From: Phycisphaerales bacterium | Lineage (GTDB): Bacteria > Planctomycetota > Phycisphaerae > UBA1845 | Length of the DNA stretch: 64,000 nt | Reading direction: 5' to 3' | Assembly: GCA_020852275.1 (NCBI GenBank) | Contig: JADZBE010000013.1 | Coordinates: forward strand, 124,001 to 188,000 | In this document: positions 1 to 64,000 of the stretch, one piece after another | How positions within the stretch are numbered: the stretch's first letter is position 1 | Layout: each line of letters begins with the position of its first letter | The notes under the pieces: generated by a model | Seen by the model: the letters and a program-made list of their open reading frames with translations, nothing else | The model's database searches: none | What the model was told of the DNA's origin: nothing | Made by a program: the position numbers and the translations under genes

Positions 1-713
1 TGTTCGATGCGATCCTCGACCGACTCGACGTGCCCGAACATCATGGTGATGCTGGTGCGCATGCCCAGCAGGTGCGCCTCGCGCATGACGGCAAGGTACT
101 GCTGCGTGTTTGTCTTGCCCTGCGCGATGCGCTCGCGCACCCGGTCCACAAGGATTTCGCCGCCGCCGCCGGGGATGGTGTCCAGTCCCGCCTCGCGCAG
201 CTCAAGCAGCACGTCGCGCACGGGCAGGTTGAAGATCTCGTGAAACGCCCATATCTCCGGCGGACTGAACGCGTGGACGTGGATGCGCGGGAAGTTCTTC
301 TTGATGAACCGCAGCAGCTCCAGATACCACGAAAACGGCAGGATCTCAGCCGGCACCAGACCGCCTTGCATCAGCACCTGCGTCCCGCCGATCGCCTCCA
401 GCTCTACGATCTTCCGCGCGACTTCGTCCAGCGAGAGCACGTAGCCTTCGGGCAGGTCGGTGCGTCCGGTTTTCATGCCCGGCGGATCGGCCTTGAAGTT
501 GCAGAAGATGCAGCGCGCCGTGCACCAGTTGGCGTAGTTGATGTTGCGATCGACGACGTAGGTGCGGAACGGCTCGGGGTGGAGGCGCTGCGTGACGGCG
601 TGCGCGCGGCGCCCCAGCTCGTGGATCGGGCAGTCGAAGTACAGGTCGCGCGCCTCCGCGTCGCGGATGCGCGCTCCGGTTGCGTTCGGCGGCGGAAGGG
701 CGACGGCGGTCAT
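1..713 (-). CDS. mqnC: Cyclic dehypoxanthinyl futalosine synthase MqnC (3' end outside window)
   Basis: This radical SAM enzyme cyclises dehypoxanthine futalosine in the futalosine route to menaquinone. The 237 visible residues hold an N-R-N-I-N-Y segment followed by the cluster motif C-x3-C-x2-C (CTARCIFC). After these come the MqnC-typical blocks GGTQVLMQGG, HAFSPPEIW, DTIPGGGGEILVDRVRERI and TMMFGHVES. About 130 C-terminal residues are expected beyond base 1. The start ATG at 713 overlaps the TGA of mqnA by four bases (ATGA), so translation is probably coupled. MqnE belongs to the same superfamily, but the GGTQ and IPGGGGEILVD blocks point to MqnC. Confidence 0.93.
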   Translation of the reverse strand, partial: MTAVALPPPNATGARIRDAEARDLYFDCPIHELGRRAHAVTQRLHPEPFRTYVVDRNINYANWCTARCIFCNFKADPPGMKTGRTDLPEGYVLSLDEVARKIVELEAIGGTQVLMQGGLVPAEILPFSWYLELLRFIKKNFPRIHVHAFSPPEIWAFHEIFNLPVRDVLLELREAGLDTIPGGGGEILVDRVRERIAQGKTNTQQYLAVMREAHLLGMRTSITMMFGHVESVEDRIE

Positions 714-1498
714 GCGAAGACAAGCTCCCGCTGCGGCTCGATGAGCCGGTGTTTCTTGGCCAGCTCCAGGAATCTCGCCATGCCTTCACGCGCCCGCGGC
801 GTCAGCGTGAAGCGGAGGCGCTGCGTGAGGTATCGCTTCGCCACCGCCACCGGCCAGCCCATGTGCGGGCCGACCTGCTCGGCGATCTCCGCGGCGCGGC
901 GCACGCCCTCGTCGCGCGCGGCGCTCAAGATCGCCGACAGCGGCGCGGCGTCAAAATCGCCGGGCGCCGCCCACACGGCGAACACGAACGGCAACCCGGT
1001 CAGCGTCTTCCATGCGGCGCCCAGGTCCGTCTCCGTGTCGAACACCGAGGGGCGTTGTGTCACGACCTTGTCACCGATGAGCAGCACGGCATGACTTTCC
1101 TGCGCGCCCGTCCCTTCCCACGGGGCAAGCTCCAGGTCCACGCCGTACATCTCGCGCCACAGCAGCCGCGCCAGCGCGACCGACGTGTGCGAATCGCCGT
1201 CCACGTGCAGGCGCGTGACGCGCTGCGGCGGGACGTTGGAGAACACGCGGACGGTCAGCGTCTCGCCGTCGCAGCCGATGCAGGCGTCGGAGAGGATGCG
1301 CCAGCTCCGCTGATACGTGAGCAAGTCAATGATCGGCACCAGCGCGGCGTCCACCTCGCCGCGCTCCAGCAGCCCCGCCAGCCGAGACGGAACATCCAGC
1401 CGCAGCTCCACGCGCGGGTCCGCCTCCAGCCCGCAGATCAGCGGGCGCGAGTTCAGAAACGACACTACGCCAAGCCGTTGTTTCCTGACTGCTGCCAT
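710..1498 (-). CDS. mqnA: Chorismate dehydratase MqnA
   Basis: MqnA converts chorismate to 3-enolpyruvylbenzoate, the first step of futalosine-dependent menaquinone synthesis. The 262-residue product has the family's opening GVVSFLNSRPL, the DSHTSVALARLL block, VLLIGDKV, and TGLPFVFAVWA in the second lobe of this periplasmic-binding-like fold. The reading frame stays open for nearly 190 codons upstream. The ATG at 1498 is preferred because homology begins there and the protein then has normal length. It is followed immediately by mqnC with a 4-base overlap. Their pairing supports menaquinone as the quinone feeding the oxidase at 16920-24384. Confidence 0.93.
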   Translation of the reverse strand: MAAVRKQRLGVVSFLNSRPLICGLEADPRVELRLDVPSRLAGLLERGEVDAALVPIIDLLTYQRSWRILSDACIGCDGETLTVRVFSNVPPQRVTRLHVDGDSHTSVALARLLWREMYGVDLELAPWEGTGAQESHAVLLIGDKVVTQRPSVFDTETDLGAAWKTLTGLPFVFAVWAAPGDFDAAPLSAILSAARDEGVRRAAEIAEQVGPHMGWPVAVAKRYLTQRLRFTLTPRAREGMARFLELAKKHRLIEPQRELVFA

Positions 1499-2054
1499 TC
1501 GGTTCTCTTCAGCGGGCACGCTCCAGGGAGAGTCTCGCCACCTCCCCCTTTCGAAACGGTCCAGAGAGGGTGATTCCCCGGCGATCATCACCCACTTCGT
1601 AACTACGTCACGGGAGCGGAGTGGAGGATTGCACAACCCCGCTTCGACGATACGACCCAGTGCCGCCGCGTCGCAAGCCCACGTTCTTTTTTGAAAACAC
1701 GCGAGGCAGCCGGCGGCTCGCCGACGCATCCTGAATCCAGTACTTCTGCGACGTTCCCCGTTGCGCCCTTGGGCTTCGCCCCATATTGACCGGGCTGTCC
1801 CGATTCGCGGGCCACTGTACTCGAAATCGCAGCCAAGGGCCAAAAACCTGGCATCGCCGGCCAACGCGACGACCTCGCCGTGGAAACCGAAGACCTTCAC
1901 TCCTGACACCCACGCAGCCGGATCCCCATGTCCGCAGCGCCATCCTGCTGCTCGAAGCGAGCCTCCGTCCCCAGGATTTCCCGCTGCCCAACCGCAGAAT
2001 CTGCCGATATGCTTCCGGGCACAACAAGAAGCGCGTTTACCCGGGACCGCATTC
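1499..2054. other. Intergenic stretch between divergent mqnA and the 2055 gene
   Basis: I recognise no gene in these 556 bases. The open frames crossing it have no ribosome site or family resemblance. It should carry the promoters of the mqnA-mqnC unit and of the gene at 2055. No convincing -35/-10 pair was seen. Confidence 0.5.
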
Positions 2055-2678
2055 ATGGACATCTATCTCGACGACGTGCGCGTGGAGCAGCAGCTCGACC
2101 CTTCTGCATCGCTGGAGGAGGCCTTGCGGGAGTTTCAGGCGGAGCATGTTCCGCGGGATCGCATTCTCGTCTCGCTCAAGTGCGACGGCGTGCTGCTGAC
2201 GGACGACGAGCTGCGCGAAGCGCTGCAGCGCCCCGTCGGTTCGTGCCGCTGCATCGAAATCCTGACATCCACCTGCGGCGAGCTGACCTCGACCGCGCTG
2301 GGCGACGCGCGTCGCGCGCTGACTGAGATCGACGGGCGCCGCACGGCACTCGCCGAGATGTTCTCGACGGGAAGGACGACGGACGCCATGCAGGGTCTTG
2401 GCGAGATGCTCGGCGTCTGGCAGCAGGTGCATGAAGTCGTCGTCAAGTCGCTTGCGATGCTGGATCTGGATCCCGCGGACATCGTCATCGGCGATCAGTC
2501 GATGAGCGCCGCGCTTGAGACTCCGCGTCAGCATCTCGTCCAGGTGCGCGACGCGCTGCAGACGCAGGATTACGTGCAGCTTGCCGACGTCCTCGAGTAC
2601 GAGTTCGGACAGGCCGTGCAGTCGTGGGACAGCCTGATCGAAGTGCTCCAGCAGCAGGCCTCCTCGTCCGCGATCTGA
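2055..2678 (+). CDS. Hypothetical protein, 207 aa
   Basis: I do not recognise a family. The protein begins MDIYLDDVRVEQ and has no signal peptide or membrane segment. It is acidic and largely helical. The first 80 residues look like a small mixed fold (repeated hydrophobic strands, then LTDDELREALQRP). The remainder is helical with QQVHEVVVKSLAML and QVRDALQTQDYVQLADVLEYEF. The start at 2055 is chosen because the upstream part of the frame reads like noncoding DNA. It stands alone on the + strand between minus-strand genes. Confidence 0.7.
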   Translation: MDIYLDDVRVEQQLDPSASLEEALREFQAEHVPRDRILVSLKCDGVLLTDDELREALQRPVGSCRCIEILTSTCGELTSTALGDARRALTEIDGRRTALAEMFSTGRTTDAMQGLGEMLGVWQQVHEVVVKSLAMLDLDPADIVIGDQSMSAALETPRQHLVQVRDALQTQDYVQLADVLEYEFGQAVQSWDSLIEVLQQQASSSAI

Positions 2679-2724
2679 CGACGCATGGGGGGGCGCCAGC
2701 CGCCATTCCACGCGCGGCGACATC

Positions 2725-3417
2725 CTACCGGTCAGCCGCTGCCTGCAGCGCCACCTCGACTCGGCTCACGCTAAGCGAGCCTGCGGCATCGGTCGTGGTG
2801 GTGGGTGAACCCAGCTCGACGCGGCCCGCGACCAGAATCTGATAGGAGAGGGTCGGCTCCAGCGTGAACTCGAAAGTCCGCTCGAAACGCCCGGCGCCTC
2901 GCGGAGCGGCTTGCCCCAGCTCGACTTCGGTCAGCGTCTGGCGCTTCACCACCCGACGCTGAGAATCAAGGATCACTATCTTGAGCGCCAGCTTTCCGGC
3001 AGGCGAGGGGTCGGCCATGGAGTTTGCGCTCAACTCATACGCGCTGTCGAGCTTGACCGCGGCCACGACGGAACTGGATGAGGAAGTCGCCGCGGCGGGG
3101 ATGATCTGCCCCAACTCGAACTCCGCCGAACCTTCGCCCGTCTCGTGCAGAGTCACCTCCGCCCGCGCGGAACCGGTGCGGTCCACGATCGCTGTCGCCG
3201 ACGCGCCGCCTTCCTCTGACGATTTGGCGTGGAAGAGATTGAACCCGCCTGAACCGGGAAAACTTGCAGGCAGGAGAAATTCCGTGGGAGAAGAAGCCTC
3301 GCTGGACTGCCGCGGAGGCGCAAGAAGCTCTTCCCCGAAACGACTCGAACTGCAAGCGCCCGAACAGACCAACACCAGCGCGCTCGTCCCAAGTCGCCCG
3401 CTCAGCGAAGTCCTCAT
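2725..3417 (-). CDS. Putative exported lipoprotein, 230 aa
   Basis: The N terminus is basic, then hydrophobic (LGTSALVLVCSGAC), and the Cys at about 22 could be a lipid-attachment site, although S-G-A-C is a weak lipobox. The rest is rich in Ser, Thr, Ala and Glu with alternating hydrophobic residues such as FEFTLEPTLSYQILVAGRVELG, which suggests a beta-sandwich domain. No known family was identified. It lies 63 bases downstream of an OmpA-like lipoprotein gene on the same strand and may share its transcript. Confidence 0.65.
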   Translation of the reverse strand: MRTSLSGRLGTSALVLVCSGACSSSRFGEELLAPPRQSSEASSPTEFLLPASFPGSGGFNLFHAKSSEEGGASATAIVDRTGSARAEVTLHETGEGSAEFELGQIIPAAATSSSSSVVAAVKLDSAYELSANSMADPSPAGKLALKIVILDSQRRVVKRQTLTEVELGQAAPRGAGRFERTFEFTLEPTLSYQILVAGRVELGSPTTTTDAAGSLSVSRVEVALQAAADR

Positions 3418-3480
3418 GCGCTATTCGCTCCAGAAACCCATCGTGCCGTGCAATCGCAACCCCGGAGAACGCTCGCGGGC

Positions 3481-4149
3481 TTACTTCCCCAGCGCCACAT
3501 CCATGGCGAAAATTTCCACGCGGCGGTTGGCCTGCCGGTTCGCGGCGTTGGTGTTGGAGACCTTGTTGCGGTGCTCGCCGCAGCCGCCGGCCACCATGCG
3601 CCCCGGATCGACCGACTTGCCGGCGAGGTAGCGAACGACCGCCAGCGAACGCTGGCAGCTCAATTCGTAGTTGTCCTTCCACCCGCTCTTCTGGATGGGT
3701 TGATCGTCCGTGTGCCCGACGACGAGAATGTCCTTCCCGCCGTAAGTTCCGTTCAGCGTCGTGGCGATCTTGTCCAGCGTCCGCTTGGCCTCGTCGCGGA
3801 GAATGGCCTTGCCGGATTGGAATAGAACGGTCTCGTCGATGGCGATCATCACGCCGCCCTTGACGGGCTGCCAACCCGGCTCGACGACCTTCGGCTCCTG
3901 CTCCGGCGCGGCGGCGAGGCGCCCTTGAAGTTCCTCATTGGCGCGGCGCAGCGCGGCAAGTTCCTGATCGCGCTGCGAGAGCGCGCCCTCGGCCTCCTGA
4001 CGTCGGCGCTGAGCATCGGCAAGCTGCGACTGCAGACTGCCGCGCTCCTGCTCGAGCGTCTGAATCTGCGCGTTCGGATCCGGCCCGCAACCGGTCAGCA
4101 GGGGCACGGCGATGAATGCAACCACGACGGCATGTTGGATGAAACGCAT
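3481..4149 (-). CDS. OmpA/MotB-domain (Pal-like) lipoprotein
   Basis: The product is 222 residues. A signal peptide ends at the lipobox L-T-G-C (Cys about 22), followed by a coiled-coil of roughly 60 residues (QIQTLEQERGSLQSQL onward) and a C-terminal OmpA-like peptidoglycan-binding domain. That domain shows FQSGKAILRDEAKRTLDKIA, the GHTDD motif, SCQRSLAVVRYL and a final ANRRVEIF block. Such proteins tether the outer membrane to peptidoglycan. The ATG at 4149 is chosen because it begins the signal peptide and sits behind a clear GGAG ribosome site. A 50-residue upstream extension in frame is rejected. Confidence 0.88.
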   Translation of the reverse strand: MRFIQHAVVVAFIAVPLLTGCGPDPNAQIQTLEQERGSLQSQLADAQRRRQEAEGALSQRDQELAALRRANEELQGRLAAAPEQEPKVVEPGWQPVKGGVMIAIDETVLFQSGKAILRDEAKRTLDKIATTLNGTYGGKDILVVGHTDDQPIQKSGWKDNYELSCQRSLAVVRYLAGKSVDPGRMVAGGCGEHRNKVSNTNAANRQANRRVEIFAMDVALGK

Positions 4150-4357
4150 GATTGATCTCCACGAAACGCAGGCCGGAACTCGATGCCACGAGCCGGCGCG
4201 ACGCGCCACGGCGGCGGCTGCACCGGCGGTTGGAGGATACGGATGCAGGCGGCGCATCGCAAGCGTTTTTTCGGGATTTCCGTGGCATGCGTGGAACACG
4301 GCGACCCAGCAGAAACGTCGGACGATTGATCCAAGCCGAAGCGGCGCCTCCCGGGCG

Positions 4358-5923
4358 TCAGGGGTTCTCTCCGCGATTCGCGGGCCACTGAATCGTCGGC
4401 TCAGGCTCGACTTCCGTTCGTTCCAACAGAAAACTCACAGCGCCCGTCACATTGCCGATGAGCCGCGAGCTGACGATCGGCTGATAGAAGAGAACGACTA
4501 TCAGGAACGCCAGCGACAGCCACGGTCCCAGCGGCACTGCCCGCGTTCGCTTGAACGGCAGCGCCGCCAGCCAGCCGATCATTGCCAGGAAGCACGCCAG
4601 GAAGAAGCCCAACACGACCACCGGCCAGCCCGCCACGCATCCCGCCGCGGCCATGATGTGGATGTCGCCCGTCCCGAAGGCCTCCTTGCCGAACAGCAGG
4701 GTAAACAGAATGCGTACCAGCCAGCCCACGGCGCCACCCACGACGAACCCGCACGCCGCCGTCGCCAGCCCCCTCAGCGGCTGCCAGGAGCCGCCGGAAG
4801 CACCGACCTCCGTCGCGCCGACCCAGTGCAGTCGAGCCTCCGCGGCGCCGCTCAAGCCGGGATGTTCGACAACGAGCCACCCCAGCAGCAAGGCGAAGGC
4901 GACGGCCGGCAAAAAAAAGGCGAGTTCCTGCAAGGCCACTACCCTGGCGCTTGCGCTCTCTTCCACGATTTCTTCGTACACCTGCTCGTCCGACGGTCTG
5001 GAGATCTGCCCCAGGGCGAGGACGAGGGCAAATAGACCCAGCGCCGCAAGTCCAAAGCGATACGCGCCCGCAGCGGGTAAAACCTCCGCCTTGTCCAGGC
5101 ACGCCAGCACCCAGACGGCTGCGACGAGCAGAACCATCACGGCGATGGGCCGGCGGCTCGAAGGCTCGCGCCCTTCGTATGGGCTGGACATCGGGGGGGG
5201 GGCACTCGATGCCTCCTGCGGGTTAGAGCTCCTCGAAGCGTTCGCATCAGCCGCACCGCGCTCTGCGGCAGTTCGGGTGTCAAGCTCATCCTCGACATTC
5301 CAGGGCGACAGGCTCAGAAGCAGCCACGCCGCCGCGACGCCCGCAAGCGCCGCCAGGCTCGCCACGGCCATGACGGGACCGGGTCGAGGCCACGTGTCGA
5401 GGCTGGCCTTCGGGGTCCAGGCGATGTGCATGAGGAACCCGACGATGGCTGCGAGGTTGGTGAAGCGGATATCCACCCAGTAATGCTCCAGGTCGATCGC
5501 CGACATGACGAACAAGCCGAAGAAGAGCACGAGATGCGCCAGCAGCATCGGCCAGTCGGACGCGAGGCGCTCCGTGCCCCCGAGCACGGAGAGCTTAGAG
5601 CCGGCGCGATCCGGCGCGAGGAGGAATGCGTCCGCCAGCGCGACGAATACGATGGCCATCGCCAGCTCGACGACGGGATAGCGCACGGAGATGGGCAGCT
5701 TGCAGTTGCGGCACTTGCCGCCCAGCAGCAGGAAGCTGAGCACGGGGATGTTCTCATGCCAGCGGATGCGCGTTTCGCAGTGGGGGCAGGCGGACCACTT
5801 GGGCTCGCGCGGGGAGCGATCGAGCGGGAGGCGGTGAATCAGCACATTGGCGAAGCTGCCGAGACAAAGCCCCAGCGCCGTGAAGAAGAACAGCCACCAG
5901 AGCGTGGGCAAAATCAGAAGCAA
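4358..5923 (-). CDS. pilD: Prepilin peptidase (A24 family), enlarged
   Basis: This membrane aspartyl peptidase cleaves and N-methylates type IV pilin or pseudopilin precursors. The cytoplasmic zinc site CPHC...CRNC is at residues 46-74, followed by RYPVVE. The first catalytic Asp lies in SAIDLEHYWVD (D144) and the second in FGTGDIH (D420). The protein has 521 residues against roughly 250-290 for the family. The extra length is a poorly conserved Ser/Pro-rich linker plus additional hydrophobic helices between the two aspartates. Part of that linker is encoded across a 10-base G tract. A secretion ATPase gene lies 1.4 kb away, with ispH between. Confidence 0.87.
   Translation of the reverse strand: MLLILPTLWWLFFFTALGLCLGSFANVLIHRLPLDRSPREPKWSACPHCETRIRWHENIPVLSFLLLGGKCRNCKLPISVRYPVVELAMAIVFVALADAFLLAPDRAGSKLSVLGGTERLASDWPMLLAHLVLFFGLFVMSAIDLEHYWVDIRFTNLAAIVGFLMHIAWTPKASLDTWPRPGPVMAVASLAALAGVAAAWLLLSLSPWNVEDELDTRTAAERGAADANASRSSNPQEASSAPPPMSSPYEGREPSSRRPIAVMVLLVAAVWVLACLDKAEVLPAAGAYRFGLAALGLFALVLALGQISRPSDEQVYEEIVEESASARVVALQELAFFLPAVAFALLLGWLVVEHPGLSGAAEARLHWVGATEVGASGGSWQPLRGLATAACGFVVGGAVGWLVRILFTLLFGKEAFGTGDIHIMAAAGCVAGWPVVVLGFFLACFLAMIGWLAALPFKRTRAVPLGPWLSLAFLIVVLFYQPIVSSRLIGNVTGAVSFLLERTEVEPEPTIQWPANRGENP
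5193..5202. repeat. Homopolymeric G10 tract inside the prepilin peptidase gene
   Basis: Ten consecutive G on the + strand (C on the coding strand) encode the Pro run in the linker of the prepilin peptidase. Tracts of this length are prone to replication slippage. A change not divisible by three would remove the second catalytic Asp. Confidence 0.9.
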
Positions 5924-6021
5924 TGTTCAGGCGTCCTTGCAGAGTTCCACGGCAGCGCCGCAAGCAGCGGATTCGGACGGCGTCCGCGGGTCCACCGCCT
6001 CCGCCGGCGCGGCGTGCGGCT

Positions 6022-6864
6022 TCACAACGACCGCAGTTTTTCCACGAAATCGGAAATCACCCATTCCGGCGTCGAAGCGCCCGCCGTAACCCCGGCGACG
6101 CGCCGGCCCGAAATCATCTCCGGCTTGAACTGGTCCCAGGTTTCCAGGTGGTACGTCTGCCGCCCTTTTTCCTGACAGAGCTTGACCATCTCCCGAGTAT
6201 TGGCGGACTTCAGCCCGCCGAGGACGAACATCACGTCCACCTCATCGCACAGCGCCAGCGCGGATTCCTGGCGGCGCGTCACCTCCAGACACAGCGTGTT
6301 GATGATCTTCACTTCCTTGTACGGGCGCAGCAGGATCTTGGCGATCATCTGCGCCACGTGCTCCGTCGAGTGCGTCGTCTGCGCCACCAGCCCCAGCCGC
6401 TCGCGGTACGGCAGCGACGCCTCCAGGTCGGACCCTTCGTCGATCACCGTGACCTGCGGCGCGTAGCCGATGACGCCCTTCACCTCCGGGTGGTTCGGGT
6501 CGCCGATCATGACGACGTGGTAGCCTTCTTCGTGCAGCGACTGAACGGCCTCCTGCGCCCTCTTCACCAGTACGCAGGTGGCGTCGATGATGTTCAGCCC
6601 GCGCCCGCGCGCCTGGTCGTACGTTTCCGGGCGGACGCCGTGGGAGCGGATCAGCACCGACTTGCCCGGCTCGATGGCGTCGAGCACGCCGGTCTGGTTC
6701 AGCCCCTCGCGCTCCAGCTTGGCCACCACCTGCGGATTGTGGATGACCGGTCCCAGCGCGATGACGTTGCCAGCGCCGTGCGTGCGCACGGCGTCCTCGG
6801 CGATCTCGACGGCGTCTTCCACGCCGAAGCAGAAGCCGCGCGATGTGGCGATTCGAACTTCCAT
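6022..6864 (-). CDS. ispH: 4-hydroxy-3-methylbut-2-enyl diphosphate reductase IspH
   Basis: IspH carries out the last step of the MEP isoprenoid pathway, reducing HMBPP to IPP and DMAPP with an iron-sulfur cluster. The 280-residue product keeps the three cluster cysteines, in GFCFG (C12), DATCVLV (C97) and TLCLEVTRRQ (C192). It also keeps the substrate-site HPE (H125-E127), the AQTTHS loop and a GG-x2-S-A-N-T block. It starts with MEVRIATSRGFCFG, typical for the family, so the start is secure. It supplies prenyl precursors also needed for menaquinone. Confidence 0.95.
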   Translation of the reverse strand: MEVRIATSRGFCFGVEDAVEIAEDAVRTHGAGNVIALGPVIHNPQVVAKLEREGLNQTGVLDAIEPGKSVLIRSHGVRPETYDQARGRGLNIIDATCVLVKRAQEAVQSLHEEGYHVVMIGDPNHPEVKGVIGYAPQVTVIDEGSDLEASLPYRERLGLVAQTTHSTEHVAQMIAKILLRPYKEVKIINTLCLEVTRRQESALALCDEVDVMFVLGGLKSANTREMVKLCQEKGRQTYHLETWDQFKPEMISGRRVAGVTAGASTPEWVISDFVEKLRSL

Positions 6865-7009
6865 GATGCTCGGGATTCCCGCCTTCGTATATCGGCCCGC
6901 CCGGTGGCATGGGCCAAGGGATCATAGCCCATCGGCAGCGCAAAGGTAGGCGCGATCGTCAGCAAGACAGGCCACAAGACCTCCGCCCCCGCCTTAGCAG
7001 GATCTCGCC

Positions 7010-7171
7010 GGGTTGCCTTCACCCGCGCAAGCGATCGGGTGGCACGGGTCCGCAGCGGCGCTCGGGTGGCACGAGTCCGCACAAGCGTTCGGGTGGCACG
7101 GGTCCGCGCAAGCGATCGGGTGGCACGGGTCCGCGCAAGCGATCGGGTGGCACGGGTCCGCAGCAGCGGAC
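7010..7171. repeat. 27-bp tandem repeat, six units
   Basis: Units begin at 7010 (diverged), 7037, 7064, 7091, 7118 and 7145. Each opens with GGGTGGCAC and continues GGGTCCGC followed by a purine-rich 3' part. Twenty-seven is a multiple of three, so several frames stay open, but no start, ribosome site or recognisable product supports translation. The array sits between the start of ispH and the secretion ATPase gene. Confidence 0.9.
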
Positions 7172-7325
7172 CCGTGGGCCGTGGCCATGAGCGCCCGCGC
7201 GCCCGAATCACGTGGCGCGGTCTGGAGTACTTTCCACACCGCCGGCCACGCCAGGGCACGCCGCGGGGTCTAACATCACTTGAATCTGCCCGTCAGTGTT
7301 GGGGCGGACTGCGACGAGGACCCCC

Positions 7326-8561
7326 ATGAGCGGAGCTGAGCGAAGCGTGCGCGAACAGCATGATGTGACAGATCTCGTGGCCGCGCTTCTGACGCGGGCC
7401 GTGGCAAGCCGTGCGACGGACGTCCATTTCGAGCCGACGGATGACCGGCTGTGGGTCCGCGTGCGCGTCGATGGCCTGCTGATCGACTTCGAGGAGGTGC
7501 CGCTCGCGCTGGCGCCGAACATCGTCGCGCGGCTCAAGGTGTTGTCGTCCCTGCTCACCTACCGCACGGACATCCCGCAGGAAGGCAGCCTCCAATGGCC
7601 CGTGCTGCATCCGGCCGGCGGCGAGAAGGCAGCAGGCGGCGAGAAGGGTGCAGGCGGCGACAAAGAGGCCCGCGGCGAGAAGGGGGCCGGCGGCGCTGCG
7701 CCTTCCGCGGACCACGTCTGGGATCTGCGCGTAGCGACGTTTCCCACGATCCGCGGCGAACGCGCCGTCGTGCGCATCTTTCGCGAGCGGACGTCGCCGC
7801 AATCTCTCGTCGAACTGGGATTTACAGAAGTGCAGGACCGGCTTATGCGATCGGCCGTGGAGCAGCCCGCCGGCCTGATCGTCGTCTGTGGTCCCGCCGG
7901 CAGCGGCAAGACCACGACGCTGTACGCCCTGATGCACGACCTGCGCGAGCGGTTCCCCCAGCGCAGCCTCATCACGCTGGAGGACCCCGTCGAGCAGCGC
8001 ATCGACCGCGTCACGCAGATTCAGATCAACCCGTACGGCGAGCTGAACTACGAGCGATGCCTGCGGTCGCTGCTGCGGCAGGATCCACAAGTCCTGCTCG
8101 TGGGCGAAATCCGCGACGGGCGCACGGCGGATATCGTGGTGCAGGCCGCGCTGACCGGGCACTTGATTCTCACGACGCTGCACGGCGAGGACCCGGCCAC
8201 GGCGATCGTGCGCTTTCTGGAGATGGGCATTCCGGCGTATCAACTGGCGAGCACGCTGTCGCTGGTGTGCGCGCAGCGGCTGGTGCGGACGGTGTGCAGG
8301 TCCTGCGCGCCGGCTGCGCGGCGCGGCTGTCGAGATTGCTTGGGCACCGGCTATCGAGGTCGCACGGCGCTGGCGCAGGTCTGCCCGATCCACGAGGAGC
8401 TGCGCAGTTTGATTTTGCACAGCCCGTCGGCGTCCGCGCTGCGCGCGGCGCTGCACGGCCTTGGACTGAGTATGACAGCGCTCGGCAAGGCTGCCGTTCA
8501 ACGCGGCACGACCACCGAGGACGAGCTGCGCCGCGTGCTTGGCGCGGAAGCCGCCGACTGA
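7326..8561 (+). CDS. GspE/PilB-type secretion or pilus ATPase
   Basis: This is a type II secretion or type IV pilus assembly ATPase of 411 residues. The N2 domain includes [10 protein letters not shown]. Walker [11 protein letters not shown] is near residue 189, the Asp box near LEDPVEQ, Walker B LLVGEIRD, and the His box [12 protein letters not shown] compact tetracysteine zinc motif (C-x2-C...C-x2-C) lies near 324-338. A Gly/Glu/Lys-rich insert (about residues 98-124) interrupts the strand region before DLRVATFPT. The N1 domain is short. The ATG at 7326 is chosen over an upstream in-frame codon because the leader there is unlike the family. It probably works with the prepilin peptidase at 4358. 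Confidence 0.9.
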
Positions 8562-8926
8562 GACGGACGGGGTGTGGCGCTCGCGCTCCGCGTCGCTCCC
8601 TCGGCGAGAAGTTCATCCCGCCTCGTGCCTTGCCGGTTCGCAGCTTCGCGCCTGTCGAAAGCCGAGTCCATCCCGACCGCCGGCCCCGTCCTCTACTCAG
8701 CCTCAGCGATTCCGCCGGATCCGCCCGCGAGCAACCAACGCTCACCCGCTGTTCTGGACCCGCTGGGCCAGACTATCCCGGCTACTGCAAAGTTATCGGA
8801 CGAATCATCCAAGCTACAATTCCATGTGGCACAATACCTTATGTTCGGTTGCAAAAAACCGTCATGGATGCTATCAATATGATATTTTACGGATATAATA
8901 CCCGGCAGAAAGAGGGAGACCAAATC
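8562..8926. other. Intergenic stretch before the SPFH gene
   Basis: No gene is seen. The last 100 bases become markedly AT-rich compared with the surroundings and end in a TATAAT box and a strong ribosome site for the SPFH gene at 8927. Confidence 0.5.
8871..8899 (+). promoter_or_regulatory. Candidate promoter of the SPFH gene
   Basis: A perfect TATAAT lies at 8894-8899 in an AT-rich patch. The hexamer 17 bases upstream (CTATCA at 8871-8876) matches a -35 poorly. Initiation near 8906 would give a leader of about 20 bases containing GAGGGAG, 9 bases before the ATG at 8927. Confidence 0.45.
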
Positions 8927-9820
8927 ATGGAAACCAGAGAGTTCAGGGGCAGATCGGTGAGCGGGTGGCTCATGCTGGCGGTGTTGATCGCCGGCGGGTT
9001 GGGATTGGGCGCGTGGGGCTACACATGGATCAAAGGGGCGGCACAAACGCAGACGGCCAGCGCCATAAACGTGGCGGCGTGGTCGCTGGCAGAGCTGATC
9101 TGGGCCGTGCTGCTGCTGGGATTCTTCACCCTGCAACCGAACGTCGGCGCGGTGCTGATTCTGTTCGGGCGGTACATGGGCACGGTGCACGAGAGCGGCT
9201 TTCACTGGGCGAACCCGTTCCTGACCAAAGTGAAAGTCTCCGTCCGGGCGCGCAACCTCAACGGCGAGCGGCTCAAGGTCAACGACTCGCGCGGCAATCC
9301 CATCGAGATCGCCGCCATTGTCGTGTGGCGCGTGGAGGACACGGCCAAGGCGGTCTTCGACGTGGATCACTACGAGAACTACGTGACGATTCAGAGCGAA
9401 GCGGCGCTGCGCCATCTGGCGATGTCGTATCCCTACGACACGTTCGAGGGCGACACGCTGTCGCTGCGCGGGAGCGTGGACGAAGTCTCGGCGGCGCTGC
9501 AGAAGGAGGTGCAGGACCGCGTCGCGCCCAGCGGCGTCGTCGTTAAGGAGACGCGCATCAGCCACCTCGCCTACGCGCCGGAAATCGCCGGCGCGATGCT
9601 CCAGCGGCAGCAGGCCGAGGCGATCGTGGCGGCGCGGACGCGCATCGTCGACGGCGCCGTGGGCATGGTGGAGCTGGCGCTGGAGAAGCTTGAGGCCAAA
9701 AAGACGGTGACGCTCGACGAAGAGCGACGCGCGGCGATGGTCAGCAACCTGCTGGTCGTCCTCTGCGGGCACGAGTCGGCGCATCCGGTGGTCAACGCGG
9801 GAACGCTCTACACGGGGTAG
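8927..9820 (+). CDS. SPFH/band 7 (stomatin-like) membrane protein
   Basis: The product is 297 residues. Two N-terminal membrane helices ([19 protein letters not shown] and [18 protein letters not shown]) are followed by the SPFH domain: [18 protein letters not shown], then [31 protein letters not shown] strands. A helical C-terminal part ends in [23 protein letters not shown] proteins oligomerise into membrane microdomain scaffolds. The start at 8927 has a strong GAGGGAG site. The gene is immediately followed by a ribbon-helix-helix protein, an arrangement I have seen for this SPFH subtype elsewhere, so the pair is probably functional. Confidence 0.88.
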
Positions 9821-9826
9821 CCGGTC

Positions 9827-10060
9827 ATGGCCGAGCGCAAGAGCTTTCTGCTGCGGTTGCCGCCGGACCTGCTCGAAGAGCTGAACCGGTGGGCACGCGA
9901 CGAGCTGCGCAGCCTCAACGCGCAGATCGAATATGTTCTGCGCGAGGCCGCGAGGTCCCGGCGGCGGACCCTTGAGGATTCGCCGCCGGGTTCTGCGGTC
10001 TCTCCGATACGCGGAGAGGAGGAGGATGTTTCCAGCAGCGACTCGCCGGACGGGCCTTGA
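9827..10060 (+). CDS. Arc-type ribbon-helix-helix DNA-binding protein
   Basis: A 77-residue protein with the Arc pattern: strand KSFLLRLPPDLLEELNRWA followed by DELRSLNAQIEYVLREA. This fold binds DNA as a dimer through the paired N-terminal strands. The remaining 30 residues are a disordered acidic Ser/Pro tail. It begins six bases after the SPFH stop, so it is co-transcribed. It could regulate the SPFH gene or act as its soluble partner. No toxin gene is adjacent. Confidence 0.82.
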   Translation: MAERKSFLLRLPPDLLEELNRWARDELRSLNAQIEYVLREAARSRRRTLEDSPPGSAVSPIRGEEEDVSSSDSPDGP

Positions 10061-10089
10061 GGCGTCGTCAGGCTCTCAGTTGCGTGTTG

Positions 10090-10743
10090 TCAAACGCTCA
10101 GCAGGGCGTCATCCCGGCACAGGATGGCGGGCGTCCTCGAATCATGCACGCACAGCCCGGCGAACTGGCGGTCGCCTTCGCTGACGCACTTGCCGACGCC
10201 TTCGCTGACGCGATCGTATTCCTCACGCAACACCGAGTAGTGCAGCTCGTCGTGGTACCGGCCGTCGCGCCAGAACGCCTGGCGCGAGCGGCCTTCCCAT
10301 ACAAATCCGATTTTCTCATAAACGTGTATGGCGCGGGCATTGGACGACATGACCGTAAGTTCCACGCGATTAAGGTTCAATTCCCTGAACGCATAGCGCA
10401 GCATGAGCCGCATCGTCTCCGTGCCCAGACCCTTATCCTTGATCTCCTCCGGGCCGAGCGTAATGCCCAAGATCGCGCAGCGAGCCGAGACGTCGATGCG
10501 ATGCAAACCTACGACGCCGACGAGCTGGTGGCTTTCACAGAGAGCCACGCCGCAGATCACGTCCGCCGGCGACGTGTAGAGCTTTTCAATGAACTCTCTT
10601 TCGCGGAGTTCGTTGATCGGCAGATACCGATTCAAATACCGCCAGTTGCGCGGATCGTTGAACCACTGTCGCAACAGCGGCTCGTCCCCCGGCTCAATGG
10701 GCCGAAAGTAGACGCGGTTTCCCTTGTAATAGCAGACGTTCAT
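10090..10743 (-). CDS. GNAT family N-acetyltransferase (RimJ/SpeG-like)
   Basis: A 217-residue acetyltransferase with the layout of the RimJ/SpeG branch: YFRPIEPGDEPLLRQWFNDP at the N terminus, a GVVGLHRID strand, the acetyl-CoA loop around GPEEIKDKGLGTETMRLM, and the C-terminal NARAIHVYEKIGFVWEGRSR block. It likely transfers acetyl from acetyl-CoA to a protein N terminus, polyamine or small amine. The substrate cannot be told. The ATG at 10743 has an AGGA site eight bases upstream. The last 35 residues, after the fold, are not conserved. Confidence 0.88.
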   Translation of the reverse strand: MNVCYYKGNRVYFRPIEPGDEPLLRQWFNDPRNWRYLNRYLPINELREREFIEKLYTSPADVICGVALCESHQLVGVVGLHRIDVSARCAILGITLGPEEIKDKGLGTETMRLMLRYAFRELNLNRVELTVMSSNARAIHVYEKIGFVWEGRSRQAFWRDGRYHDELHYSVLREEYDRVSEGVGKCVSEGDRQFAGLCVHDSRTPAILCRDDALLSV

Positions 10744-10928
10744 CGGTGTATCCTGTTATTTCGCCGCACGCATCCTGAACGGCGCGCGTTACAAAGCCTC
10801 GCCCTTTACAGAGCCGCGCCCGTCAGAAAGCGATCCCTTCGCATGCGCCGCGGACCCACTCGCCCATGAGGGCGCGCACGCCCGGCGCATCCGCCGCTTT
10901 TGATCCGGCGACGATCACGCATTCCAAC

Positions 10929-10958
10929 AAAAAACCCCGCGGATGTCCGTCCGCGGGG
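10929..10958 (-). terminator. Rho-independent terminator of the small ORF at 10987
   Basis: A perfect 9-bp stem (CCCCGCGGA against TCCGCGGGG, 10935-10943 and 10950-10958) with a 6-base loop is followed on the minus strand by six T. It lies 28 bases past the stop of the 49-residue ORF and 185 bases before the acetyltransferase start. It therefore ends the small transcript. Confidence 0.85.
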
Positions 10959-10986
10959 TGGTCCCAATGCAACTTGTCGGACGACC

Positions 10987-11136
10987 CTACGGACCGGCAT
11001 CGCGCGGCGCAAAACAACCGCACGTCGGCGTCGTGCATTCGACGGCGACCGCGCCGGCATACGTATCCATGTTCTGGGTCGAAATCATCGAGTCAGGTCC
11101 ATTCATTCGGCAGACCATTTCCTGCTGAATCGACAT
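10987..11136 (-). CDS. Small cysteine-containing peptide, 49 aa, unknown
   Basis: I do not recognise a family. The peptide begins MSIQQEMVCRMNGP and ends VECTTPTCGCFAPRDAGP. It has four Cys (positions 9, 34, 39, 41), several regularly spaced Met and no signal peptide. It is supported by a GAGG ribosome site ten bases before the ATG and by a strong intrinsic terminator just downstream, so it looks like a genuine monocistronic gene. The clustered C-terminal cysteines and threonines could bind a metal or form a modified-peptide core. No modification enzyme is adjacent, so neither role is shown. Confidence 0.6.
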   Translation of the reverse strand: MSIQQEMVCRMNGPDSMISTQNMDTYAGAVAVECTTPTCGCFAPRDAGP

Positions 11137-11507
11137 ACTATATGCCTCGGCCGGGAGAGTGTCAATCCCGCGGTGGAAGATTATTTGTGGACTGCGGGCC
11201 ATGCATTGGCGCGTCGGCAGTTGCGAAGGACGGCGGGGTGAGGCTGACGGATGGAGACCCTGGCTGAGTCCTGCCCGTTGCCCGGTTGCCCTCGACTAGA
11301 GCGAATGTTCGGGTCGCACGCCGCCCCCGTCGCGCGCGTCTCTTCATAACCTATATTTTCGTCGGAAGCATAAGCCGCACGGTCCGCGGAGTTTCCAACG
11401 CGGCCTGACCGCCGCTACACTGGCAACCATTCGGACGGCGATCGCCGCACGGTCGACGAAACCGGGCAGAGCCGCATACGACCTCGACCGCGAATCTGGA
11501 GTCACAC
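11137..11507. other. Intergenic stretch between divergent genes
   Basis: No gene recognised. It should hold the promoter of the small peptide (leftward) and of the BNR gene at 11508 (rightward). An AT-rich patch with TATATT lies at 11352-11357, too far from 11508 to assign. Confidence 0.45.
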
Positions 11508-12599
11508 ATGAGCTTGACCGCGAACCTGCTGATTCTCGGCACGCGCAAGGGCACGATCCTCTTCGAGCGGCGCGGCGGCGACTGGAAGCCTTTCCGCGCG
11601 ACGCACATGGGGATCGCGGTTTCCTACGCCACGCTCGACGCGCGAACGCGAACCCTCTGGGCGTGCCTCGATCACGGCCACTGGGGACAGAAGCTCCAGC
11701 GGTCGAAGGACATGGGGCAGATGTGGGAGGAGTTGACGCCGCCGGCGTATCCGGAGGGAAGTCTCCTGCGCGAGGGCGTGCCGGCGACGATGCGCTACCT
11801 CTGGGTCCTGCAGCCGGGACCGGACAGCGAGCCGGGCACCCTCTACATCGGCACGGAACCCGGCGGGCTGTTCGTCTCGCGCGACGGGGGCGAGTCGTTC
11901 ATGCTCGTGGCAAGCTTGTGGAACCACCCCTCGCGCATGTCGTGGTTCGGAGGCGGGCGCGACCACGCCGGGATTCATTCCGTCGTCATCGACCCGCGCG
12001 ACAGCCGCCACCTTTACGTCGGCGTCAGTTGCGCCGGCGTCTTCGAGACTACCGACGGCGGCGCGACGTGGAACCCGCGCAACAAGGGACTGAAAGCCAC
12101 GTTTCTGCCCGACGCGGACGCGGAGATCGGGCACGATCCGCATCTGCTGGCGGCCTGTCCCGCCGCTCCCGATTGCATGTGGCAGCAGAATCACTGCGGC
12201 ATCTTCAACACGACGGACGGCGGTAAGCAATGGACGGAAGTGACGCAGAAGGACGGACCGGCCAACTTCGGCTTCGCGGTGTCCGTGGACGCGCGCGATC
12301 CGAAGACAGCGTGGGTGGTGCCCGGCGTGAAGGATGAATGCCGGGTCGCGTATGAGCAGGCGCTGTGCGTGTGCCGCACGACCGACGGCGGGAAGAGCTG
12401 GGCGGCGCTGCGCAAGGGGCTGCCGCAGGAGCACTGCTACGACATTGTGCTGCGTCACGCGCTGGACCTGTCCGGCGACGCGCTGGCGTTCGGCTCAACG
12501 ACGGGCAACGTCTTCGTGTCCGACGATCGCGGGGATTCCTGGCGCTGCCTGAGCCATCATCTGCCGCCGGTTTACTCCGTTCGATTTGCGACGCTATGA
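11508..12599 (+). CDS. BNR/sortilin-type beta-propeller protein
   Basis: A 363-residue protein without a signal peptide, made of repeated sialidase-type Asp-box units: SRDGGESF, TTDGGATWN, TTDGGKQWT, TTDGGKSWA and SDDRGDSW. These form a six- or seven-bladed propeller related to photosystem assembly factor and VPS10/sortilin domains. It opens with LLILGTRKGTILFER. Catalytic residues of true sialidases were not identified, so a binding or scaffold role is more likely. Its TGA overlaps the ATG of the downstream glycosyltransferase by four bases, so the two are translated together. Confidence 0.85.
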   Translation: MSLTANLLILGTRKGTILFERRGGDWKPFRATHMGIAVSYATLDARTRTLWACLDHGHWGQKLQRSKDMGQMWEELTPPAYPEGSLLREGVPATMRYLWVLQPGPDSEPGTLYIGTEPGGLFVSRDGGESFMLVASLWNHPSRMSWFGGGRDHAGIHSVVIDPRDSRHLYVGVSCAGVFETTDGGATWNPRNKGLKATFLPDADAEIGHDPHLLAACPAAPDCMWQQNHCGIFNTTDGGKQWTEVTQKDGPANFGFAVSVDARDPKTAWVVPGVKDECRVAYEQALCVCRTTDGGKSWAALRKGLPQEHCYDIVLRHALDLSGDALAFGSTTGNVFVSDDRGDSWRCLSHHLPPVYSVRFATL

Positions 12600-13894
12600 A
12601 AATCGTGATGCTGGCCGCGGGCGCCGCCGGAATGGTGTGCGGCAGTTGTCTGCGCGACAACCGGCTGGCGGCGGCGTTGATCGCGCAGGGGCGCAACGTC
12701 CTGCTGATGCCGCTGTACACGCCGCTGCGCACGGATGAAGCGGATGTCAGCGTCGGGGACGTGCAGCTCGGCGGCATCAGCGTGTACCTGCGGCACAAGC
12801 TGCCCTTCCTGCGCCACATGCCCGCGTGGTTCGCCCGCGCGCTCAGCGGTCACCGGCTGCTCTCGAGCGTCGCCCGTTTCGGTTCGGCCACGCGGGCGGA
12901 GGATCTGGGCGCGCTGACGGTCTCTGTGTTGAAGGGTAAGAACGGTCCGCAGCGGGCGGAGCTTCATCGACTCATCACGGCGCTGAAGCCGGAGCGACCG
13001 GAGATCCTCAACCTGCCAAACCTGATGCTGCTCGGCGCGGCCGGTCCGCTGCGCGAGGCGCTCGGCGCGCGGATCGTCTGCACGCTCGGCGGCGAGGACA
13101 TCTTCCTGGACGCGCTGCCGGAGCCGCATCGAAGCGAGTCCTTCCGCCTGATTGCTCAGGCCGCGGAACATGTGGACGCCTTCATCGCGGTGACGCGGTA
13201 CTACGCGGATCACGCCTCGCGCCATTTCGACCTGCCGGCGCGGCGCGTGCGAACGGTTCCGCTCGGCGTCAACGTCGAGCGCTTTCAACCGGCAGACGGG
13301 CCGCCGCCGCCGCCCATGACGATCGGCTATCTTGCGCGCATTTGCCCCGCGAAGGGGCTGCACCTGCTGGTCGATGCCTTCGTCGCCCTGCGGAGGGGCG
13401 GTACCCATGCACGACTGCGCGTTGCCGGTTACACCGCTTCGGCGGACGCGGGCTACCTGCGCGAGTCGCGCGATCGGATCCAAGCGGCGGGCCTGGGCGG
13501 GGATGTCGATTGGGTGGGGGAAGTCGATCTTCCGGGGAAGGTCGAGTTTCTGCGCTCGCTCCACGTTTTCTGCGTGCCGACGGTGTATCCCGAGTCGAAG
13601 GGGCTGTCGATCCTCGAGTCGATGGCGTGCAGCGTGCCGGTCGTCCAGCCGGCGCACGGCTCATTTCCGGAACTGGCGGGCGAGACCGGCGCGGGTCTGC
13701 TGTTTCCGCCGGGTGACCTGCACGCGCTGACGGACGCGCTGGCACAACTGCTCGGCGACCCGGAGCGGCGCAGGGGGTTGGGTGAAGAGGGTCGAGCAGC
13801 CGCGCGGGCGCGGTTCACCGCGGAGCGAATGGCCGCGGAAACGTGGCGCGTTTATGAGGAGGTTCTCGCGGGAGGCGAGGGCGCGCGGGGCTGA
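12596..13894 (+). CDS. GT4-type glycosyltransferase
   Basis: A 432-residue retaining GT-B glycosyltransferase. The N-terminal half starts KIVMLAAGAAGMVCGSC and the C-terminal half carries IGYLARICPAKGLHLLVDAF. The nucleotide-sugar motif E-x7-E is represented by ESKGLSILESMACSVPVV, followed by a Gly-rich ETGAGLLFPPGD. It would move a sugar from a nucleotide donor onto a glycan or lipid acceptor. The acceptor is unknown. It is coupled to the upstream propeller gene through an ATGA overlap. Confidence 0.9.
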   Translation: MKIVMLAAGAAGMVCGSCLRDNRLAAALIAQGRNVLLMPLYTPLRTDEADVSVGDVQLGGISVYLRHKLPFLRHMPAWFARALSGHRLLSSVARFGSATRAEDLGALTVSVLKGKNGPQRAELHRLITALKPERPEILNLPNLMLLGAAGPLREALGARIVCTLGGEDIFLDALPEPHRSESFRLIAQAAEHVDAFIAVTRYYADHASRHFDLPARRVRTVPLGVNVERFQPADGPPPPPMTIGYLARICPAKGLHLLVDAFVALRRGGTHARLRVAGYTASADAGYLRESRDRIQAAGLGGDVDWVGEVDLPGKVEFLRSLHVFCVPTVYPESKGLSILESMACSVPVVQPAHGSFPELAGETGAGLLFPPGDLHALTDALAQLLGDPERRRGLGEEGRAAARARFTAERMAAETWRVYEEVLAGGEGARG

Positions 13895-13960
13895 CGTGCC
13901 GACTTGAGACCCTGCACAGGTTGGAAACCGGCGCCGCAGACCAGCAGTCGCACGTTGTCG

Positions 13961-14608
13961 TCAGTCCGCCGCGGAGTTCTTGCCAGGCGGCGCCGTGGAT
14001 GCAGGACGGGGCGGGCGTGTCGGGGTGGAGTGCAGCGCTTCTTCCGCAGCCCGAGGCGCGGGGCTTGGGTCCGGAATCGCGGGACCGCTGACCTTCCGTA
14101 CGACGACGCCGTCTCCGCTCGCCGTGCAGCGCCCGCCCGCGCTGCGTTCCTGGCGCACGCGGATGACGGCGTTGGCGCCTTTCATCGCCGCCACGGCCTT
14201 GAGGCCCTCCAGCGCCTCCTCCGGCTTGCGGAATCCGTCCACGTACACGGCCTCGATCTGCTCGATGATGTCGTAGCCCGTGATCTCCGCCGTGGAAGAG
14301 GTAGCGACGATGCGAGCGGCCTCGGCGTGTCGGCGCGCGGCAAGGTCGAGTGGCGAAGAGGCGTCCGCGGAGGCGTCCCCATACCGCTGCAGTTTCGGAT
14401 GCAGCTTTGCCGGGCGGCGACGACGGATGAAACGCAGCCCCTTCCGCGTCAGCCAGAACGCCACAAGCACGCACACCAGCCCCAGCAGATACCAGAGCTT
14501 GTCGGAATCCAGCTCGGCCCAGAAGTCCTGCCCCGCTCCCTTGAGCGTTTCGACGGGCGGAACCTCCGGCAGACTTGGCGTCTGGATGGCCGTGCTTTCC
14601 TGCAACAT
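13961..14608 (-). CDS. Membrane-anchored protein with YbjQ-like domain
   Basis: The product is 215 residues: a short N-terminal region, one membrane helix (LWYLLGLVCVLVAFWL, about 38-55), a basic stretch, and a domain at about 95-175. That domain reads IVATSSTAEITGYDIIEQIEAVYVDGF ... EALEGLKAVAAMKGANAVIRVR and resembles the YbjQ (DUF74) fold, in which five subunits form a ring. The C-terminal 40 residues are Pro/Ala-rich and disordered. The function of YbjQ proteins is not settled. It converges with the glycosyltransferase gene. Confidence 0.68.
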   Translation of the reverse strand: MLQESTAIQTPSLPEVPPVETLKGAGQDFWAELDSDKLWYLLGLVCVLVAFWLTRKGLRFIRRRRPAKLHPKLQRYGDASADASSPLDLAARRHAEAARIVATSSTAEITGYDIIEQIEAVYVDGFRKPEEALEGLKAVAAMKGANAVIRVRQERSAGGRCTASGDGVVVRKVSGPAIPDPSPAPRAAEEALHSTPTRPPRPASTAPPGKNSAAD

Positions 14609-15183
14609 GATTGGCTGCGGCTGAGTCCTGAACCTGTGGCCGGCGGCTCGATGCTCCGCGACGCGCGGCCCATGCCTCTGCGCTGACGGACCCGGAGGTT
14701 AGCAAGATTGTGCCGCGATCGTAAGGGTTGCACCCCCGTGCATCCGCAGCCTGTCATCGCTGCGATCGTGAGGCGGTAGAGGCTGCACGGCGGGAGCGGG
14801 ACCGCATCCCGCAACCACGCCCGCTGTCTGGTCGTGGTGAAAGTCATCCCCTCATGGGGCACCGGCTTTGCAGCCGGTGTTTCGCCGCCGTATTGCAAGC
14901 GTTCGCACGCAGGAAAGTCGTTCCGGTTGACTTCCACGACGGCCTGCCATGACGGGTGGCGGGAGTCCGCCGATGTAAATCCGTGCGGCGGGTCAACGTG
15001 CGCATGGCGCACCGTCGCGTCGAGGCGACGAGTTTCGAAGCGAGTCCATAACCCGCGCGCATTGCAGGTGGGATCCGCCTCAGGCAGAAGCCCATGATGA
15101 ATGACTCGTGGCATCCGCCTCTGCAGTTTCAACCGGCGACGTTCATCCCGCCCGTCGGCTTGCCCGCAACAGCGCGCCACTGC
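14609..15183. other. Intergenic stretch with small hairpins
   Basis: No gene recognised. Two hairpins stand out. CACCGGCT/AGCCGGTG at 14860-14879 has a 4-base loop and a short T run on the + strand. GTGCGC/GCGCAC lies near 15000. Neither has an obvious gene to terminate. Confidence 0.45.
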
Positions 15184-15366
15184 TCATGGAAGCACAAACG
15201 GCGCGGCCAGGAACAGCAGATCTCGCAGCGCCGAGTTGCTTCCATCTATGAGGAACGGCGTCAGTTGTTGCAGAAGCGGCTGCGCGCAACTGACCGGCAG
15301 GATGGCCGGAAGGACGGTGACGGTCCACAGCCCCAGCCGCCACATTCGGTGACGATTGAATTTCAT
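15184..15366 (-). CDS. Small putative lipoprotein, 60 aa
   Basis: The peptide starts MKFNRHRMWRLGLW with a basic then hydrophobic N terminus (VTVLPAILPVSC). The Cys at about 27 is a plausible lipid-attachment site. A hydrophobic, Leu-rich tail ends LLFLAAPFVLP. It lies 129 bases downstream of the outer-membrane protein gene on the same strand. Small signal-peptide-bearing proteins of this sort are common in planctomycetes, but I cannot name the family. The ribosome site is weak. Confidence 0.5.
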   Translation of the reverse strand: MKFNRHRMWRLGLWTVTVLPAILPVSCAQPLLQQLTPFLIDGSNSALRDLLFLAAPFVLP

Positions 15367-15495
15367 GCTTTCCAGCCCTTGCCTTTACGTTAAGTGTTTC
15401 CGCAGCCTGCGGCGCGTGCCAATCCGATTGCGGAAGCTCCGCATCGAGGTCATCACGAATAGGTCTGCCGGCACGGCAGGCAACAAGTGGATCGA

Positions 15496-16563
15496 CTAGA
15501 AACTGAAGATCAGGTCCACGGTGACCCGCTGATTGAAGAGGTCGTCGCCCGGATTAGAAATGGGGAACCCATACGCGGCTCCGAACTGCCAATTTGGAGT
15601 AAGCTTCCAACGGAAACCCAGATCGCCCCAGAAGACGCTGGTCCCGGCCACGTCATACGAACCAAGGTTTGTGTAGTCCAGCCCTCCGACGGCGAGGGGG
15701 TAGCGGTCGCCGTCCGAAAGATAGTGCAGGGCGTGGATTTCAAGCAGGGGGAAAAACCCCGGCAGCGTCTCGGGCGCGACCTCATAATCGAAGTGCAGAT
15801 CCCAGCTCAGAATGAAGTTGCCGTCGTGCCGATCCACCGGGAGGCGGGCGTTCAGGGTGCCAATGAAGTGGAATCGATCCCACCCCTTGGCGAAGCTGAC
15901 GAACGGACTTAACTCATGGTCGCCGCTGTCTCCGCCTTGCAAGACTTCCTGGTCGCCGTTGTGCCATTCCCAGCGCAGTCCGCCCGTTGCCACCCACTGC
16001 TGGGCTGGGTCAACCCAGAATGCGTATTTCAGGCCCACGGAGATGTCATTCCAACCCTCGGCCTCCGGGAGTATGCCTGCATCCAGCCAGGAGTAGCCGT
16101 CCTTTGTGGCGATGAACGCGAGCCGATCGGTCAGTGCCAGCCGCGCCTGCGCGGCAACAACGTGGACCTGACCGCCGCCAATCTGTGAATTAGAAGCAAA
16201 ATCATGCCATAAGTACAGCAGGCGAAGATTGGTATCGATGAACGGGCTTTCAAAATACAGCGGATTGCCCATCGGTTCCGCGAACCCATCAAACCCTCCC
16301 AGACCCGTCAGGAATCCGCTCCACGGCGGCCTGTAGTCCGACGACAAATCGCTTGAGCTTAGCAGAAATGAGGAGCCTGACTGCGCGGACGCAGCGCTGG
16401 GCGGATTGCGGTCGGTCGGCTGAACCGAATTCGTTTCAGCGCCCCCCGCGCTCTGATTTGCGGCCACAGAATTCTCTGCCTGAATCCAAGCCATACAGAA
16501 TATAAATATGTAGACCCATCCAGGCAAACCCGCGATCGGAAGAGATTTGTTGCGCTTAACCAC
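15496..16563 (-). CDS. Predicted outer-membrane beta-barrel protein
   Basis: A 355-residue exported protein. A basic N terminus and a long hydrophobic stretch (GWVYIFIFCMAWIQA) form a signal peptide, followed by a Ser/Gln-rich linker. From about residue 95, alternating aromatic strands such as RLLYLWHDFAS, WVATGGLRWEWHNG and VFWGDLGFRWKL end at a C-terminal Phe (VTVDLIFSF), the usual outer-membrane insertion signature. No specific family is recognised. The start is GTG at 16563, supported by GAGGAG nine bases upstream. AT content is higher than in most neighbours. Confidence 0.75.
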   Translation of the reverse strand: MVKRNKSLPIAGLPGWVYIFIFCMAWIQAENSVAANQSAGGAETNSVQPTDRNPPSAASAQSGSSFLLSSSDLSSDYRPPWSGFLTGLGGFDGFAEPMGNPLYFESPFIDTNLRLLYLWHDFASNSQIGGGQVHVVAAQARLALTDRLAFIATKDGYSWLDAGILPEAEGWNDISVGLKYAFWVDPAQQWVATGGLRWEWHNGDQEVLQGGDSGDHELSPFVSFAKGWDRFHFIGTLNARLPVDRHDGNFILSWDLHFDYEVAPETLPGFFPLLEIHALHYLSDGDRYPLAVGGLDYTNLGSYDVAGTSVFWGDLGFRWKLTPNWQFGAAYGFPISNPGDDLFNQRVTVDLIFSF

Positions 16564-16919
16564 TGCACGCGCTCCTCATACGTCTTTCTAAACCAAGTCC
16601 AGCCACCGCGTGGTGACCACGTCTCCGGATCGACCGCCCTACCACGTGTCGTTCCACCGCTGGACGTCTTGTTTCAAACGACTACTGGGAAAAACGCAGC
16701 ACACATTCTGCGCGATTTCGCCTGAAACCCTGCGGGATTCAACGCACCGCGATCAACCTCGCGGATGGACGCCTCCAAGTACCCCACTATGTTGAGTCTG
16801 ACGGTCCAGCTTGTTTCGTGCATCGGTGGCCGCCAAGTCGAGGGACTTTGCAGGAGCGACCTGCTTCGCTAGCATCGGCACGACGATTGCTAGGGCTTGA
16901 ACGAAATTGATTTCGGAGT
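16564..16919. other. Intergenic region, divergent promoters of the barrel gene and the oxidase operon
   Basis: No gene recognised. The oxidase operon promoter must lie here. I looked for an FNR-type TTGAT-N4-ATCAA palindrome and did not find one. Confidence 0.5.
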
Positions 16920-17570
16920 ATGGATTGCAGCACGATGGCCAACGGTGAAGATCGACTCGCGGCGCTTCAGGGACAGATTCGCACCTTGCAGGACGAGGTG
17001 GATCAGCTCCAGGCGCGTCTCACGACTTCAGCCGCGCGCGGAAGCTGGGCGCCGCGAGGCTACTACACCGCCTATCACATTCTTGCGGGCATGGTGCTGG
17101 GCTTCATCGGCGCGGGAGCGAGCCTCCTGCTCAACATCGTCGGCGCCGCGATGCTCGACAAGCACCCGCTCCACCTGATTCAGGTTTACCTGACCTTCCC
17201 GCTCGGCGAGAAGGCGCTCGAACTGAACAGCGGCTTTGCCCTTGCGGCCGGCTGCTGCCTGTACATGGGCACGGGCATGATCGGCGGAGTCCCCTTCCAC
17301 CTCATCCTCAGCCGCTTCCTGCCCGAGGCTGCGCCGGCGAAGCGTTTCGTCGTGGTCAGCGTGCTGAGCATCGGCGTCTGGGTTATTAATTTCTACGCGG
17401 TGCTCTCGTGGCTCCAGCCGCTGCTGATCGGCGGAAACTGGATCGTCGACCAGATCCCGATTTACGTTGCCGTGGCAACGCACCTGGTATTCGGCTGGAC
17501 CATGTTGCTCGTGCAATCTTGGGGGCGATTCATTCCGCCGACGGTTGCGGCGCGGGAGGAGAGAGGGTGA
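16920..17570 (+). CDS. Four-helix membrane protein at head of cbb3 oxidase operon
   Basis: A 216-residue protein with a short coiled-coil (ALQGQIRTLQDEVDQLQARL) and about four membrane helices: YHILAGMVLGFIGAGASLLLN, ALAAGCCLYMGTGMIGGV, VVVSVLSIGVWVINFYAV and VAVATHLVFGWTMLLV. I do not recognise the family. The last codon overlaps the GTG start of the cytochrome gene (GTGA), so the two are coupled, and a role in assembling or anchoring the oxidase is inferred from position. The start could also be the ATG at 16935. Neither has an ideal ribosome site. Confidence 0.72.
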   Translation: MDCSTMANGEDRLAALQGQIRTLQDEVDQLQARLTTSAARGSWAPRGYYTAYHILAGMVLGFIGAGASLLLNIVGAAMLDKHPLHLIQVYLTFPLGEKALELNSGFALAAGCCLYMGTGMIGGVPFHLILSRFLPEAAPAKRFVVVSVLSIGVWVINFYAVLSWLQPLLIGGNWIVDQIPIYVAVATHLVFGWTMLLVQSWGRFIPPTVAAREERG

Positions 17571-18604
17571 AGACAGTCGCGCTGAGGCGAATGACGGGCA
17601 GGGGTTCAATCCTCATGCTGCTGGGTGCGCTGGCGGGCTGTTCCGCATCCGCGCCGGAAGTGGACACGTCCAAGCCGCGTGATGAGGGCATCCGCTTCTC
17701 GAACGTCCAGGTGCTCGTGACCGAAGGCGAAGCGGCCTACAAGCGCCACTGCCTCGGCTGTCACGGCGCGACGGGCGACGGGAAAGGCCCCGCGGCGCGC
17801 ATGCTCTCGCCGAAGCCGCGGAACTTCCAGCTCGCGCACTTCAAGTTCAGCTCCACGCGCTCGGGTCAACTGCCGACCGACGCGGACCTTAAACGGACCA
17901 TCCGCACAGGGCTGAGAGGTTCGGCCATGCCGGGCTTCGCGGCGCTGTCCGACCGCACGCAGGACGCGCTCGTCGCCTACATCAAGACGTTTGCCCCGGC
18001 CAAATGGAGCGAGAATCCGCCCGCGGCGCCGATTCCAATCGTTGAGGATCCTTATCGATCCCTGGTGGACAAGACGCCGGCGATTCAGCGCGGCGAGGTC
18101 GTCTATCACGGATACGTGACGTGCTGGAGCTGCCACCCGGCCTACGTCGCCGAGTCGCGGATCAACGAGCACCTGGTAGCCTGCGGGGGCGAGGCGCGAA
18201 GCGGGTTTCGAGCCAACCTCTCGGGCGTCGAGGCGAAACTGAATGTGGAAGGGCAGATGCTCTATCCGACCGATTTCAAGCGCGATTTCGTGCGCGCGGG
18301 CATGAGCGTCGAGGATCTGTATCGCACCATCTCCGCGGGGCTGACGGGCACCGCGATGCCTACGTGGGTGGACGTCATGCACGTGCCCGCCAAGACTGCG
18401 GGCGCTGCGCCGCTCGTTCAGCCGTCGGACCTGTGGGCCATGGCTTACTACGTGCAGGATCTGATCTCCCAGCGACCGCAGAAGCTCGCGGACGGCGCCT
18501 TCACCCCCCGCGATCGACCCCAGTGGATCAGCCTGACGGGCGAGCCGCCGCCGAAGCCGCCCGAGGCGCCGAGCGCCCCGGAGGAATTCATCGAGGAGCC
18601 GTGA
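17567..18604 (+). CDS. Dihaem cytochrome c lipoprotein of the cbb3 locus
   Basis: A 345-residue electron carrier. The basic N terminus leads into a lipoprotein signal ending L-A-G-C (Cys 25). Two cytochrome c domains follow, with CLGCH at residues 62-66 and CWSCH at 186-190, and later AMPGF and AMPTW segments that could supply the axial Met. The GTG start at 17567 has a strong GGGAGGAG site and overlaps the preceding stop. No typical CcoP gene is present in the locus, so this protein probably delivers electrons to CcoO/CcoN. A Pro-rich tail ends the protein. Confidence 0.88.
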   Translation: MKTVALRRMTGRGSILMLLGALAGCSASAPEVDTSKPRDEGIRFSNVQVLVTEGEAAYKRHCLGCHGATGDGKGPAARMLSPKPRNFQLAHFKFSSTRSGQLPTDADLKRTIRTGLRGSAMPGFAALSDRTQDALVAYIKTFAPAKWSENPPAAPIPIVEDPYRSLVDKTPAIQRGEVVYHGYVTCWSCHPAYVAESRINEHLVACGGEARSGFRANLSGVEAKLNVEGQMLYPTDFKRDFVRAGMSVEDLYRTISAGLTGTAMPTWVDVMHVPAKTAGAAPLVQPSDLWAMAYYVQDLISQRPQKLADGAFTPRDRPQWISLTGEPPPKPPEAPSAPEEFIEEP

Positions 18605-18607
18605 CGT

Positions 18608-18625
18608 AACCCGCTCGGGCGGGTT
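18608..18625 (+). terminator. Short hairpin between cytochrome and ccoN
   Basis: A perfect 7-bp stem (AACCCGC/GCGGGTT) with a TCGG loop is followed only by GTTCT. It lies four bases after the cytochrome stop. It could be a weak terminator or an mRNA-stability element that sets the cytochrome:ccoN ratio. Confidence 0.4.
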
Positions 18626-18658
18626 GTTCTACACGCATCGCTGAGCATTGCAGATATT

Positions 18659-20092
18659 ATGACGTCCATAGCTGCACCCATCGTGTTTGACGCACCGAAG
18701 CTGCCGGCAGACCGGGAGTTGATCGAAACCCGGCTGGTCTGGTGGTATTTCGTCGCGGCGCTCGCTTACATGATCGTGGCGATGCTCGCGGGGGCGATGA
18801 TCTCGCTTCAGTTTCTCCAGCATTATCCATTTCCGGGGATCGAGTTGTTGTCCCCAGGACGCTGGAGGTTTGTTCACACCAACGGTGTGGCCTATGGGTT
18901 CCTCGCCAACGGCTTTTTGGGCATGTTGCACTGGGCCGTTCCCCGGCTCACGCTGCGTCCCGTGCTCAGCCGCCCGCTTTCATACTTCATTTTCATCGCA
19001 TGGCAGCTCATCGTCGTTGCCACGGTCGTCGGCGTCTTGACGGGGCAGGCGCAGGCCGTGGAGTGGGGCGAAACGCCCGTCTGGGTCGATCCCGTCGCGC
19101 TGCTGGGTCTGGTCCTCGTGGCAATCAACTTCCTGCACCCGATCCTGCAACTGCAAGGTCCGATGTATGTGACGTTGTGGTATTTTATTTCCGCCCTCGT
19201 GTGGACCGTGCTGGTGTACATGATGGGCAGCTTTCTCCCGCAGTATTTCGTGGGAGGGGCGGCCTCGGCGGCGATCATCGGACTGTTCATCCACGACCTG
19301 GTCGGATTGTTCGTCACGCCTCTGGGGTGGGGCATGGTCTATTATTTCGTGCCCATCATTCTCAAGAAACCCGTATGGAGTCACGGACTTTCGCTGGTCG
19401 GATTCTGGGGTCTGGCGTTCTTTTATCCGCTCACCGGCATTCACCACTTCCTTTACAGTCCAATCCCGATGTTCCTTCAGTATGGCGCCGTGATTTCGAC
19501 CATTGCGGTTGAACTGGTGGTCACGACCGTCATCATTAACTTTTTCATGACAATCCGCGGCCGCGGCGATGCCCTGCGTACGAACCTTCCCATCCGCTGG
19601 TTCTATGCGGGAATGGTATTTTACTTCACGACTTGTCTGCAGTGTGCGTTTCACACCACGCTGACGTTCCAGCGCATTATTCACTTCACGGACTGGGTCG
19701 TCGGGCATTCGCACCTGGTGATGTTCGGCGTGTTTGGATTCTGGATGCTTGCGATGTTGACGCACCTGATCCCGCGTCTTGTGGGCGCCGGGGACTGGCA
19801 TCGACATTCGTGGAACGCCTGGCATTTCTGGCTGACGTCGATCGGCATGTTGATCATGTTTTTCGACCTGATCATTGCCGGGCTGATTCAGGGCTATCAG
19901 TGGCGGGACCTGGCGCCCTGGGAGGACTCGCTTGTGGCGTCCGCGCCGTTCTGGCTCACGCGGACGATCGCCGGAACCATGATTATCGTGGGGCAGTTTT
20001 TCTTCGCCGCCAATGTCTATATGACCTGGGCTCGCAAGCCCGTCGCGGCGCCGTCGGAGGCGCCCATGCCCGTCGCGCCGGCGGCGGCGTGA
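18659..20092 (+). CDS. ccoN: cbb3-type cytochrome c oxidase subunit I CcoN
   Basis: The catalytic haem-copper subunit reduces oxygen with high affinity and pumps protons. The 477-residue protein has about 12 membrane helices and keeps all six metal-ligand histidines. H73 (RFVHTNGV) and H352 would bind the low-spin haem, H212, H262 and H263 (GIHHFLY) CuB, and H350 (VVGHSHLV) the high-spin haem. Y256 in FFYPLTG fits the cross-linked tyrosine. Some surroundings differ from proteobacterial CcoN: FIHDLVG and GHSHLVMFG replace the usual GHNAVG and AHVHSGALG. The ribosome site is weak. Confidence 0.93.
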   Translation: MTSIAAPIVFDAPKLPADRELIETRLVWWYFVAALAYMIVAMLAGAMISLQFLQHYPFPGIELLSPGRWRFVHTNGVAYGFLANGFLGMLHWAVPRLTLRPVLSRPLSYFIFIAWQLIVVATVVGVLTGQAQAVEWGETPVWVDPVALLGLVLVAINFLHPILQLQGPMYVTLWYFISALVWTVLVYMMGSFLPQYFVGGAASAAIIGLFIHDLVGLFVTPLGWGMVYYFVPIILKKPVWSHGLSLVGFWGLAFFYPLTGIHHFLYSPIPMFLQYGAVISTIAVELVVTTVIINFFMTIRGRGDALRTNLPIRWFYAGMVFYFTTCLQCAFHTTLTFQRIIHFTDWVVGHSHLVMFGVFGFWMLAMLTHLIPRLVGAGDWHRHSWNAWHFWLTSIGMLIMFFDLIIAGLIQGYQWRDLAPWEDSLVASAPFWLTRTIAGTMIIVGQFFFAANVYMTWARKPVAAPSEAPMPVAPAAA

Positions 20093-20125
20093 TCCCAGTC
20101 TGCCTACCGCGGAGTCGGCTTATTC

Positions 20126-20842
20126 ATGTTTGAAACGAAATCGGGCGTCATGGTAATTGCGGGACTGGGTTTCTTCGCCTTGGCCTTTCTGGTCATGGGT
20201 CTGCTGCCCTGGCTGATCTATTGGGATCAACCGGAGCTGACGGTGGAGCAGATCGCCGAGCAGGGTTACGTCCACGACTTCGTGGACCTCAGCGAGCGGT
20301 TTCCGGAGCCGTTCAAACAATACTTCGGTTCTGTCTCGCGGACATCCTACGCCGAGGCGCTGAGACGCGGGCACAAAGTTTACGTGGCCGAGGGATGCTG
20401 GCATTGCCATTCCCAGCAGGTGCGCCCGGTCTCCCGCGAAAGCGAGCGATGGGGGCCCGTTTCCCACGCGTGGGAATACCAGAACGAACTCCAGAGACCG
20501 GTGCTGTTCGGCACGCGACGCGTCGGACCCGATCTGATTCGGGAGGGCGCGCGGCGAAGCAACGACTGGCACCTGGCGCATTTATATGATCCCGTCAGCG
20601 TGGTCCCCACTTCAGTGATGCCGACCTATCCCTGGTTCTTCGACGAGAAGGGTTATCCCAATCGCGACGGCATGTGTCTCGTCACATACCTCCAGTGGCT
20701 TGGAAGCTGGCTGCCGGAGTATCCTTATTATTATGGGGAAGGACCGCCCGCCAGGGACACGACGCCTCCCGCGGGACAGTCCGCGGCCGAAGCGCCCGCC
20801 GGCGGGATGAACGAGCGCCGGCTCGCCGGCACGGAAAACTGA
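20126..20842 (+). CDS. ccoO: cbb3-type oxidase monohaem subunit CcoO
   Basis: A membrane-anchored cytochrome c of 238 residues that passes electrons to CcoN. One N-terminal helix (VIAGLGFFALAFLVMGLLPWL) is followed by the haem site CWHCHSQQVRP (C91-H95). The diagnostic CcoO blocks are GTRRVGPDLIREG, SNDWHLAHLYDP and VPTSVMPTYPW, the last with the axial Met. The C-terminal 35 residues are Pro/Ala-rich. It starts 34 bases after ccoN and ends one base before the next ORF, within one operon. Confidence 0.95.
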   Translation: MFETKSGVMVIAGLGFFALAFLVMGLLPWLIYWDQPELTVEQIAEQGYVHDFVDLSERFPEPFKQYFGSVSRTSYAEALRRGHKVYVAEGCWHCHSQQVRPVSRESERWGPVSHAWEYQNELQRPVLFGTRRVGPDLIREGARRSNDWHLAHLYDPVSVVPTSVMPTYPWFFDEKGYPNRDGMCLVTYLQWLGSWLPEYPYYYGEGPPARDTTPPAGQSAAEAPAGGMNERRLAGTEN

Positions 20843-20843
20843 C

Positions 20844-21158
20844 ATGGAGCATCCCAAGACAACCCGAGGACAGCGCATCACGCTGTGGTGCCTGATGATC
20901 GGCATCCTCGTCCCCGCGGGGCTGGGTTTCGCCACGAAAATCTATGAGTTCGCGCGCGCCGTCCTCAGCGAACGGGAGACGCAGTTTACCCTCGTCCCGC
21001 TCGCCAATTATTTTCTGGCCACGCTCGGTTTTCTGTGCCTGTTCGTCTGGGCGATCCGTCATGGCATGTTGCGCGACGTGGAGGCCCCCAAGTTTTCCCT
21101 GCTTGAACGCGAAGAGCAGCTTGAAGCCTGGGATCACCGTAAGGAGTCTCATTCATGA
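20844..21158 (+). CDS. Small two-helix membrane protein of the oxidase locus
   Basis: A 104-residue protein with two membrane helices (ITLWCLMIGILVPAGLGFA and FLATLGFLCLFVWAI) and a charged C-terminal tail (FSLLEREEQLEAWDHRKE). I do not recognise it. It starts one base after ccoO and its stop overlaps the next start by four bases, so it belongs to the oxidase operon. It sits where ccoQ or ccoP usually lies and may play an assembly or stabilising role. Confidence 0.75.
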   Translation: MEHPKTTRGQRITLWCLMIGILVPAGLGFATKIYEFARAVLSERETQFTLVPLANYFLATLGFLCLFVWAIRHGMLRDVEAPKFSLLEREEQLEAWDHRKESHS

Positions 21159-21322
21159 GTGCGCAAACCGACCAGGCCTCCGCAGCCGACGACCGGCGGT
21201 ACCATTCCTACACGACACACCGCATCCCTTGGTATGTCCGTTTGATGTGGGTGGTGTTCTGGGTGGCGCTGGTATGGTACCTCGTGAAGTTCGCCATCCC
21301 CGCGGCCAAGACCTACTTCTGA
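21155..21322 (+). CDS. Single-helix membrane microprotein of the oxidase locus, 55 aa
   Basis: The ATG at 21155 overlaps the previous stop (ATGA), with GGAGT upstream. The peptide has a polar N terminus (MSAQTDQASAADDRRYHSY), then TTHRIPWYVRLMWVVF, a Trp/Val-rich membrane helix, and a short tail ending AKTYF. It is a CcoQ-sized protein but lacks recognisable similarity. The coupling and the aromatic-flanked helix make it a credible accessory subunit. Confidence 0.75.
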   Translation: MSAQTDQASAADDRRYHSYTTHRIPWYVRLMWVVFWVALVWYLVKFAIPAAKTYF

Positions 21323-21430
21323 TGCCGCGGCGTGCTGCGGCGGTGGGTCCGGACCCGACCCGACCCGCCGGCGTTCATGATGCTGAACGTTGCGGGTATC
21401 CTGTCGGCGGCAGAATCCGAGTCGACACCG

Positions 21431-23677
21431 ATGGATGCCAGCGCCGAAGCACAAACGACGGTCAGCCCCCGGCGTGACGCGTGCGCCTACTGCTCGCTGC
21501 CCTTGACGGGTTTTGGCCGCCCGCAAGTCGCGGCGTCGCAGGAACCGCTTTACTGCTGCTTCGGCTGCCGACTCGCGTCACGCGTCACGCGGCGCGACGC
21601 GGACGAAAGCGCCCCCACGGCGTTGCTCACCCGGCTCGGACTGGCCATCTTCCTGACGATGGCCGTCATGGTGTTCAACACGTATCTCTACGGGCAGGAG
21701 CTGGACGCAGCGTCAGCCTCCCAGCCGCCCTCCGCGGCCGGGCTGGCGGGCATCATGCGATACCTTTCCCTTCTGTTTGCCACGCCCGTGCTCCTTCTGC
21801 TGGGCTGGCCGATTGCAGCGCAGGCGGCGGCCCAGTGGCACCGCCGCCTGATCGGATCGGAATCGCTGATTCTCGTCGGCGTTACCGCCGCGTTCGTTCT
21901 TTCGTACGTTTCGACGCTGCGGGATGCGGGTCCCGTGTATTTCGAGACCGCGGCGGTCGTGCTCGTCCTTATGACGTTGGGTCGGTACTTCGAAGCCCAT
22001 CACCGCGCGCAGGCCGCTCGAATGCTGCGACCCGCTGCCGCGCTGCTGCCCGCGGAGGTGACGGTCCTTTCAGCCGGGGCGCCCCAGCGGAAGCGCATCG
22101 ACGATCTGGCAGAAGGCGATCTTCTGATCCTGCTGCCCGGCGAACGGCTGTCCGCGGACGGGCTGGTCGAACGAGGCGGCTCGCACCTGGACGCATCGTG
22201 GATCACGGGCGAAAGCAGCCCGGTGGCGGCGCGCCCCGGCGACGCCCTGCTGGCCGGATGTGCCAACCTGGAGGGCCGGCTCGAAGTCCGGCTGACCGCG
22301 GTCGCGGAAAAGTCCTTTCTGGGGCGCATCTTCGAACGCGTGGAACAGACCCGGCGCGCCGGCGGTCGGTACGAGAGGCTGGCCGACCGCGTCGCGCACG
22401 GGTTCGTGCCGCTCGCCCTGGTGCTCAGCGCCGGCGGCGCTTGGCTTGGCTTTCAATCCGGCGGCTCGGGCGAGGCGGTGATCCGGGCGCTGTCCGTGCT
22501 GCTGATCGCCTGTCCGTGCGCTCTGGGGATTGCCACGCCGCTGGCCACTTGGGCGGGTGTGGCAGCCGCGGCGGCGCGCGGCGCCGTGCTGCGCGACGTG
22601 GACGTGCTGGAAGCGCTCGCCCGGGTCCGCGCGGTGGCGTTCGACAAGACGGGCACGCTGACCGGCAACGACGCGCGCGTGCACGGCTACGTCTGCAGCG
22701 AGGGCGCCGACCCGATGGGCGTGCTTGCCTGCGCGACCGCACTGGCCGAGTCCTCCACGCACCCCTTCTCACGTGCCATCGCCGCCTGCGGACGCGATGA
22801 AGGCGCGGGCCGGCTCGACGCCCTTGCCTTGGAGAACATCCCGGGGCGCGGTGTGAAGGGAATCGTTGGCGGCGTCGAAGTTCGCATCGGCAGCGCCGAG
22901 TTCGTCTTCGGGGATTCCCCGCCGGCGGACCGGCGCGTGGCGCAGGAGCTGGGTCGGGCGCGCCGGGCCGGCTGCAGCCTCGTGGCGCTTCGGGCTGGCG
23001 ACTGCCGCGAGGCCGTCTTCGTGTTCGACGAGGCGTTGCGCCCCTCCGCGGAAAGTGCGATCCGGGCGATCGAAAGGCTGCGCTGCACGCCGGTCATGCT
23101 GACGGGCGATCACCCCGCCAGAGCGCAGCGCGTCGCCTCGCTCCTGGGAATGGAAGCGCGCAGCGGGCTTCTCCCGGACGAGAAGCTCCTCGCCTTGTCC
23201 GAACTGCGATCCGCGCAGGGTCGAGTCGCTATGGTCGGCGACGGGCTGAATGACGCGCCCGCCCTGGCCTTCGCCGACGTGGGTGTGGCGATGGGCTGCG
23301 GAACGGACCTTACGCGCGGTTGTGCCTCTGTCTGCTTGACGTCCGACGACCCGGCACTCATCCCGGAGCTTATCGCCATCAGCCGGCGGACCATCCGCAC
23401 GATCCGCCTGAACCTCGTTTGGGCCTTCGCGTACAACCTCGTCGGCATTGGACTCGCGATGGCCGGCTCGCTGCGCCCCGCGTTCGCCGCTGTTGCCATG
23501 ATCGGCAGCAGCCTCTTTGTCGTCGGCAATTCCGTTCGAGTCGGAAAGCTCGGCAGCGACGGAACGCAGGCCGCGCCGCGCGAGACCGCTGCCATCGCCG
23601 AAGCGGGCGGTTCATCGGCGGTGCCGCGGCGTCCTCGTTCGTTTTCAGCTTCCGTCCGCACCGAGGGCGTGCCGTGA
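21431..23677 (+). CDS. ccoI: Copper-transporting P1B-ATPase CcoI/FixI
   Basis: This ATPase exports or delivers copper for cbb3 assembly. From the ATG at 21431 it has 748 residues; ATG at 21377 is an alternative. An N-terminal cysteine-rich domain (C-x2-C near 18-21 and YCCFGC near 41-46) is the kind that precedes FixI proteins. Membrane helices follow almost at once, with no intervening heavy-metal-associated domain. The core has TGES, CPC (ACPCALGIATP, 361-363), DKTGT (D405), the STHPFS block and VGDGLNDAPAL. Its place after ccoNO fits the assembly role. The GTG of the next gene overlaps its TGA. Confidence 0.92.
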   Translation: MDASAEAQTTVSPRRDACAYCSLPLTGFGRPQVAASQEPLYCCFGCRLASRVTRRDADESAPTALLTRLGLAIFLTMAVMVFNTYLYGQELDAASASQPPSAAGLAGIMRYLSLLFATPVLLLLGWPIAAQAAAQWHRRLIGSESLILVGVTAAFVLSYVSTLRDAGPVYFETAAVVLVLMTLGRYFEAHHRAQAARMLRPAAALLPAEVTVLSAGAPQRKRIDDLAEGDLLILLPGERLSADGLVERGGSHLDASWITGESSPVAARPGDALLAGCANLEGRLEVRLTAVAEKSFLGRIFERVEQTRRAGGRYERLADRVAHGFVPLALVLSAGGAWLGFQSGGSGEAVIRALSVLLIACPCALGIATPLATWAGVAAAAARGAVLRDVDVLEALARVRAVAFDKTGTLTGNDARVHGYVCSEGADPMGVLACATALAESSTHPFSRAIAACGRDEGAGRLDALALENIPGRGVKGIVGGVEVRIGSAEFVFGDSPPADRRVAQELGRARRAGCSLVALRAGDCREAVFVFDEALRPSAESAIRAIERLRCTPVMLTGDHPARAQRVASLLGMEARSGLLPDEKLLALSELRSAQGRVAMVGDGLNDAPALAFADVGVAMGCGTDLTRGCASVCLTSDDPALIPELIAISRRTIRTIRLNLVWAFAYNLVGIGLAMAGSLRPAFAAVAMIGSSLFVVGNSVRVGKLGSDGTQAAPRETAAIAEAGGSSAVPRRPRSFSASVRTEGVP

Positions 23678-24384
23678 TCGAACTACCGGCTGCATTGCTG
23701 GGCGGCTTTCTCGGTTCCGCGCACTGCGTCGGCATGTGCGGAGGCATCGCCCTGACGGTGGGCGGGCGCCCCGCGCACTTTCGACAGACGCTTGCGCGGC
23801 AGATGCTGTTCAGCGCCGGGCGGCTTTGCACGTATGCGTTCCTGGGCGCCATGGCCGGTTTCGCCGGAACGCGCGTCGCGCGCAGCGGGCTGCCGCTCCT
23901 GACGTTGCAGCGCGGGTTCGCCGTCGTGGCGGGCGGGCTGATGGTGCTGGTCGGCTTGTCACTGATGGGGCTGCGTCCGTGGCGCGTGCGCGCCAAGGAA
24001 GAGCGATCCTGCGGCGGGTCGGCGCTCTTTCGAGATGCGCTCCACGCGCCGGGGCGATCCGGTCCGTTCATCGCCGGGCTGGCGACGGGGTTCCTGCCGT
24101 GTGGTTTGGTGTACGCGTTTCTGACGAGCGCGCTGGCGAGCGCGGAGGTCGCGCGCGGGATGTTGCTGATGAGCGTTTTCGGTCTGGGCACGCTGCCCGC
24201 CATGCTCGCCACGGGCTGCGGCGCAGGGCTGCTCGGCTCCGGGCTGCGAGCGAGGTTTAACCGGCTGGCGGCCGTCGTGGTCGTGCTTACCGGCGTGGTG
24301 ACGATCTGGCGCGGCTGGCCACGTGATGGCGGTGCGCCGTGTCACTCCCCTGTCACCCCGGCGACGCTCCAAGCGCCCGCGTAG
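23674..24384 (+). CDS. TauE/SafE-like membrane protein (cbb3 assembly-associated)
   Basis: A 236-residue, six-helix membrane protein with the hallmark GFLGSAHCVGMCGGIAL at its start and a second half containing GLATGFLPCGLVYAFL. These are the two repeats of the DsbD_2/TauE/SafE-like family often found beside ccoI and ccoS and linked to copper or thiol handling during cbb3 maturation. The conserved Cys in HCVGMCGG and FLPCG may bind copper. The GTG start overlaps the ccoI stop. It ends the oxidase operon and converges with the gene at 24430. Confidence 0.85.
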   Translation: MIELPAALLGGFLGSAHCVGMCGGIALTVGGRPAHFRQTLARQMLFSAGRLCTYAFLGAMAGFAGTRVARSGLPLLTLQRGFAVVAGGLMVLVGLSLMGLRPWRVRAKEERSCGGSALFRDALHAPGRSGPFIAGLATGFLPCGLVYAFLTSALASAEVARGMLLMSVFGLGTLPAMLATGCGAGLLGSGLRARFNRLAAVVVVLTGVVTIWRGWPRDGGAPCHSPVTPATLQAPA

Positions 24385-24429
24385 CTTCGGTCGCTTTCCG
24401 TCGCGGCGTGCGATCCGCCGAGGCGTAAC

Positions 24430-24840
24430 TCAGCGCGCACCGGCGCCGGCAGGCGACGTCGCGCTGAACGTCGCCAGCGCCCACATCGAGCACAGCAGCG
24501 TCAACAGGGCGATCAGCACGCAGACGCCGTAAAGCGTGCGCACGCCGTCCGGGAGAGCCTTCGCCGGATGCGATCGACGTGCCAGCCGCGCCATGATGAA
24601 CCCGCAGACCCACGTCCAGTGCAGAATCACGTGCAGCAGAACGACGAGGACGAACCACCCGGTGAGCGCCAGGTGCAGCCGCAGCCATGTGAGGTAATCC
24701 AACCCCCACACGAACCAGCCCGCGCTCTCCGCCGGAACTGGAAACACGAACAGCAGCACGCCACCGGTGAACAGGAACGCCAGGAGGGACGCCAACAGCA
24801 AAACGTCCACCAGGAAATTCACGCCGGAGCGACTCATCAT
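24430..24840 (-). CDS. DUF4405-like membrane protein
   Basis: A 136-residue protein with three or four helices: FLVDVLLLASLLAFLFTGGVLL, RLHLALTGWFVLVVLLHVILHWTW and VCVLIALLTLLCSMWALA. Histidines at LHLALTGW and LLHVILHW are placed like haem ligands in small membrane cytochrome b proteins. DUF4405 is the best match I can offer. It converges on the oxidase operon but is transcribed from the opposite side. Two consecutive ATG codons (24838-24840 and 24835-24837) could start it. Confidence 0.68.
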   Translation of the reverse strand: MMSRSGVNFLVDVLLLASLLAFLFTGGVLLFVFPVPAESAGWFVWGLDYLTWLRLHLALTGWFVLVVLLHVILHWTWVCGFIMARLARRSHPAKALPDGVRTLYGVCVLIALLTLLCSMWALATFSATSPAGAGAR

Positions 24841-24915
24841 GCGTTCTCAGTTCGACGTTCACCGCCCGCAACCACTGGATCTGATCGACACGAAGGACCC
24901 TCTCAGCGCGGTAAG

Positions 24916-24963
24916 CCTCCTCGACGTGGAGAGCCTGCTCGACGTGGAGAGCCTCCTCGACGG
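24916..24963. repeat. 18-bp direct repeats
   Basis: Two near-identical 18-mers (24916-24933 and 24934-24951, built on CTCGACGTGGAGAG) are followed by a partial third copy. They fall in a 217-base stretch between minus-strand genes where reading frames are open both ways. I could not decide whether any is translated. Confidence 0.75.
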
Positions 24964-25057
24964 CGGGTGTTCCCCAATGCGCGAGGACAGGTCCATCGTC
25001 GCCTACCGGAAGCCCGCGCACAGTCTCAGACACGCGCTGTGATGAGATACACGCGAT

Positions 25058-25600
25058 TCACGCCCGAGTCACGCGAATGTCGTATCCCGAAAGGTCCACC
25101 CGCGCGTGCTCCATGCGACTCGGCTCGGGGACAAAGAACACCGGCGCCGCGCCCGGTCCCTCGTACGTCAGCTCATCATGCAGCACGCCAGCGGGAACCG
25201 TAAAGTAGCTGGTCCGCGGGTCGTTCGGCACCAGCTCCAGCGCAATGAAATCCTCCGCGGACAGCGACCCCGCCCCGGCTTTGCGCGCGAATTCATCCGC
25301 GCCGCACGCGGCCACCACGTACAGCAGCGGCTTGCACGCGGGATCAGCAAAGAAGAGCCAGCTCTCAATGTCGCTATGGGAAGCGAGATAGGTGAGGCGA
25401 TGCCGATGGCACGCCACGACGAGCATCTGCCAGGCGCCGCTTCGCTCCTCCGCCAGCTCGACCCGCTCGACAACCTGCTCCCCCGGTGCCACGCCACGCG
25501 CCACCGCCGAAGGACTCAGCCGCCGCAGCAGACCTCTTTCCTCCATCTCCGCCATCACCTCCGCCGTAGCCCGAACCGCCCGCAACGTGATCGCCTTCAT
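25058..25600 (-). CDS. Hypothetical protein, 180 aa
   Basis: No family recognised. The product is soluble, starting MKAITLRAVRATAEVMAEMEERG. A helical first part is followed by strand-rich segments (AWQMLVVACHRHRLTYLAS and LLYVVAACGADEFA) and an end reading YFTVPAGVLHDELTYEG. The start at 25600 is preferred because the frame further upstream runs into a tandem repeat array at 25631-25790. Confidence 0.65.
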   Translation of the reverse strand: MKAITLRAVRATAEVMAEMEERGLLRRLSPSAVARGVAPGEQVVERVELAEERSGAWQMLVVACHRHRLTYLASHSDIESWLFFADPACKPLLYVVAACGADEFARKAGAGSLSAEDFIALELVPNDPRTSYFTVPAGVLHDELTYEGPGAAPVFFVPEPSRMEHARVDLSGYDIRVTRA

Positions 25601-25630
25601 CCCGGCCTCCGCGAGTTGACTACCCCCAAG

Positions 25631-25790
25631 GCGGGGAAGGGTTCCACCCTTTACTCTCCTCCTGCCCAAGGCGGGGAAGGATTCCGCCCTTCTTTCTCCT
25701 CCTGCCCAGGGCGGGGAAGGATTCCGCCCTTCACTCTCCTCCTGCCCAGGGCGGGGAAGAGTTCCGCCCTTCACTCTCCTCCCTCCCGGC
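25631..25790. repeat. 40-bp tandem repeat, four units
   Basis: Units start at 25631, 25671, 25711 and 25751, each opening GCGGGGAAG and continuing through TTCCGCCC to a TCTCCTCCTGCCC-like end. With the preceding base pairs each unit contains a GGGCGG...CCGCCC inverted repeat, so each can fold into a hairpin. The last unit diverges at its 3' end. The array lies immediately upstream of the 180-residue gene. Confidence 0.9.
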
Positions 25791-25944
25791 TTGGGGCGAA
25801 GGGAAGGGTATCTTCCGAGAGTTTTCAACCGTTTCCAAGTCGCTCGCGGGTCCGTGGCGCCGGTGGGTGGCCCCAAGAATCCAAGCAAGGCGCTCGCAAC
25901 ACTGCGCCACCGACGTCTCCGGCCGCGGCCGCGCGGAGTGGCTT

Positions 25945-26064
25945 GAGGGTCTGCTTGAGAGTCGGCTTGTGGGTCGTTTTGAGAGTCGTCTTGTGGGCCG
26001 GCTTGAGCGTCTACTTGAGAGTCGACTTGTGGGTCGTTTTGAGAGTCGACTTGTGGGTCGGCTT
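25945..26064. repeat. 12/24-bp tandem repeat
   Basis: Ten 12-base blocks run from 25945 to 26064. They alternate GAGAGTCGACTT-like and GTGGGTCGTTTT-like sequences, mostly as 24-base pairs, with two unpaired blocks at 25945 and 26005. The pattern is independent of the 40-bp array 150 bases away. The open + strand frame through it gives an eight-residue repeat, but no start signal supports it. Confidence 0.88.
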
Positions 26065-26146
26065 CAGCCGACCGGCTCTTGCCGCCAACTTCAGTTGGTG
26101 GGAAACCGGGCGGCCCTTCCTGTTTTTTCAGCCGGCTTCAGCCGGG
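26057..26146. repeat. Cluster of CTTCAG-loop hairpins
   Basis: Three short palindromes share a CTTCAG centre but have different arms: GTCGG/CCGAC at 26057-26072, CCAA/TTGG at 26085-26098 and CCGG/CCGG at 26131-26146. The conserved loop with compensating arms suggests selection on RNA or DNA structure. Confidence 0.75.
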
Positions 26147-26278
26147 CTTGTCGAGTATGGATTGACCGCCGCGCGTTGTTAAACTGGTGCCCGCTCCTCC
26201 AGCCGGAGGTAAATCGTGCCTTGGGTGTGGTGCTCGCGCTGGCGGCTTGTCGGTCCCGGGTGAATGGCGACGCTCGAC

Positions 26279-26301
26279 ATTCCCGCGAAGGCGGGAATCC
26301 A
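26279..26301. repeat. REP-like dispersed palindrome, copy 1
   Basis: ATTCCCGC and GCGGGAAT arms flank GAAGG-type spacer bases. The same motif recurs at 31278-31380 and 49270-49355. Confidence 0.8.
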
Positions 26302-26503
26302 GCCGGTGGTTTGCCAGGAGAAGTATCCTGCGGATTTCCTGTGCGTTCTGGACGCCGCCCGCGCAGGGGTGACGATACGAGCGCCCAACGCCGCGTTCCG
26401 CGACAGCCTGCCGAGGATGCGGCTTTCCGCGCGGGGGGTGGTCAGCGTGCGCGGCCGCGGCGTGCGCATCGCAGTCGGGACCGATTTACTCGCGCCGCTC
26501 CCA

Positions 26504-27724
26504 CTACGGCCAAGGCGTGACCTCGACCGGAAGGCGCCGCTGTCCGCCGCTTCTGCGGTGAACGCGCGGAGGAGGCGGGACCTGCGTCAAGATCGAGACG
26601 AATGCCGCGTCGCCCCAGTTGCGGAAAGGCAGCGCCAGATCCGCGAAGCGGTCGCCGTTGAAATCGCCCACGACCACAGCGGCGGGCTGGATTCCGGCAT
26701 CGAAGGCAAGCGGCGCAGATAACGACCGCCCGCCCGCGCCGCGGATGACCACGGCTTGATCGCCGTCCTGAAACGCCACCACGACGTCCGGGTGAGCGTC
26801 GGCGTTGATGCGCGCGATCTTGAGGTCCATCAGGAATGAGCCGATCGTCACCATCGGCCCGGGCGTAAACGTACCGTCGCCGCGTCCCCACGAGACGACC
26901 ATCCGGTTCATGTACAACTCGGCGCAGGCGATGTCCGCGTGCCCGTCAACGTCGAGATCGCCGACTGTCACCGACTGCGTCAGGTAGCCGCTGCCGGCCG
27001 CGCCGCCGATGGAAAACGTGCCGTCCCCGAGCCCCATGAACGTGGTGAGGCCGTAATAGTGGGCGAACACGAGGTCCGCATGCTCGTCGCCGTTGAAATA
27101 CCCGACGGCGATGTCCGTGCCCATGTTGCCCGAACCGGGAACGCCGGCGCCGGCGGCAAACGTCCCATCTCCGTAGCCGAGGTAAATCAGCACGCCGCCG
27201 TACACGTTGTTGGCCACGGCGAGATCCACATGCGTGTCGTGATTAAAGTCATCGGCGGCCACCGCGATGGGAAAAACCCCGGTGGGCAGATCCGCGGCAG
27301 GTCTGAAATCGCCTTCGGCGTTTCCGCGGCCCAGCAGGATGTGCACGGTTGCGGCGTCGCGCCCGCCCGCGGTGACCGCAAGATCGGGAATGCTGTCGTG
27401 ATTGAAGTCCGCGGTCGTCAGACCCCTTGGTCCCAGCGCGGTGGTGTACGCGCGGTTCTCCGCGAATCCGCCGCGACGATCGCCGAGCATGATGCTGACG
27501 ACATCGTCGAACTTGCCGGGACCGGAACTGACGGCGAGATCAAGAAACTCATCGTTGTTGAAGTAGCCGGCGACGACATCCTTCGGCTCGGAACTCGAAA
27601 CCTCGTACGGCACGGGTGGATTGAAACGGAGCGATCCGTCAGGCGGCGGCGAGGGCGCCGCATCCAGCCCCGCCACCGCAAGAGCCGCCATCGCCGCGAT
27701 TTCGCCTGCCAAGATTAATCTCAT
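26504..27724 (-). CDS. Exported FG-GAP/VCBS repeat protein
   Basis: A 406-residue secreted protein. The signal peptide (LILAGEIAAMAALAVAGLDA) is followed by about six repeats with calcium-loop cores such as GYFNNDEFLDLAV, DFNHDSIPDLAV, DFNHDTHVDLAV, GYFNGDEHADLVF, DLDVDGHADIAC and DFNGDRFADLAL. Each D-x-(N/D)-x-D-G/x-x-x-D-L pattern is an integrin-alpha-like FG-GAP blade, and together they make a seven-bladed propeller. The role is unknown; such proteins are numerous in planctomycetes. The ATG at 27724 has a GGGAGG site ten bases away. Confidence 0.85.
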   Translation of the reverse strand: MRLILAGEIAAMAALAVAGLDAAPSPPPDGSLRFNPPVPYEVSSSEPKDVVAGYFNNDEFLDLAVSSGPGKFDDVVSIMLGDRRGGFAENRAYTTALGPRGLTTADFNHDSIPDLAVTAGGRDAATVHILLGRGNAEGDFRPAADLPTGVFPIAVAADDFNHDTHVDLAVANNVYGGVLIYLGYGDGTFAAGAGVPGSGNMGTDIAVGYFNGDEHADLVFAHYYGLTTFMGLGDGTFSIGGAAGSGYLTQSVTVGDLDVDGHADIACAELYMNRMVVSWGRGDGTFTPGPMVTIGSFLMDLKIARINADAHPDVVVAFQDGDQAVVIRGAGGRSLSAPLAFDAGIQPAAVVVGDFNGDRFADLALPFRNWGDAAFVSILTQVPPPPRVHRRSGGQRRLPVEVTPWP

Positions 27725-28295
27725 TTCCAGCGATCCTCCCGCCTGATTCCAAGCGCATACTTACGCACCCACCCCGTCCCGATGCTCGCGTCCCCGCCAC
27801 GCCCAGTGCGAACGCGCCGCCCTGCACGCGGATGGCGCGGTACTCCCTGGGCACGAGTTGTCCGATTCGACTGGCACGCATCGTTCCGCGACGGCAGGCT
27901 TGCGCCAGTCGCGCGGTGATTCCCGGCGGCGCGGTGGTCGTCCATACCTGGCCCCATGCTCCCCCTGCGCCTGCACAGCGGGATGGAAGAAAAGGAAGGG
28001 GCAGGAAAACACGGCCTGAATTGCCCGTGCGATACTGGGAGGTGCGTGTTGCGTTGTGGGCCGCGGGGGATTGCGACATTCGCCGCCTCGTGCGTGCCGT
28101 GCTCATGCGGTAAGAATCGCATTGCCGAACGGTGGCTGATGGAGGAACGAGTCTCGATAACCGGAAGCACGCTTCTCTGGATGCGCCTCGCCAAAGTTGG
28201 GGGCTGCGAACCAGCTCGCACAAGTGCGACCCTGCCCGCACTGCGAAATATCGCGAACGCCGGACCACCGCACTGTCGGGGCGCCTTCCCGCGTT
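27725..28295. other. Intergenic stretch between murA and the FG-GAP gene
   Basis: No gene recognised in 571 bases. The frames crossing it lack start signals and plausible products. It should contain the FG-GAP gene promoter on the minus strand. No terminator was seen after murA. Confidence 0.45.
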
Positions 28296-29564
28296 TCACG
28301 CACCCTTCGATCGCCGGATGTCCGCGCCGACGGCTTGCAGTTTCTCCTCGATCTTTTCGTACCCGCGGTCGATGTGGTACACGCGCTGCACCTTCGTCGT
28401 GCCCTTGGCGATCAGCCCCCCGAGGACCAGCGCCGCAGAAGCGCGGAGGTCGGACGCCATGACCGGCGCGCCCACCAGACGCTTTACGCCCTCGATGATC
28501 ACCGTCGGACCTTCCTTGCGGATCTGCGCGCCCATACGGTTGAGCTCCATGACGTGCAGAAAGCGGTCCGGGTAGATCTTCTCCGTGAGAATGCTGTTCC
28601 CGTCCGCCAGCGCCAGCAGCACCATGATCTGCGCCTGCAGGTCCGTCGGGAAGCCCGGATACGGCTGCGTGGTGATCTCCAGCGGCTCGATGCGCCGCGC
28701 GGCCGCGACGTTGATCCCGTCCGAGGTGCGGCGCACGTGGACGCCGATGCGCTTCAGAGCATCGGTGACCGCGACGAGGTGGTCGATGCGCGCGCCGAGC
28801 AGGTCCAGCTCGCCGTTGGTCAGCGCCGCGGCCACCATGAAGGTGCCGGCCTCGATGCGATCGGGGATGACGTGGTACTCCACGCCGTGCAGCGACTCGA
28901 CGCCCTCGACGGTGATGCGCGGCGTGCCATGCCCGCTGATGCGCGCGCCGCAGGCGATCAGGAAGTTCGCCAGGTCCGCCACCTCCGGCTCACACGCGGC
29001 GCACTCGATCGTCGTCGTGCCCTCGCTGAGCACCGCGGCCATGAGGATGTTCTCCGTCGCGGTGACGGAAGAGCCGAACGGTCCGCCGAGGAAGATGTCG
29101 CCCCCGACGAGCTTCTTGGCTTTGAGCAGCACGTCGCCGTTGACGAGGTCGTAGTCGGCGCCGAGCGCCTGGCAGCCGTGGATGTGCAGGTCGATGGGAC
29201 GCACGCCGATGGCGCAGCCGCCGGGCATCGACACGCGGGCGGTGCGCCGCTTGCCCAGCAGCGGACCCATCACGCATACGCTGGCGCGCATCTGGCTGAC
29301 CAGCTCGTACTCCGCGTGACAGTTGCTCTCGTCCTCCACGCGAAGCCGCAGGATGTTCGGCTCGATCCGCTTGACGTTCACGCCCAGCCGCCCGAGCAGG
29401 TCGGCCATCAGCCGCACGTCCTGCAAATCCGGGACGTTGTGCAGGATCGTTTCCCCCTCGAGCAGCAGGCTGGCGGCCATGATGGGCAACGCCGCGTTCT
29501 TCGAGCCGCCGATCTGCACCTTGCCGCGAAGCCGATTGCCGCCGGTGATGTCGAAGACGTCCAT
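28296..29564 (-). CDS. murA: UDP-N-acetylglucosamine 1-carboxyvinyltransferase MurA
   Basis: MurA transfers enolpyruvate from PEP to UDP-GlcNAc, the first committed step of peptidoglycan synthesis. The 422-residue protein has the usual length and two-domain EPSP-synthase fold. The substrate lysine lies in IGGSKNAALP (K22), the catalytic cysteine in MPGGCAIGVRPIDLH (C117), and the PTDLQAQ and RASAALVL blocks are in place. Cys rather than Asp at the active site implies fosfomycin sensitivity at this enzyme. It indicates real peptidoglycan synthesis in the organism. A heptamer repeat array lies 32 bases upstream of its start. Confidence 0.96.
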   Translation of the reverse strand: MDVFDITGGNRLRGKVQIGGSKNAALPIMAASLLLEGETILHNVPDLQDVRLMADLLGRLGVNVKRIEPNILRLRVEDESNCHAEYELVSQMRASVCVMGPLLGKRRTARVSMPGGCAIGVRPIDLHIHGCQALGADYDLVNGDVLLKAKKLVGGDIFLGGPFGSSVTATENILMAAVLSEGTTTIECAACEPEVADLANFLIACGARISGHGTPRITVEGVESLHGVEYHVIPDRIEAGTFMVAAALTNGELDLLGARIDHLVAVTDALKRIGVHVRRTSDGINVAAARRIEPLEITTQPYPGFPTDLQAQIMVLLALADGNSILTEKIYPDRFLHVMELNRMGAQIRKEGPTVIIEGVKRLVGAPVMASDLRASAALVLGGLIAKGTTKVQRVYHIDRGYEKIEEKLQAVGADIRRSKGA

Positions 29565-29595
29565 GTCGGGTTCCCCATGAGGAATGGCGATTGCT

Positions 29596-29644
29596 CAATG
29601 CCAAATGCCGAATGCCGAATGCCGAATGCTGAATGCTGAATGCT
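29596..29644. repeat. Seven-unit heptanucleotide repeat upstream of murA
   Basis: Seven contiguous 7-mers run from 29596: one CAATGCC, one AAATGCC, two GAATGCC and three GAATGCT. The array lies in the murA 5' region on the minus strand, between murA and prmC. Confidence 0.92.
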
Positions 29645-29677
29645 GGAAGACGAAAGCCCGGTGTCGAAAATCGACTG

Positions 29678-30583
29678 TTAATTACGCCCGTTCGGCGAGA
29701 ATTGCAACATTCTTTCGTGCCCGCTTACGCGGTCCCGTTGGGTGACGACATGCGCGAATCCGCCTTCGGCGAGGATTTTCGCCACGGGCGCCGACTGCCC
29801 GACGCCGACCTCGACGAACACCGCGCCGTCCGCCTTGAGCACGTCCCGTGCCTGGGCCGCGATGCGCCGGTAGAACGTCAGCCCGTCCGCGCCGTCGGTG
29901 AGCGCCACGCGCGGTTCAAAGCCGCGGATGCACTCCGGCAGCGACGCCACGCCTGCCTCGGCGATGTACGGCGGGTTGGAGACGAGGACGTCAAACTTCT
30001 CCGGCGGGACCGCTCCCGAAGGGAGATTCAGCCAGTCCGCCTCCACCAAGGTCAGCCGTGCCTCCACGCCGTGCCTCTGGCCGTTGCTCCGTGCGATCTC
30101 CAGCGCGGTGGCCGAAACATCGACCCCGGTCCCCAGCGCCTGCTCGCTTCGCTTCAGAACGCTGACGAGGATGCACCCGCTGCCCACGCCCAGCTCGAGA
30201 ATGCGCGGCGCCTGCATCTCCCTCTGCCTGCAGTAATCCAGCACGCGCTCCACCAGCAGCTCGGTCTCAGGCCGGGGGATGAGGACCTCCGGCGTCACGC
30301 GAAACTTCAGCGAGAAGAACTCGCGCTCGCCGGTGAGGTAGGCGACCGGCTCCTGCGCCGCCGCGCGCTTGACGAGATCGCGGAAACGCGACCGTTCATC
30401 CTCGGATGGGATGCGGTCGAACCGCGCGTACAACTCGATCCGCCGACACGTGAGCACGTGGGCAAGGAGCACCTCGGCCGCCAGACGGGGATCATCCACG
30501 CCGGACCGCTCGAAGAAATCGCGCGTCCACGTCAGCAGGCGTTGCACGGTCCACGGCGCATCGGTTGTCGGCTGCGTCGCCAC
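29678..30583 (-). CDS. prmC: Release factor glutamine methyltransferase PrmC
   Basis: PrmC methylates the GGQ glutamine of release factors 1 and 2 with S-adenosylmethionine. From the GTG at 30583 it has 301 residues. It shows an N-terminal helical domain (EPVAYLTGEREFFSLKFRV, then VLIPRPETELLVE), the SAM loop LELGVGSGCILVSVL, and the catalytic SNPPYI motif. An ATG at 30646 would add 21 residues unlike the family. It lies upstream of murA on the same strand, with the heptamer array between. Confidence 0.92.
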   Translation of the reverse strand: MATQPTTDAPWTVQRLLTWTRDFFERSGVDDPRLAAEVLLAHVLTCRRIELYARFDRIPSEDERSRFRDLVKRAAAQEPVAYLTGEREFFSLKFRVTPEVLIPRPETELLVERVLDYCRQREMQAPRILELGVGSGCILVSVLKRSEQALGTGVDVSATALEIARSNGQRHGVEARLTLVEADWLNLPSGAVPPEKFDVLVSNPPYIAEAGVASLPECIRGFEPRVALTDGADGLTFYRRIAAQARDVLKADGAVFVEVGVGQSAPVAKILAEGGFAHVVTQRDRVSGHERMLQFSPNGRN

Positions 30584-30656
30584 GGGTCCGAGTATATCCC
30601 GCGCCCCCGTCGCGCGGAAGCAATCGCCGCAGGGAACCCGGGCCATTCAATTCTCC

Positions 30657-30756
30657 CCGGGTGGCATGCTCTCGCCGTGCTCAGCGTGAGCATGTTGCCA
30701 AGTGCGCCGGGTGGCATGCTCTCGCTGTACTCAGCGTGAGCATGGTTCCAGGTGCG
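30657..30756. repeat. 50-bp direct repeat, two units, each with a hairpin
   Basis: Two copies (30657-30706 and 30707-30756) begin CCGGGTGGCATGCTCTCGC and end with a GGTGCG/AAGTGCG tail. In each, CATGCTCTCGC can pair with GCGTGAGCATG with one mismatch. They lie just upstream of prmC. Confidence 0.88.
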
Positions 30757-31060
30757 TAACCATGTGACGAAGAGAGGTGCCACCCTGGGCCTGTCTGCGG
30801 GGCCCTTCCATTCTCGGTCGCTGCGTTGGCGCAGCTAGCTTGCCGGTCGAAAACGAAGGGACGTGTTGATCGTCGAAGCCGGGAAAGGGAATAATTGCAA
30901 GGCCCTGCGCAGGGAAACCGGCGCCGCGCGTTCGACGCGATCTACGGACAGGTCGGCAGCGCTCGCCTCCTTTTGATGGATCAAGAGCGCCGTGATTCGC
31001 GGACTTCTTCACCTCGCGGGCTTACCGGGCGTCGAAAGCGCGCGACCGTCCGCGCACTTT

Positions 31061-31165
31061 TTGCCTCGCCGCGACGCGCATCTTATACCTGTTCTGGAAG
31101 CTGTCGTGTCCCCTATCGACGGGTCCCGCGTTCTTCCCCCAAAGAGAACGCGGGACTTTTTTTTT
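31061..31165 (+). ncRNA. Candidate small RNA or orphan transcript end
   Basis: A TTGCCT box (31061-31066) and TATACC box (31084-31089) are 17 bases apart. Initiation near 31096 would give an RNA of about 70 nt ending at the strong terminator 31123-31165. No + strand gene lies within several kilobases upstream; all genes from 24430 to 30583 are on the minus strand. The RNA could also start further up in the 30760-31060 gap. It matches no RNA family I know: tmRNA, SRP, RNase P and 6S signatures were looked for and not seen. Confidence 0.45.
31123..31165 (+). terminator. Strong intrinsic terminator without an upstream gene
   Basis: A perfect 12-bp stem (GTCCCGCGTTCT/AGAACGCGGGAC) with a 10-base loop is followed by nine T. 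The opposite strand has no T run, so it works only rightward. Confidence 0.9.
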
Positions 31166-31277
31166 ATCCAGCCGTGGCAGGTCGGGGCAGGACTCGAAAC
31201 TCGAAACCGGGCATGGGGAGCTTCCCCCCCTGCGCAGGCCACCATCCTTTGTCCCTCCTGCGCAGGCGGTCCTCCTC

Positions 31278-31380
31278 GTCACCCCCGCGCAGGCGGGGGC
31301 CCAGATCTCGCCGCAAGACCGCTGGGTTCGCGCCCGCGCAGGCAACAGACTGGATTCCCGCCGGCGCGGGAATGACGAGG
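31278..31380. repeat. REP-like dispersed palindromes, cluster 2
   Basis: Two related copies: a C5/G5-armed form at 31278-31304 (GTCACCCCCGCGCAGGCGGG) and a full form at 31351-31380 (GGATTCCCG...GCGGGAATGACG). Several diverged CCTGCGCAGG cores lie between 31230 and 31350. The stretch from 31166 to 31592 otherwise holds no gene that I recognise. Confidence 0.8.
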
Positions 31381-31508
31381 TTTGTGTTCTGCCTCGGCAT
31401 TCCTGCGAAGTCTGTCTTTCAAGCCGCGCCCGCCATGAAGCGTGCTTCACCGCATCCCTGGCGGCGACCGACTGAAGCGGGTCACCCGCATCTCACGCCG
31501 CAGGGTTC

Positions 31509-31531
31509 GCTCCCTGACGGTCGCGGCTCGG
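31509..31531. repeat. Short motif resembling a planctomycete intergenic repeat
   Basis: GCTCCCTGACGGTCGCGGCT followed by CGG. I recall closely similar sequence repeated many times between genes in planctomycete genomes. Only one clear copy is visible here, so the repeat status is recalled rather than seen. Confidence 0.4.
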
Positions 31532-31592
31532 ACATGATCTCGCTTCAGCGAGTCACTGCATCAGCCATCCGTGCGTGGTGGCCGGCGACCGC

Positions 31593-33035
31593 TTACGCCC
31601 ACGTCTTCCAGCCCTGCCGGTACTCCTTCGTCACGAAGGCGTTCGCTTCCGGCACGTTGGTGAATTTCATCGCCGCCGCGTCCCACTCCAGCCGCCGCCC
31701 CATCCGCAGCGCGATGTTGCCCAGCAGAATGGTCTCGGTCATCGGTCCCGCGTAGGAGAAGTTGGACTTCGGAAAGTCCACCGGTCGTTCGCCGCGGCAG
31801 GCCATCAGCCATTCCTCCATGTGCCCCGGCGAGCGCGGGAAGAGGCGCTTCGGCTTGCCGATCTCCTTCATCCGCTTTTCGGGGAACACGCGCGGGCTTT
31901 CGCCGTAGTCGCCAGATACCAGCAACGAGGCTTTGGTCCCGATGAACAGGTTTCCCGTCTCGGGCAGCGAACGACCGAACTCCAGATCGGCCGGCAGCGT
32001 GGGCTTCAGCCCGCCGTCGTACCAGTACGACGCGATCGGCGGGTGCCCCGCGCGACCGCGGAACTCCCACTTGATCATCGCGCTCGTCGGGAACGTTTCC
32101 CCGTTGAAAGGCGTCATCGCCGCCGGCTCCACGGCCGAGCAGGGTCCGGGGTTCAGCGCCCAGAACAAGCCGTCCATCGTGTGGCAGGCCATGTCGCCCA
32201 GCGCGCCGCATCCAAAGTCCCACCATCCGCGCCACTTGAAGCGGTGGTACGTGTCGGCCTTGTACGGGCGCTTCGGCGCCGGGCCGAGCCACACGTCCCA
32301 GTTGAGGTTCGCGGGCACGGCGTCTTCGCCCTCCGGTCGCGGCACGCCCTGAGGCCACCATCCGCCGGGGCGATTGGTCCACGTGTGTACGTCGGAGATG
32401 TGCCCGAGGCGGCCGCTCTGCACCCACTCGGCCACCAGGCGCCAACCCTCGCCGGCATGCCCCTGATTTCCCATCTGGGTGGCGACCTTGTAGCGCGTTG
32501 GCGCGTCGCCGAGCTGCCGCGCTTCCCACGGCGTGTGCGTCAACGGCTTCTGCGTGTACACGTGCTTGCCTAGCTGCAGCGCGATCATCGTTGCGGGGAA
32601 GTGATGATGGTCAGGCGTGCCGATCATCACCGCGTCGAAGTTCTTGTGCTCCTTGTCGAACATCTCCCGGTAGTCCTGATAGCCCTTGGCGCTGGAGTGC
32701 GCTTCCAGGGCTTTGGACCACTCGTTGGAATCCACGTCGCAGAAGCACGGGCAGACGACGCCCAGCGCCTTGGTCTGTTCGACATGCGCCCCGCCCATCC
32801 CGCCGGTGCCGATGAATGCGACCCGTACCTTCTGCTTGCCCGCGTCAAACACCGGCGCCTCGAGCGACTGCGCGTCCGACACTGCCTTTGGTCCCGTCGC
32901 GGCGCAGCCACCCAATCCCCCGACCGCCGCTGTCGTGCCCACCGCCGCGGCGGCCTTGAGGAATCCTCGCCGACTGGCGAGGTCCGGCAGAGTTACTGGA
33001 CTGTCCGACATCTGCTTGGCGTTGATTTCACGCAT
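31593..33035 (-). CDS. Tat-exported Gfo/Idh/MocA-family oxidoreductase
   Basis: A 480-residue NAD(P)-dependent dehydrogenase-like protein exported folded. The Tat signal SRRGFLKAAAAVG is near residues 22-34, followed by a Cys in GLGGC that may be lipidated. The Rossmann domain shows VAFIGTGGMGGAHVEQ and TPDHHHFPATMIAL. The QKPLTHT segment replaces the usual EKP. The C-terminal domain contains WWDFGCGALGDMACHTMDG, typical of the planctomycete expansion of this family, which probably acts on sugars or sugar alcohols. The ATG at 33035 follows a perfect AGGAGG. Confidence 0.92.
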   Translation of the reverse strand: MREINAKQMSDSPVTLPDLASRRGFLKAAAAVGTTAAVGGLGGCAATGPKAVSDAQSLEAPVFDAGKQKVRVAFIGTGGMGGAHVEQTKALGVVCPCFCDVDSNEWSKALEAHSSAKGYQDYREMFDKEHKNFDAVMIGTPDHHHFPATMIALQLGKHVYTQKPLTHTPWEARQLGDAPTRYKVATQMGNQGHAGEGWRLVAEWVQSGRLGHISDVHTWTNRPGGWWPQGVPRPEGEDAVPANLNWDVWLGPAPKRPYKADTYHRFKWRGWWDFGCGALGDMACHTMDGLFWALNPGPCSAVEPAAMTPFNGETFPTSAMIKWEFRGRAGHPPIASYWYDGGLKPTLPADLEFGRSLPETGNLFIGTKASLLVSGDYGESPRVFPEKRMKEIGKPKRLFPRSPGHMEEWLMACRGERPVDFPKSNFSYAGPMTETILLGNIALRMGRRLEWDAAAMKFTNVPEANAFVTKEYRQGWKTWA

Positions 33036-33456
33036 GAATGGATCCTCCTGCGAACACAAACACCTCGATCAGGAAGCACGGCGCGGCCGCCAACCACAGG
33101 CCGATAAGCCGAGCCGCTTCTAGCTTAGCGAAGTGCGCCCTGGTCTCAAACTCCAGGTCAAGCCGCCGCGGTTTCACGCAGATCGCGGACGCCGCCGACG
33201 GCTTGCCTGGAGCGCCGCTCATGCGAAACGGACGGGCGGGATGAAAGATCAACGCATGCCAAGGCAGCAACCACTGGATGGCTCGTTCGCCCGATATCCC
33301 GGATCACGGGACCGAGAACCTCTCGTCATCGCCAATGGGGGATTCACCCGAACCGATACTAGAGATGGCGTTGGATTCCTCGCGAGGGTCCCCTCTTCTC
33401 GACGCGAGGGTACGGAGATCGACCGGGCCAATGGATGGGACGAGGAAGCCCCTGGC
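33036..33456. other. Divergent intergenic region
   Basis: No separate gene recognised. The frame of the GGDEF gene stays open through most of it, with an ATG at 33241 as an alternative start. The derived sequence there looks unlike protein, so I treat it as promoter DNA. Confidence 0.45.
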
Positions 33457-35262
33457 GTGTCCTTAAAATCAAAACTCACGCGCGTGCTGCTGCTGACGTT
33501 CCTGCTGGCGGCGGGAGGACACTACGTCATCCAGCGGTTCGTGATGATGCCGGGATTTCTGCGCCTCGAGGAAGAGGAGGCGCATGAGGACCTTCAGCGC
33601 TGCCGGTTCGCCATCGACCGCGAGCTGGCGCTGCTCGACGTGCTCTGCCAGGAGTGGGCTGCTCGACCGGCCGATCCGCTCGCCGTGGGCGCGGACGGGC
33701 AGCGCTTCATCGATGCCGCCCTCTCGCGACAGACGTTTCAGGCCGCCAGGCTCAATGCCGTGTTCTTCTTCAACCGGGAGGGGCAGGTGCTTCGCGGGGA
33801 CGTGCGCGTGGATCACCTTCCCACGTCCGTATTCCTGCCCGAGTTCAGCCCCCAGCGACTCTCGCCGCGCCACCCGCTGCTCGCACACCTCGCACCGGGA
33901 AGCTCGATCAAGTGCCTCATGACCACGGCCATGGGCCCGATGCTGGTGGCCTCCAGACCGCTCGCGCCCGCGCCGGGGTCGGTCGTCTCGTCGGGCACGC
34001 TCGTTCTCGGCCGCTTCCTCGACCACCGCGCCATCCAGGCGCTCGCGGCGCAAACGCGCGTCAACCTGCGCCTCTGGGCGAGCGACGACCCCGGCCTTGA
34101 CGAGGAAGGACGCACGGCGCTCGCGCGGTTCACGGATGGGAGCGATGCGGTCCTGATGCCGATGGACGACCTGACGCTCCGCGCCTACGCCGGCTACGCG
34201 GGTCTGGACGGCGCGCCGGCCGTGCTGATGCGCATCGACATGCCACGAACCCTGCTGGGCAGCGCCCGATCCGTAACGCGCTTTGCCTCGCTGACGCTGC
34301 TGGCGGCGGGGATGCTGCACATGTTGATCCTCGGGGGGCTGCTGAATCGCGGCGTGGTGGCGCCGCTGATGAGACTGTGCCGGAGCGTCGCCTCCATCTC
34401 CGGCGGTGAGGATCTCTCGCGCCGGCTGCGGATGCGGCGGCGCGATGAGATCGGTCTGCTGGCGTTCGAGTTCGATCATCTGATGCAACGGCTGGAGGGG
34501 ATCCACGACCGGCTGCACCACGCCGCGATGCACGATGAGCTGACCGGGCTGCCGAACCGCGCCTGGGTCGTGGAGCGGCTTAAGGTGTGCATGGAGCGCA
34601 CGCGACGCGATCCGACGTTTACCTTTGGACTGCTCTTCCTTGACGTGGACAAGTTCAAGGGCGTCAACGACACGCTGGGCCACGACGCCGGCGACGACCT
34701 GCTGCGCCAGATCGCCGAGCGCCTGCGCGAGTGCGTCCGCGCCACCGACGCCGTCGCTCGCTCGCCGCAGGGACCGGAGGACTGGCTCGCTTTCCCGCCG
34801 GAAATGCGCGTCGGGGCGGCCGCTCCCTGGGAGCACGACGACATCAAAGCGCCCCACGCCGCGTCCCACCGACATGCCGCCGGCAGTGGCGAAGGCGTCA
34901 ACCTCCGAGAGGGCATCCGCGCCCACCAGACCGCGGACCCAGGCAACGGCGCCGAGGACCCGGAAGACGGCTCAGCGTGCGTCGCGCGGCTCGGCGGCGA
35001 CGAGTTCCTCATCGTGCTGGAGGAACTGGGCAGCGAGGCGGATGCCCGCCAGGTCGCCCAGCGCGTGCGCGAATCGTTGGCCCGACCCTTTATGCTGGGA
35101 TCCACGACGGTACGCTCAGGTGCCAGCGTCGGACTGGTCATCAACACGCCTTACACGACGGCGGACGAAATGCTCCGCGCCGCCGATGCGGCCATGTACC
35201 GGGCCAAGTCCTTGGCCAAGCCCCATGCGATTGGCCCCGCCGGAGCCGTGTCAAATGTGTAA
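33457..35262 (+). CDS. CHASE-like/HAMP/GGDEF diguanylate cyclase with internal insertion
   Basis: A 601-residue membrane sensor. Helix 1 (LTRVLLLTFLLAAGGHYVIQ) and helix 2 (SLTLLAAGMLHMLILGGLL) bracket a periplasmic domain of about 250 residues resembling CHASE4. A HAMP region follows (SVASISGGEDLSRRLRMRRRDEIG), then GGDEF (HDELTGLPNRAWV, FLDVDKFKGVNDTLGHDAGD, RLGGDEFLIVLEE at about 513). It should make cyclic di-GMP. About 74 low-complexity residues (434-507) are inserted just before the GGDEF motif, flanked by AVAR and VAR. GTG at 33457 with GAGGAAG upstream is the chosen start. Confidence 0.88.
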   Translation: MSLKSKLTRVLLLTFLLAAGGHYVIQRFVMMPGFLRLEEEEAHEDLQRCRFAIDRELALLDVLCQEWAARPADPLAVGADGQRFIDAALSRQTFQAARLNAVFFFNREGQVLRGDVRVDHLPTSVFLPEFSPQRLSPRHPLLAHLAPGSSIKCLMTTAMGPMLVASRPLAPAPGSVVSSGTLVLGRFLDHRAIQALAAQTRVNLRLWASDDPGLDEEGRTALARFTDGSDAVLMPMDDLTLRAYAGYAGLDGAPAVLMRIDMPRTLLGSARSVTRFASLTLLAAGMLHMLILGGLLNRGVVAPLMRLCRSVASISGGEDLSRRLRMRRRDEIGLLAFEFDHLMQRLEGIHDRLHHAAMHDELTGLPNRAWVVERLKVCMERTRRDPTFTFGLLFLDVDKFKGVNDTLGHDAGDDLLRQIAERLRECVRATDAVARSPQGPEDWLAFPPEMRVGAAAPWEHDDIKAPHAASHRHAAGSGEGVNLREGIRAHQTADPGNGAEDPEDGSACVARLGGDEFLIVLEELGSEADARQVAQRVRESLARPFMLGSTTVRSGASVGLVINTPYTTADEMLRAADAAMYRAKSLAKPHAIGPAGAVSNV

Positions 35263-35311
35263 CCGCGGGTCCAGGCTCCATTTCAGAACCCGACGCGCAA
35301 GCGAGGGCGGG

Positions 35312-35392
35312 CCGAACCCGTAGCCCATGCAAGGCCAATCCTCGCGCATTGGCCATGCTGACCCTCCGCCCTTGCTTGAGCTACGGGTTCGG
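35312..35392. repeat. Nested inverted repeat (possible MITE/REP element)
   Basis: Outer 13-bp arms CCGAACCCGTAGC (35312-35324) and GCTACGGGTTCGG (35380-35392) enclose inner 7-bp arms GGCCAAT/ATTGGCC (35333-35339, 35348-35354). The gap 35263-35686 holds no gene I recognise. Similar CGAACCCGTAGC arms are, from memory, frequent between planctomycete genes. Confidence 0.82.
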
Positions 35393-35686
35393 AGCGGGGG
35401 GGCAGCTCGCTTGCGGATTCATGCCCCCCATGTGCGTTGGCGCCACCCTCGGCCACCCGCCTCGCCCACGCTTGCCCCCGCCACCGAAGGTCACCCGCTC
35501 CGCTTGCAAGCCACCTCCGCGCTTGAAAGTTGTCGCCACGTGCAGCCCGAAACCCGTCCGAATTGAAACTTGTCGAGGTCCTATCTATGCTGGAATTGCC
35601 GGATGGAGGGGATGCGCCGGGTGGCCCAGCCACGCGGAGCGTCGGGGGTTTTCGTACCCCGGCGCGAGGGATGAAAGGGACGCTTC

Positions 35687-36886
35687 GTGAAGTTCGCCTC
35701 GGGGTTAATCAGTTCCGCAAGCGCGGCCGCCTGTGCGGAGGGGCTGCTCGACCGCGTCACGCCGCAGGTGCGCTCGGGCGACGCCGACCTCGCCCTGCTC
35801 TTCGCCAGCGCCCATTTCGAGGATGAACTGACCGCAGCCGTCGAGACCGTCCACTCGGCCTACCCGTCCGCCACGCTCATCGGCTGCACCGCGGAAAGCG
35901 TGATCGGCGGGGACAAGGAGCTGGAAGGGCGACCGGCCATGTCGCTGATCGTGGGGTCGATGCCCGGCGCAGAGGTCCGACCGTTCCGCCTGAACCGGCA
36001 TCAGCACGCCTCGGCACGGAGCCGCGGAACGTGGGAAGCTTTGATCGGCGTCAGCCCGGAGAGCGAGCCGGTCTTCATCGCGCTGGCCGATCCGTTCAAC
36101 TTCGACATCCTCGCGTTCGTCGAGGACCTCAACGACGCGTTTCCGGGATGCCCGCTCTTCGGCGGTGTGGCGAGCGCGGCCGAAAAGCCGGGGCAGAACA
36201 TCCTCGTCCTCGACGGCGAGATTCACCGCGACGGTCTGGTCGGCGTGGCGCTGTGTGGAGATGTCGAGGTGGAGGCCGTCGTGTCGCAGGGCTGCCGCCC
36301 CATCGGCAAGCCTTTCATTGTCACCAAGTCGCAGAACCGCTTCATCAAGGAGCTGGGCGGCAAAGTCGCCTGGGAGCAGCTTCAGACGGTCATCAACGAG
36401 CTGACGGAGGACGAGGAGCATCTGGCGCAGCAGGCGCTCTTCGTCGGGCGCGCGATCAACGAGTACAAGTCCGACTTCCGCCGCGGCGACTTTCTCATCC
36501 AGACGCTGCTGGGCGTGGAGAAGAACACGGGGGCGCTGGCCATCGCGGGCATCCCCAAGATCGGCTCAACCGTGCAGTTCCACGTCCGCGACGCCGCCGC
36601 CGCCGATGAGGACCTGCGCCAGCTTCTCGCCGCCCGAACGCCCGGCTTGTCACCGCCCGCCGCCGCGCTGCTCTTCAGTTGCAACGGTCGCGGCTCGCGC
36701 ATGTGGCCCGACGTGCCTCACCACGACGCAAGCATGCTCCACGAGCACATCGGCGAAACGCCCACGGCCGGCTTCTTCTGCTCCGGCGAGTTCGGACCTA
36801 TCGGCGGACGCAACTTCGTGCACGGGTTTACCGCCAGCATCGCGCTGCTGCGACCGCGGGGGCGCGGCGCGAGCCCGACGCAATGA
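35687..36886 (+). CDS. FIST domain sensor protein
   Basis: A 399-residue soluble protein with the N-terminal FIST domain (ADLALLFASAHFEDELTAAV ... LIGCTAESVIGG ... FGGVASAAE) and the C-terminal FIST_C domain (GVEKNTGALAIAGIPKIGSTVQFHVRD ... LLFSCNGRGSRMW ... TAGFFCSGEFGPIGGRNFVHGFTASIALL). FIST domains are predicted sensory modules for small ligands, possibly amino acids, and occur with signalling proteins. A GGDEF protein lies just upstream. The start is GTG at 35687, with a GGGA site. Confidence 0.92.
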   Translation: MKFASGLISSASAAACAEGLLDRVTPQVRSGDADLALLFASAHFEDELTAAVETVHSAYPSATLIGCTAESVIGGDKELEGRPAMSLIVGSMPGAEVRPFRLNRHQHASARSRGTWEALIGVSPESEPVFIALADPFNFDILAFVEDLNDAFPGCPLFGGVASAAEKPGQNILVLDGEIHRDGLVGVALCGDVEVEAVVSQGCRPIGKPFIVTKSQNRFIKELGGKVAWEQLQTVINELTEDEEHLAQQALFVGRAINEYKSDFRRGDFLIQTLLGVEKNTGALAIAGIPKIGSTVQFHVRDAAAADEDLRQLLAARTPGLSPPAAALLFSCNGRGSRMWPDVPHHDASMLHEHIGETPTAGFFCSGEFGPIGGRNFVHGFTASIALLRPRGRGASPTQ

Positions 36887-36989
36887 CACTGCCGTGTCCC
36901 GGGCGCGACCCGGACTGACACGCGCAGGCGAGTCAAAACTCAGACACTACCGCCAAGTTGAGGCCGGCAGCAGAAAGCCGAACGCGGTT

Positions 36990-37358
36990 CTACCGTTCCG
37001 CGCTCCGGCTCCGTCGCGAGACGCCTCGATCCACCCTGCGACGATGCGCCCGGTAGCGCAGGGGCAGCCTCCAGCCGCACTCCGGACAGCGGCCTGAGAC
37101 GTTGCCCGTCAGGTCATATTCACAGTCAGCGCAGCGGTTGAAGTCCGGTTTTTCGGCATGCTTGTCAACGAAGGCATGTCCGCAGGCCATGCACCGGCGC
37201 TTCAGGCCGATGAACACTGCCGGGCCAGACAGGATCAAAGTGAGCGCCAGAAGGATCACATTGCCCAGGATCGCCGCGAGGTTCCGTGGACCGAAGGCGA
37301 GCCTGTGTCCGCCGGCGGCGCGGCACTGCGGGCAGATGATGAGCCGCCAGGAGTTCAT
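36990..37358 (-). CDS. Zinc-ribbon membrane protein, 122 aa
   Basis: The ATG at 37358 overlaps the stop of the UbiA gene (ATGA). The protein has an N-terminal zinc knuckle half (ICPQC), a hydrophobic helix (LAAILGNVILLALTLILSGPAVFIGL), a second C-x2-C (RRCMACGHAF) and a ribbon CADCEYDLTG...CPECGW. The last motif is typical of short planctomycete proteins of unknown role. A basic, Arg-rich tail ends it. Coupling suggests a link to the prenyltransferase. Confidence 0.75.
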   Translation of the reverse strand: MNSWRLIICPQCRAAGGHRLAFGPRNLAAILGNVILLALTLILSGPAVFIGLKRRCMACGHAFVDKHAEKPDFNRCADCEYDLTGNVSGRCPECGWRLPLRYRAHRRRVDRGVSRRSRSAER

Positions 37359-38242
37359 GTGGGACGGAAGCCCCGCGCGAGCAGGATGAACGGAATCGCA
37401 AACGCCAGCGCGATCGCGCCGCTCGCCGGTCCCGTCAGCACCGCAGCCAGCCAGGCATCCAGCAGCACGATGCCGAGAATGAACACGACGACGGCCTCCT
37501 GAGCACGGGCAGGCCGGCTGCCAACCGCACACAGCCCGAAACCGCATGTGAAAGTCCAGATGCCGGCTAGAGCCGCCGACAACCAGCTTGCCTGCGGACT
37601 GAACTCTACCCAGATCTGCAGATACGCGACCATCGATGCAACGACGACGGACAGCCCGACGATCCGCGTCCATTCAAAGCCTGCACGCGTTTCGCGCCGC
37701 GCGAAGACCGTGACGCCGGCAACGTACAGCCCCAAGCACGCCGCGGGCCAAAGCATCTCCACGCCGGCCTCGCGCGATCCCAGCGCCATGCCCAGCGCCA
37801 TGTTGAGCGCGCGGCACAGCCCCATCAGCGCCGGCGCAAACCACCGCGCTTTCAGCGAGTTGTACGCGACCATGGCGCCGATCAGCCCCAGTGCCACGAT
37901 GCCCGTTCGCGCTGAAACCGCCAGCGCCACCGCAGCCCCCGCCGTCAGCAGCAGGATCGACACGCGCAGCGCCGACGCGCGCGAGATGCGCTGCGACGGG
38001 ATGGGGCGATCCGGTCGATCCGCCTCATCTCGCTCCGCGTCCATCACGTCGTTCAGCGCCACGCCGCCGGCGTACAGGTGCATGGACGCCAGGCACAACG
38101 CGCCCACCGCCAGCCATCGCCCCGCGGGCATCCCGTCGAGAATCGCCCCGCCCGCGCACGCCCCCGCGATCACGTCCGGTGGCGCGGTGAAAAGGTTTGG
38201 AAGTCGGACCAGCTCCAGAAACGTGCGCAGGCGGTGGCTCAT
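37355..38242 (-). CDS. UbiA-superfamily prenyltransferase, EboC-like
   Basis: A 295-residue integral membrane prenyltransferase with about nine helices. The two Asp-rich motifs are NDVMDAERDEADRPDRPIP and a less obvious second at YNSLKARW. The start LVRLPNLFTAPPDVIAGA and RALNMALGMALGS resemble EboC and related proteins rather than MenA or UbiA. The start at 38242 lies six bases after the TIM-barrel stop. Together with a TIM-barrel protein it resembles part of the ebo set. A role in lipid-quinone synthesis (MqnP) cannot be excluded. Confidence 0.82.
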   Translation of the reverse strand: MSHRLRTFLELVRLPNLFTAPPDVIAGACAGGAILDGMPAGRWLAVGALCLASMHLYAGGVALNDVMDAERDEADRPDRPIPSQRISRASALRVSILLLTAGAAVALAVSARTGIVALGLIGAMVAYNSLKARWFAPALMGLCRALNMALGMALGSREAGVEMLWPAACLGLYVAGVTVFARRETRAGFEWTRIVGLSVVVASMVAYLQIWVEFSPQASWLSAALAGIWTFTCGFGLCAVGSRPARAQEAVVVFILGIVLLDAWLAAVLTGPASGAIALAFAIPFILLARGFRPT

Positions 38243-38248
38243 GGGGGC

Positions 38249-39124
38249 TTATCCCATCAGCGGCCGCAGATGCGCCCGCGCCTCCGCGCCGGCGGCGTCC
38301 GGATCGTCGATGTAGGGGTACAGCTCCACCGTGATCCAGCCGTCGTAGCCGGTGCGTCGAATGGCCTGGAAAACAGGCGCAAAGTCGATGGCGCCGCGCC
38401 CGGGAACGAGGTGTTCATGCACGCGCGACGCGGCGATGTCCTCGACGTGGTAATGCCGCACATGCGCCGACAGCGCCCCCACCGCCTCCGCCAGCGGCTC
38501 GCCGACGCAGTACATGTGCCCGATGTCGAAGTTGACGCCGAATGCCGGAGACCGAACGCGCGCACACAGCTCCAGCGTCTGCGCGACGTTTTCGATCAAC
38601 AGCCCCGGCTCCGGCTCGACGAGCAGCCGCACGCCCACGTCCTCCGCAACGCGCAGCGCCTCGCTCAAGCCGGCGACGAACACGTCCAGCGCCCCCGCCC
38701 AGGACATCCGCCCTTCGCGCGGGCCGTCTGAACACAACGGTCCGCCCGGCTCGGTGGTGATCGAAGTCGCGCCCAGCTTCGCGGCCATCCGCAGCGCCGC
38801 GATCGTATGCTCGACCCGAAGTCGGCGCAGACTCGCATCCGGCTCGATCCACGAAGGATGCCAGTAGGGATGCCTCGCGTCCCCCACGGCCTGCATCATG
38901 AAAGCGTTGACGTTGGCGATCGCCAGCCCGGCGTGATCCAGTGTGCGGCGCAGCGCGTCGATCTGAGCGTCCGTCGCCGCGGCGGGCCAGAGGTGCGGCG
39001 CATCCGCCATCAGCTCGATGCCGGCGTACCCCAGCGCGGCGATGCGCCGCGCCGCCTCATGGGCGTCGAAGCGGAGGTAAGCATTGGCGCTGTAGGCGAG
39101 TTTCAGCCCGGCATCCGTCGGCAT
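38249..39124 (-). CDS. Xylose isomerase-like TIM barrel protein (sugar phosphate isomerase/epimerase family)
   Basis: A 291-residue barrel: LKLAYSANAYLRFDAHEAARRIAALGYAGIELM opens it. Metal-site residues are suggested by LLVEPEPG, FGVNFDIGHMY, HYHVEDI and WITVELYPY. The likely role is isomerisation, epimerisation or a related step on a polyol or sugar. Substrate unknown. The ATG at 39124 is chosen because similarity starts shortly after; no ribosome site is apparent there and 39208 is an alternative. It is the first gene of a three-gene unit with the UbiA and zinc-ribbon proteins. Confidence 0.82.
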   Translation of the reverse strand: MPTDAGLKLAYSANAYLRFDAHEAARRIAALGYAGIELMADAPHLWPAAATDAQIDALRRTLDHAGLAIANVNAFMMQAVGDARHPYWHPSWIEPDASLRRLRVEHTIAALRMAAKLGATSITTEPGGPLCSDGPREGRMSWAGALDVFVAGLSEALRVAEDVGVRLLVEPEPGLLIENVAQTLELCARVRSPAFGVNFDIGHMYCVGEPLAEAVGALSAHVRHYHVEDIAASRVHEHLVPGRGAIDFAPVFQAIRRTGYDGWITVELYPYIDDPDAAGAEARAHLRPLMG

Positions 39125-39171
39125 GAACGCGATGATAGAAGCCGACGGGACCGGCGACCAGCGGGCGCGGC

Positions 39172-40287
39172 TCAGTTGGACATGCGGCTCGAACGCGCCA
39201 GCAGGCATGCCTGAACGAGAGTGCGCAGCCGCCCGCGGACCGTGCCGAGGTTGTGCGACTCGATCAACCCGGCCTCGATCGGCACCGCAAGTTCGCCGAT
39301 CAGCCCGAACCCCAGGCTGGGTCCCTGCACCTTCAGCGTGCGCACGAGCCGCTCGACCGCCGCTACGTCCTCCCGGGTGGCCGCGTCCTGAATGTCACGC
39401 GCGATCACCGGCAGCGTCTTGATAAACGCGGGGATCAGGGGGCCGATGACGGGGTCCGCTTCGAGCGTGCTGAAGAGCGGCTCCTGCCGGACGTTGTGCA
39501 GCACTTTGGAAAGCTGGTTAAGGGTGGCGGGTTTGTGCAGGCACTCGTTGAACCCGATCCCCAGGCACTCGTCGCGGATGCTCGGGCGCGACATGGAGGT
39601 CATGGCCACCGCATATCCTGGGTAGCCCTTCTCGCGCAGCGTTTTGATGGCATCTTGACCGGCGATCTTGGGCAGTTCAAGGTCCAGCATGATGAGGTCG
39701 AACGCCGCGCTGAGCGCCTGGTCCATCGCCTCCTGCCCGTCGCGAACCACGGTCACGGTCGCATTGAGCTGCTGCAGGTGAGCGCGTACCACTTCGGCCA
39801 TCACCGGATCCTCGTCCGCAAGGAGCACGCGGACCGAAGCCGCCTCCGGACAGAAGAGCGAGGCGTCCACCTCCTGCGAGAAAACCATTTCGATCTCGTA
39901 GGCATGATGGTTCATCATGTACGAGCAGGGTCCGATCGTGCCTGGCACGTCGTTCCATGAACCGTGGGGGCTGATGAGCTGCGCGACGCAACCGGTCCCG
40001 GCGTGAAGGAAAGAGCCGTGGAGGAAGGCCAGCCCCTTGGGGGCGAGCCAGCGGCTGAAGACGGAGTAGGTGACGATCGACCCGCCGGGGTGGGCGACCA
40101 TGATGCGCAGCGAGGAAATGCGGTACTTGTAGCGGCTGGCGACGCGCGCGGCAGCATGCGCGGCATCCTGCCGGTCCATCTCGTCGAGAATCGAGATAAT
40201 CTCCGCGTCCGTTCGCTTCAGCGTTCGGAGGACGCGCGTGTCGGCGCGCGCGGAATCCGCTTGTTTTTTCAGCGACCGATCGTCCAC
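39172..40287 (-). CDS. PilZ-like / receiver / degenerate HPt regulator
   Basis: A 371-residue soluble regulator. Residues 50-145 look like a PilZ-type barrel (KYRISSLRIMVAHPGG ... RWLAPKGLAFLHGSFLHAGT). Residues 152-270 are a receiver domain with acidic DED and phospho-acceptor D202 (FDLIMLDLELP), AMTSMS and HKPA. The last 85 residues fit an HPt helical bundle (RTLKVQGPSLGF), but the phospho-accepting His is replaced by Arg (about 316). GTG at 40287 is the likely start. It lies downstream of the GTPase locus on the same strand, 234 bases away. Confidence 0.78.
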   Translation of the reverse strand: MDDRSLKKQADSARADTRVLRTLKRTDAEIISILDEMDRQDAAHAAARVASRYKYRISSLRIMVAHPGGSIVTYSVFSRWLAPKGLAFLHGSFLHAGTGCVAQLISPHGSWNDVPGTIGPCSYMMNHHAYEIEMVFSQEVDASLFCPEAASVRVLLADEDPVMAEVVRAHLQQLNATVTVVRDGQEAMDQALSAAFDLIMLDLELPKIAGQDAIKTLREKGYPGYAVAMTSMSRPSIRDECLGIGFNECLHKPATLNQLSKVLHNVRQEPLFSTLEADPVIGPLIPAFIKTLPVIARDIQDAATREDVAAVERLVRTLKVQGPSLGFGLIGELAVPIEAGLIESHNLGTVRGRLRTLVQACLLARSSRMSN

Positions 40288-40521
40288 ACTTGCGACCCCG
40301 CAAGGACTACTGCGTCGGCTTGGATACTCTCTCCCTAAGCATCGAATGCGGCGGGCGGAAGGTTGAGTTCCGGGTCGGCTATTCGACAAGCGGTCCCGTG
40401 ATCGGACGCGCGGGTTGGGTGATCGGACGGAGGGTCCTCGCCCGGAACGAGGGGAGGCCGCCGTTCGCTCGAGGTACGGAAAACCGGGGACGGACGCCGG
40501 ATGCTCGGCCGGTCCCGTCTG

Positions 40522-41961
40522 TCAAGGCGGCCCCTGCGGCGACGGCATCGGGATCGCCAGGTCCGGGCGGCGTTGCCGCCACTGGTTGGCCAGCTCAGTG
40601 CGGTCGGCAAGCGCCTGCGGATCCTCCGCTTCACCCGCGGCAAGCGCCCCCGCCAGCAGGCGCACCAGGAATGCGCTGTGCGCGGACTCGTCCACCGCGC
40701 CTTCAACCGGTCGCGCGGCGGCGAGCGCCAGCCGCGCCGCCGGCACGGGTGCGGCGCCGGCGAGCCGTTCGAGAGCCTGCTGAATAAGCGGTTCGCAGAA
40801 GGTGCACGTCACGCGCGACTTGCGCCACAGGGCAATCAGCGTGGGCCAGTGACGCTCCAGGGTCGGCGCTTCGCAGTGACTGAGCCGATCCGCAAGCGTC
40901 TTCCTCACGGATTCCAACAAGTCCGCCCGCAGCCGCTGCTCAACGCCGCGAGCCTGCCGATCCACGAACTCCTCCGCAATCGCCAGCAGGCGCGGCAGGT
41001 TCGCGCCGCCCAGCTCGTCCATGCCTGCGTACAGGCGCCCGATCCGCTCCAGCGCCTCCGGTGAAATATCCTCGAACCTGTGCGACGTGCGCTCCGTCAG
41101 GGCCGCCACCTGGCCTATCCGCCAGTGCTGCTCCACGAAGGAGAGCCAGGCGCTCGCCGGCGGCGCCTCTCCGTCGGGATCGCGCGCTGCGTCCACCAGC
41201 AGCGCATCCAGGCTCTCGCATAAATCCTTCAGCCGAACATCGGGCGCCGAGACAATCACCAACGAATGCGGCCGGCTGGTCGAGAATCGCAGCCCCGCCG
41301 AAAGCGACAGCTTCGCCCGCATCGGTCCAGGAAGCGACATCCACAGCACCTCGGCCGCCTGCGTTGCCGCCGTTTCCACGCGCAGGACCACCGGCGCGCC
41401 GCGCAGCAGCCGATGCACGACCCGGCGCTTCCAGCGCGCCCCCTCCGACTCCGGCAGACACGCCCCGTGCGCCGCCGTGCCAGCGCCGTCAAGAGGCAGC
41501 CGCACCGGCTCCATCGCCTCGCGCGGCTTCAGTTCCGGCGTCGTGAGCCCCAGTGCCACCGCCGCGCGAAGCAGCGCGAACGGATTGAATCCAAACCGCG
41601 CAAAATCCTCGCCTTCCACGACCAGGTTATACGTGTACACACGCTGACCGCCGCGCCCGGTGTGCTCCGCGCCCGCGGGACACGTGTGCGCCACGCATAT
41701 CCGGCCGGTCGGCAACGGATAGCACGCCAACGCGACGGAGCCTTCGGAAGCGTCGCACAAAGCGTCGTGCGAGGGCGAGCATCGCGTGATGACCTGCCGC
41801 TCCTCCGGACGCAGCGACTTCGACGCCGCGACGATGCGATACCCTTCGCCCGTCGGCGTGCGGATGGAGGTGAAGATGGCCGGGTGCGCGACGATGTCCC
41901 CGCGCGAAGATTGCGCGGGCGCGGCAGCGCGAGGCGCGACTAGCGTTGGACTGGCGCTCAT
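40522..41961 (-). CDS. GAP1-N2-like GTPase-associated protein
   Basis: A 479-residue protein. The first 150 residues (IFTSIRTPTGEGYRIVAASKSL, ITRCSPSHDALC, GRICVAHTCPAG, RVYTYNLVVEGEDFARFGFNPF) match what I remember of the type 2 N-terminal domain of GTPase-associated protein 1 (GAP1-N2). A middle region has LSLSAGLRFSTSRPHSLVIVS and a helical C-terminal half follows. Such proteins are reported next to TRAFAC-type GTPases in large NTP-dependent systems proposed to act in biological conflict. Here the next gene upstream encodes such a GTPase, 33 bases away. No enzymatic motif is seen. Confidence 0.68.
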   Translation of the reverse strand: MSASPTLVAPRAAAPAQSSRGDIVAHPAIFTSIRTPTGEGYRIVAASKSLRPEERQVITRCSPSHDALCDASEGSVALACYPLPTGRICVAHTCPAGAEHTGRGGQRVYTYNLVVEGEDFARFGFNPFALLRAAVALGLTTPELKPREAMEPVRLPLDGAGTAAHGACLPESEGARWKRRVVHRLLRGAPVVLRVETAATQAAEVLWMSLPGPMRAKLSLSAGLRFSTSRPHSLVIVSAPDVRLKDLCESLDALLVDAARDPDGEAPPASAWLSFVEQHWRIGQVAALTERTSHRFEDISPEALERIGRLYAGMDELGGANLPRLLAIAEEFVDRQARGVEQRLRADLLESVRKTLADRLSHCEAPTLERHWPTLIALWRKSRVTCTFCEPLIQQALERLAGAAPVPAARLALAAARPVEGAVDESAHSAFLVRLLAGALAAGEAEDPQALADRTELANQWRQRRPDLAIPMPSPQGPP

Positions 41962-41994
41962 GAGATGCGACTCCCGGCCTGCGGCGATGACGCG

Positions 41995-42882
41995 TTACCC
42001 CAGCCGACCGAGCACCCACTCGAACGGTTCGAGAATTCCCCGCGGGGAGACGTGCAGCGGATAGGGGATGACGTTCCCATCCTCGTCGTTGGCGTAGCCC
42101 AGCGATCCCACCACGCTGGCGGCGAAGAATTGCGTGCTGGCGAAGCGGCTCTCGCAGAGGTTCCATGTGCGGTTGAGGTTGGTCTTGGCGAACGCGCGCG
42201 GATCGTCGAAGCACTCGGGGCAGTAATCGCCTTTGCACAGCACGATCGCCACCGGCGTGTCGATCAACTCTCCGCGCTTGCGCGAGAAGATGCCGTCCAT
42301 GTACGACAGCAGCTTCATCGCGAAGAAGTCCGGCTGCGGCGACCCCGCGGCCGCCACGCCCGCGTCCACCAGCAGCAGCGACCCGGCGCTCTTTTCCAAG
42401 AGGCTGCGGATCACCGTGTACGTCTTGGGCGAAGACACTTCCGCCGCCAGCGCCTCGCCGGCCATGTCCGGCATCACCAGGTCGTAGATCATGTCGCCGC
42501 GCTTGTGGTGCGCGATCTGGTAATACGCCCAGTGCCACTGGTCCACTTCCATCGGCGTTTTCGGCGGAAACTGTCGTCCCCCCAGGCAACTGATGACGTT
42601 GTGCTGAAGGTTGACGGAGTACGCCCCCTTGGGCACGGCCTCGAAATCGCCCGCCCGCTTGCTGAGCATGTCCAGGAGCGTGCCGAGATAGACCGTCTTG
42701 CCGGTGTTGCTCTCGCCGATGACGCTGACAATGCACGGGTCGCGGTCCTGCGCGGCCGCTTCCATGATGAGCGCCATCGGGGCGTAGCAGCGCGAGCAGA
42801 CCAGCGACTCGGGCTTGTTCTCGGCCTCGCAGATCAGGCAGGGCGTCGAGGCGACGCCGATGCCGGAGGTTGTGGTCAACAT
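41995..42882 (-). CDS. Zinc-ribbon TRAFAC-like GTPase
   Basis: A 295-residue protein. An N-terminal zinc ribbon (C15-x2-C18 ... C29-x2-C32) precedes the GTPase core: P-loop GESNTGKT (56-63), Switch II-type DMAG in YDLVMPDMAGEAL, and a base-recognition loop CKGD in AIVLCKGDYC. It resembles the DO-GTPase2-like proteins found with GAP1. The ATG at 42882 follows AAGGA and is preferred to the in-frame TTG at 42915. It probably acts as the regulatory switch of the locus from 40522 to 49189. Confidence 0.78.
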   Translation of the reverse strand: MLTTTSGIGVASTPCLICEAENKPESLVCSRCYAPMALIMEAAAQDRDPCIVSVIGESNTGKTVYLGTLLDMLSKRAGDFEAVPKGAYSVNLQHNVISCLGGRQFPPKTPMEVDQWHWAYYQIAHHKRGDMIYDLVMPDMAGEALAAEVSSPKTYTVIRSLLEKSAGSLLLVDAGVAAAGSPQPDFFAMKLLSYMDGIFSRKRGELIDTPVAIVLCKGDYCPECFDDPRAFAKTNLNRTWNLCESRFASTQFFAASVVGSLGYANDEDGNVIPYPLHVSPRGILEPFEWVLGRLG

Positions 42883-42953
42883 GATGCGGTCCTTGTCGTG
42901 AATCGCGTCGCGCAAATCGTGCCGGATTCGGCACGCCGGGAGTTCCGCTTGCG

Positions 42954-43982
42954 TCAGCTCTCGTTCATCCAGCGCGCCGCGGCCAGGTCGATCGCGCAGC
43001 GGAAACCGAGGTTGTGCGTTCTCGCCAGCGCGATCTGCCCCGTGCGGAACTGGCTGGCCGTCTGCGACTCGAAGTACGTGTCGAAGGCGCCGCCGCGCAC
43101 GCCATACATGGGCATCTCCCCGACGATCGGATGCCCTTCGGGATCGTGAATCTCAAACGGCGAGGCGGTCCATTCCCACACGTTGCCCACCAGTTGCAGC
43201 ACATGGTTCGGCGCCGCGCCGCTGGGGTACGCATCCACCGGCACGGTGCCCCCTACCCCGGACAACCAGATGTTGCACCGCTGCGTGTTCATCGCGTCCC
43301 CCCACGGGAAGCGCCGCAGCACGTCGGCCTCGCTCTTGATGTGCCAACTGCACGCCATCTGCCACTCGGCCTCATGGGGCAGGCGCTTGCCGATCCACCG
43401 TCCGTACGCCTGCGCCTCGTACCAGCAGACGCCGACGACGGGGTGCTTGGAGTATCGCCTGTCGTGGCGCGCCTCGCGCCAGTAGCGCGGCGCCGGCATC
43501 CCCGTCTGATCCTTCATTTCAATCAGGTGCGGCCAGATGTCTTCGGGCCACAGGTTGAGGTCGTCGTATCCGCCGGCATCGACGAAGTATTGGAACTGCT
43601 CCTGCGTCACGCAGCAGACGTCGAGCAGGAAAGGTTCGACAATCCGAGTCTCTTCCTTGGGTTCGCCCGCGGCGCTGAGAGCGAGGTTCAGCGTGATGTC
43701 ACCCGCGGGCACGAGCGCCATCACAGCTTCCAGGGACTCACATGCCTGCGCGAGGCCGGCCGCGCCGCCGTCCTGCGCTCGCCAGCGATCCGCTTCCGCC
43801 CACACCGCCGCGCCGCGCCCCTGCGTCAGCAGGGCGCGCAGGGGATCGCCGTCCAGCGTCATCGGCGTCGACGGCTCGTACGTCTTCTGCGCCTGCGCCT
43901 CGATGGGGTTGGAGCGCGGTTGAATCGCCGGCTCCTTCGGCGGACCGTCCTTCTTGAACTTTGCGAAGAGTTTCAGACCCAT
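42954..43982 (-). CDS. Formylglycine-generating-enzyme-fold (SUMF1-like) protein without catalytic Cys pair
   Basis: A 342-residue protein. The first 90 residues are basic then Pro/Gln-rich and Ala-rich. The rest is the SUMF1/FGE fold: VPAGDITL, PFLLDVCCVTQEQFQYFVDAGG, HPVVGVCWYEAQAYGRWIGKRLPHEAEWQMAC, FPWGD, GNVWEWTASPF, VRGGAFDT and LGFRCA. In true FGE two cysteines precede the last motif. Here the segment reads ASQFRTGQIALARTHN and lacks them, so oxidation of sulfatase cysteines is unlikely. A ligand-binding role in the GTPase locus is inferred. Confidence 0.82.
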   Translation of the reverse strand: MGLKLFAKFKKDGPPKEPAIQPRSNPIEAQAQKTYEPSTPMTLDGDPLRALLTQGRGAAVWAEADRWRAQDGGAAGLAQACESLEAVMALVPAGDITLNLALSAAGEPKEETRIVEPFLLDVCCVTQEQFQYFVDAGGYDDLNLWPEDIWPHLIEMKDQTGMPAPRYWREARHDRRYSKHPVVGVCWYEAQAYGRWIGKRLPHEAEWQMACSWHIKSEADVLRRFPWGDAMNTQRCNIWLSGVGGTVPVDAYPSGAAPNHVLQLVGNVWEWTASPFEIHDPEGHPIVGEMPMYGVRGGAFDTYFESQTASQFRTGQIALARTHNLGFRCAIDLAAARWMNES

Positions 43983-44037
43983 GTGTGTTTGCCTTCTGCG
44001 TTCGTTCCGTCCTCGGGTCGTTGCATTCGTGATCCGC

Positions 44038-45144
44038 TCACGCGCCGATGGCCTTGCGCTTCGCGTCCCGTCGTAGTTTGCGGAACTGGTCGGCGATGCC
44101 TCCCTTCGGCGCTGCGTTTTCCGCGGGCGCCGGGGTCGCGGGCGGAGCCGGCGCCGGCGGCGGCACGCGGGGCGGCGGTGGAGTGAAAGCCGCCTGGCTC
44201 GTGGCGCCGAGGCGGCGCATCAGCTCCTCGCGCTGCGCCGAGACTTCCGTCAGATCATGCTGAAGCTGTGCCTGAAGCGCGTTGATCGTGTCCTGGGCCG
44301 CGGCGATCTCGGCGGCGCGCAGCTCGCTCTGCTTGCACTGCACGTTCATCGCGGATTCGCGCTGCGCCAGAGAAGCCGTCCGCGCCTCGATGTCGGAAAC
44401 GGCCTGCTGGTACTCCGCCTCCGTCCGCCGCAGCCGGTCCTCTGCTTCCGCGATCGCCGCCTCGCGCTGTTGAACGTGCACCGCAAGCTGCTCCATCGCC
44501 TGCTCGCGCGACCCCAGATCCGACTCCAGCGCCTCCAGTTCCTGACGCTGAGATTCCAGAAGTTGTCGATCCGCCGCCGCCTGCGAGGCGTATCCGCGGC
44601 GCTCCTGCTCCATTTCGGAGGCGGAGCGCGCCACCGTGGACTGGAGGGATTCGACCGTGCGGCGCTCCTCCTCGAACTTCTGCTCCCGCTTGTCCAGACT
44701 CGACTCGCGCTGCTCCAGCGCCTTCAGCAACGCCTTCAGCTCGTCTTGCTTGCTCGAGAAGTTCGCCTCCTGCTCACGCATCCCGACGGACTGCTGGGCG
44801 GCCTGCGCGAGCTGCTCCGCCAGCTCCTGCTCCCGCTGCTTGATATCAGCGCGCAGGAGGGAAACCTGTTCTTCCCACTTGGCACGTTCAGCGATGAAGG
44901 CATCCCGCAGGCGCGCAATCTCGCCCGCCTCAGCCTTCAGCGACTCCGCCTGCGCGGCGCGGTCCCGCTCCAGCTCAAGCCGCTCTGCATCCAGCGCCTC
45001 CTGCCCGCTCTGAATCTCCTCGACGCAGGCGTGCATGCGCTCCTGCACGGCCACGACGGCGCCGAGGACGCCGCGCGCCAGCGACTGCACCGCGCCCAAG
45101 TCCGGCCGCGCGGGGGTCGTGCGTGGATCGATGCGTTCGGCCAT
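44038..45144 (-). CDS. Coiled-coil protein of the GTPase locus (1), 368 aa
   Basis: A head of about 45 residues (DLGAVQSLARGVLGAVVAVQERMHACVEEI) is followed by roughly 250 residues of continuous heptad coiled-coil rich in Gln, Glu, Arg and Ala. A Pro-rich linker (PPPPRVPPPAPAPP) and a basic tail (FRKLRRDAKRKA) follow. No signal peptide or membrane helix is present, so it is cytoplasmic. It is the first gene of the leftward unit with the SUMF1-like, GTPase and GAP1-like genes, and is divergent from a much longer protein of similar design. Confidence 0.82.
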   Translation of the reverse strand: MAERIDPRTTPARPDLGAVQSLARGVLGAVVAVQERMHACVEEIQSGQEALDAERLELERDRAAQAESLKAEAGEIARLRDAFIAERAKWEEQVSLLRADIKQREQELAEQLAQAAQQSVGMREQEANFSSKQDELKALLKALEQRESSLDKREQKFEEERRTVESLQSTVARSASEMEQERRGYASQAAADRQLLESQRQELEALESDLGSREQAMEQLAVHVQQREAAIAEAEDRLRRTEAEYQQAVSDIEARTASLAQRESAMNVQCKQSELRAAEIAAAQDTINALQAQLQHDLTEVSAQREELMRRLGATSQAAFTPPPPRVPPPAPAPPATPAPAENAAPKGGIADQFRKLRRDAKRKAIGA

Positions 45145-45625
45145 AAGCGCGAAACGACGCCTCCTGGGTGGATGTCCTTTAAGGAACGCGGCAAGCCGTC
45201 GCCCACCGACTCTACCTTACGATCGTCGGCGAACCCGGCGCGAGGCGTGAGGCGCGCGACGCTCCCGCAAGGACCGCTGCCCCATAACGCGCTGGGCGCG
45301 GAGAGGCGATGGGCGAGCCCGAAGTGAACTGGATGAGCGGGAAGGCGACCGGTCCGCCGTTTTCGGACGCGCGGCGGCTGGATCGCCGCGAATCCACGCC
45401 GGTTACGACGTATCGGACCTTGAAGCACTTGCCCCGGCGCAAGTCCGGCCCCGCTGCCGATGCCGATACACAGAACAGTCTTTCGCTGCAGGCCGATGCG
45501 CGACGTGGCGATGCGGACGAACCCGAGATCGCCAGATCGCCGCGCCGCGCGCCCGACGCGCGATCCGCGGTCCTGCGCGGAGCGAACGCGATCACATGCG
45601 GTTGGCGCGCACACATGCGGATGGG
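45145..45625. other. Divergent promoter region of the two coiled-coil genes
   Basis: No gene recognised in 481 bases. The region should drive both halves of the GTPase-associated locus, so co-regulation is plausible. No clear promoter boxes or operator palindrome were identified. Confidence 0.5.
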
Positions 45626-48600
45626 ATGAGTATGGCTTCGACCGAAACACTGGATCAACTGCTCCAATCCGTGGACGCCTCGGCGGAGCCGCTGGAGGCG
45701 GCGTTGGGTGAGTTGTTTACGCGCATGTCGGCGTGGGAGTCGTCCGTGGACGGCCTGGCAAGCCGCCAGGAATCCGCGCGCGCGCAACTGGAGACGCGCG
45801 AGCAGGAGCTGAAGCATCTCGCCGCTGAGCTGGCGGATCGCGAGCAGCGCCTCGCGGATGAGGCGGACCAGATTCGAATGGAGCGCGACGGCGTGGCTCA
45901 GCTCGCGCGCGACGTCGAGCAGGGACGCAAGGACGCCGAGCGCCGCCAGTCCGACCTCAACGAGCAGCTCGCCGAGCTGAGCCGCCAGCGCGAAGACCTC
46001 ACCACCACACGCGACCGATTCGACCGCGATCGCGAAATCTCGCAGCGCGATGCGTCGCGCATCGCACACGAGCAGCGCCTCCTCAAGGAACAGCAGCAGT
46101 CCCTCGCTAACCGTGAAGCCTCCCTGCGGGAGCGCCTCGACGCCTTCGACACGGGTCAAGCTGAACTGGATGCCCGTGAGACGATCCTCCAGCAGAAGGC
46201 GCTCGAGATCGACGAGCGCGAGGTCGGGCTGCACGCGCGCGAGAAAGACATCGCCGCCAGGTTTGCCGCCCTCGAGCGTCAATCCGCCGCGATGGAACGC
46301 GAGAACAAGGCGCTCCAGAAGCGGCGCTGCGAATTGGAGACCGAGCTTGCGGAACTCGAGGGCGCGCGCCGCCGGATCGAGGAGCAGTCGCGCCAGGCCG
46401 ATGCGGCGCTTGCGGAACGGAACGAGGCGATCGAAGCCCGGGATCGGGAGACGGAGAAGAAATCCCGCGCGCTGCAGACGCGCGAGAAGAAACTGGCTGA
46501 AAAGCAGGAGTCCGTGGAAGCCGCGCGGCGCGATCTGGAAGTGGCGAAGCGGCGCTTCGAGGACGAGGCCGCCGCAAAGGAGGAGGCCCTCGCGGAGCGG
46601 CTGCGCGAACTGACCGACCTGCGGGAAGGCTCGCAGGCGGACCAGGACCGCCTCAAGAGCCGCTTTGACGAGGTCGAACGGCTCCGCGGCGAGTTGAAGG
46701 AAAGGGACGCGGTCCTCCGCGCCGAACAGTCAAAGCTGGAGGAGCGCCGGCGCGATTTCGAGGCCAAGGTCCAGCGGCAGCAGGAACTCCTCGACCACGT
46801 CGGCACGGCGGAGAAGGACCTCCTCACCCGCGAACAAAGCCTGGCGAACGAGCACCAGCGCATCACCGAACTGAACGCCGAGTTGTCGCAGCGGCAGGCC
46901 GCGCTCGTGGCGGCGGAGACGCAACTGACGCTTACCCGCTGCGAACTTGAATCGCTCGACGAGGTGACGCGCGATGCATCCACTGCGGCCCAGGCTCGCG
47001 AGCAGGAGCTGGCCGCGCTGGCGACGGCGCTGGCGGACCGCGAAAAGCAGGTCGCCCGCGCGCAGCAGGAGCTGGCCACGCGCGAGCGCGCCGTGGCTCG
47101 CGAGCGCGCCGCGATCGACAAGGAAACGGACGATCTGAAGACGCGCCTTGAAGCGGATCGCGGCGACCTCGCCGAGAGGCTCGCCCAGATGGACCGGCGG
47201 CAGGCCGATCTTCAGCAGGTTCAAAGCCAGCTCGATGCCACGCAGCGGCGGCTTTCGGACATGGAGCGCACGATCGACTCGCGCACCAAGTCGCTGAAAG
47301 CCGACCGCGAGGCGTTCGAGCAGATGCGCGAGGCGTTTGATCAGACGCTGCAATCCGACCGGGCGCTGCTCTCCGGAAAGCACGCCGAGCTGGATGAGCA
47401 GATGCGCGTGGTGGACGATCGCGAGGCCAAGTGCGCCGCGCGGCAGGCGGAACTCGCGCGGATGGAAGCCGCGCTGCGCGAGAAGGACGCCGACGCCCAG
47501 CAGCGAGCTGCCCAACTGGCGCAGCAGGAGCGGACGCTGCGCGACGCGCAGGAACGCGCTCAGCGCGAACATGCCGACGTCGAGCAGCGCGCCGCGCAGC
47601 TCGACGAGCGCAGACAGGAGCTTGACCGGCTGGCGGAGGAAGTGGACCGCCTCCGGGCCGACTCCTCGGCCAAGGAGGAGTCCCTCAAGTCCGACGCGTC
47701 GTCCGTGGAGAAGGAGCGCCGCGAGCTTAAGAAGATGCTCAAGGAAGCCGGCGCCCGCGCGCGCGAGTTCGACGACAAGAAGCAGGCGCTCGAAGCCCGG
47801 CAGCGACAGCTCGCCGCCGTCGAGGCGCAGGCTCAGACCCGCCAGCGCGAGATCGACGATCTGCGAGAAGCCCTCGCCGCGCAGCAGGTCCGCGCCGCCG
47901 AAGAGGAAACCAAGGTTCAGCAGCAGTGGACGACGTTGGACGCGGCGCGCACCGAGTTCGAAGACCGGCGCAAGAACGTCGCCGTGGAATCCGAACGGCA
48001 GCGAAGCGAGTTCGACCACCTCCGCCAGCAGATTTTTGCCACGCGCGAGGAGCTTGAGAGCCAGCGCGCCGGTTTGAACGCCGCGACGCACCAGCTTCAC
48101 GAGCAGACCGCGCTCCTCGAACAGCAGCAACGCGACCTGGCCGAGCGCGATCGGCGCCTCGGCGCCCAGAAGGAATCGCTTGACGCGTTCCGCGCCAAGC
48201 TGGAAGCGCGGCAGACCGCTCTCGACGGTGCGGGGCAGGATGTGGACGAGTCGCGCCGGCAGTCCGAGCAGCAGCTCCGCGCCCTGCGCGAGGACATGGA
48301 GAGCCGCCAGGCGAAACTCGATGAGGAACTCGCGGCGTCGCGCGGCGAGATCGACCAGCTCCAATCTCAGTTGCGGCAGGATCGCGCCGCCCTTCAGGAC
48401 GAGCGCGACGCATGGGAGCGCGACCGCGCCGCCGCCGACCGCGCCGCGGCTGATCGCGCCGCTGCCGATCGTGCCGCCGGCGAATGCGCCGCCGCTCAAT
48501 CAGCGGGTTTGGCCACGGGCGTGATGGAAGGCGCGTCCGGCCCGGACGCCCTCGCGGAGCAACGTTTCGCCTGCGCACGCGCGGTCGCTGAGTTCTGGAG

Positions 48601-49189
48601 CAACCACGCCATGCTCGCCGCGGCGTTGCCGGACGGGCACGGGGCAGGCGTGGACTCCGCCGTCGAAGCCCATCCGCACGACGTGGCGGCCGAGGCTTCC
48701 GCGATCGGCGCGCCGAGTGCGGAGAATGATCCGCTGGCGGCCTTTGAGCCCGACGAAGACCCGCCCCAGGAGGAGGCACTGCAGGGCTTTGACCAGTCCG
48801 CTGCGCTGCGCGCCGCCGCCGCCGCCGCGCGAGCGCAGATCGAAGCGACGCGCAACGGAGAAGAGCTGCCGCCGGCCTTGCCCGATGCAACGGCTTCGCC
48901 CGACGCGCCCACGGGCGGAAGTACGCCGGCGCTGGCAGCGGGCGAACAGAGTCCGACGCTGCACGATTCCGAAAGCGATGGACCGCATCGCGCCGCTGCA
49001 CGGAAAGCGCCGGAGCCGGATGACCCGGCGCTGCTGGAAGGACTGGACGAAAACGCGCGCGAGCGGCTGAAAGCCCTGCGCCGCATCAACCCTCACAAGC
49101 CGCTCGCGGACCTCATCGCCATCGTCCGCCATCAGGAAAGCCGCTCATCCCGGGACACGGGCAAGAAGAAATCCTGGTGGAAGCGCTGA
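45626..49189 (+). CDS. Giant coiled-coil protein of the GTPase locus (2), 1187 aa
   Basis: A cytoplasmic filament-like protein. A head (LDQLLQSVDASAEPLEAALGELFTRMSAW) leads into about 870 residues of nearly unbroken coiled-coil, with recurring REQELA, LAxREQ and QxDLxxR patterns. An imperfect DRAAA repeat at about 935-955 is followed by an Ala-rich acidic linker and a C-terminal block LDENARERLKALRRINPHKPLADLI ending in a basic K/W tail (KKKSWWKR). Length alone would span roughly 130 nm if extended. The ATG at 45626 is chosen, without a strong ribosome site. Confidence 0.85.
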   Translation: MSMASTETLDQLLQSVDASAEPLEAALGELFTRMSAWESSVDGLASRQESARAQLETREQELKHLAAELADREQRLADEADQIRMERDGVAQLARDVEQGRKDAERRQSDLNEQLAELSRQREDLTTTRDRFDRDREISQRDASRIAHEQRLLKEQQQSLANREASLRERLDAFDTGQAELDARETILQQKALEIDEREVGLHAREKDIAARFAALERQSAAMERENKALQKRRCELETELAELEGARRRIEEQSRQADAALAERNEAIEARDRETEKKSRALQTREKKLAEKQESVEAARRDLEVAKRRFEDEAAAKEEALAERLRELTDLREGSQADQDRLKSRFDEVERLRGELKERDAVLRAEQSKLEERRRDFEAKVQRQQELLDHVGTAEKDLLTREQSLANEHQRITELNAELSQRQAALVAAETQLTLTRCELESLDEVTRDASTAAQAREQELAALATALADREKQVARAQQELATRERAVARERAAIDKETDDLKTRLEADRGDLAERLAQMDRRQADLQQVQSQLDATQRRLSDMERTIDSRTKSLKADREAFEQMREAFDQTLQSDRALLSGKHAELDEQMRVVDDREAKCAARQAELARMEAALREKDADAQQRAAQLAQQERTLRDAQERAQREHADVEQRAAQLDERRQELDRLAEEVDRLRADSSAKEESLKSDASSVEKERRELKKMLKEAGARAREFDDKKQALEARQRQLAAVEAQAQTRQREIDDLREALAAQQVRAAEEETKVQQQWTTLDAARTEFEDRRKNVAVESERQRSEFDHLRQQIFATREELESQRAGLNAATHQLHEQTALLEQQQRDLAERDRRLGAQKESLDAFRAKLEARQTALDGAGQDVDESRRQSEQQLRALREDMESRQAKLDEELAASRGEIDQLQSQLRQDRAALQDERDAWERDRAAADRAAADRAAADRAAGECAAAQSAGLATGVMEGASGPDALAEQRFACARAVAEFWSNHAMLAAALPDGHGAGVDSAVEAHPHDVAAEASAIGAPSAENDPLAAFEPDEDPPQEEALQGFDQSAALRAAAAAARAQIEATRNGEELPPALPDATASPDAPTGGSTPALAAGEQSPTLHDSESDGPHRAAARKAPEPDDPALLEGLDENARERLKALRRINPHKPLADLIAIVRHQESRSSRDTGKKKSWWKR

Positions 49190-49269
49190 CCGCAGCACGG
49201 GTAATCTGTGGTTTCGCGTTCGCGGCGTCAGCCCCATGCAGGCGAGGCCAGAGCACAACGCAAGATCAC

Positions 49270-49355
49270 TGGACTCCCGCCTGCGCGGGAATGACGAAGC
49301 TGGATTCCCGCCTGCGCGGGGATGACGGAATTGATCCTTGCCTGAGCGGGAATGC
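49270..49355. repeat. REP-like dispersed palindromes, cluster 3
   Basis: Three copies in a row: 49270-49296 and 49301-49327 are close to GGATTCCCGCCTGCGCGGG plus AATGACG, and 49332-49355 is diverged. They fill the gap between the convergent giant coiled-coil gene and yebC. Confidence 0.85.
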
Positions 49356-49382
49356 CGATCCGGGCGCCCGCCCTCAGCCGGC

Positions 49383-50135
49383 TCAGCCCTCCGCCAGCTC
49401 GCGCATCATCTCTTCAGGAATGTCGAGATTCGAAGCCACGTTCTGCACGTCGTCATGCTCCTCGAGTTCTTCCAGCAGCTTCAACGCCTTCGCGGTGGTG
49501 TCGCGGTCGAGGCGAACGAGATTCGCCGCGATCATGCTCACGTCCGCGGATTGCACCGCGATGCCCGCCTTCTCGATCGCCGCCTTCACCGGCTCGAACG
49601 CGGCGGGCGTGCAGAGCACCTCGAAGCCGCCGTCCGAGGCAGTGACGTCGTCGGCGCCGGCGTCCAGCGCGATCTCCATCAGCCGGTCCTCGGTTGTCTT
49701 GCCCGGCTCGATGCTGATCACGCCTTTCTGTGAGAACATCCACGCCACGCAGTTGGGCGTGCCCAGGCTGCATCCGCGGCGATCGAATATCTTCTTGATC
49801 TCCGGCGCGGTGCGCGTGCGGTTGTCGGTCAGCGCGCGGCACAGGATCGCCACGCCGCCGGGACCGTAGCCTTCGTAGCTCATCTCCTCGTACGTCTCGC
49901 CTTCCAGCTCGCCCGTGCCCTTCTTGATGGCGCGGTCGATCGTGTCCTTGGGAACGTTCACCGCCTTGGCCTTGTCCACTGCCATGCGCAGCCGCAGGTT
50001 TTCGTCGATATTCCCGCCGCCGCCGCGCGCCGCCATGATGACGTCGCGGCAGGCCTTGCTCCACAATCGCCCGCGCTTGGCGTCCGACGCGGCTTTTTTA
50101 TGCTTGATGTTGGCCCAGCGTGAATGTCCGGCCAC
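49383..50135 (-). CDS. yebC: YebC/PmpR family protein
   Basis: A 250-residue DUF28 protein beginning AGHSRWANIKHKKAASDAKRG, with the family's GGGNIDENLRLR, VPKDTIDRAIKKGTG, YEEMSYEGYGPGGVAILC and DNRTRTAPEIKKIF blocks. YebC proteins are described as transcription regulators and, more recently, as translation factors that relieve ribosome stalling. Its position at the end of a translation operon favours the second view. The start is GTG at 50135, behind AAGGAAGG. Confidence 0.95.
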   Translation of the reverse strand: MAGHSRWANIKHKKAASDAKRGRLWSKACRDVIMAARGGGGNIDENLRLRMAVDKAKAVNVPKDTIDRAIKKGTGELEGETYEEMSYEGYGPGGVAILCRALTDNRTRTAPEIKKIFDRRGCSLGTPNCVAWMFSQKGVISIEPGKTTEDRLMEIALDAGADDVTASDGGFEVLCTPAAFEPVKAAIEKAGIAVQSADVSMIAANLVRLDRDTTAKALKLLEELEEHDDVQNVASNLDIPEEMMRELAEG

Positions 50136-50174
50136 AATGCCCTTCCTTCCTCGTTGCTCTAAAGCCGCCTCGCA

Positions 50175-53100
50175 TCACGGCTTCGCCGGCGCGGCAGCGG
50201 CGCTCGGCGCGGCACTGGGCGCCACCGCGGGCTGCTCCCCTTTGCGGGCGGCCTCGATCTTCTTGCCCGTCTCCGCCGCCACGCGCTCCGCCCCCCGGTC
50301 CTTGGGATCGTCCGTAAGCTTCCTCTCCGCGTGGGCCTTCGCCTCCGTCCAGCGCGCCAGCGCCTCGTCGCGCCGGCCCGTCTGCCACGCGGCGTCGCCC
50401 AGATGATCGGGGATGACTTCATCCTCCCGCGCCTCGGCGTGGATCGATCGGCGAATCCACGTGTACGCTTCCTCGAACTCGCCTTTCTTGTACTTAGCCC
50501 AACCATAGCTGTCGAGATAGGCCGCGTTCCGCGGAGAACGGGCGAGCGCCAACCGCGTCATCCGCTCCGCCTCGTCCAGCCGCAGACCCTGATCGGCCAG
50601 CAGATAGCCCAAGTCGTTGTTGACGCCGACGTTGAAGGGATCGATGCGGTGACACGTCTCCAGCGCCTGCTGCGCCTCGGCCATGCGCCCCGCGAGCTGG
50701 TAAATGCTGTACGAAAGCAGGGTCAGTTCGAAGCGCGACTCGTCATCGGACGCGGCATCGAGCAACTGCTGCAGCCGCAGCAGCGCGGCATCGTACTGCT
50801 TGGCCAGCATCAGCTCCTGCACGATCCACACGTGCAGCATCTGAATGATCCGACCCAGCCCCTCCTCCGCGCGATCCGGGCGGATCCCGCGGCGCTCCAC
50901 CTGCTCACGCACCGCCCGCGTCAGCGCCGTGATCCAATCTTCCAGGAAGCGGACGTTTTCATCGTGCCGCCCGGCCGCCCGTTGAAAGCGGAAGATGCGT
51001 TCGCGCAGGCGATCGGGATCCGCGCAGACGGCCAGCTCCTGCTTGAGCAGGTCGATCGCCTCGTCGTACCGCTCGGCGAGCGCGAGCTTCGTCGCCAGTT
51101 CGTCGAACACGCCTTCGTTTGACGGATCCTCCGCAACCGAATCCAACACAAGCTGCATCGCGCGGTCCGTCTGGTCCGCGGCGATCAACGCGTTCACCAG
51201 GATTTCCCTCGCAACCTTGTCGCCGGCGGCCTCGAACGCCTTGCGCGCCAGCGGCAGCGCGTCCGCCACGCGATCATCCTCCACGTACGCGAGGATCAGC
51301 CGCTGCGACCACGGCCCCGCCGGAGCGTCCGCCGCCGCCCAGCCGGACAGCTTCTGATACATTTCGTCAGGCCGCCGCATCAGCCGGAGAATCTCGATGA
51401 TCTTCCCGCGATACGCGGCCCGCACGCTGTCAGACAGGTCGGGGCGCGATTCTTCCTTCTGCACCAAAGCGAGCGCGTCGTCGAACCGCTGCACGACCAT
51501 CAGCGCCTGAAGCAGCTCGCCTCGCAGGGGATGGCGATTCGGGTACCGCGGCAGCATCGGCTCCAATCGCTTGGCCGCACTTTCGAAATCCAGCAGCGCC
51601 TCGTCCAGTCCGACCAGGCGCAGGAAATAATCCTCGGAGGCAGGTTCCAGCCGCAGCGCCTCCTCGTATCGCGCGCGGGCGTCGTCGAACCGCTGCGAAG
51701 CCGCGAGCAGGTCCCCCAGCGCCACGAGCGTTCGCGCGTCCGGACCATTGCGTTTCAGCGCTTCCTCGAGGATCGGGATCGCCGCCGCCGGATCCGCCTT
51801 CTGCCGCCGCTGAACTTCCACGAGGCATCGCGCCAGCGCCGAGGACGTCGGCGCGACCTTGTCCAGCTCCTGCAACTGCCGTGCGGCCTCTTCGATGCGG
51901 TCCGTTTCGAGATAGCGCACGATCAGGTCCTCGCGCGCTTCGGCCTTTTCCGGATGCGCGTCGATGACGGCGCGAAGCTGCTGCTCGAATTGCAGGTCGC
52001 GCCCCGTCCGCTGATACACGCGCGCCAGCGCCGACATCACCCGCTCGTTCGTGCGGTCCCGTTGCAGACCCGCCTTGTAGTGCAGTTCCGCGCCGCTGAG
52101 ATCATCCAGCCCCTCGCACGCCTGCCCGAGAATCCACTCGCAGTGCACATCCTCAGCCGCGTCGGGCTGCTGGCGCGCGACGGCGCCGCGGGCGCGCTCC
52201 CACTGATAGCCGCGAAGATACGCCTCGCCCAGAAGCCGCCGCGCCTCCGGCCGCGCCGCGAGTTCCGCCCCGCCGCCCGTCAGCTCTTCGATCGTTCGAT
52301 CGGTCCGGCCCGCGGCAAACGCAATCTCCGCCCGCAGGTACCGCAGGTTCGGTCCGGCGCCTTGGGCCCTGGCGCTCAGCATCGCGTCCGCCGCGCGCGG
52401 GTCAGCCGCCGCCCCGCGCAGAACCTCCACGATGCTCGCCGCCGCCGCGGCATCCTGCGTCAAACCGCCCTCGGCTACGCGAAGCACCACAGGCCACTGC
52501 GACGATTCGATCAGAAGCCGCAGCAGCGACAAGCGCACCTCCAGCGAGCCGGGCGACCGCGCAAGAAACCCGCGCAGGTCGTCGATGCAGTCGCCAGGCC
52601 GGTTCAGTCGGCGCGCGGCGTCGCGCAGCGCCAGCGCCAGCCGCTCGCTGTCCGGCTGCGCGGCAAGCCGAGCGCGCAAGTCGTCCAGCACGGCCGCGCC
52701 CCGCCCCTGCTTTTCGCGGAGTTCGACAAGCAGGTCCACCAGCGCCGGCTCGTCCGCGCCGACCGCGTGAAGCGCCTTCTCAGCGTCCTCCCAGCGTCGC
52801 GCCGCCAGCAGCAGCCGCACGCGGCGCACGCGCAGCGCGGGCGCGGTGTCGCCGCCGTCGATGCGCCGCGCAATCTGATCCGCGGCGTCCGAGCATCGCC
52901 CCAGCCGCTCCAGCACATTCGCGCGCAGAACCGGAAGCGAGGCGTCGGTCGTCGCCCCTCGCCCGGCAACCTCAGCCTCCTTCGGCGAAGCCTTCAGCCA
53001 TTGCTCCAGTCGATCGAACTGCGCCAGCGAGGCCGACAGGTATCCCGCATGCGAAAGCGCGACGCCCAGGTCGTACAAGCCCGCGGCGAACGTGGCGTCC

Positions 53101-53738
53101 GCGGCGCTCTCGGCCAGCAGAACGCCGGTGCGCAGCGGAATCAGCGCGTCCTCCCATTGCCCGCCGTCCGCCGCAATCCTCCCCAGCAGCAGATGAAGCC
53201 GGGGATCGTCCGGATGAGCCGCCAGCGCCGACTGCGCCGAGGATCGCGCCCGCTCGACGCTCCCGGCGCGGAAGTGCAATTCCGCCAGCGCCGTCAGAAT
53301 CCTCGGATGCCCGGGGTCGTAGCGCAGCCCTCGCTCCAGCTCGATGACCGCCTCCGTGAAACGCTGCTCGGAGGCGAGGGCTTCGGCGCGCTGGATCTGC
53401 TCCTCGCCGCGCGACGAAAGCGGCTTGACCTCGACGGGCGCAGGCCGCTCAACCCGCGGCTGAATTTCAGAGAGGGGCAGAAACGCGCGCGCGGCATTCT
53501 CGCCTTCGGCCAGGGGCGCAGCTCCCGCCGCGCCAACGGCGCCGCGCTCGCCCGGTCCCGACGCGCAGCCGCCCGTCCCGCCGGATGCGACCCCCAAGGC
53601 GACCAGGAGGACGAACGCCTTCCCCGAACTCGCGCGACCGAAGCGGGAGCCGCACGCGGCGAGGGCTGAATCTTCGACCGCTCCGCGCCGTCCGCGGCGC
53701 GCTGCCGTCCGGCTCGGACCGCTGATGATCGTTGACAT
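50175..53738 (-). CDS. Large TPR-repeat lipoprotein
   Basis: A 1187-residue protein. The N terminus has a basic region, a hydrophobic stretch (FVLLVALGVASGGTGGC) and a possible lipidated Cys. Then come more than 20 tetratricopeptide repeats, such as LERGLRYDPGHPRILTALAELHFRAG, PILEEALKRNGPDARTLVALGDLLA and AQQALETCHRIDPFNVGVNNDLGYLLADQG. TPR arrays scaffold protein complexes. The start is ATG 53738 or 53744, overlapping the stop of the HhH-GPD gene. A longer frame up to 54047 lies wholly inside that gene and is rejected. It is co-transcribed with rbfA upstream and yebC downstream. Confidence 0.88.
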   Translation of the reverse strand: MSTIISGPSRTAARRGRRGAVEDSALAACGSRFGRASSGKAFVLLVALGVASGGTGGCASGPGERGAVGAAGAAPLAEGENAARAFLPLSEIQPRVERPAPVEVKPLSSRGEEQIQRAEALASEQRFTEAVIELERGLRYDPGHPRILTALAELHFRAGSVERARSSAQSALAAHPDDPRLHLLLGRIAADGGQWEDALIPLRTGVLLAESAADATFAAGLYDLGVALSHAGYLSASLAQFDRLEQWLKASPKEAEVAGRGATTDASLPVLRANVLERLGRCSDAADQIARRIDGGDTAPALRVRRVRLLLAARRWEDAEKALHAVGADEPALVDLLVELREKQGRGAAVLDDLRARLAAQPDSERLALALRDAARRLNRPGDCIDDLRGFLARSPGSLEVRLSLLRLLIESSQWPVVLRVAEGGLTQDAAAAASIVEVLRGAAADPRAADAMLSARAQGAGPNLRYLRAEIAFAAGRTDRTIEELTGGGAELAARPEARRLLGEAYLRGYQWERARGAVARQQPDAAEDVHCEWILGQACEGLDDLSGAELHYKAGLQRDRTNERVMSALARVYQRTGRDLQFEQQLRAVIDAHPEKAEAREDLIVRYLETDRIEEAARQLQELDKVAPTSSALARCLVEVQRRQKADPAAAIPILEEALKRNGPDARTLVALGDLLAASQRFDDARARYEEALRLEPASEDYFLRLVGLDEALLDFESAAKRLEPMLPRYPNRHPLRGELLQALMVVQRFDDALALVQKEESRPDLSDSVRAAYRGKIIEILRLMRRPDEMYQKLSGWAAADAPAGPWSQRLILAYVEDDRVADALPLARKAFEAAGDKVAREILVNALIAADQTDRAMQLVLDSVAEDPSNEGVFDELATKLALAERYDEAIDLLKQELAVCADPDRLRERIFRFQRAAGRHDENVRFLEDWITALTRAVREQVERRGIRPDRAEEGLGRIIQMLHVWIVQELMLAKQYDAALLRLQQLLDAASDDESRFELTLLSYSIYQLAGRMAEAQQALETCHRIDPFNVGVNNDLGYLLADQGLRLDEAERMTRLALARSPRNAAYLDSYGWAKYKKGEFEEAYTWIRRSIHAEAREDEVIPDHLGDAAWQTGRRDEALARWTEAKAHAERKLTDDPKDRGAERVAAETGKKIEAARKGEQPAVAPSAAPSAAAAPAKP

Positions 53739-53743
53739 GCGCA

Positions 53744-54535
53744 TCACTTCCCTGCTTTGCGATTTGCGGACTTGGCGCGCGGCGCCGAAGCCTTGCGCGC
53801 CGCCGACGCCTTGCGCACCGCCGACGCCTTGCGCACCGCCGTCCCCTTCTGGACCGCCGACGACTTGCGGGCCGGCGTCGATGAGGCTTTGACCGCGGCA
53901 GCCCGCGGCGGCGCCGGCTTCAACCGGCCGTGCGAACCCTCGGAGTATGCGGCCATGACCTGGCAGAACCGCCGGGCGTCGCTGGCTTTGACGTGCCGCT
54001 CCAGAAACGCCTGCACCTCCTCGCGCGGGGCGTTGGGATCCACCCACTCTTCCTTGCGCATCAAGGCCAGCAGCCGGTCATGCACGGGAATCGCATGGGC
54101 GCCGAGGCTCCACAACATCACGTACGCCGTCGCGTAACCGTCCATGCCGGGCAGCGACTCCAGATACTTCTTCGAGTCCTTCACCTTGCCGGACAGGAGG
54201 CGGTCCAGACTCATGGCGTTCTCGCGGCGGTAGATCCCGTTGAGCGCCAAGTACAGGCGATTGCACGCGTCCAGCGGTTGATGCAGCGTGCCCCCCACCG
54301 CGCCGGCCAGCTCCTCGGGCGTGGACACGCGCAGCTCGTTCCAGTCGTGCACGCGGCGGAAGAGCTTCGTCAGCGCGTACTCCCCGGCGAGGGGTCCGTC
54401 GTGCCGCCCGAGCACCGCGACCGCAAGATGGCGCAGCGGATTCGGTGACCCGTCGCTCGGCGCGGCCGGCGCCTTGCGCGCCATTCGCAGATACGCGCCG
54501 CGCAGGCGGGTCGCATACTCGGTGCCGTGCTTCAT
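53744..54535 (-). CDS. HhH-GPD superfamily protein (endonuclease III-like) with Lys/Ala tail
   Basis: A 263-residue protein. Residues 30-200 fit the helix-hairpin-helix DNA glycosylase fold: AVAVLGRHDGPLAGEYALTKL, LLSGKVKDSKKYLESLPGMDGYATAYVMLWSLGAHAIPVHDRLL. The catalytic Asp of the family is present in IPVHD. The Lys of bifunctional endonuclease III is absent, since the hairpin reads LPGMDGYA. No iron-sulfur cysteines follow. The last 50 residues are a histone H1-like K/A/S/R repeat tail. It overlaps rbfA by four bases and the TPR gene by one. Confidence 0.8.
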   Translation of the reverse strand: MKHGTEYATRLRGAYLRMARKAPAAPSDGSPNPLRHLAVAVLGRHDGPLAGEYALTKLFRRVHDWNELRVSTPEELAGAVGGTLHQPLDACNRLYLALNGIYRRENAMSLDRLLSGKVKDSKKYLESLPGMDGYATAYVMLWSLGAHAIPVHDRLLALMRKEEWVDPNAPREEVQAFLERHVKASDARRFCQVMAAYSEGSHGRLKPAPPRAAAVKASSTPARKSSAVQKGTAVRKASAVRKASAARKASAPRAKSANRKAGK

Positions 54536-54984
54536 CGGTCCGGTTCCTCGTCACCCGGCTTTCCCTCCTCCTCGGAAAGCCCCCCGATTTCCGCTTCGCG
54601 CTCAACAGCGGCGACGCCCGGCTCCTCGGCTTCGCCGCGCTCCTGACGGTTCAGGTCGATCAGCCGCAAGGTTTCCATGGCCGTGACAAACGCCGTGTCC
54701 AGATCGAAACTGATCCGGGGGCATTGCCGGATGTGCAGGAAGCCTGCGAGCAGCGTCTGCAAATGCCCGCTCGCGTGGCGCAGACCGGCCAGCGTCTTGC
54801 GCCCGGCGCTGGGCGGACCGTGCACGACGACGAACACCCGCGCGGCCATCAGATCCGGGCTGACCTCCACGCGCGTGATCGACGTCAGCGGCTCGATCCG
54901 CGGATCGCTCAGACGCGAGCGGATCGCTTCGCTGAGGAACGTCTGGATCGTACTGGCCAGTTTTTCCTTGCGGTACGGTTGCAC
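54532..54984 (-). CDS. rbfA: Ribosome-binding factor A
   Basis: RbfA assists 16S rRNA 5' maturation and cold adaptation of the 30S subunit. The 150-residue protein has the KH-like core: RKEKLASTIQTFLSEAIRSRLSDPRI, TSITRVEVSPDLMAARVFVVV, LRHASGHLQTLLAGFLHIRQCPRISFDLD. The last 35 residues are an acidic extension. The start is GTG at 54984, and the stop overlaps the next start (ATGA). It belongs to the nusA-infB operon. Confidence 0.93.
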   Translation of the reverse strand: MQPYRKEKLASTIQTFLSEAIRSRLSDPRIEPLTSITRVEVSPDLMAARVFVVVHGPPSAGRKTLAGLRHASGHLQTLLAGFLHIRQCPRISFDLDTAFVTAMETLRLIDLNRQERGEAEEPGVAAVEREAEIGGLSEEEGKPGDEEPDR

Positions 54985-55070
54985 GGTGGTCGGCGTTTCC
55001 TCTGCCTGCTCCTCCCTTCAGTTCGACGGCGCCGGGTCGCGGATGCTTCGCGTCCGCGCGACGCCGCGCG

Positions 55071-56201
55071 CTACTTGCCCTGCTTGGCGTCGGCCTGCGC
55101 GGCGCTGTTCCCCTCCTTCGTGCCCACGGTCGGGGCGGTGAACTGCCCGGTCCCCACGTCGATCTTGAACAGTCGAATCTTCTTTGCTCCGGATCCGTCA
55201 TCGGTCTCATACGGGATGATGCCGACGCGCTTCAGCGCGTCCATCACGAACGTGCGGTCCACCACCGGCACGTTGTAATACTCCAGCTCCCCGCGCACGT
55301 GCTCGTCGTCGAAACGGTACTTTTCCTCCGATGGGAGGTACCGCGTGACGACCTCCTGAAGGCTGACCTGCGCCGGGACGAACAGCGCCTGCACGGAGGC
55401 CCATTCATCCTTCCGCGGCGTCACGGTGTACTGCCGCACGAGGTAGATCTGATCGCCCGACTTGGCGACAAACGCGGCGCTGGCGTGGTCCGGCAGAAAG
55501 TACGAGCTCACGAGCGCCTCGCCCGCTTCCTTTTCTTTCAAGTGCTCCAGCTTGCGGCGGAATTCGATGTACTCCGGGTAGTTCCTCAGGCTCTTGTCGT
55601 TCCACGGCAGCGCCACCTCGACGACCTGCGGTCCTTCCAGCCCGCAAACCGTCTCGCCCGACGCGAGCCGCTTGCGCTCCACAGCGCTGTCAATGCGCGC
55701 CTTCTCGCGATAGGCCTTGCCGTCCGCGACCCAGATCTCCGCCGTCGCCGGCACGGCCGAAACGTACAACCCGCCGGCTCCTTCCAGCCCCAGCCCCAGG
55801 TTCCCCCGCTGCGGCTTCGGCGCCGGCTGCTCGGCCACCTGCGGCGGCGGAGGCGGTGGGGGAGACAGCATGTTTTGGATCTGGGGGATAATGAAACTCC
55901 TTGAAACGACGACGATGACCGTGACCGCCACGGCGGCGTACGTCAGCTTCAGCACGGTGTCCATGGGACCGTTCTCGCCGCGCTTGCGCCGTCCGGTGAA
56001 GGGTCCGCCGCGCCGCGCCTTCCCCCGCGCGGGCGGCTCCACTTCGCCGCCGCCGACTTCCGTCAGCAGGAAGTCCAGGTCGTCGGCGCGGTCCGAGGGG
56101 ACGCGCACCTCCTTGCCGCAGTAGGAGCACTTGACGTCGCGCCCCGCGTCCTCGTCACGGGCCCGCACCGTATGACCGCAGGGCGATTTGAACTCGATCA
56201 T
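55071..56201 (-). CDS. Zinc-ribbon, single-helix membrane protein in the nusA-infB operon
   Basis: A 376-residue protein. An N-terminal zinc ribbon (C8 ... CSYCGKEV near 25-32) is common in planctomycetes. A basic linker leads to a membrane helix (LTYAAVAVTVIVVVSRSFIIPQI, about 86-108) and a Pro-rich stretch. The domain at 145-360 is conserved-looking but unfamiliar (LVSSYFLPDHASAAFVAKSGDQIYLVRQYTVTP). It sits 19 bases after infB and 86 before rbfA. Its function is unknown. Confidence 0.75.
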   Translation of the reverse strand: MIEFKSPCGHTVRARDEDAGRDVKCSYCGKEVRVPSDRADDLDFLLTEVGGGEVEPPARGKARRGGPFTGRRKRGENGPMDTVLKLTYAAVAVTVIVVVSRSFIIPQIQNMLSPPPPPPPQVAEQPAPKPQRGNLGLGLEGAGGLYVSAVPATAEIWVADGKAYREKARIDSAVERKRLASGETVCGLEGPQVVEVALPWNDKSLRNYPEYIEFRRKLEHLKEKEAGEALVSSYFLPDHASAAFVAKSGDQIYLVRQYTVTPRKDEWASVQALFVPAQVSLQEVVTRYLPSEEKYRFDDEHVRGELEYYNVPVVDRTFVMDALKRVGIIPYETDDGSGAKKIRLFKIDVGTGQFTAPTVGTKEGNSAAQADAKQGK

Positions 56202-56220
56202 GGTCCGGCATCGCTTTCCT

Positions 56221-59022
56221 TCACTTGAGGGTCTGCGCCACGCGCACCAGCTCGAACGACTCGAGCAGGTCGCCGACGTGTACGTCGCTGAAGCCCTCCA
56301 GCATGACGCCGCACTCCTTGCCGGCGCGAACCTCCTTGACGTCGTCCTTGAAGTGCCGCAGCGAAGCCATGGGGCAGTTCTCGCGCACCACCACGCCGTC
56401 GCGCACCAGCTTGATCACGTGATTGCGGGCGATCGTGCCGCCGGTGACGTAGCAGCCGGCCACCAGTCCCACCTTGGAGATGCGGAACAGGTTTCGGACC
56501 TCGAGCGTGGCGCGGGATTCGTAATGCTCTTCCGGAGCGAGCAGCCCCTCCATCGCGCGGGTGATCTCCTCGCTGACCTCGTAGATGATCCGGTGCGTGC
56601 GGACGTCCACGCCCTTCTCGTCGATCAGGCGCTTCGCCCCCAGCGTCGGCTCCACGCGGAAGCCGATGATCACCGCGTCCGTCGCCGAGGCGAGCAGCAC
56701 GTCGCTCTCCGTCACCGCGCCCACACCCGTGTGCCGGATCGAGAGCTTGACCTTGTCCGTCGGCAGCTCCGACAGCAGGTGCACCAGCGCGTCGATGCTG
56801 CCCTGCACGTCCGCGCGGATGATGACGTTCAGCTCCGGCACTTCCTCCGCGTCGCGCCGCGCGAAAATCTCCGCCAGCGAACGCGCCTTGCGGATCATCC
56901 CGCGGGACTCATGGACCCGCTGCTGACGCACGTCGTCCGCGATCTCCTTGGCGCGCGCGGCCGAGTCCAGACGGTAGAACTTGTCGCCCGCCTGCGGAAC
57001 GCCGTCCAGACCCCAGACCTCCACCGGCATCCCCGGCCCCACGGACTTGAGCTTCTGCCCGAGGTCGTCCACCAGCGCGCGCACCTTGCCGCTCGCCGAA
57101 GCGGCCAGAAGAATGTCGCCCACCGCCAGCGTTCCCTCCTGCACCAGCACACGCACCACGGCGCCGACGCCCGGCTTGGTCTCGGCCTCAATGATCACGC
57201 CGGTGGCAGGCACGGTCGGATCCGCCTTGAGGTCCATCAGCTCCGAGAGCGTCATGATGGTCTCCAGCAGCTTGTCGATCCCTTCGCCCGTGGTGGCCGA
57301 GGTCTCGACCACTTCCGTCTCGCCACCCCACGCCACGGGCGACAGCTCGCGCTCCGCAAGCTGCCCGTAAATGCGCAGAAGGTTGTCGCGCCCCAGGTCG
57401 ATCTTGTTCAGCGCGACCATGATGGGAACCTTCGCCGCCTTCGCATGGTTGAGCGCTTCCACCGTCTGCGGCATGACCCCGTCGTCCGCCGCCACCACCA
57501 GCACCACAATGTCCGTCAGGTTCGCGCCGCGCTCGCGCATCGCCGTGAACGCCGCGTGACCCGGCGTGTCGAGGAACGTCACCTGGACGTCGCCCTTCTC
57601 ATAATGATAAGAGCCGATGTGCTGCGTGATGCCGCCGTCTTCCACCGCGGCCACGCGCGCCTTGCGAATACGGTCCAGCAGGCTCGTCTTGCCGTGATCG
57701 ACGTGCCCCATGATCGTCACCACCGGCGGACGCGGCGCAAGGCTCGCGCGCGGACGATCCGCGAATTCCTCCTCGAGCAGATCGAGCGCCGTCTTGGCCG
57801 GAACGACCTCCACCTCGATGCCGAACTCCAGCCCCAGCAGTTGCGCCGTCTCCGGCAGCAGCGCCGTGTTGATGTTCGCCAGGATCTCGAGCTTCTGAAT
57901 CAACGTCTTGGCAACCTGAATCTGATTGATGCCCGTGGCGGCACAGAAGTCGCGGACGGTCACCGGCTCGTGCAGCCGCGCGGTCATCTTCGGACCGCCC
58001 TGCACGGAGCGCCCTTCGTCCTCGCCGCGGCGGCGGTGGATCTTTCGACCCGTGGCGCCGCGCAGACGCTCCTTCCGCTCGGCCAGGTCCTGGTCGCGCC
58101 ACTCCTGGAGCTTCTCGTTGATGCTGCTGTCGGTCTGCGTGGTTCGCCGCAGGTTCTGAGCCTTGATCCGAGCCGCTTCCTCGGCCTTGGTCTTCTTGCG
58201 CGCGCCCCCTCGAACTCCGGCGCGATTCAGATCGGTGGGTGGGCTGACCCCCTCGCGCGGACCCGGCGCCGGGCGGGAGCGCGGCTGGAACCGATCCGGC
58301 TCGGGCGCTTCGTATCGGACCACACGCGGACCCGTAATCTTCGCCGGCGCGGGCACGTGCTTGGGACCGGCGGGCGCGGCCGGGGCGGCAGGTTTCGGCG
58401 CTTCCTCCGGGGCTTTGGCGGCAAGCTGACCGGCGCCCGGTTCTTCCGCGGGCGCGGGTTGAGCCGGTGGCTTGGGTCGCGCGGTATCGGAATCCGCTTC
58501 GACGACGCCGTCGCGCTTCGCCGAGGGCATCGCGGGCTTCGCGTCCGCGGCTGGCGTCGCCTTCGCGGCCGGCTCGAGCGGGGGCGCCGGCGCGATCGGC
58601 GCCGGCTTCGCCTCCGGGAAATCGGCAGCGCCGGGTGCTTCGATGCGGACCGGTGTGACTTCGACGACCGGTTCAGCGGGAATGATGAGCGTCGTGGAAA
58701 GCGATTCGGGCTCGGCTGACGGCGGCTCCTCTGTCTCCACGGCGACGGCGGAGTCCCCCTCCCCCGCCTCGCCCTCGGCCTTGCGGCGACGGCGCCGGAC
58801 GCGGACTTTGGTGAGGTCGATCTGCTCGGCGGTTTCCACCGCGTTGTGGATCGCCCCTTCGGAGAACCACTCGCGGATGGTGGCCTCCAATCCCGCGCTC
58901 AGCGTGGACATGTGGTTCTTCACCACGTCGCCCAGCCCTTCGGCGCGGCACTTCTCGAGGATCACCTTGCTGTTGACCCCCAGTTCGTTCGCCAGGATGT
59001 GTACCCGCATCTTCTCCGTCAA
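56221..59022 (-). CDS. infB: Translation initiation factor IF-2
   Basis: IF-2 is the GTPase that places initiator tRNA on the ribosome. The 933-residue protein has an N-terminal IF2_N domain ([21 protein letters not shown]), a long Ala/Pro/Glu-rich linker (residues about 75-300), and the G domain with [20 protein letters not shown] and NKIDL. Domains II to IV end in [11 protein letters not shown]. The start is TTG at 59022, supported by a GGGGGA site seven bases upstream; ATG at 59010 is possible. It is 24 bases after nusA in the same operon. Confidence 0.96.
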
Positions 59023-59046
59023 ACCGATTCCCCCAAACAGGGCCTG

Positions 59047-60390
59047 TCAGCTCTCCCCCCCCGACGATGTCGCATTGCCGGCGCCGGCGTCCGCAAGGTC
59101 CGCCTCGGCGACAGCCTGAGCCGATTCCAAGTCCGCCTCGCCCTCCAATGCCTCCGAGGCGCCCAGCGCCGCCGCGGGCGATTCGATCGCCGCGTCGGCG
59201 ACCGACGACTCCACCGCTGGCGCCGGCGCCGCGGCGGGAGTGATCTTCTTCGCGGCTTCCTCGGCTGCCGCGGAAATGCTCGCGGCCAGGTCGGCGGGCA
59301 CTTCAAGCTCCTGCACCAGCGGGTCGGGCCCGACGCGCGCCAGGTCGTTCACCGAGATGATGCCCATCGCCAGGATCTTATCGAGCAGCACGTCGTCCAC
59401 GCCCGTCACGTTGCGCAGCGTGCGCTCCATCTCGTCGATCGAGCGGTCGTATTCCGCGGGCGTGAGAATGTCGATGTCCCAGCCCGTCAGGCGCGAGGCG
59501 AGGCGGACGTTCTGCCCGCGCTTGCCGATCGCCAGCGACAACTGGTCGTCCGACACCACCACCACGGCGTGCCCCAGCTCGAAGCAGAGGAAAACTTCCT
59601 TGATTTCCGCGGGCTTCAGGGCGTTGGCGATCAGAATCTGCGACGACTCGTTCCAGCGCACGATGTCGATCTTCTCGCCGTTGATCTCCTCGACGATGTT
59701 CTTGATGCGGCTGCCGCGCACGCCCACGCACGCGCCCACCGCGTCCACCTTCGAGTCGATCGACGACACCGCCACCTTCGTGCGATACCCCGGCTCGCGC
59801 GCCAGCGCGCGAATCTCGATGATCCGCTCCGACACCTCCGGCACCTCCGCGTCGAACAGCCGCTTGATGAAGTCCGGGTGCGTCCGCGTCAGCACGATGC
59901 GAACCTGGCTGGCCGACTCGCGCACGTCGAGGATCATCGCCCGCACGCGGTCCGCCGGGTGGTGCGTTTCGCCGGGCAACTGCTCGCTGCGCGGAATGAT
60001 CGCCTCGCCGCGACCGAGGTTGACGACCAGCGTCCCCCCCTCCATGCGCGTGGCCACCCCGGTCACCAGCGTCCCGACGCGCTTGGAAAACTCGTCAAAA
60101 ATGGAGCTGCGCTCGTCTTCGCGCAGCTTCTGGATCATCACCTGCTTGGCCGTCTGCGCCGCGATGCGCCCCAGCTCCTGCATCGACACCGGCTTGCCGT
60201 CCACCGTCGCCGATATCCGCCCATTGGCGCGGTCAATCATCGCCACCACGTCCACCGCGTCGATGTACGTCCGGCGCGCGGCCGAGGCGATGGCCGCCTC
60301 GAGATCGACAAAGATGCTCTCCTTGTCGATGTTCTTGTCGCGGCTGATCGCGTCCACCATGTGCAGGAGGTCGGAATTCATGTTCGCCAT
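59047..60390 (-). CDS. nusA: Transcription termination/antitermination factor NusA
   Basis: NusA binds RNA polymerase and nascent RNA to control pausing and termination. The 447-residue protein has the N-terminal domain (DLLHMVDAISRDKNIDKESIFVDLEAAI), the S1 domain (VGTLVTGVATRMEGGTLVVNLG), two KH domains (GACVGVRGSRIKNIVEEINGEKIDIV and SLAIGKRGQNVRLASRLTGWDIDI), a helix-hairpin region (ILAMGIISVNDLARVG) and an acidic tail. The ATG at 60390 is chosen; ATG 60381 is three codons later. An intrinsic terminator lies 28 bases upstream of the start. Confidence 0.95.
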   Translation of the reverse strand: MANMNSDLLHMVDAISRDKNIDKESIFVDLEAAIASAARRTYIDAVDVVAMIDRANGRISATVDGKPVSMQELGRIAAQTAKQVMIQKLREDERSSIFDEFSKRVGTLVTGVATRMEGGTLVVNLGRGEAIIPRSEQLPGETHHPADRVRAMILDVRESASQVRIVLTRTHPDFIKRLFDAEVPEVSERIIEIRALAREPGYRTKVAVSSIDSKVDAVGACVGVRGSRIKNIVEEINGEKIDIVRWNESSQILIANALKPAEIKEVFLCFELGHAVVVVSDDQLSLAIGKRGQNVRLASRLTGWDIDILTPAEYDRSIDEMERTLRNVTGVDDVLLDKILAMGIISVNDLARVGPDPLVQELEVPADLAASISAAAEEAAKKITPAAAPAPAVESSVADAAIESPAAALGASEALEGEADLESAQAVAEADLADAGAGNATSSGGES

Positions 60391-60417
60391 CAACGATCCC
60401 GGTTGACCCGATGCAAC

Positions 60418-60452
60418 AAAAAAAAGTGGGCGAGGTCCAGGCCAGCCCACTT
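60418..60452 (-). terminator. Intrinsic terminator in the nusA leader
   Basis: On the minus strand an 8-bp stem (AAGTGGGC/GCCCACTT) with a 13-base loop runs into eight T (two of which pair in the stem). It is 28 bases before the nusA ATG and downstream of the consensus promoter at 60733-60760. Confidence 0.85.
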
Positions 60453-60726
60453 GAACACGACCGTCTTACCATGCCCAAAGCGCAGGTTACATGGTGGCTT
60501 CCCCCCGTAGCGGGCGCTGAACCGCCCCCGGACCGACCGAAGCGCGAAGATCTCGCCGACCATCACGCACGGCAGTCTGCCCCACAATCCGCACTCTTGA
60601 CGTTCATGATCAAGCCCACGATGCAGCGCCCCACGGGCACCGCACGGCTGCCTACCCAACCCTCCGGCGACATCCGCCGAAGTCCAATAACTTCCTTCCT
60701 CTTATCGGAAAGAAGCCGTCGAACGG
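60418..60726 (-). ncRNA. nusA operon leader RNA or independent small RNA
   Basis: Initiation near 60726 at the consensus promoter and ending at the terminator gives an RNA of about 300 nt. The region has only short ORFs, including a 14-codon one starting near 60609. It matches none of the RNase P, SRP, tmRNA or 6S core motifs that I know. NusA regulates its own operon through leader terminators in some bacteria, so attenuation is the likeliest reading. Confidence 0.55.
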
Positions 60727-60732
60727 AACACG

Positions 60733-60760
60733 ATTATAAGCCGACCCCTACCCCTGTCAA
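60733..60760 (-). promoter_or_regulatory. Perfect-consensus sigma70-type promoter
   Basis: On the minus strand TTGACA (60760-60755) and TATAAT (60738-60733) are both exact matches, 16 bases apart. The start is expected near 60726. It drives transcription toward nusA. Confidence 0.8.
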
Positions 60761-60939
60761 TTGACGTTTGCGCGGCACGGGGTGATCGCATGTACGGGGC
60801 TATCGCGCGGATCGCTACACCCGAGTCGCCGTCTCCGGACGTAGGCATGATGGTGTAACCTTTTGATGTTGAACAGGTTATCATCGACATGCCATCCCGG
60901 CGAAGCTGCTGCTGACCCAGACCCGCAGCGCTGGGCAAC

Positions 60940-62334
60940 TCAAGAGGTCAACAGATTCTCAACCTCCTCTGCTTGCACCGGAAGCTCACAGCTGAGCACT
61001 TCCGGTCCTCCCTGTGAGGCCTCGCGCACGTGGACCGTCTGCTCCAAGCGAATGCCGCCGAACTCCGTTTCGAGTAGAGCGTTGACCCGATCGAACCGCA
61101 CCACGTCTTTCAACGAATGGGTCAGTTCTTCCAACCGCCAGATCGCGGGCGTCAGGTAGATCCCCGGCTCGATCGTCACGCACATGCCCGGCGCGAGGTC
61201 GCGGTCCAGACGCAGAAACTTCGAGCCAAACTCAGCAGGCCGCACGCGCCCCGGCGCGTAGCCCGCAAGATCGCCGAAGTCCTCCATGTCGTGTACGTCC
61301 AGACCGATCAGGTGTCCCACGCCGTGCGGGAAGAAGAGCGTATGCGCGCGCCGCTCCATTAGCGCCGTCGCGTCGCCGACGAGCAACCCCGCCGCGACCA
61401 GACCTTCACACAGCACCTTGGCCGCGAGGAAGTGGACGTCGCGGTATCGCGCGCCCGGCACGCAGGCGGCAATCGCGGCGTCCATCGCGCGATGCACCGC
61501 GTTGTACAAGTCGCGCTGCAGCGAGGTGAATCGTCCGTCCACGGGAAACACGCGCGTCACGTCGCACGCATATCCGCCCGGCTCCTCCGATCCCGCGTCC
61601 GACAGCAGCAGCGATCCGTCGCGAAGTCGCCCCGGGTAACCGTTGCTGTGCAGCACCTCGCCGTGCACCGTGATGATCGGCGTGAACGACGGCTGTTGCT
61701 GATGCCGCACGAGCACTTCGAAGAACGCTGCCGCGGCCTGCGCCTCGGTTCCCCCGCGCCGACAGGCTTTCGCCACCGCGAGCTGCGCCTCGACGTTGAC
61801 TTTCGCCGCCCGGCGCATCGCCGCCAACTCATGCGGGTCCTTGCACAAGCGCAGGTCGATAACCGCCAGCAGCTCGTCGGCGCTTGCCGCCGACAGGCCC
61901 AGTGCCGCTCCCCACTCGCGGGTTGGCAGATCGGGCGAGGCGATCATGCCTGCTTCCCGCCCCGCCAGCTTCGCCGCCAGCGAGGCACGGTCCAGCACCC
62001 GCGACTCGCCCAGCCCCGCAGCCGCCGCGAGGTCCGCATCCGTGGCGCCCGGACCCATCCACACTTCGTCATCGCTGGTCCAAGGCTGGCGAAACAGCGC
62101 GCACCCCCCGTCGCCATCGCTGCCCGGCTCGATGAGCAGCGCCGCATCCTCGACCGGCGCGCCGCCGAAGTACAGATACGAGCTTTGCGCCCGGAATACA
62201 TGCGCGTTGGCCGGGTAGTTCCGCGCGGGCGCATGCCCGGAAAAGACAACCATTGGACGGCGGAGCCTCGATGCGAATCGCCGACGCCGCTCGCGATAGA
62301 CGCTCGCCGGCGCGGTCATGGTGAACGCAGGCAT
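60940..62334 (-). CDS. pepP: Xaa-Pro aminopeptidase (aminopeptidase P, M24B)
   Basis: A 464-residue metallopeptidase that removes N-terminal residues before proline. The aminopeptidase P N-terminal domain (RRRFASRLRRPMVVFSGHAPARNYPANAHVFRAQSSYLYFGG) is followed by the pita-bread fold with all metal ligands: LLSDAGSE and ACDVTRVFP (two Asp), FFPHGVGHLIGLDVHD (His), CVTIEPGIY (Glu) and GIRLEQTV (Glu). The ATG at 62334 has GGGAGG seven bases upstream and is preferred over an in-frame codon at 62367. It precedes the nusA leader on the same strand with 180 bases between. Confidence 0.94.
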   Translation of the reverse strand: MPAFTMTAPASVYRERRRRFASRLRRPMVVFSGHAPARNYPANAHVFRAQSSYLYFGGAPVEDAALLIEPGSDGDGGCALFRQPWTSDDEVWMGPGATDADLAAAAGLGESRVLDRASLAAKLAGREAGMIASPDLPTREWGAALGLSAASADELLAVIDLRLCKDPHELAAMRRAAKVNVEAQLAVAKACRRGGTEAQAAAAFFEVLVRHQQQPSFTPIITVHGEVLHSNGYPGRLRDGSLLLSDAGSEEPGGYACDVTRVFPVDGRFTSLQRDLYNAVHRAMDAAIAACVPGARYRDVHFLAAKVLCEGLVAAGLLVGDATALMERRAHTLFFPHGVGHLIGLDVHDMEDFGDLAGYAPGRVRPAEFGSKFLRLDRDLAPGMCVTIEPGIYLTPAIWRLEELTHSLKDVVRFDRVNALLETEFGGIRLEQTVHVREASQGGPEVLSCELPVQAEEVENLLTS

Positions 62335-62485
62335 GAACTGGCCTCCCTTGAGCTTCGTGTGGCTCAAGGACCAAGATACGTCAAGCCTCGCCGCCGCGAC
62401 AGACAGGGGGGTACGCGCGCAGGGCCATCACGTCCAGGGATGGAACAGAACGCCCCATGAGACCGCCTCGGCGCCAATGGAGCCG

Positions 62486-64000
62486 CTACTTGGCCGGCGC
62501 GATCGCCGGCACACTCTGAGGCGCGTTCGGCGGCGGGTTAAACCGAACCGAGAGGTGGGCGCCGTACTGATCGGGCGGCGCGTCCCAGGTGTGGAAGGCG
62601 GCGAACTCGATCCGTTGCCCGATCAGCGCCAGTTGCCGCAGCATGGGAATCATTCGTTCGAGCGGATCGCCTGACGCACCCGGCTTGGAGGGAATCTCGA
62701 TGTCCAGGAACTCGCCGCCCCGGTTGACCCGCAGCATCGGTCCCATGGCGCGGTGCGAGTTCACCAGCCGCCGCCGCAGATCCCCGCCCGTGTTCTCCAG
62801 CGTCAGCAACTGACCGTCCACGCCCAGGATCCAGTCCTCCACGGCGAGGCGATCGGCCGACGGCGCTTCGGCGGGAACGTCCGTGATCCGCGCGACGCCG
62901 CCCGGACCGTCGAACTCGACCGCCACCCCCAACCGGGGAAGCAGCGCTCGACCCGGAGGTCCAAGCCACGCCGACGCATCGAAGGGCGACTCGCGCCCGG
63001 CCTGGTGATCGGCGAGCCAGCGTGTCACCACGCTCGCGGCCAGCGCCGGTTGCGCCGTGGCGATGTCGCCGCTGCGCGACGGACGGTTCAGCAGATCGCG
63101 CAGACCCCGCTGACCCGCCTGCTCGGTTCGCGGAGTGCGATGCGACTCTATCACCGATCGCAGATGGTCTTCGCTGAGCGCCACCACGAGCCAGCCTTCG
63201 ACGGGGGCGAAGGATGGACTCAGCGCGGACGCGCCGGCAGCCGTCGGCTCCGTGACGGCAGCGTTGGTGGCGCCCCTGTCCGTGGGCCACTCGAGAATCG
63301 TCAGCGGCGTGCCAAGCTGGTCGCCGAGACGTAACACCAGCCCCGGCGCCGCGCCTTCAACCGTCCCGGCGACTTGCCGTTGCGCACGCTCAACCGCGCC
63401 CACATTCGCCTCGTCAAGCACGCCCGCGGGCTTCGGCTCGGCAGCGCCGGCATTCGTTTCGTCAACCGGCTCCTCCACGGTCGTTTCGCCGATGCGGTGA
63501 CGGGTTTCGAGCGCCACCGCCTCCGCGGCCGGCGGAATCAGCGTGGCGAGCGCCTGCGTCAGCGCTGACGCGGCGCCGCGCGCGTCTTCGCACTCGAGGA
63601 ATACGGCGAGCTGTGGGACACTCGGCCGCGCGGGCAGCGCTCGACCCCACACGGCGACCGCCCTGCGCCCGACCTTGGCCTCCAGGTTCTCAATCACGGG
63701 GCGCAGCGGGAGCGTCTCATTTACCAGCGACAGCCAGCGCGACGCCCAGTGTCCCTCGCCGCGCGACCACGCGTTCAACCCTTCGCGCCAATCCGCGGTC
63801 GTCGCCCACGCCATCAGCGTCGTGCCCGGCAGCCGCTGGAGAACTTCCCGCGCGGGGCGGGACAACTCTTCGCCCGCGACGACGGACTTCGCCCGCGCGT
63901 GAAAATCCAGATCCACCTGACCGTCATGATCGTCGATCGCCAGCAGCGCGACGTCGAACCCGAGATTCCACTCCCGCGGCTCCCCCGCGCCAATGGGCTC
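62486..64000 (-). CDS. Hypothetical protein with PDZ-like domain (5' end outside window)
   Basis: The frame is open to the right window edge, so the N terminus is missing; 504 residues are visible. No overall family is recognised. Residues near the C terminus (ITDVPAEAPSADRLAVEDWILGVDGQLLTLEN ... MLRVNRGGEFLDIEIPS) resemble a PDZ domain. The protein is Ala-rich with a variable acidic middle. Its architecture suggests an exported protein, but no signal peptide can be checked here. Confidence 0.7.
   Translation of the reverse strand, partial: EPIGAGEPREWNLGFDVALLAIDDHDGQVDLDFHARAKSVVAGEELSRPAREVLQRLPGTTLMAWATTADWREGLNAWSRGEGHWASRWLSLVNETLPLRPVIENLEAKVGRRAVAVWGRALPARPSVPQLAVFLECEDARGAASALTQALATLIPPAAEAVALETRHRIGETTVEEPVDETNAGAAEPKPAGVLDEANVGAVERAQRQVAGTVEGAAPGLVLRLGDQLGTPLTILEWPTDRGATNAAVTEPTAAGASALSPSFAPVEGWLVVALSEDHLRSVIESHRTPRTEQAGQRGLRDLLNRPSRSGDIATAQPALAASVVTRWLADHQAGRESPFDASAWLGPPGRALLPRLGVAVEFDGPGGVARITDVPAEAPSADRLAVEDWILGVDGQLLTLENTGGDLRRRLVNSHRAMGPMLRVNRGGEFLDIEIPSKPGASGDPLERMIPMLRQLALIGQRIEFAAFHTWDAPPDQYGAHLSVRFNPPPNAPQSVPAIAPAK

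What the first reader, a model, noticed from the sequence alone, without database searches (positions are those of the whole stretch)
40522..49189. A GTPase-centred multi-gene system with GAP1-like, FGE-fold and giant coiled-coil components
Four consecutive minus-strand genes encode a coiled-coil protein, a SUMF1-fold protein, a zinc-ribbon GTPase (GESNTGKT, DMAG, CKGD) and a GAP1-N2-like protein. A 1187-residue coiled-coil gene diverges from the same 481-base promoter region. GAP1-type proteins with GTPases are known from large NTP-dependent systems proposed to act in conflict. The combination with two coiled-coil proteins and a non-catalytic FGE fold is not one I know as a described system. 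A GTP-switched cytoplasmic scaffold, perhaps tied to defence or to internal organisation, is an inference.
Basis: partly seen in the sequence, partly recalled or inferred. Interest (0 to 1): 0.75.

Follow-up and report, generated by a model that had tools for sequence, protein, structure and literature searches.

The report
Planctomycete DENN-like GTPase coiled-coil system
A conserved gene set in planctomycete bacteria puts a GTPase switch next to a regulator that is predicted to fold like the DENN proteins of eukaryotic membrane traffic, and together they likely control the assembly of a coiled-coil scaffold, one member of which has giant forms.

Summary
Four minus-strand genes (CC1, FGE, DO-GTPase, GAP1) and a divergent giant coiled-coil gene (CC2) are where stated. 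They form a real system: all 51 Phycisphaerae loci that show the four genes keep one order on one strand, and all 14 Planctomycetia loci examined have FGE, GTPase and GAP1 with an upstream coiled-coil ORF ending in a similar tail. CC2 belongs too: its C-terminal module recurs in 42 of 57 loci, on divergent giants or short same-strand proteins. The GTPase is nearly always single-copy, co-varies with RecA and YebC, and is in 44 of 46 genomes of the family, which argues against an exchangeable defence island. The FGE lacks the catalytic cysteines. New here: the GAP1 model resembles longin-DENN modules beside a Ras/Arl-like GTPase model, and an arginine found in every GAP1-N2 protein examined lies in the longin beta4-beta5 loop, where DENN-type GAPs carry their arginine finger. 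Best reading: a GTPase switched off by a bacterial DENN-like GAP, governing a coiled-coil scaffold. The GTPase-GAP1 pair and FGE variants in planctomycetes are published (eLife 2020); I found no paper on the coiled-coil parts or the DENN likeness.

The parts
40522..41961 (-). GAP1 (479 aa): GAP1-N2 domain, modelled as longin-like (about 20-140) plus DENN-like alpha/beta (about 150-295) plus helical repeat (301-479)
   Evidence: Pfam; AF2 pLDDT 90.7, pTM 0.88; Foldseek and VIA DENN matches
41653..41655 (-). codon of GAP1 Arg103, invariant, in the beta4-beta5 loop of the longin-like domain; candidate arginine finger
   Evidence: 47 of 47 in A4; 25 of 25; P0001-P0240: 235 by column, the other 5 by motif
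41995..42882 (-). DO-GTPase with N-terminal zinc ribbon (C15, C18, C29, C32)
   Evidence: Pfam; alignments; AF2 pLDDT 89, Ras/Arl-like fold
42454..42456 (-). codon of GTPase Glu143, invariant, at the place of Ras Gln61 (DMAGE; Ras numbering recalled)
   Evidence: 30 of 30 and 42 of 42
42954..43982 (-). FGE/SUMF1-fold protein without the catalytic cysteine pair; short basic N-terminus
   Evidence: Pfam; alignment A2; N-terminal motif in 45 of 54 relatives
44038..45144 (-). CC1, coiled-coil protein (368 aa)
44038..44100 (-). C-terminal tail of CC1 (QFRKLRRDAKRKAIG type)
   Evidence: tail profile in 52 of 57 loci; the regex fits 48 of those 52, the other 4 being close variants
45145..45625 (.). 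481-base divergent intergenic region between CC1 and CC2
45626..49189 (+). CC2, giant coiled-coil protein (1187 aa), proline-free from residue 23 to 972
49004..49189 (+). C-terminal module of CC2 (LDxxxxxRLKALRRINPxKxLxxL ... KKxWWKR)
   Evidence: module in 42 of 57 loci of relatives, giant or short carrier; no hit in reversed proteins

Best explanation
These five genes belong to one conserved planctomycete system in which a GTPase is likely switched off by GAP1, a protein predicted to fold like the eukaryotic DENN regulators, and the switch would set when a coiled-coil scaffold assembles, likely near the membrane. Shown here: the conserved gene order, the shared module of CC2 and its short counterparts, co-variation with RecA and YebC, the invariant GAP1 Arg103 and GTPase Glu143, and the absence of the FGE catalytic cysteines. 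Predicted: the longin-DENN fold of GAP1 and the Ras/Arl-like fold of the GTPase. Inferred: GAP1 inserts Arg103 (longin beta4-beta5 loop) into the GTPase and speeds GTP hydrolysis; the FGE protein is a non-catalytic adaptor that holds the GTPase to the scaffold and membrane (it has TM-like N-termini in many Planctomycetia and a short basic N-terminus in Phycisphaerae); CC1 and CC2 are the scaffold rods, docked by their conserved C-terminal tails.
Confidence: 0.5

Rival explanations
1. A conflict or defence system of the DO-GTPase/GAP1 type, as proposed for the family: invasion would be sensed, the GTPase switch thrown, and FGE and the coiled coils would act as effectors or aggregators.
For: eLife 2020 groups DO-GTPase/GAP1-N2 systems among conflict systems and mentions FGS effectors in planctomycetes (PMC7159879).
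Against: Nearly always single-copy and in 44 of 46 genomes of the family, co-varying with RecA, fixed gene order. No PADLOC hit for GAP1, GTPase or FGE. No toxin-like domain among the five proteins in the Pfam scan.
Confidence: 0.15
2. GAP1 is a DENN-like GEF that activates the GTPase, and hydrolysis is intrinsic, driven by Glu143.
For: The best VIA DENN rows are Rab35 GEF entries (DENND1A, DENND1B). Glu143 stands at the Ras Gln61 place.
Against: Invariant Arg103 in the beta4-beta5 loop fits the GAP criterion of PMC12803157. The VIA ranking cannot separate GEF from GAP DENN proteins.
Confidence: 0.2
3. GAP1 is unrelated to DENN; its likeness is a common alpha/beta arrangement, and GAP1 is an adaptor without catalytic action on the GTPase.
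Against: Several distinct longin-DENN entries head the Foldseek list and are the VIA rows that span the first two domains colinearly. The strand order is that of a longin domain. The arginine is invariant across two deep GAP1-N2 clades.
Confidence: 0.25
4. The FGE protein is an active enzyme (oxygenase or formylglycine-forming) and the GTPase only regulates that reaction.
For: Strong PF03781 match; sequence relatives include EgtB and FGE enzymes.
Against: The only invariant cysteine in A2 is C236, and the positions of the FGE cysteine pair (recalled motif) are held by T302 and Q307.
Confidence: 0.05

Closest known systems
DO-GTPase/GAP1-N2 systems (eLife 2020, PMC7159879), including planctomycete ones with FGS domains
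   Same: DO-GTPase with N-terminal zinc ribbon and conserved switch Glu, GAP1-N2 gene directly downstream, FGE/FGS protein in planctomycetes
   Different: No FNIII found in the window proteins scanned; two coiled-coil components with conserved tails; strictly conserved gene order; window GAP1 without TM-like stretch or further Pfam domain over cut-off. A canonical long GAP1 coexists with the FGE type in G673 and probably in G757
Monomeric DENN GAPs (Avl9, DENND6A; PMC12803157, passages) and longin-DENN GAP complexes (FLCN-FNIP2, C9orf72-SMCR8; PMC8213707, passages)
   Same: Predicted longin plus DENN-like order and an invariant arginine in the beta4-beta5 loop; an Arl/Ras-like GTPase partner
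   Different: Bacterial, no sequence-level match, C-terminal helical repeat not matched to d-DENN, activity untested
MglA-MglB (bacterial Ras-like GTPase with Roadblock GAP)
   Same: Two-gene small GTPase and regulator logic in bacteria; MglA is among the Foldseek matches of the GTPase
   Different: MglB is a Roadblock domain, circularly permuted relative to longin (PMC3521125 passages); the GAP1 model has longin strand order and a second domain
TagF (type VI secretion protein, PDB 9t0n)
   Different: Other pathway; no paper holding DENN, TagF and bacterial together (0 papers)

Membership tests
DO-GTPase/GAP1-N2 systems | DO-GTPase domain | tested here: met
   PF19975 44 bits, PF19993 34.1 bits, cut-off 27
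DO-GTPase/GAP1-N2 systems | conserved Glu in the Walker B/switch II motif | tested here: met
   E143 invariant in 30 of 30 and 42 of 42
DO-GTPase/GAP1-N2 systems | GAP1 with N2 domain encoded downstream of the GTPase | tested here: met
   PF20013 52.4 bits; GAP1 found in 56 of 57 loci, the other cut by a contig end
DO-GTPase/GAP1-N2 systems | companion protein with FNIII repeats | tested here: not met
   No FNIII family reported for 13 window proteins scanned with Pfam (5 at E up to 1, 8 at E up to 0.001). Hence filed as a variant sharing the core pair, not a canonical member
DENN module | Pfam-level sequence match to uDENN/DENN/dDENN | tested here: not met
   None at E up to 1. Hence 'works like', not 'is a member'
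DENN module | longin followed by DENN domain | tested here: inconclusive
DENN GAP (Avl9 type) | conserved arginine between beta4 and beta5 of the longin domain | tested here: met
   R103 in the 99-105 loop of the predicted model; invariant; criterion from PMC12803157
DENN GAP (Avl9 type) | acceleration of GTP hydrolysis | not testable with these tools
   needs biochemistry
FGE/SUMF1 enzymes | catalytic cysteine pair | tested here: not met
   No paired invariant cysteines in 24 sequences; T302 and Q307 at the places (recalled motif)
MglA-MglB | Roadblock-domain regulator | tested here: inconclusive
   No Roadblock row among those shown; a missing row excludes nothing
known anti-phage systems (PADLOC-DB 2.0.0) | match of core proteins to a defence model | tested here: not met
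   0 families at E up to 1 for GAP1, GTPase, FGE; CC1 and CC2 match long coiled-coil models such as JetC and LmuB, read as compositional

The most novel reading that the evidence does not exclude
GAP1 proteins are a prokaryotic longin-DENN family of arginine-finger GAPs paired with their own Ras/Arl-like GTPases, so that the regulator type of eukaryotic membrane traffic and Rag signalling has bacterial relatives. In Phycisphaerae this switch runs a five-component coiled-coil scaffold in which a small module-bearing protein has grown into a giant rod.
Probability: 0.37. Interest if true: 0.86.

Novelty: new variant of a known kind. Interest (0 to 1): 0.72.

Why it matters
If GAP1 is a DENN-like GAP, the biochemistry of a published class of GTPase systems (GAP1 was named for association only) becomes directly testable: one arginine in GAP1 and one glutamate in the GTPase. 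It would also put longin-DENN modules in bacteria; PMC3521125 (passages) discusses them in eukaryotes and derives the longin domain from prokaryotic Roadblock GAPs. For planctomycetes, known for unusual cell organisation (recalled), it names a core GTPase with coiled-coil partners of up to 1632 residues (ORF length), a candidate for internal organisation. The FGE-type system also occurs in G673, whose second, canonical GAP1 is identical to a protein named from Maioricimonas rarisocia, so a named species probably carries it.

Tried and rejected
Defence island: rejected as the main reading (near single copy, fixed order, co-variation with RecA). Two copies do occur: G387 has two strong GTPase matches, one of them (L175) without CC1 tail or CC2 module; G074 has one match split in two. 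CC1 and CC2 as SMC, Jet or Rad50 relatives: the NCBIfam hits are far below cut-offs, the PADLOC hits have no cut-off, and both look typical of coiled coils. Active FGE: rejected. Random co-neighbours: outside the system, neighbour families recur in at most 8 of 45 loci by the clustering.

Own-genome search for PF20012 (GAP1-N1) gave nothing and its control rang nowhere, so it is uninformative. Tree congruence with YebC alone was weak (4 of 22 splits shared, Mantel r 0.52, 25 genomes), so RecA was added; of the 25 genomes given, G010 and G032 had no RecA match and G021 a split one, and these three were dropped. Canonical GAP1 against plasmids: no match. PDB sequence searches with the GTPase profile (E up to 0.01) found nothing, and with the GAP1 profile (E up to 1) mostly helical-repeat chains at E 0.018 or worse. 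The cc2b profile missed L041, L043 and L065, which the first profile finds; both were pooled. L168 carries a diverged module seen only by its tail pattern and is not counted in the 42. Of 15 loci without a counted module, 11 have under 6 kb upstream of the GTPase; the other four are L053, L054, L168, L175. In one search, where several stop-free frames were possible, the frame was picked partly by motifs that include RGG; this could favour the arginine, though most of the 25 chosen domains contain no RGG. Absence of Roadblock or other families from the VIA lists is not evidence.

Literature: DO-GTPase terms found 2 papers and 2. Phycisphaerae with coiled-coil and GTPase: 1. DENN domain with longin, bacteria, GTPase, prokaryot: 3. 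DENN with TagF and bacterial: 0. Three of six terms on DENN, Asgard, MglB, longin: 15. FLCN arginine: 8. TagF structure: 5. (962 papers, 20 listed) was largely off topic. The words longin, roadblock and DENN do not occur in the main text held of PMC7159879. Most subscription papers and nearly all preprints are not in this library.

Full report
OBSERVATION. Pfam finds GAP1-N2 in the 40522 product, DO-GTPase in the 41995 product and FGE-sulfatase in the 42954 product, all above curated cut-offs; CC1 and CC2 match only coiled-coil-type profiles. Gene gaps of 33, 71 and 55 bases suggest one operon, and CC2 diverges across 481 bases.

CONSERVATION. The GTPase is found in 46 of 60 relatives searched, the window's genome included: 33 of 36 in the family and 13 of 24 elsewhere in the order. 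In a class-wide draw it is in 76 of 397 genomes, two of these matches marginal, and in 44 of 46 of the family. In a phylum draw it is in 14 of 392, of which eight besides the window's genome are strong and five are weak. It is nearly always single-copy; one genome (G387) has two strong matches. Named relatives are mostly Phycisphaerae and, at 40-42% identity, Planctomycetia (best 80 of 99 loci). I examined 57 Phycisphaerae stretches (one for each of the 46 hit genomes except the window's own, and 12 more picked). FGE is seen in 56, GAP1 in 56 and the CC1 tail in 52. The FGE miss (L167), the GAP1 miss (L075) and four of the five CC1 misses are at contig ends; the exception is L175, the second copy of G387. 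All 51 stretches with all four parts have the order CC1-FGE-GTPase-GAP1 on one strand. In 14 Planctomycetia stretches (six loci, eight genomes) FGE, GTPase and GAP1 are all hit, and the ORF just upstream of FGE ends in a tail like that of CC1 (QF..LQ.D or QF..L....RK) in all 14 by eye.

CC2 IS PART OF IT. A module at the C-terminus of CC2 (LDPET..K.R.LRRL.P.KS..ELL followed by a basic tail with WW or WF) recurs in 42 of 57 stretches: 21 on opposite-strand ORFs of 808-1632 aa and 21 on same-strand ORFs of 153-545 aa directly upstream of CC1; 41 of 42 end in the aromatic tail. Over all stretches of L031-L175, duplicates included, 89 module hits over 15 bits lie in 89 loci, and the 88 in loci with a CC1 tail are all within 1500 bases of it; reversed proteins gave none. 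Since the profile was built from such proteins, this shows position rather than independent discovery. Many giants and short forms also share an N-terminal helix with a D..I..AL..L...L.AW pattern (by eye). So the giant looks like the small component with a coiled-coil rod inserted. A database search with the short form found 62 proteins, none with a Pfam domain; those with an organism in the name are Phycisphaerae or planctomycetes (only the candidates sharing most words were scored). The module was not found in the 14 Planctomycetia stretches.

INHERITANCE. Over 22 genomes, pairwise distances of the GTPase correlate with RecA (r 0.73) and YebC (r 0.54), as RecA does with YebC (r 0.63); all p values are at the floor of 1999 permutations. 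Mean distances are RecA 0.23, GTPase 0.34, YebC 0.37, FGE 0.43, GAP1 0.66. With YebC alone over 25 genomes, r was 0.52 and only 4 of 22 tree splits were shared. This is the pattern of a core gene, though GAP1 evolves fast.

AN INVARIANT ARGININE SITS WHERE DENN GAPS CARRY THEIR FINGER. Residues 99-105 (E-H-T-G-R-G-G) form the loop between beta4 and beta5. R103 is R in 47 of 47 sequences of A4, in 25 of 25 GAP1-N2 domains aligned (the window and 24 of the 26 matches; left out were the window's own match and one below cut-off), and in all 240 database proteins: 235 by column, and the 5 others carry the same motif at a shifted position. The 240 are the best 120 of 143 hits (one of them the window's own protein) and the best 120 of 944; all that bear an organism name are planctomycetes. 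A 2026 preprint on Avl9 proposes that monomeric DENN proteins with an arginine finger between beta4 and beta5 of the longin domain are GAPs (PMC12803157, passages). C9orf72-SMCR8 is a longin-DENN GAP with a structurally confirmed finger (PMC8213707, passages). Three arginines are invariant in A4 (R103, R215, R230), so one falling in a seven-residue loop by chance is roughly a 5% event (my arithmetic).

THE FGE PROTEIN. Its sequence relatives in the PDB are EgtB, FGE and, weakly, PorK. It keeps no cysteine pair. A TM-like N-terminus was found in 9 of 14 Planctomycetia FGE proteins and in 0 of 56 from Phycisphaerae, of which 45 of the 54 over 300 aa fit a short M-x-L-x-LF...K/R N-terminal motif. 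I therefore read it as a membrane-side adaptor, an inference; no window protein has a TM-like stretch.

WHAT IS KNOWN. eLife 2020 (PMC7159879; section 29 read whole; other passages) defined DO-GTPases and GAP1, named GAP1 for association, and mentions planctomycete GAP1-N2 systems with FGS domains; its held main text does not contain longin, roadblock or DENN. PMC3521125 (passages) describes the DENN module in eukaryotes and derives longin from prokaryotic Roadblock GAPs. PMC8336837 (passages) compares MglB with longin domains. PMC11237479 mentions DO-GTPase once (passage). I found no paper describing the coiled-coil components or GAP1 as DENN-like (search listings); the library lacks most subscription papers.

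MECHANISM AND VERDICT. I commit to a GTPase switch turned off by a DENN-like GAP and coupled, through a non-catalytic FGE adaptor, to a coiled-coil scaffold near the membrane. My confidence: a real co-inherited system 0.95; DENN-like GAP1 fold about 0.65-0.7; GAP activity through R103 about 0.5; scaffold role about 0.45. It is a new variant of the published DO-GTPase/GAP1 kind, not a canonical member (FNIII companion not seen), with a family-wide hypothesis that simple biochemistry can test.

Noticed in passing
L129, L138, L146: Loci with the system carry record titles naming Alphaproteobacteria, Candidatus Binatota and Deltaproteobacteria.
   Followed up: partly
L234/L260 and L156 (G673): One genome holds both a canonical DO-GTPase/GAP1-N2 system (GAP1 with a TM-like stretch by eye, then a protein of 988 aa) and the FGE-type system; its canonical GAP1 is identical to a protein named from Maioricimonas rarisocia.
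   Followed up: partly
L156:11916-13469: A second coiled-coil ORF (517 aa) lies upstream of CC1 in the FGE-type locus of G673, possibly a CC2 counterpart; its tail does not show the module.
   Followed up: no
L050:12467-13273 and L121:1902-2528: Some short CC2 counterparts carry what look like two copies of the C-terminal module in tandem.
   Followed up: no
L175 and L135 (G387): This genome has two GTPase copies. The copy at L175 (seen also as L105) lacks the CC1 tail and CC2 module, while the contig of L135 shows both.
   Followed up: partly
L165 (G074): The GTPase match is split into two pieces, which may be a frameshift or an assembly error.
   Followed up: no
window 33133-36886: A CHASE4-HAMP-GGDEF diguanylate cyclase is followed by a FIST-domain protein on the same strand.
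   Followed up: no
window 37355-40389: UbiA-type prenyltransferase, xylose-isomerase-like TIM barrel and a response regulator follow GAP1 on the same strand; the TIM barrel lies next to GAP1 in three near relatives (L031, L032, L033), but the set is not conserved further out.
   Followed up: partly
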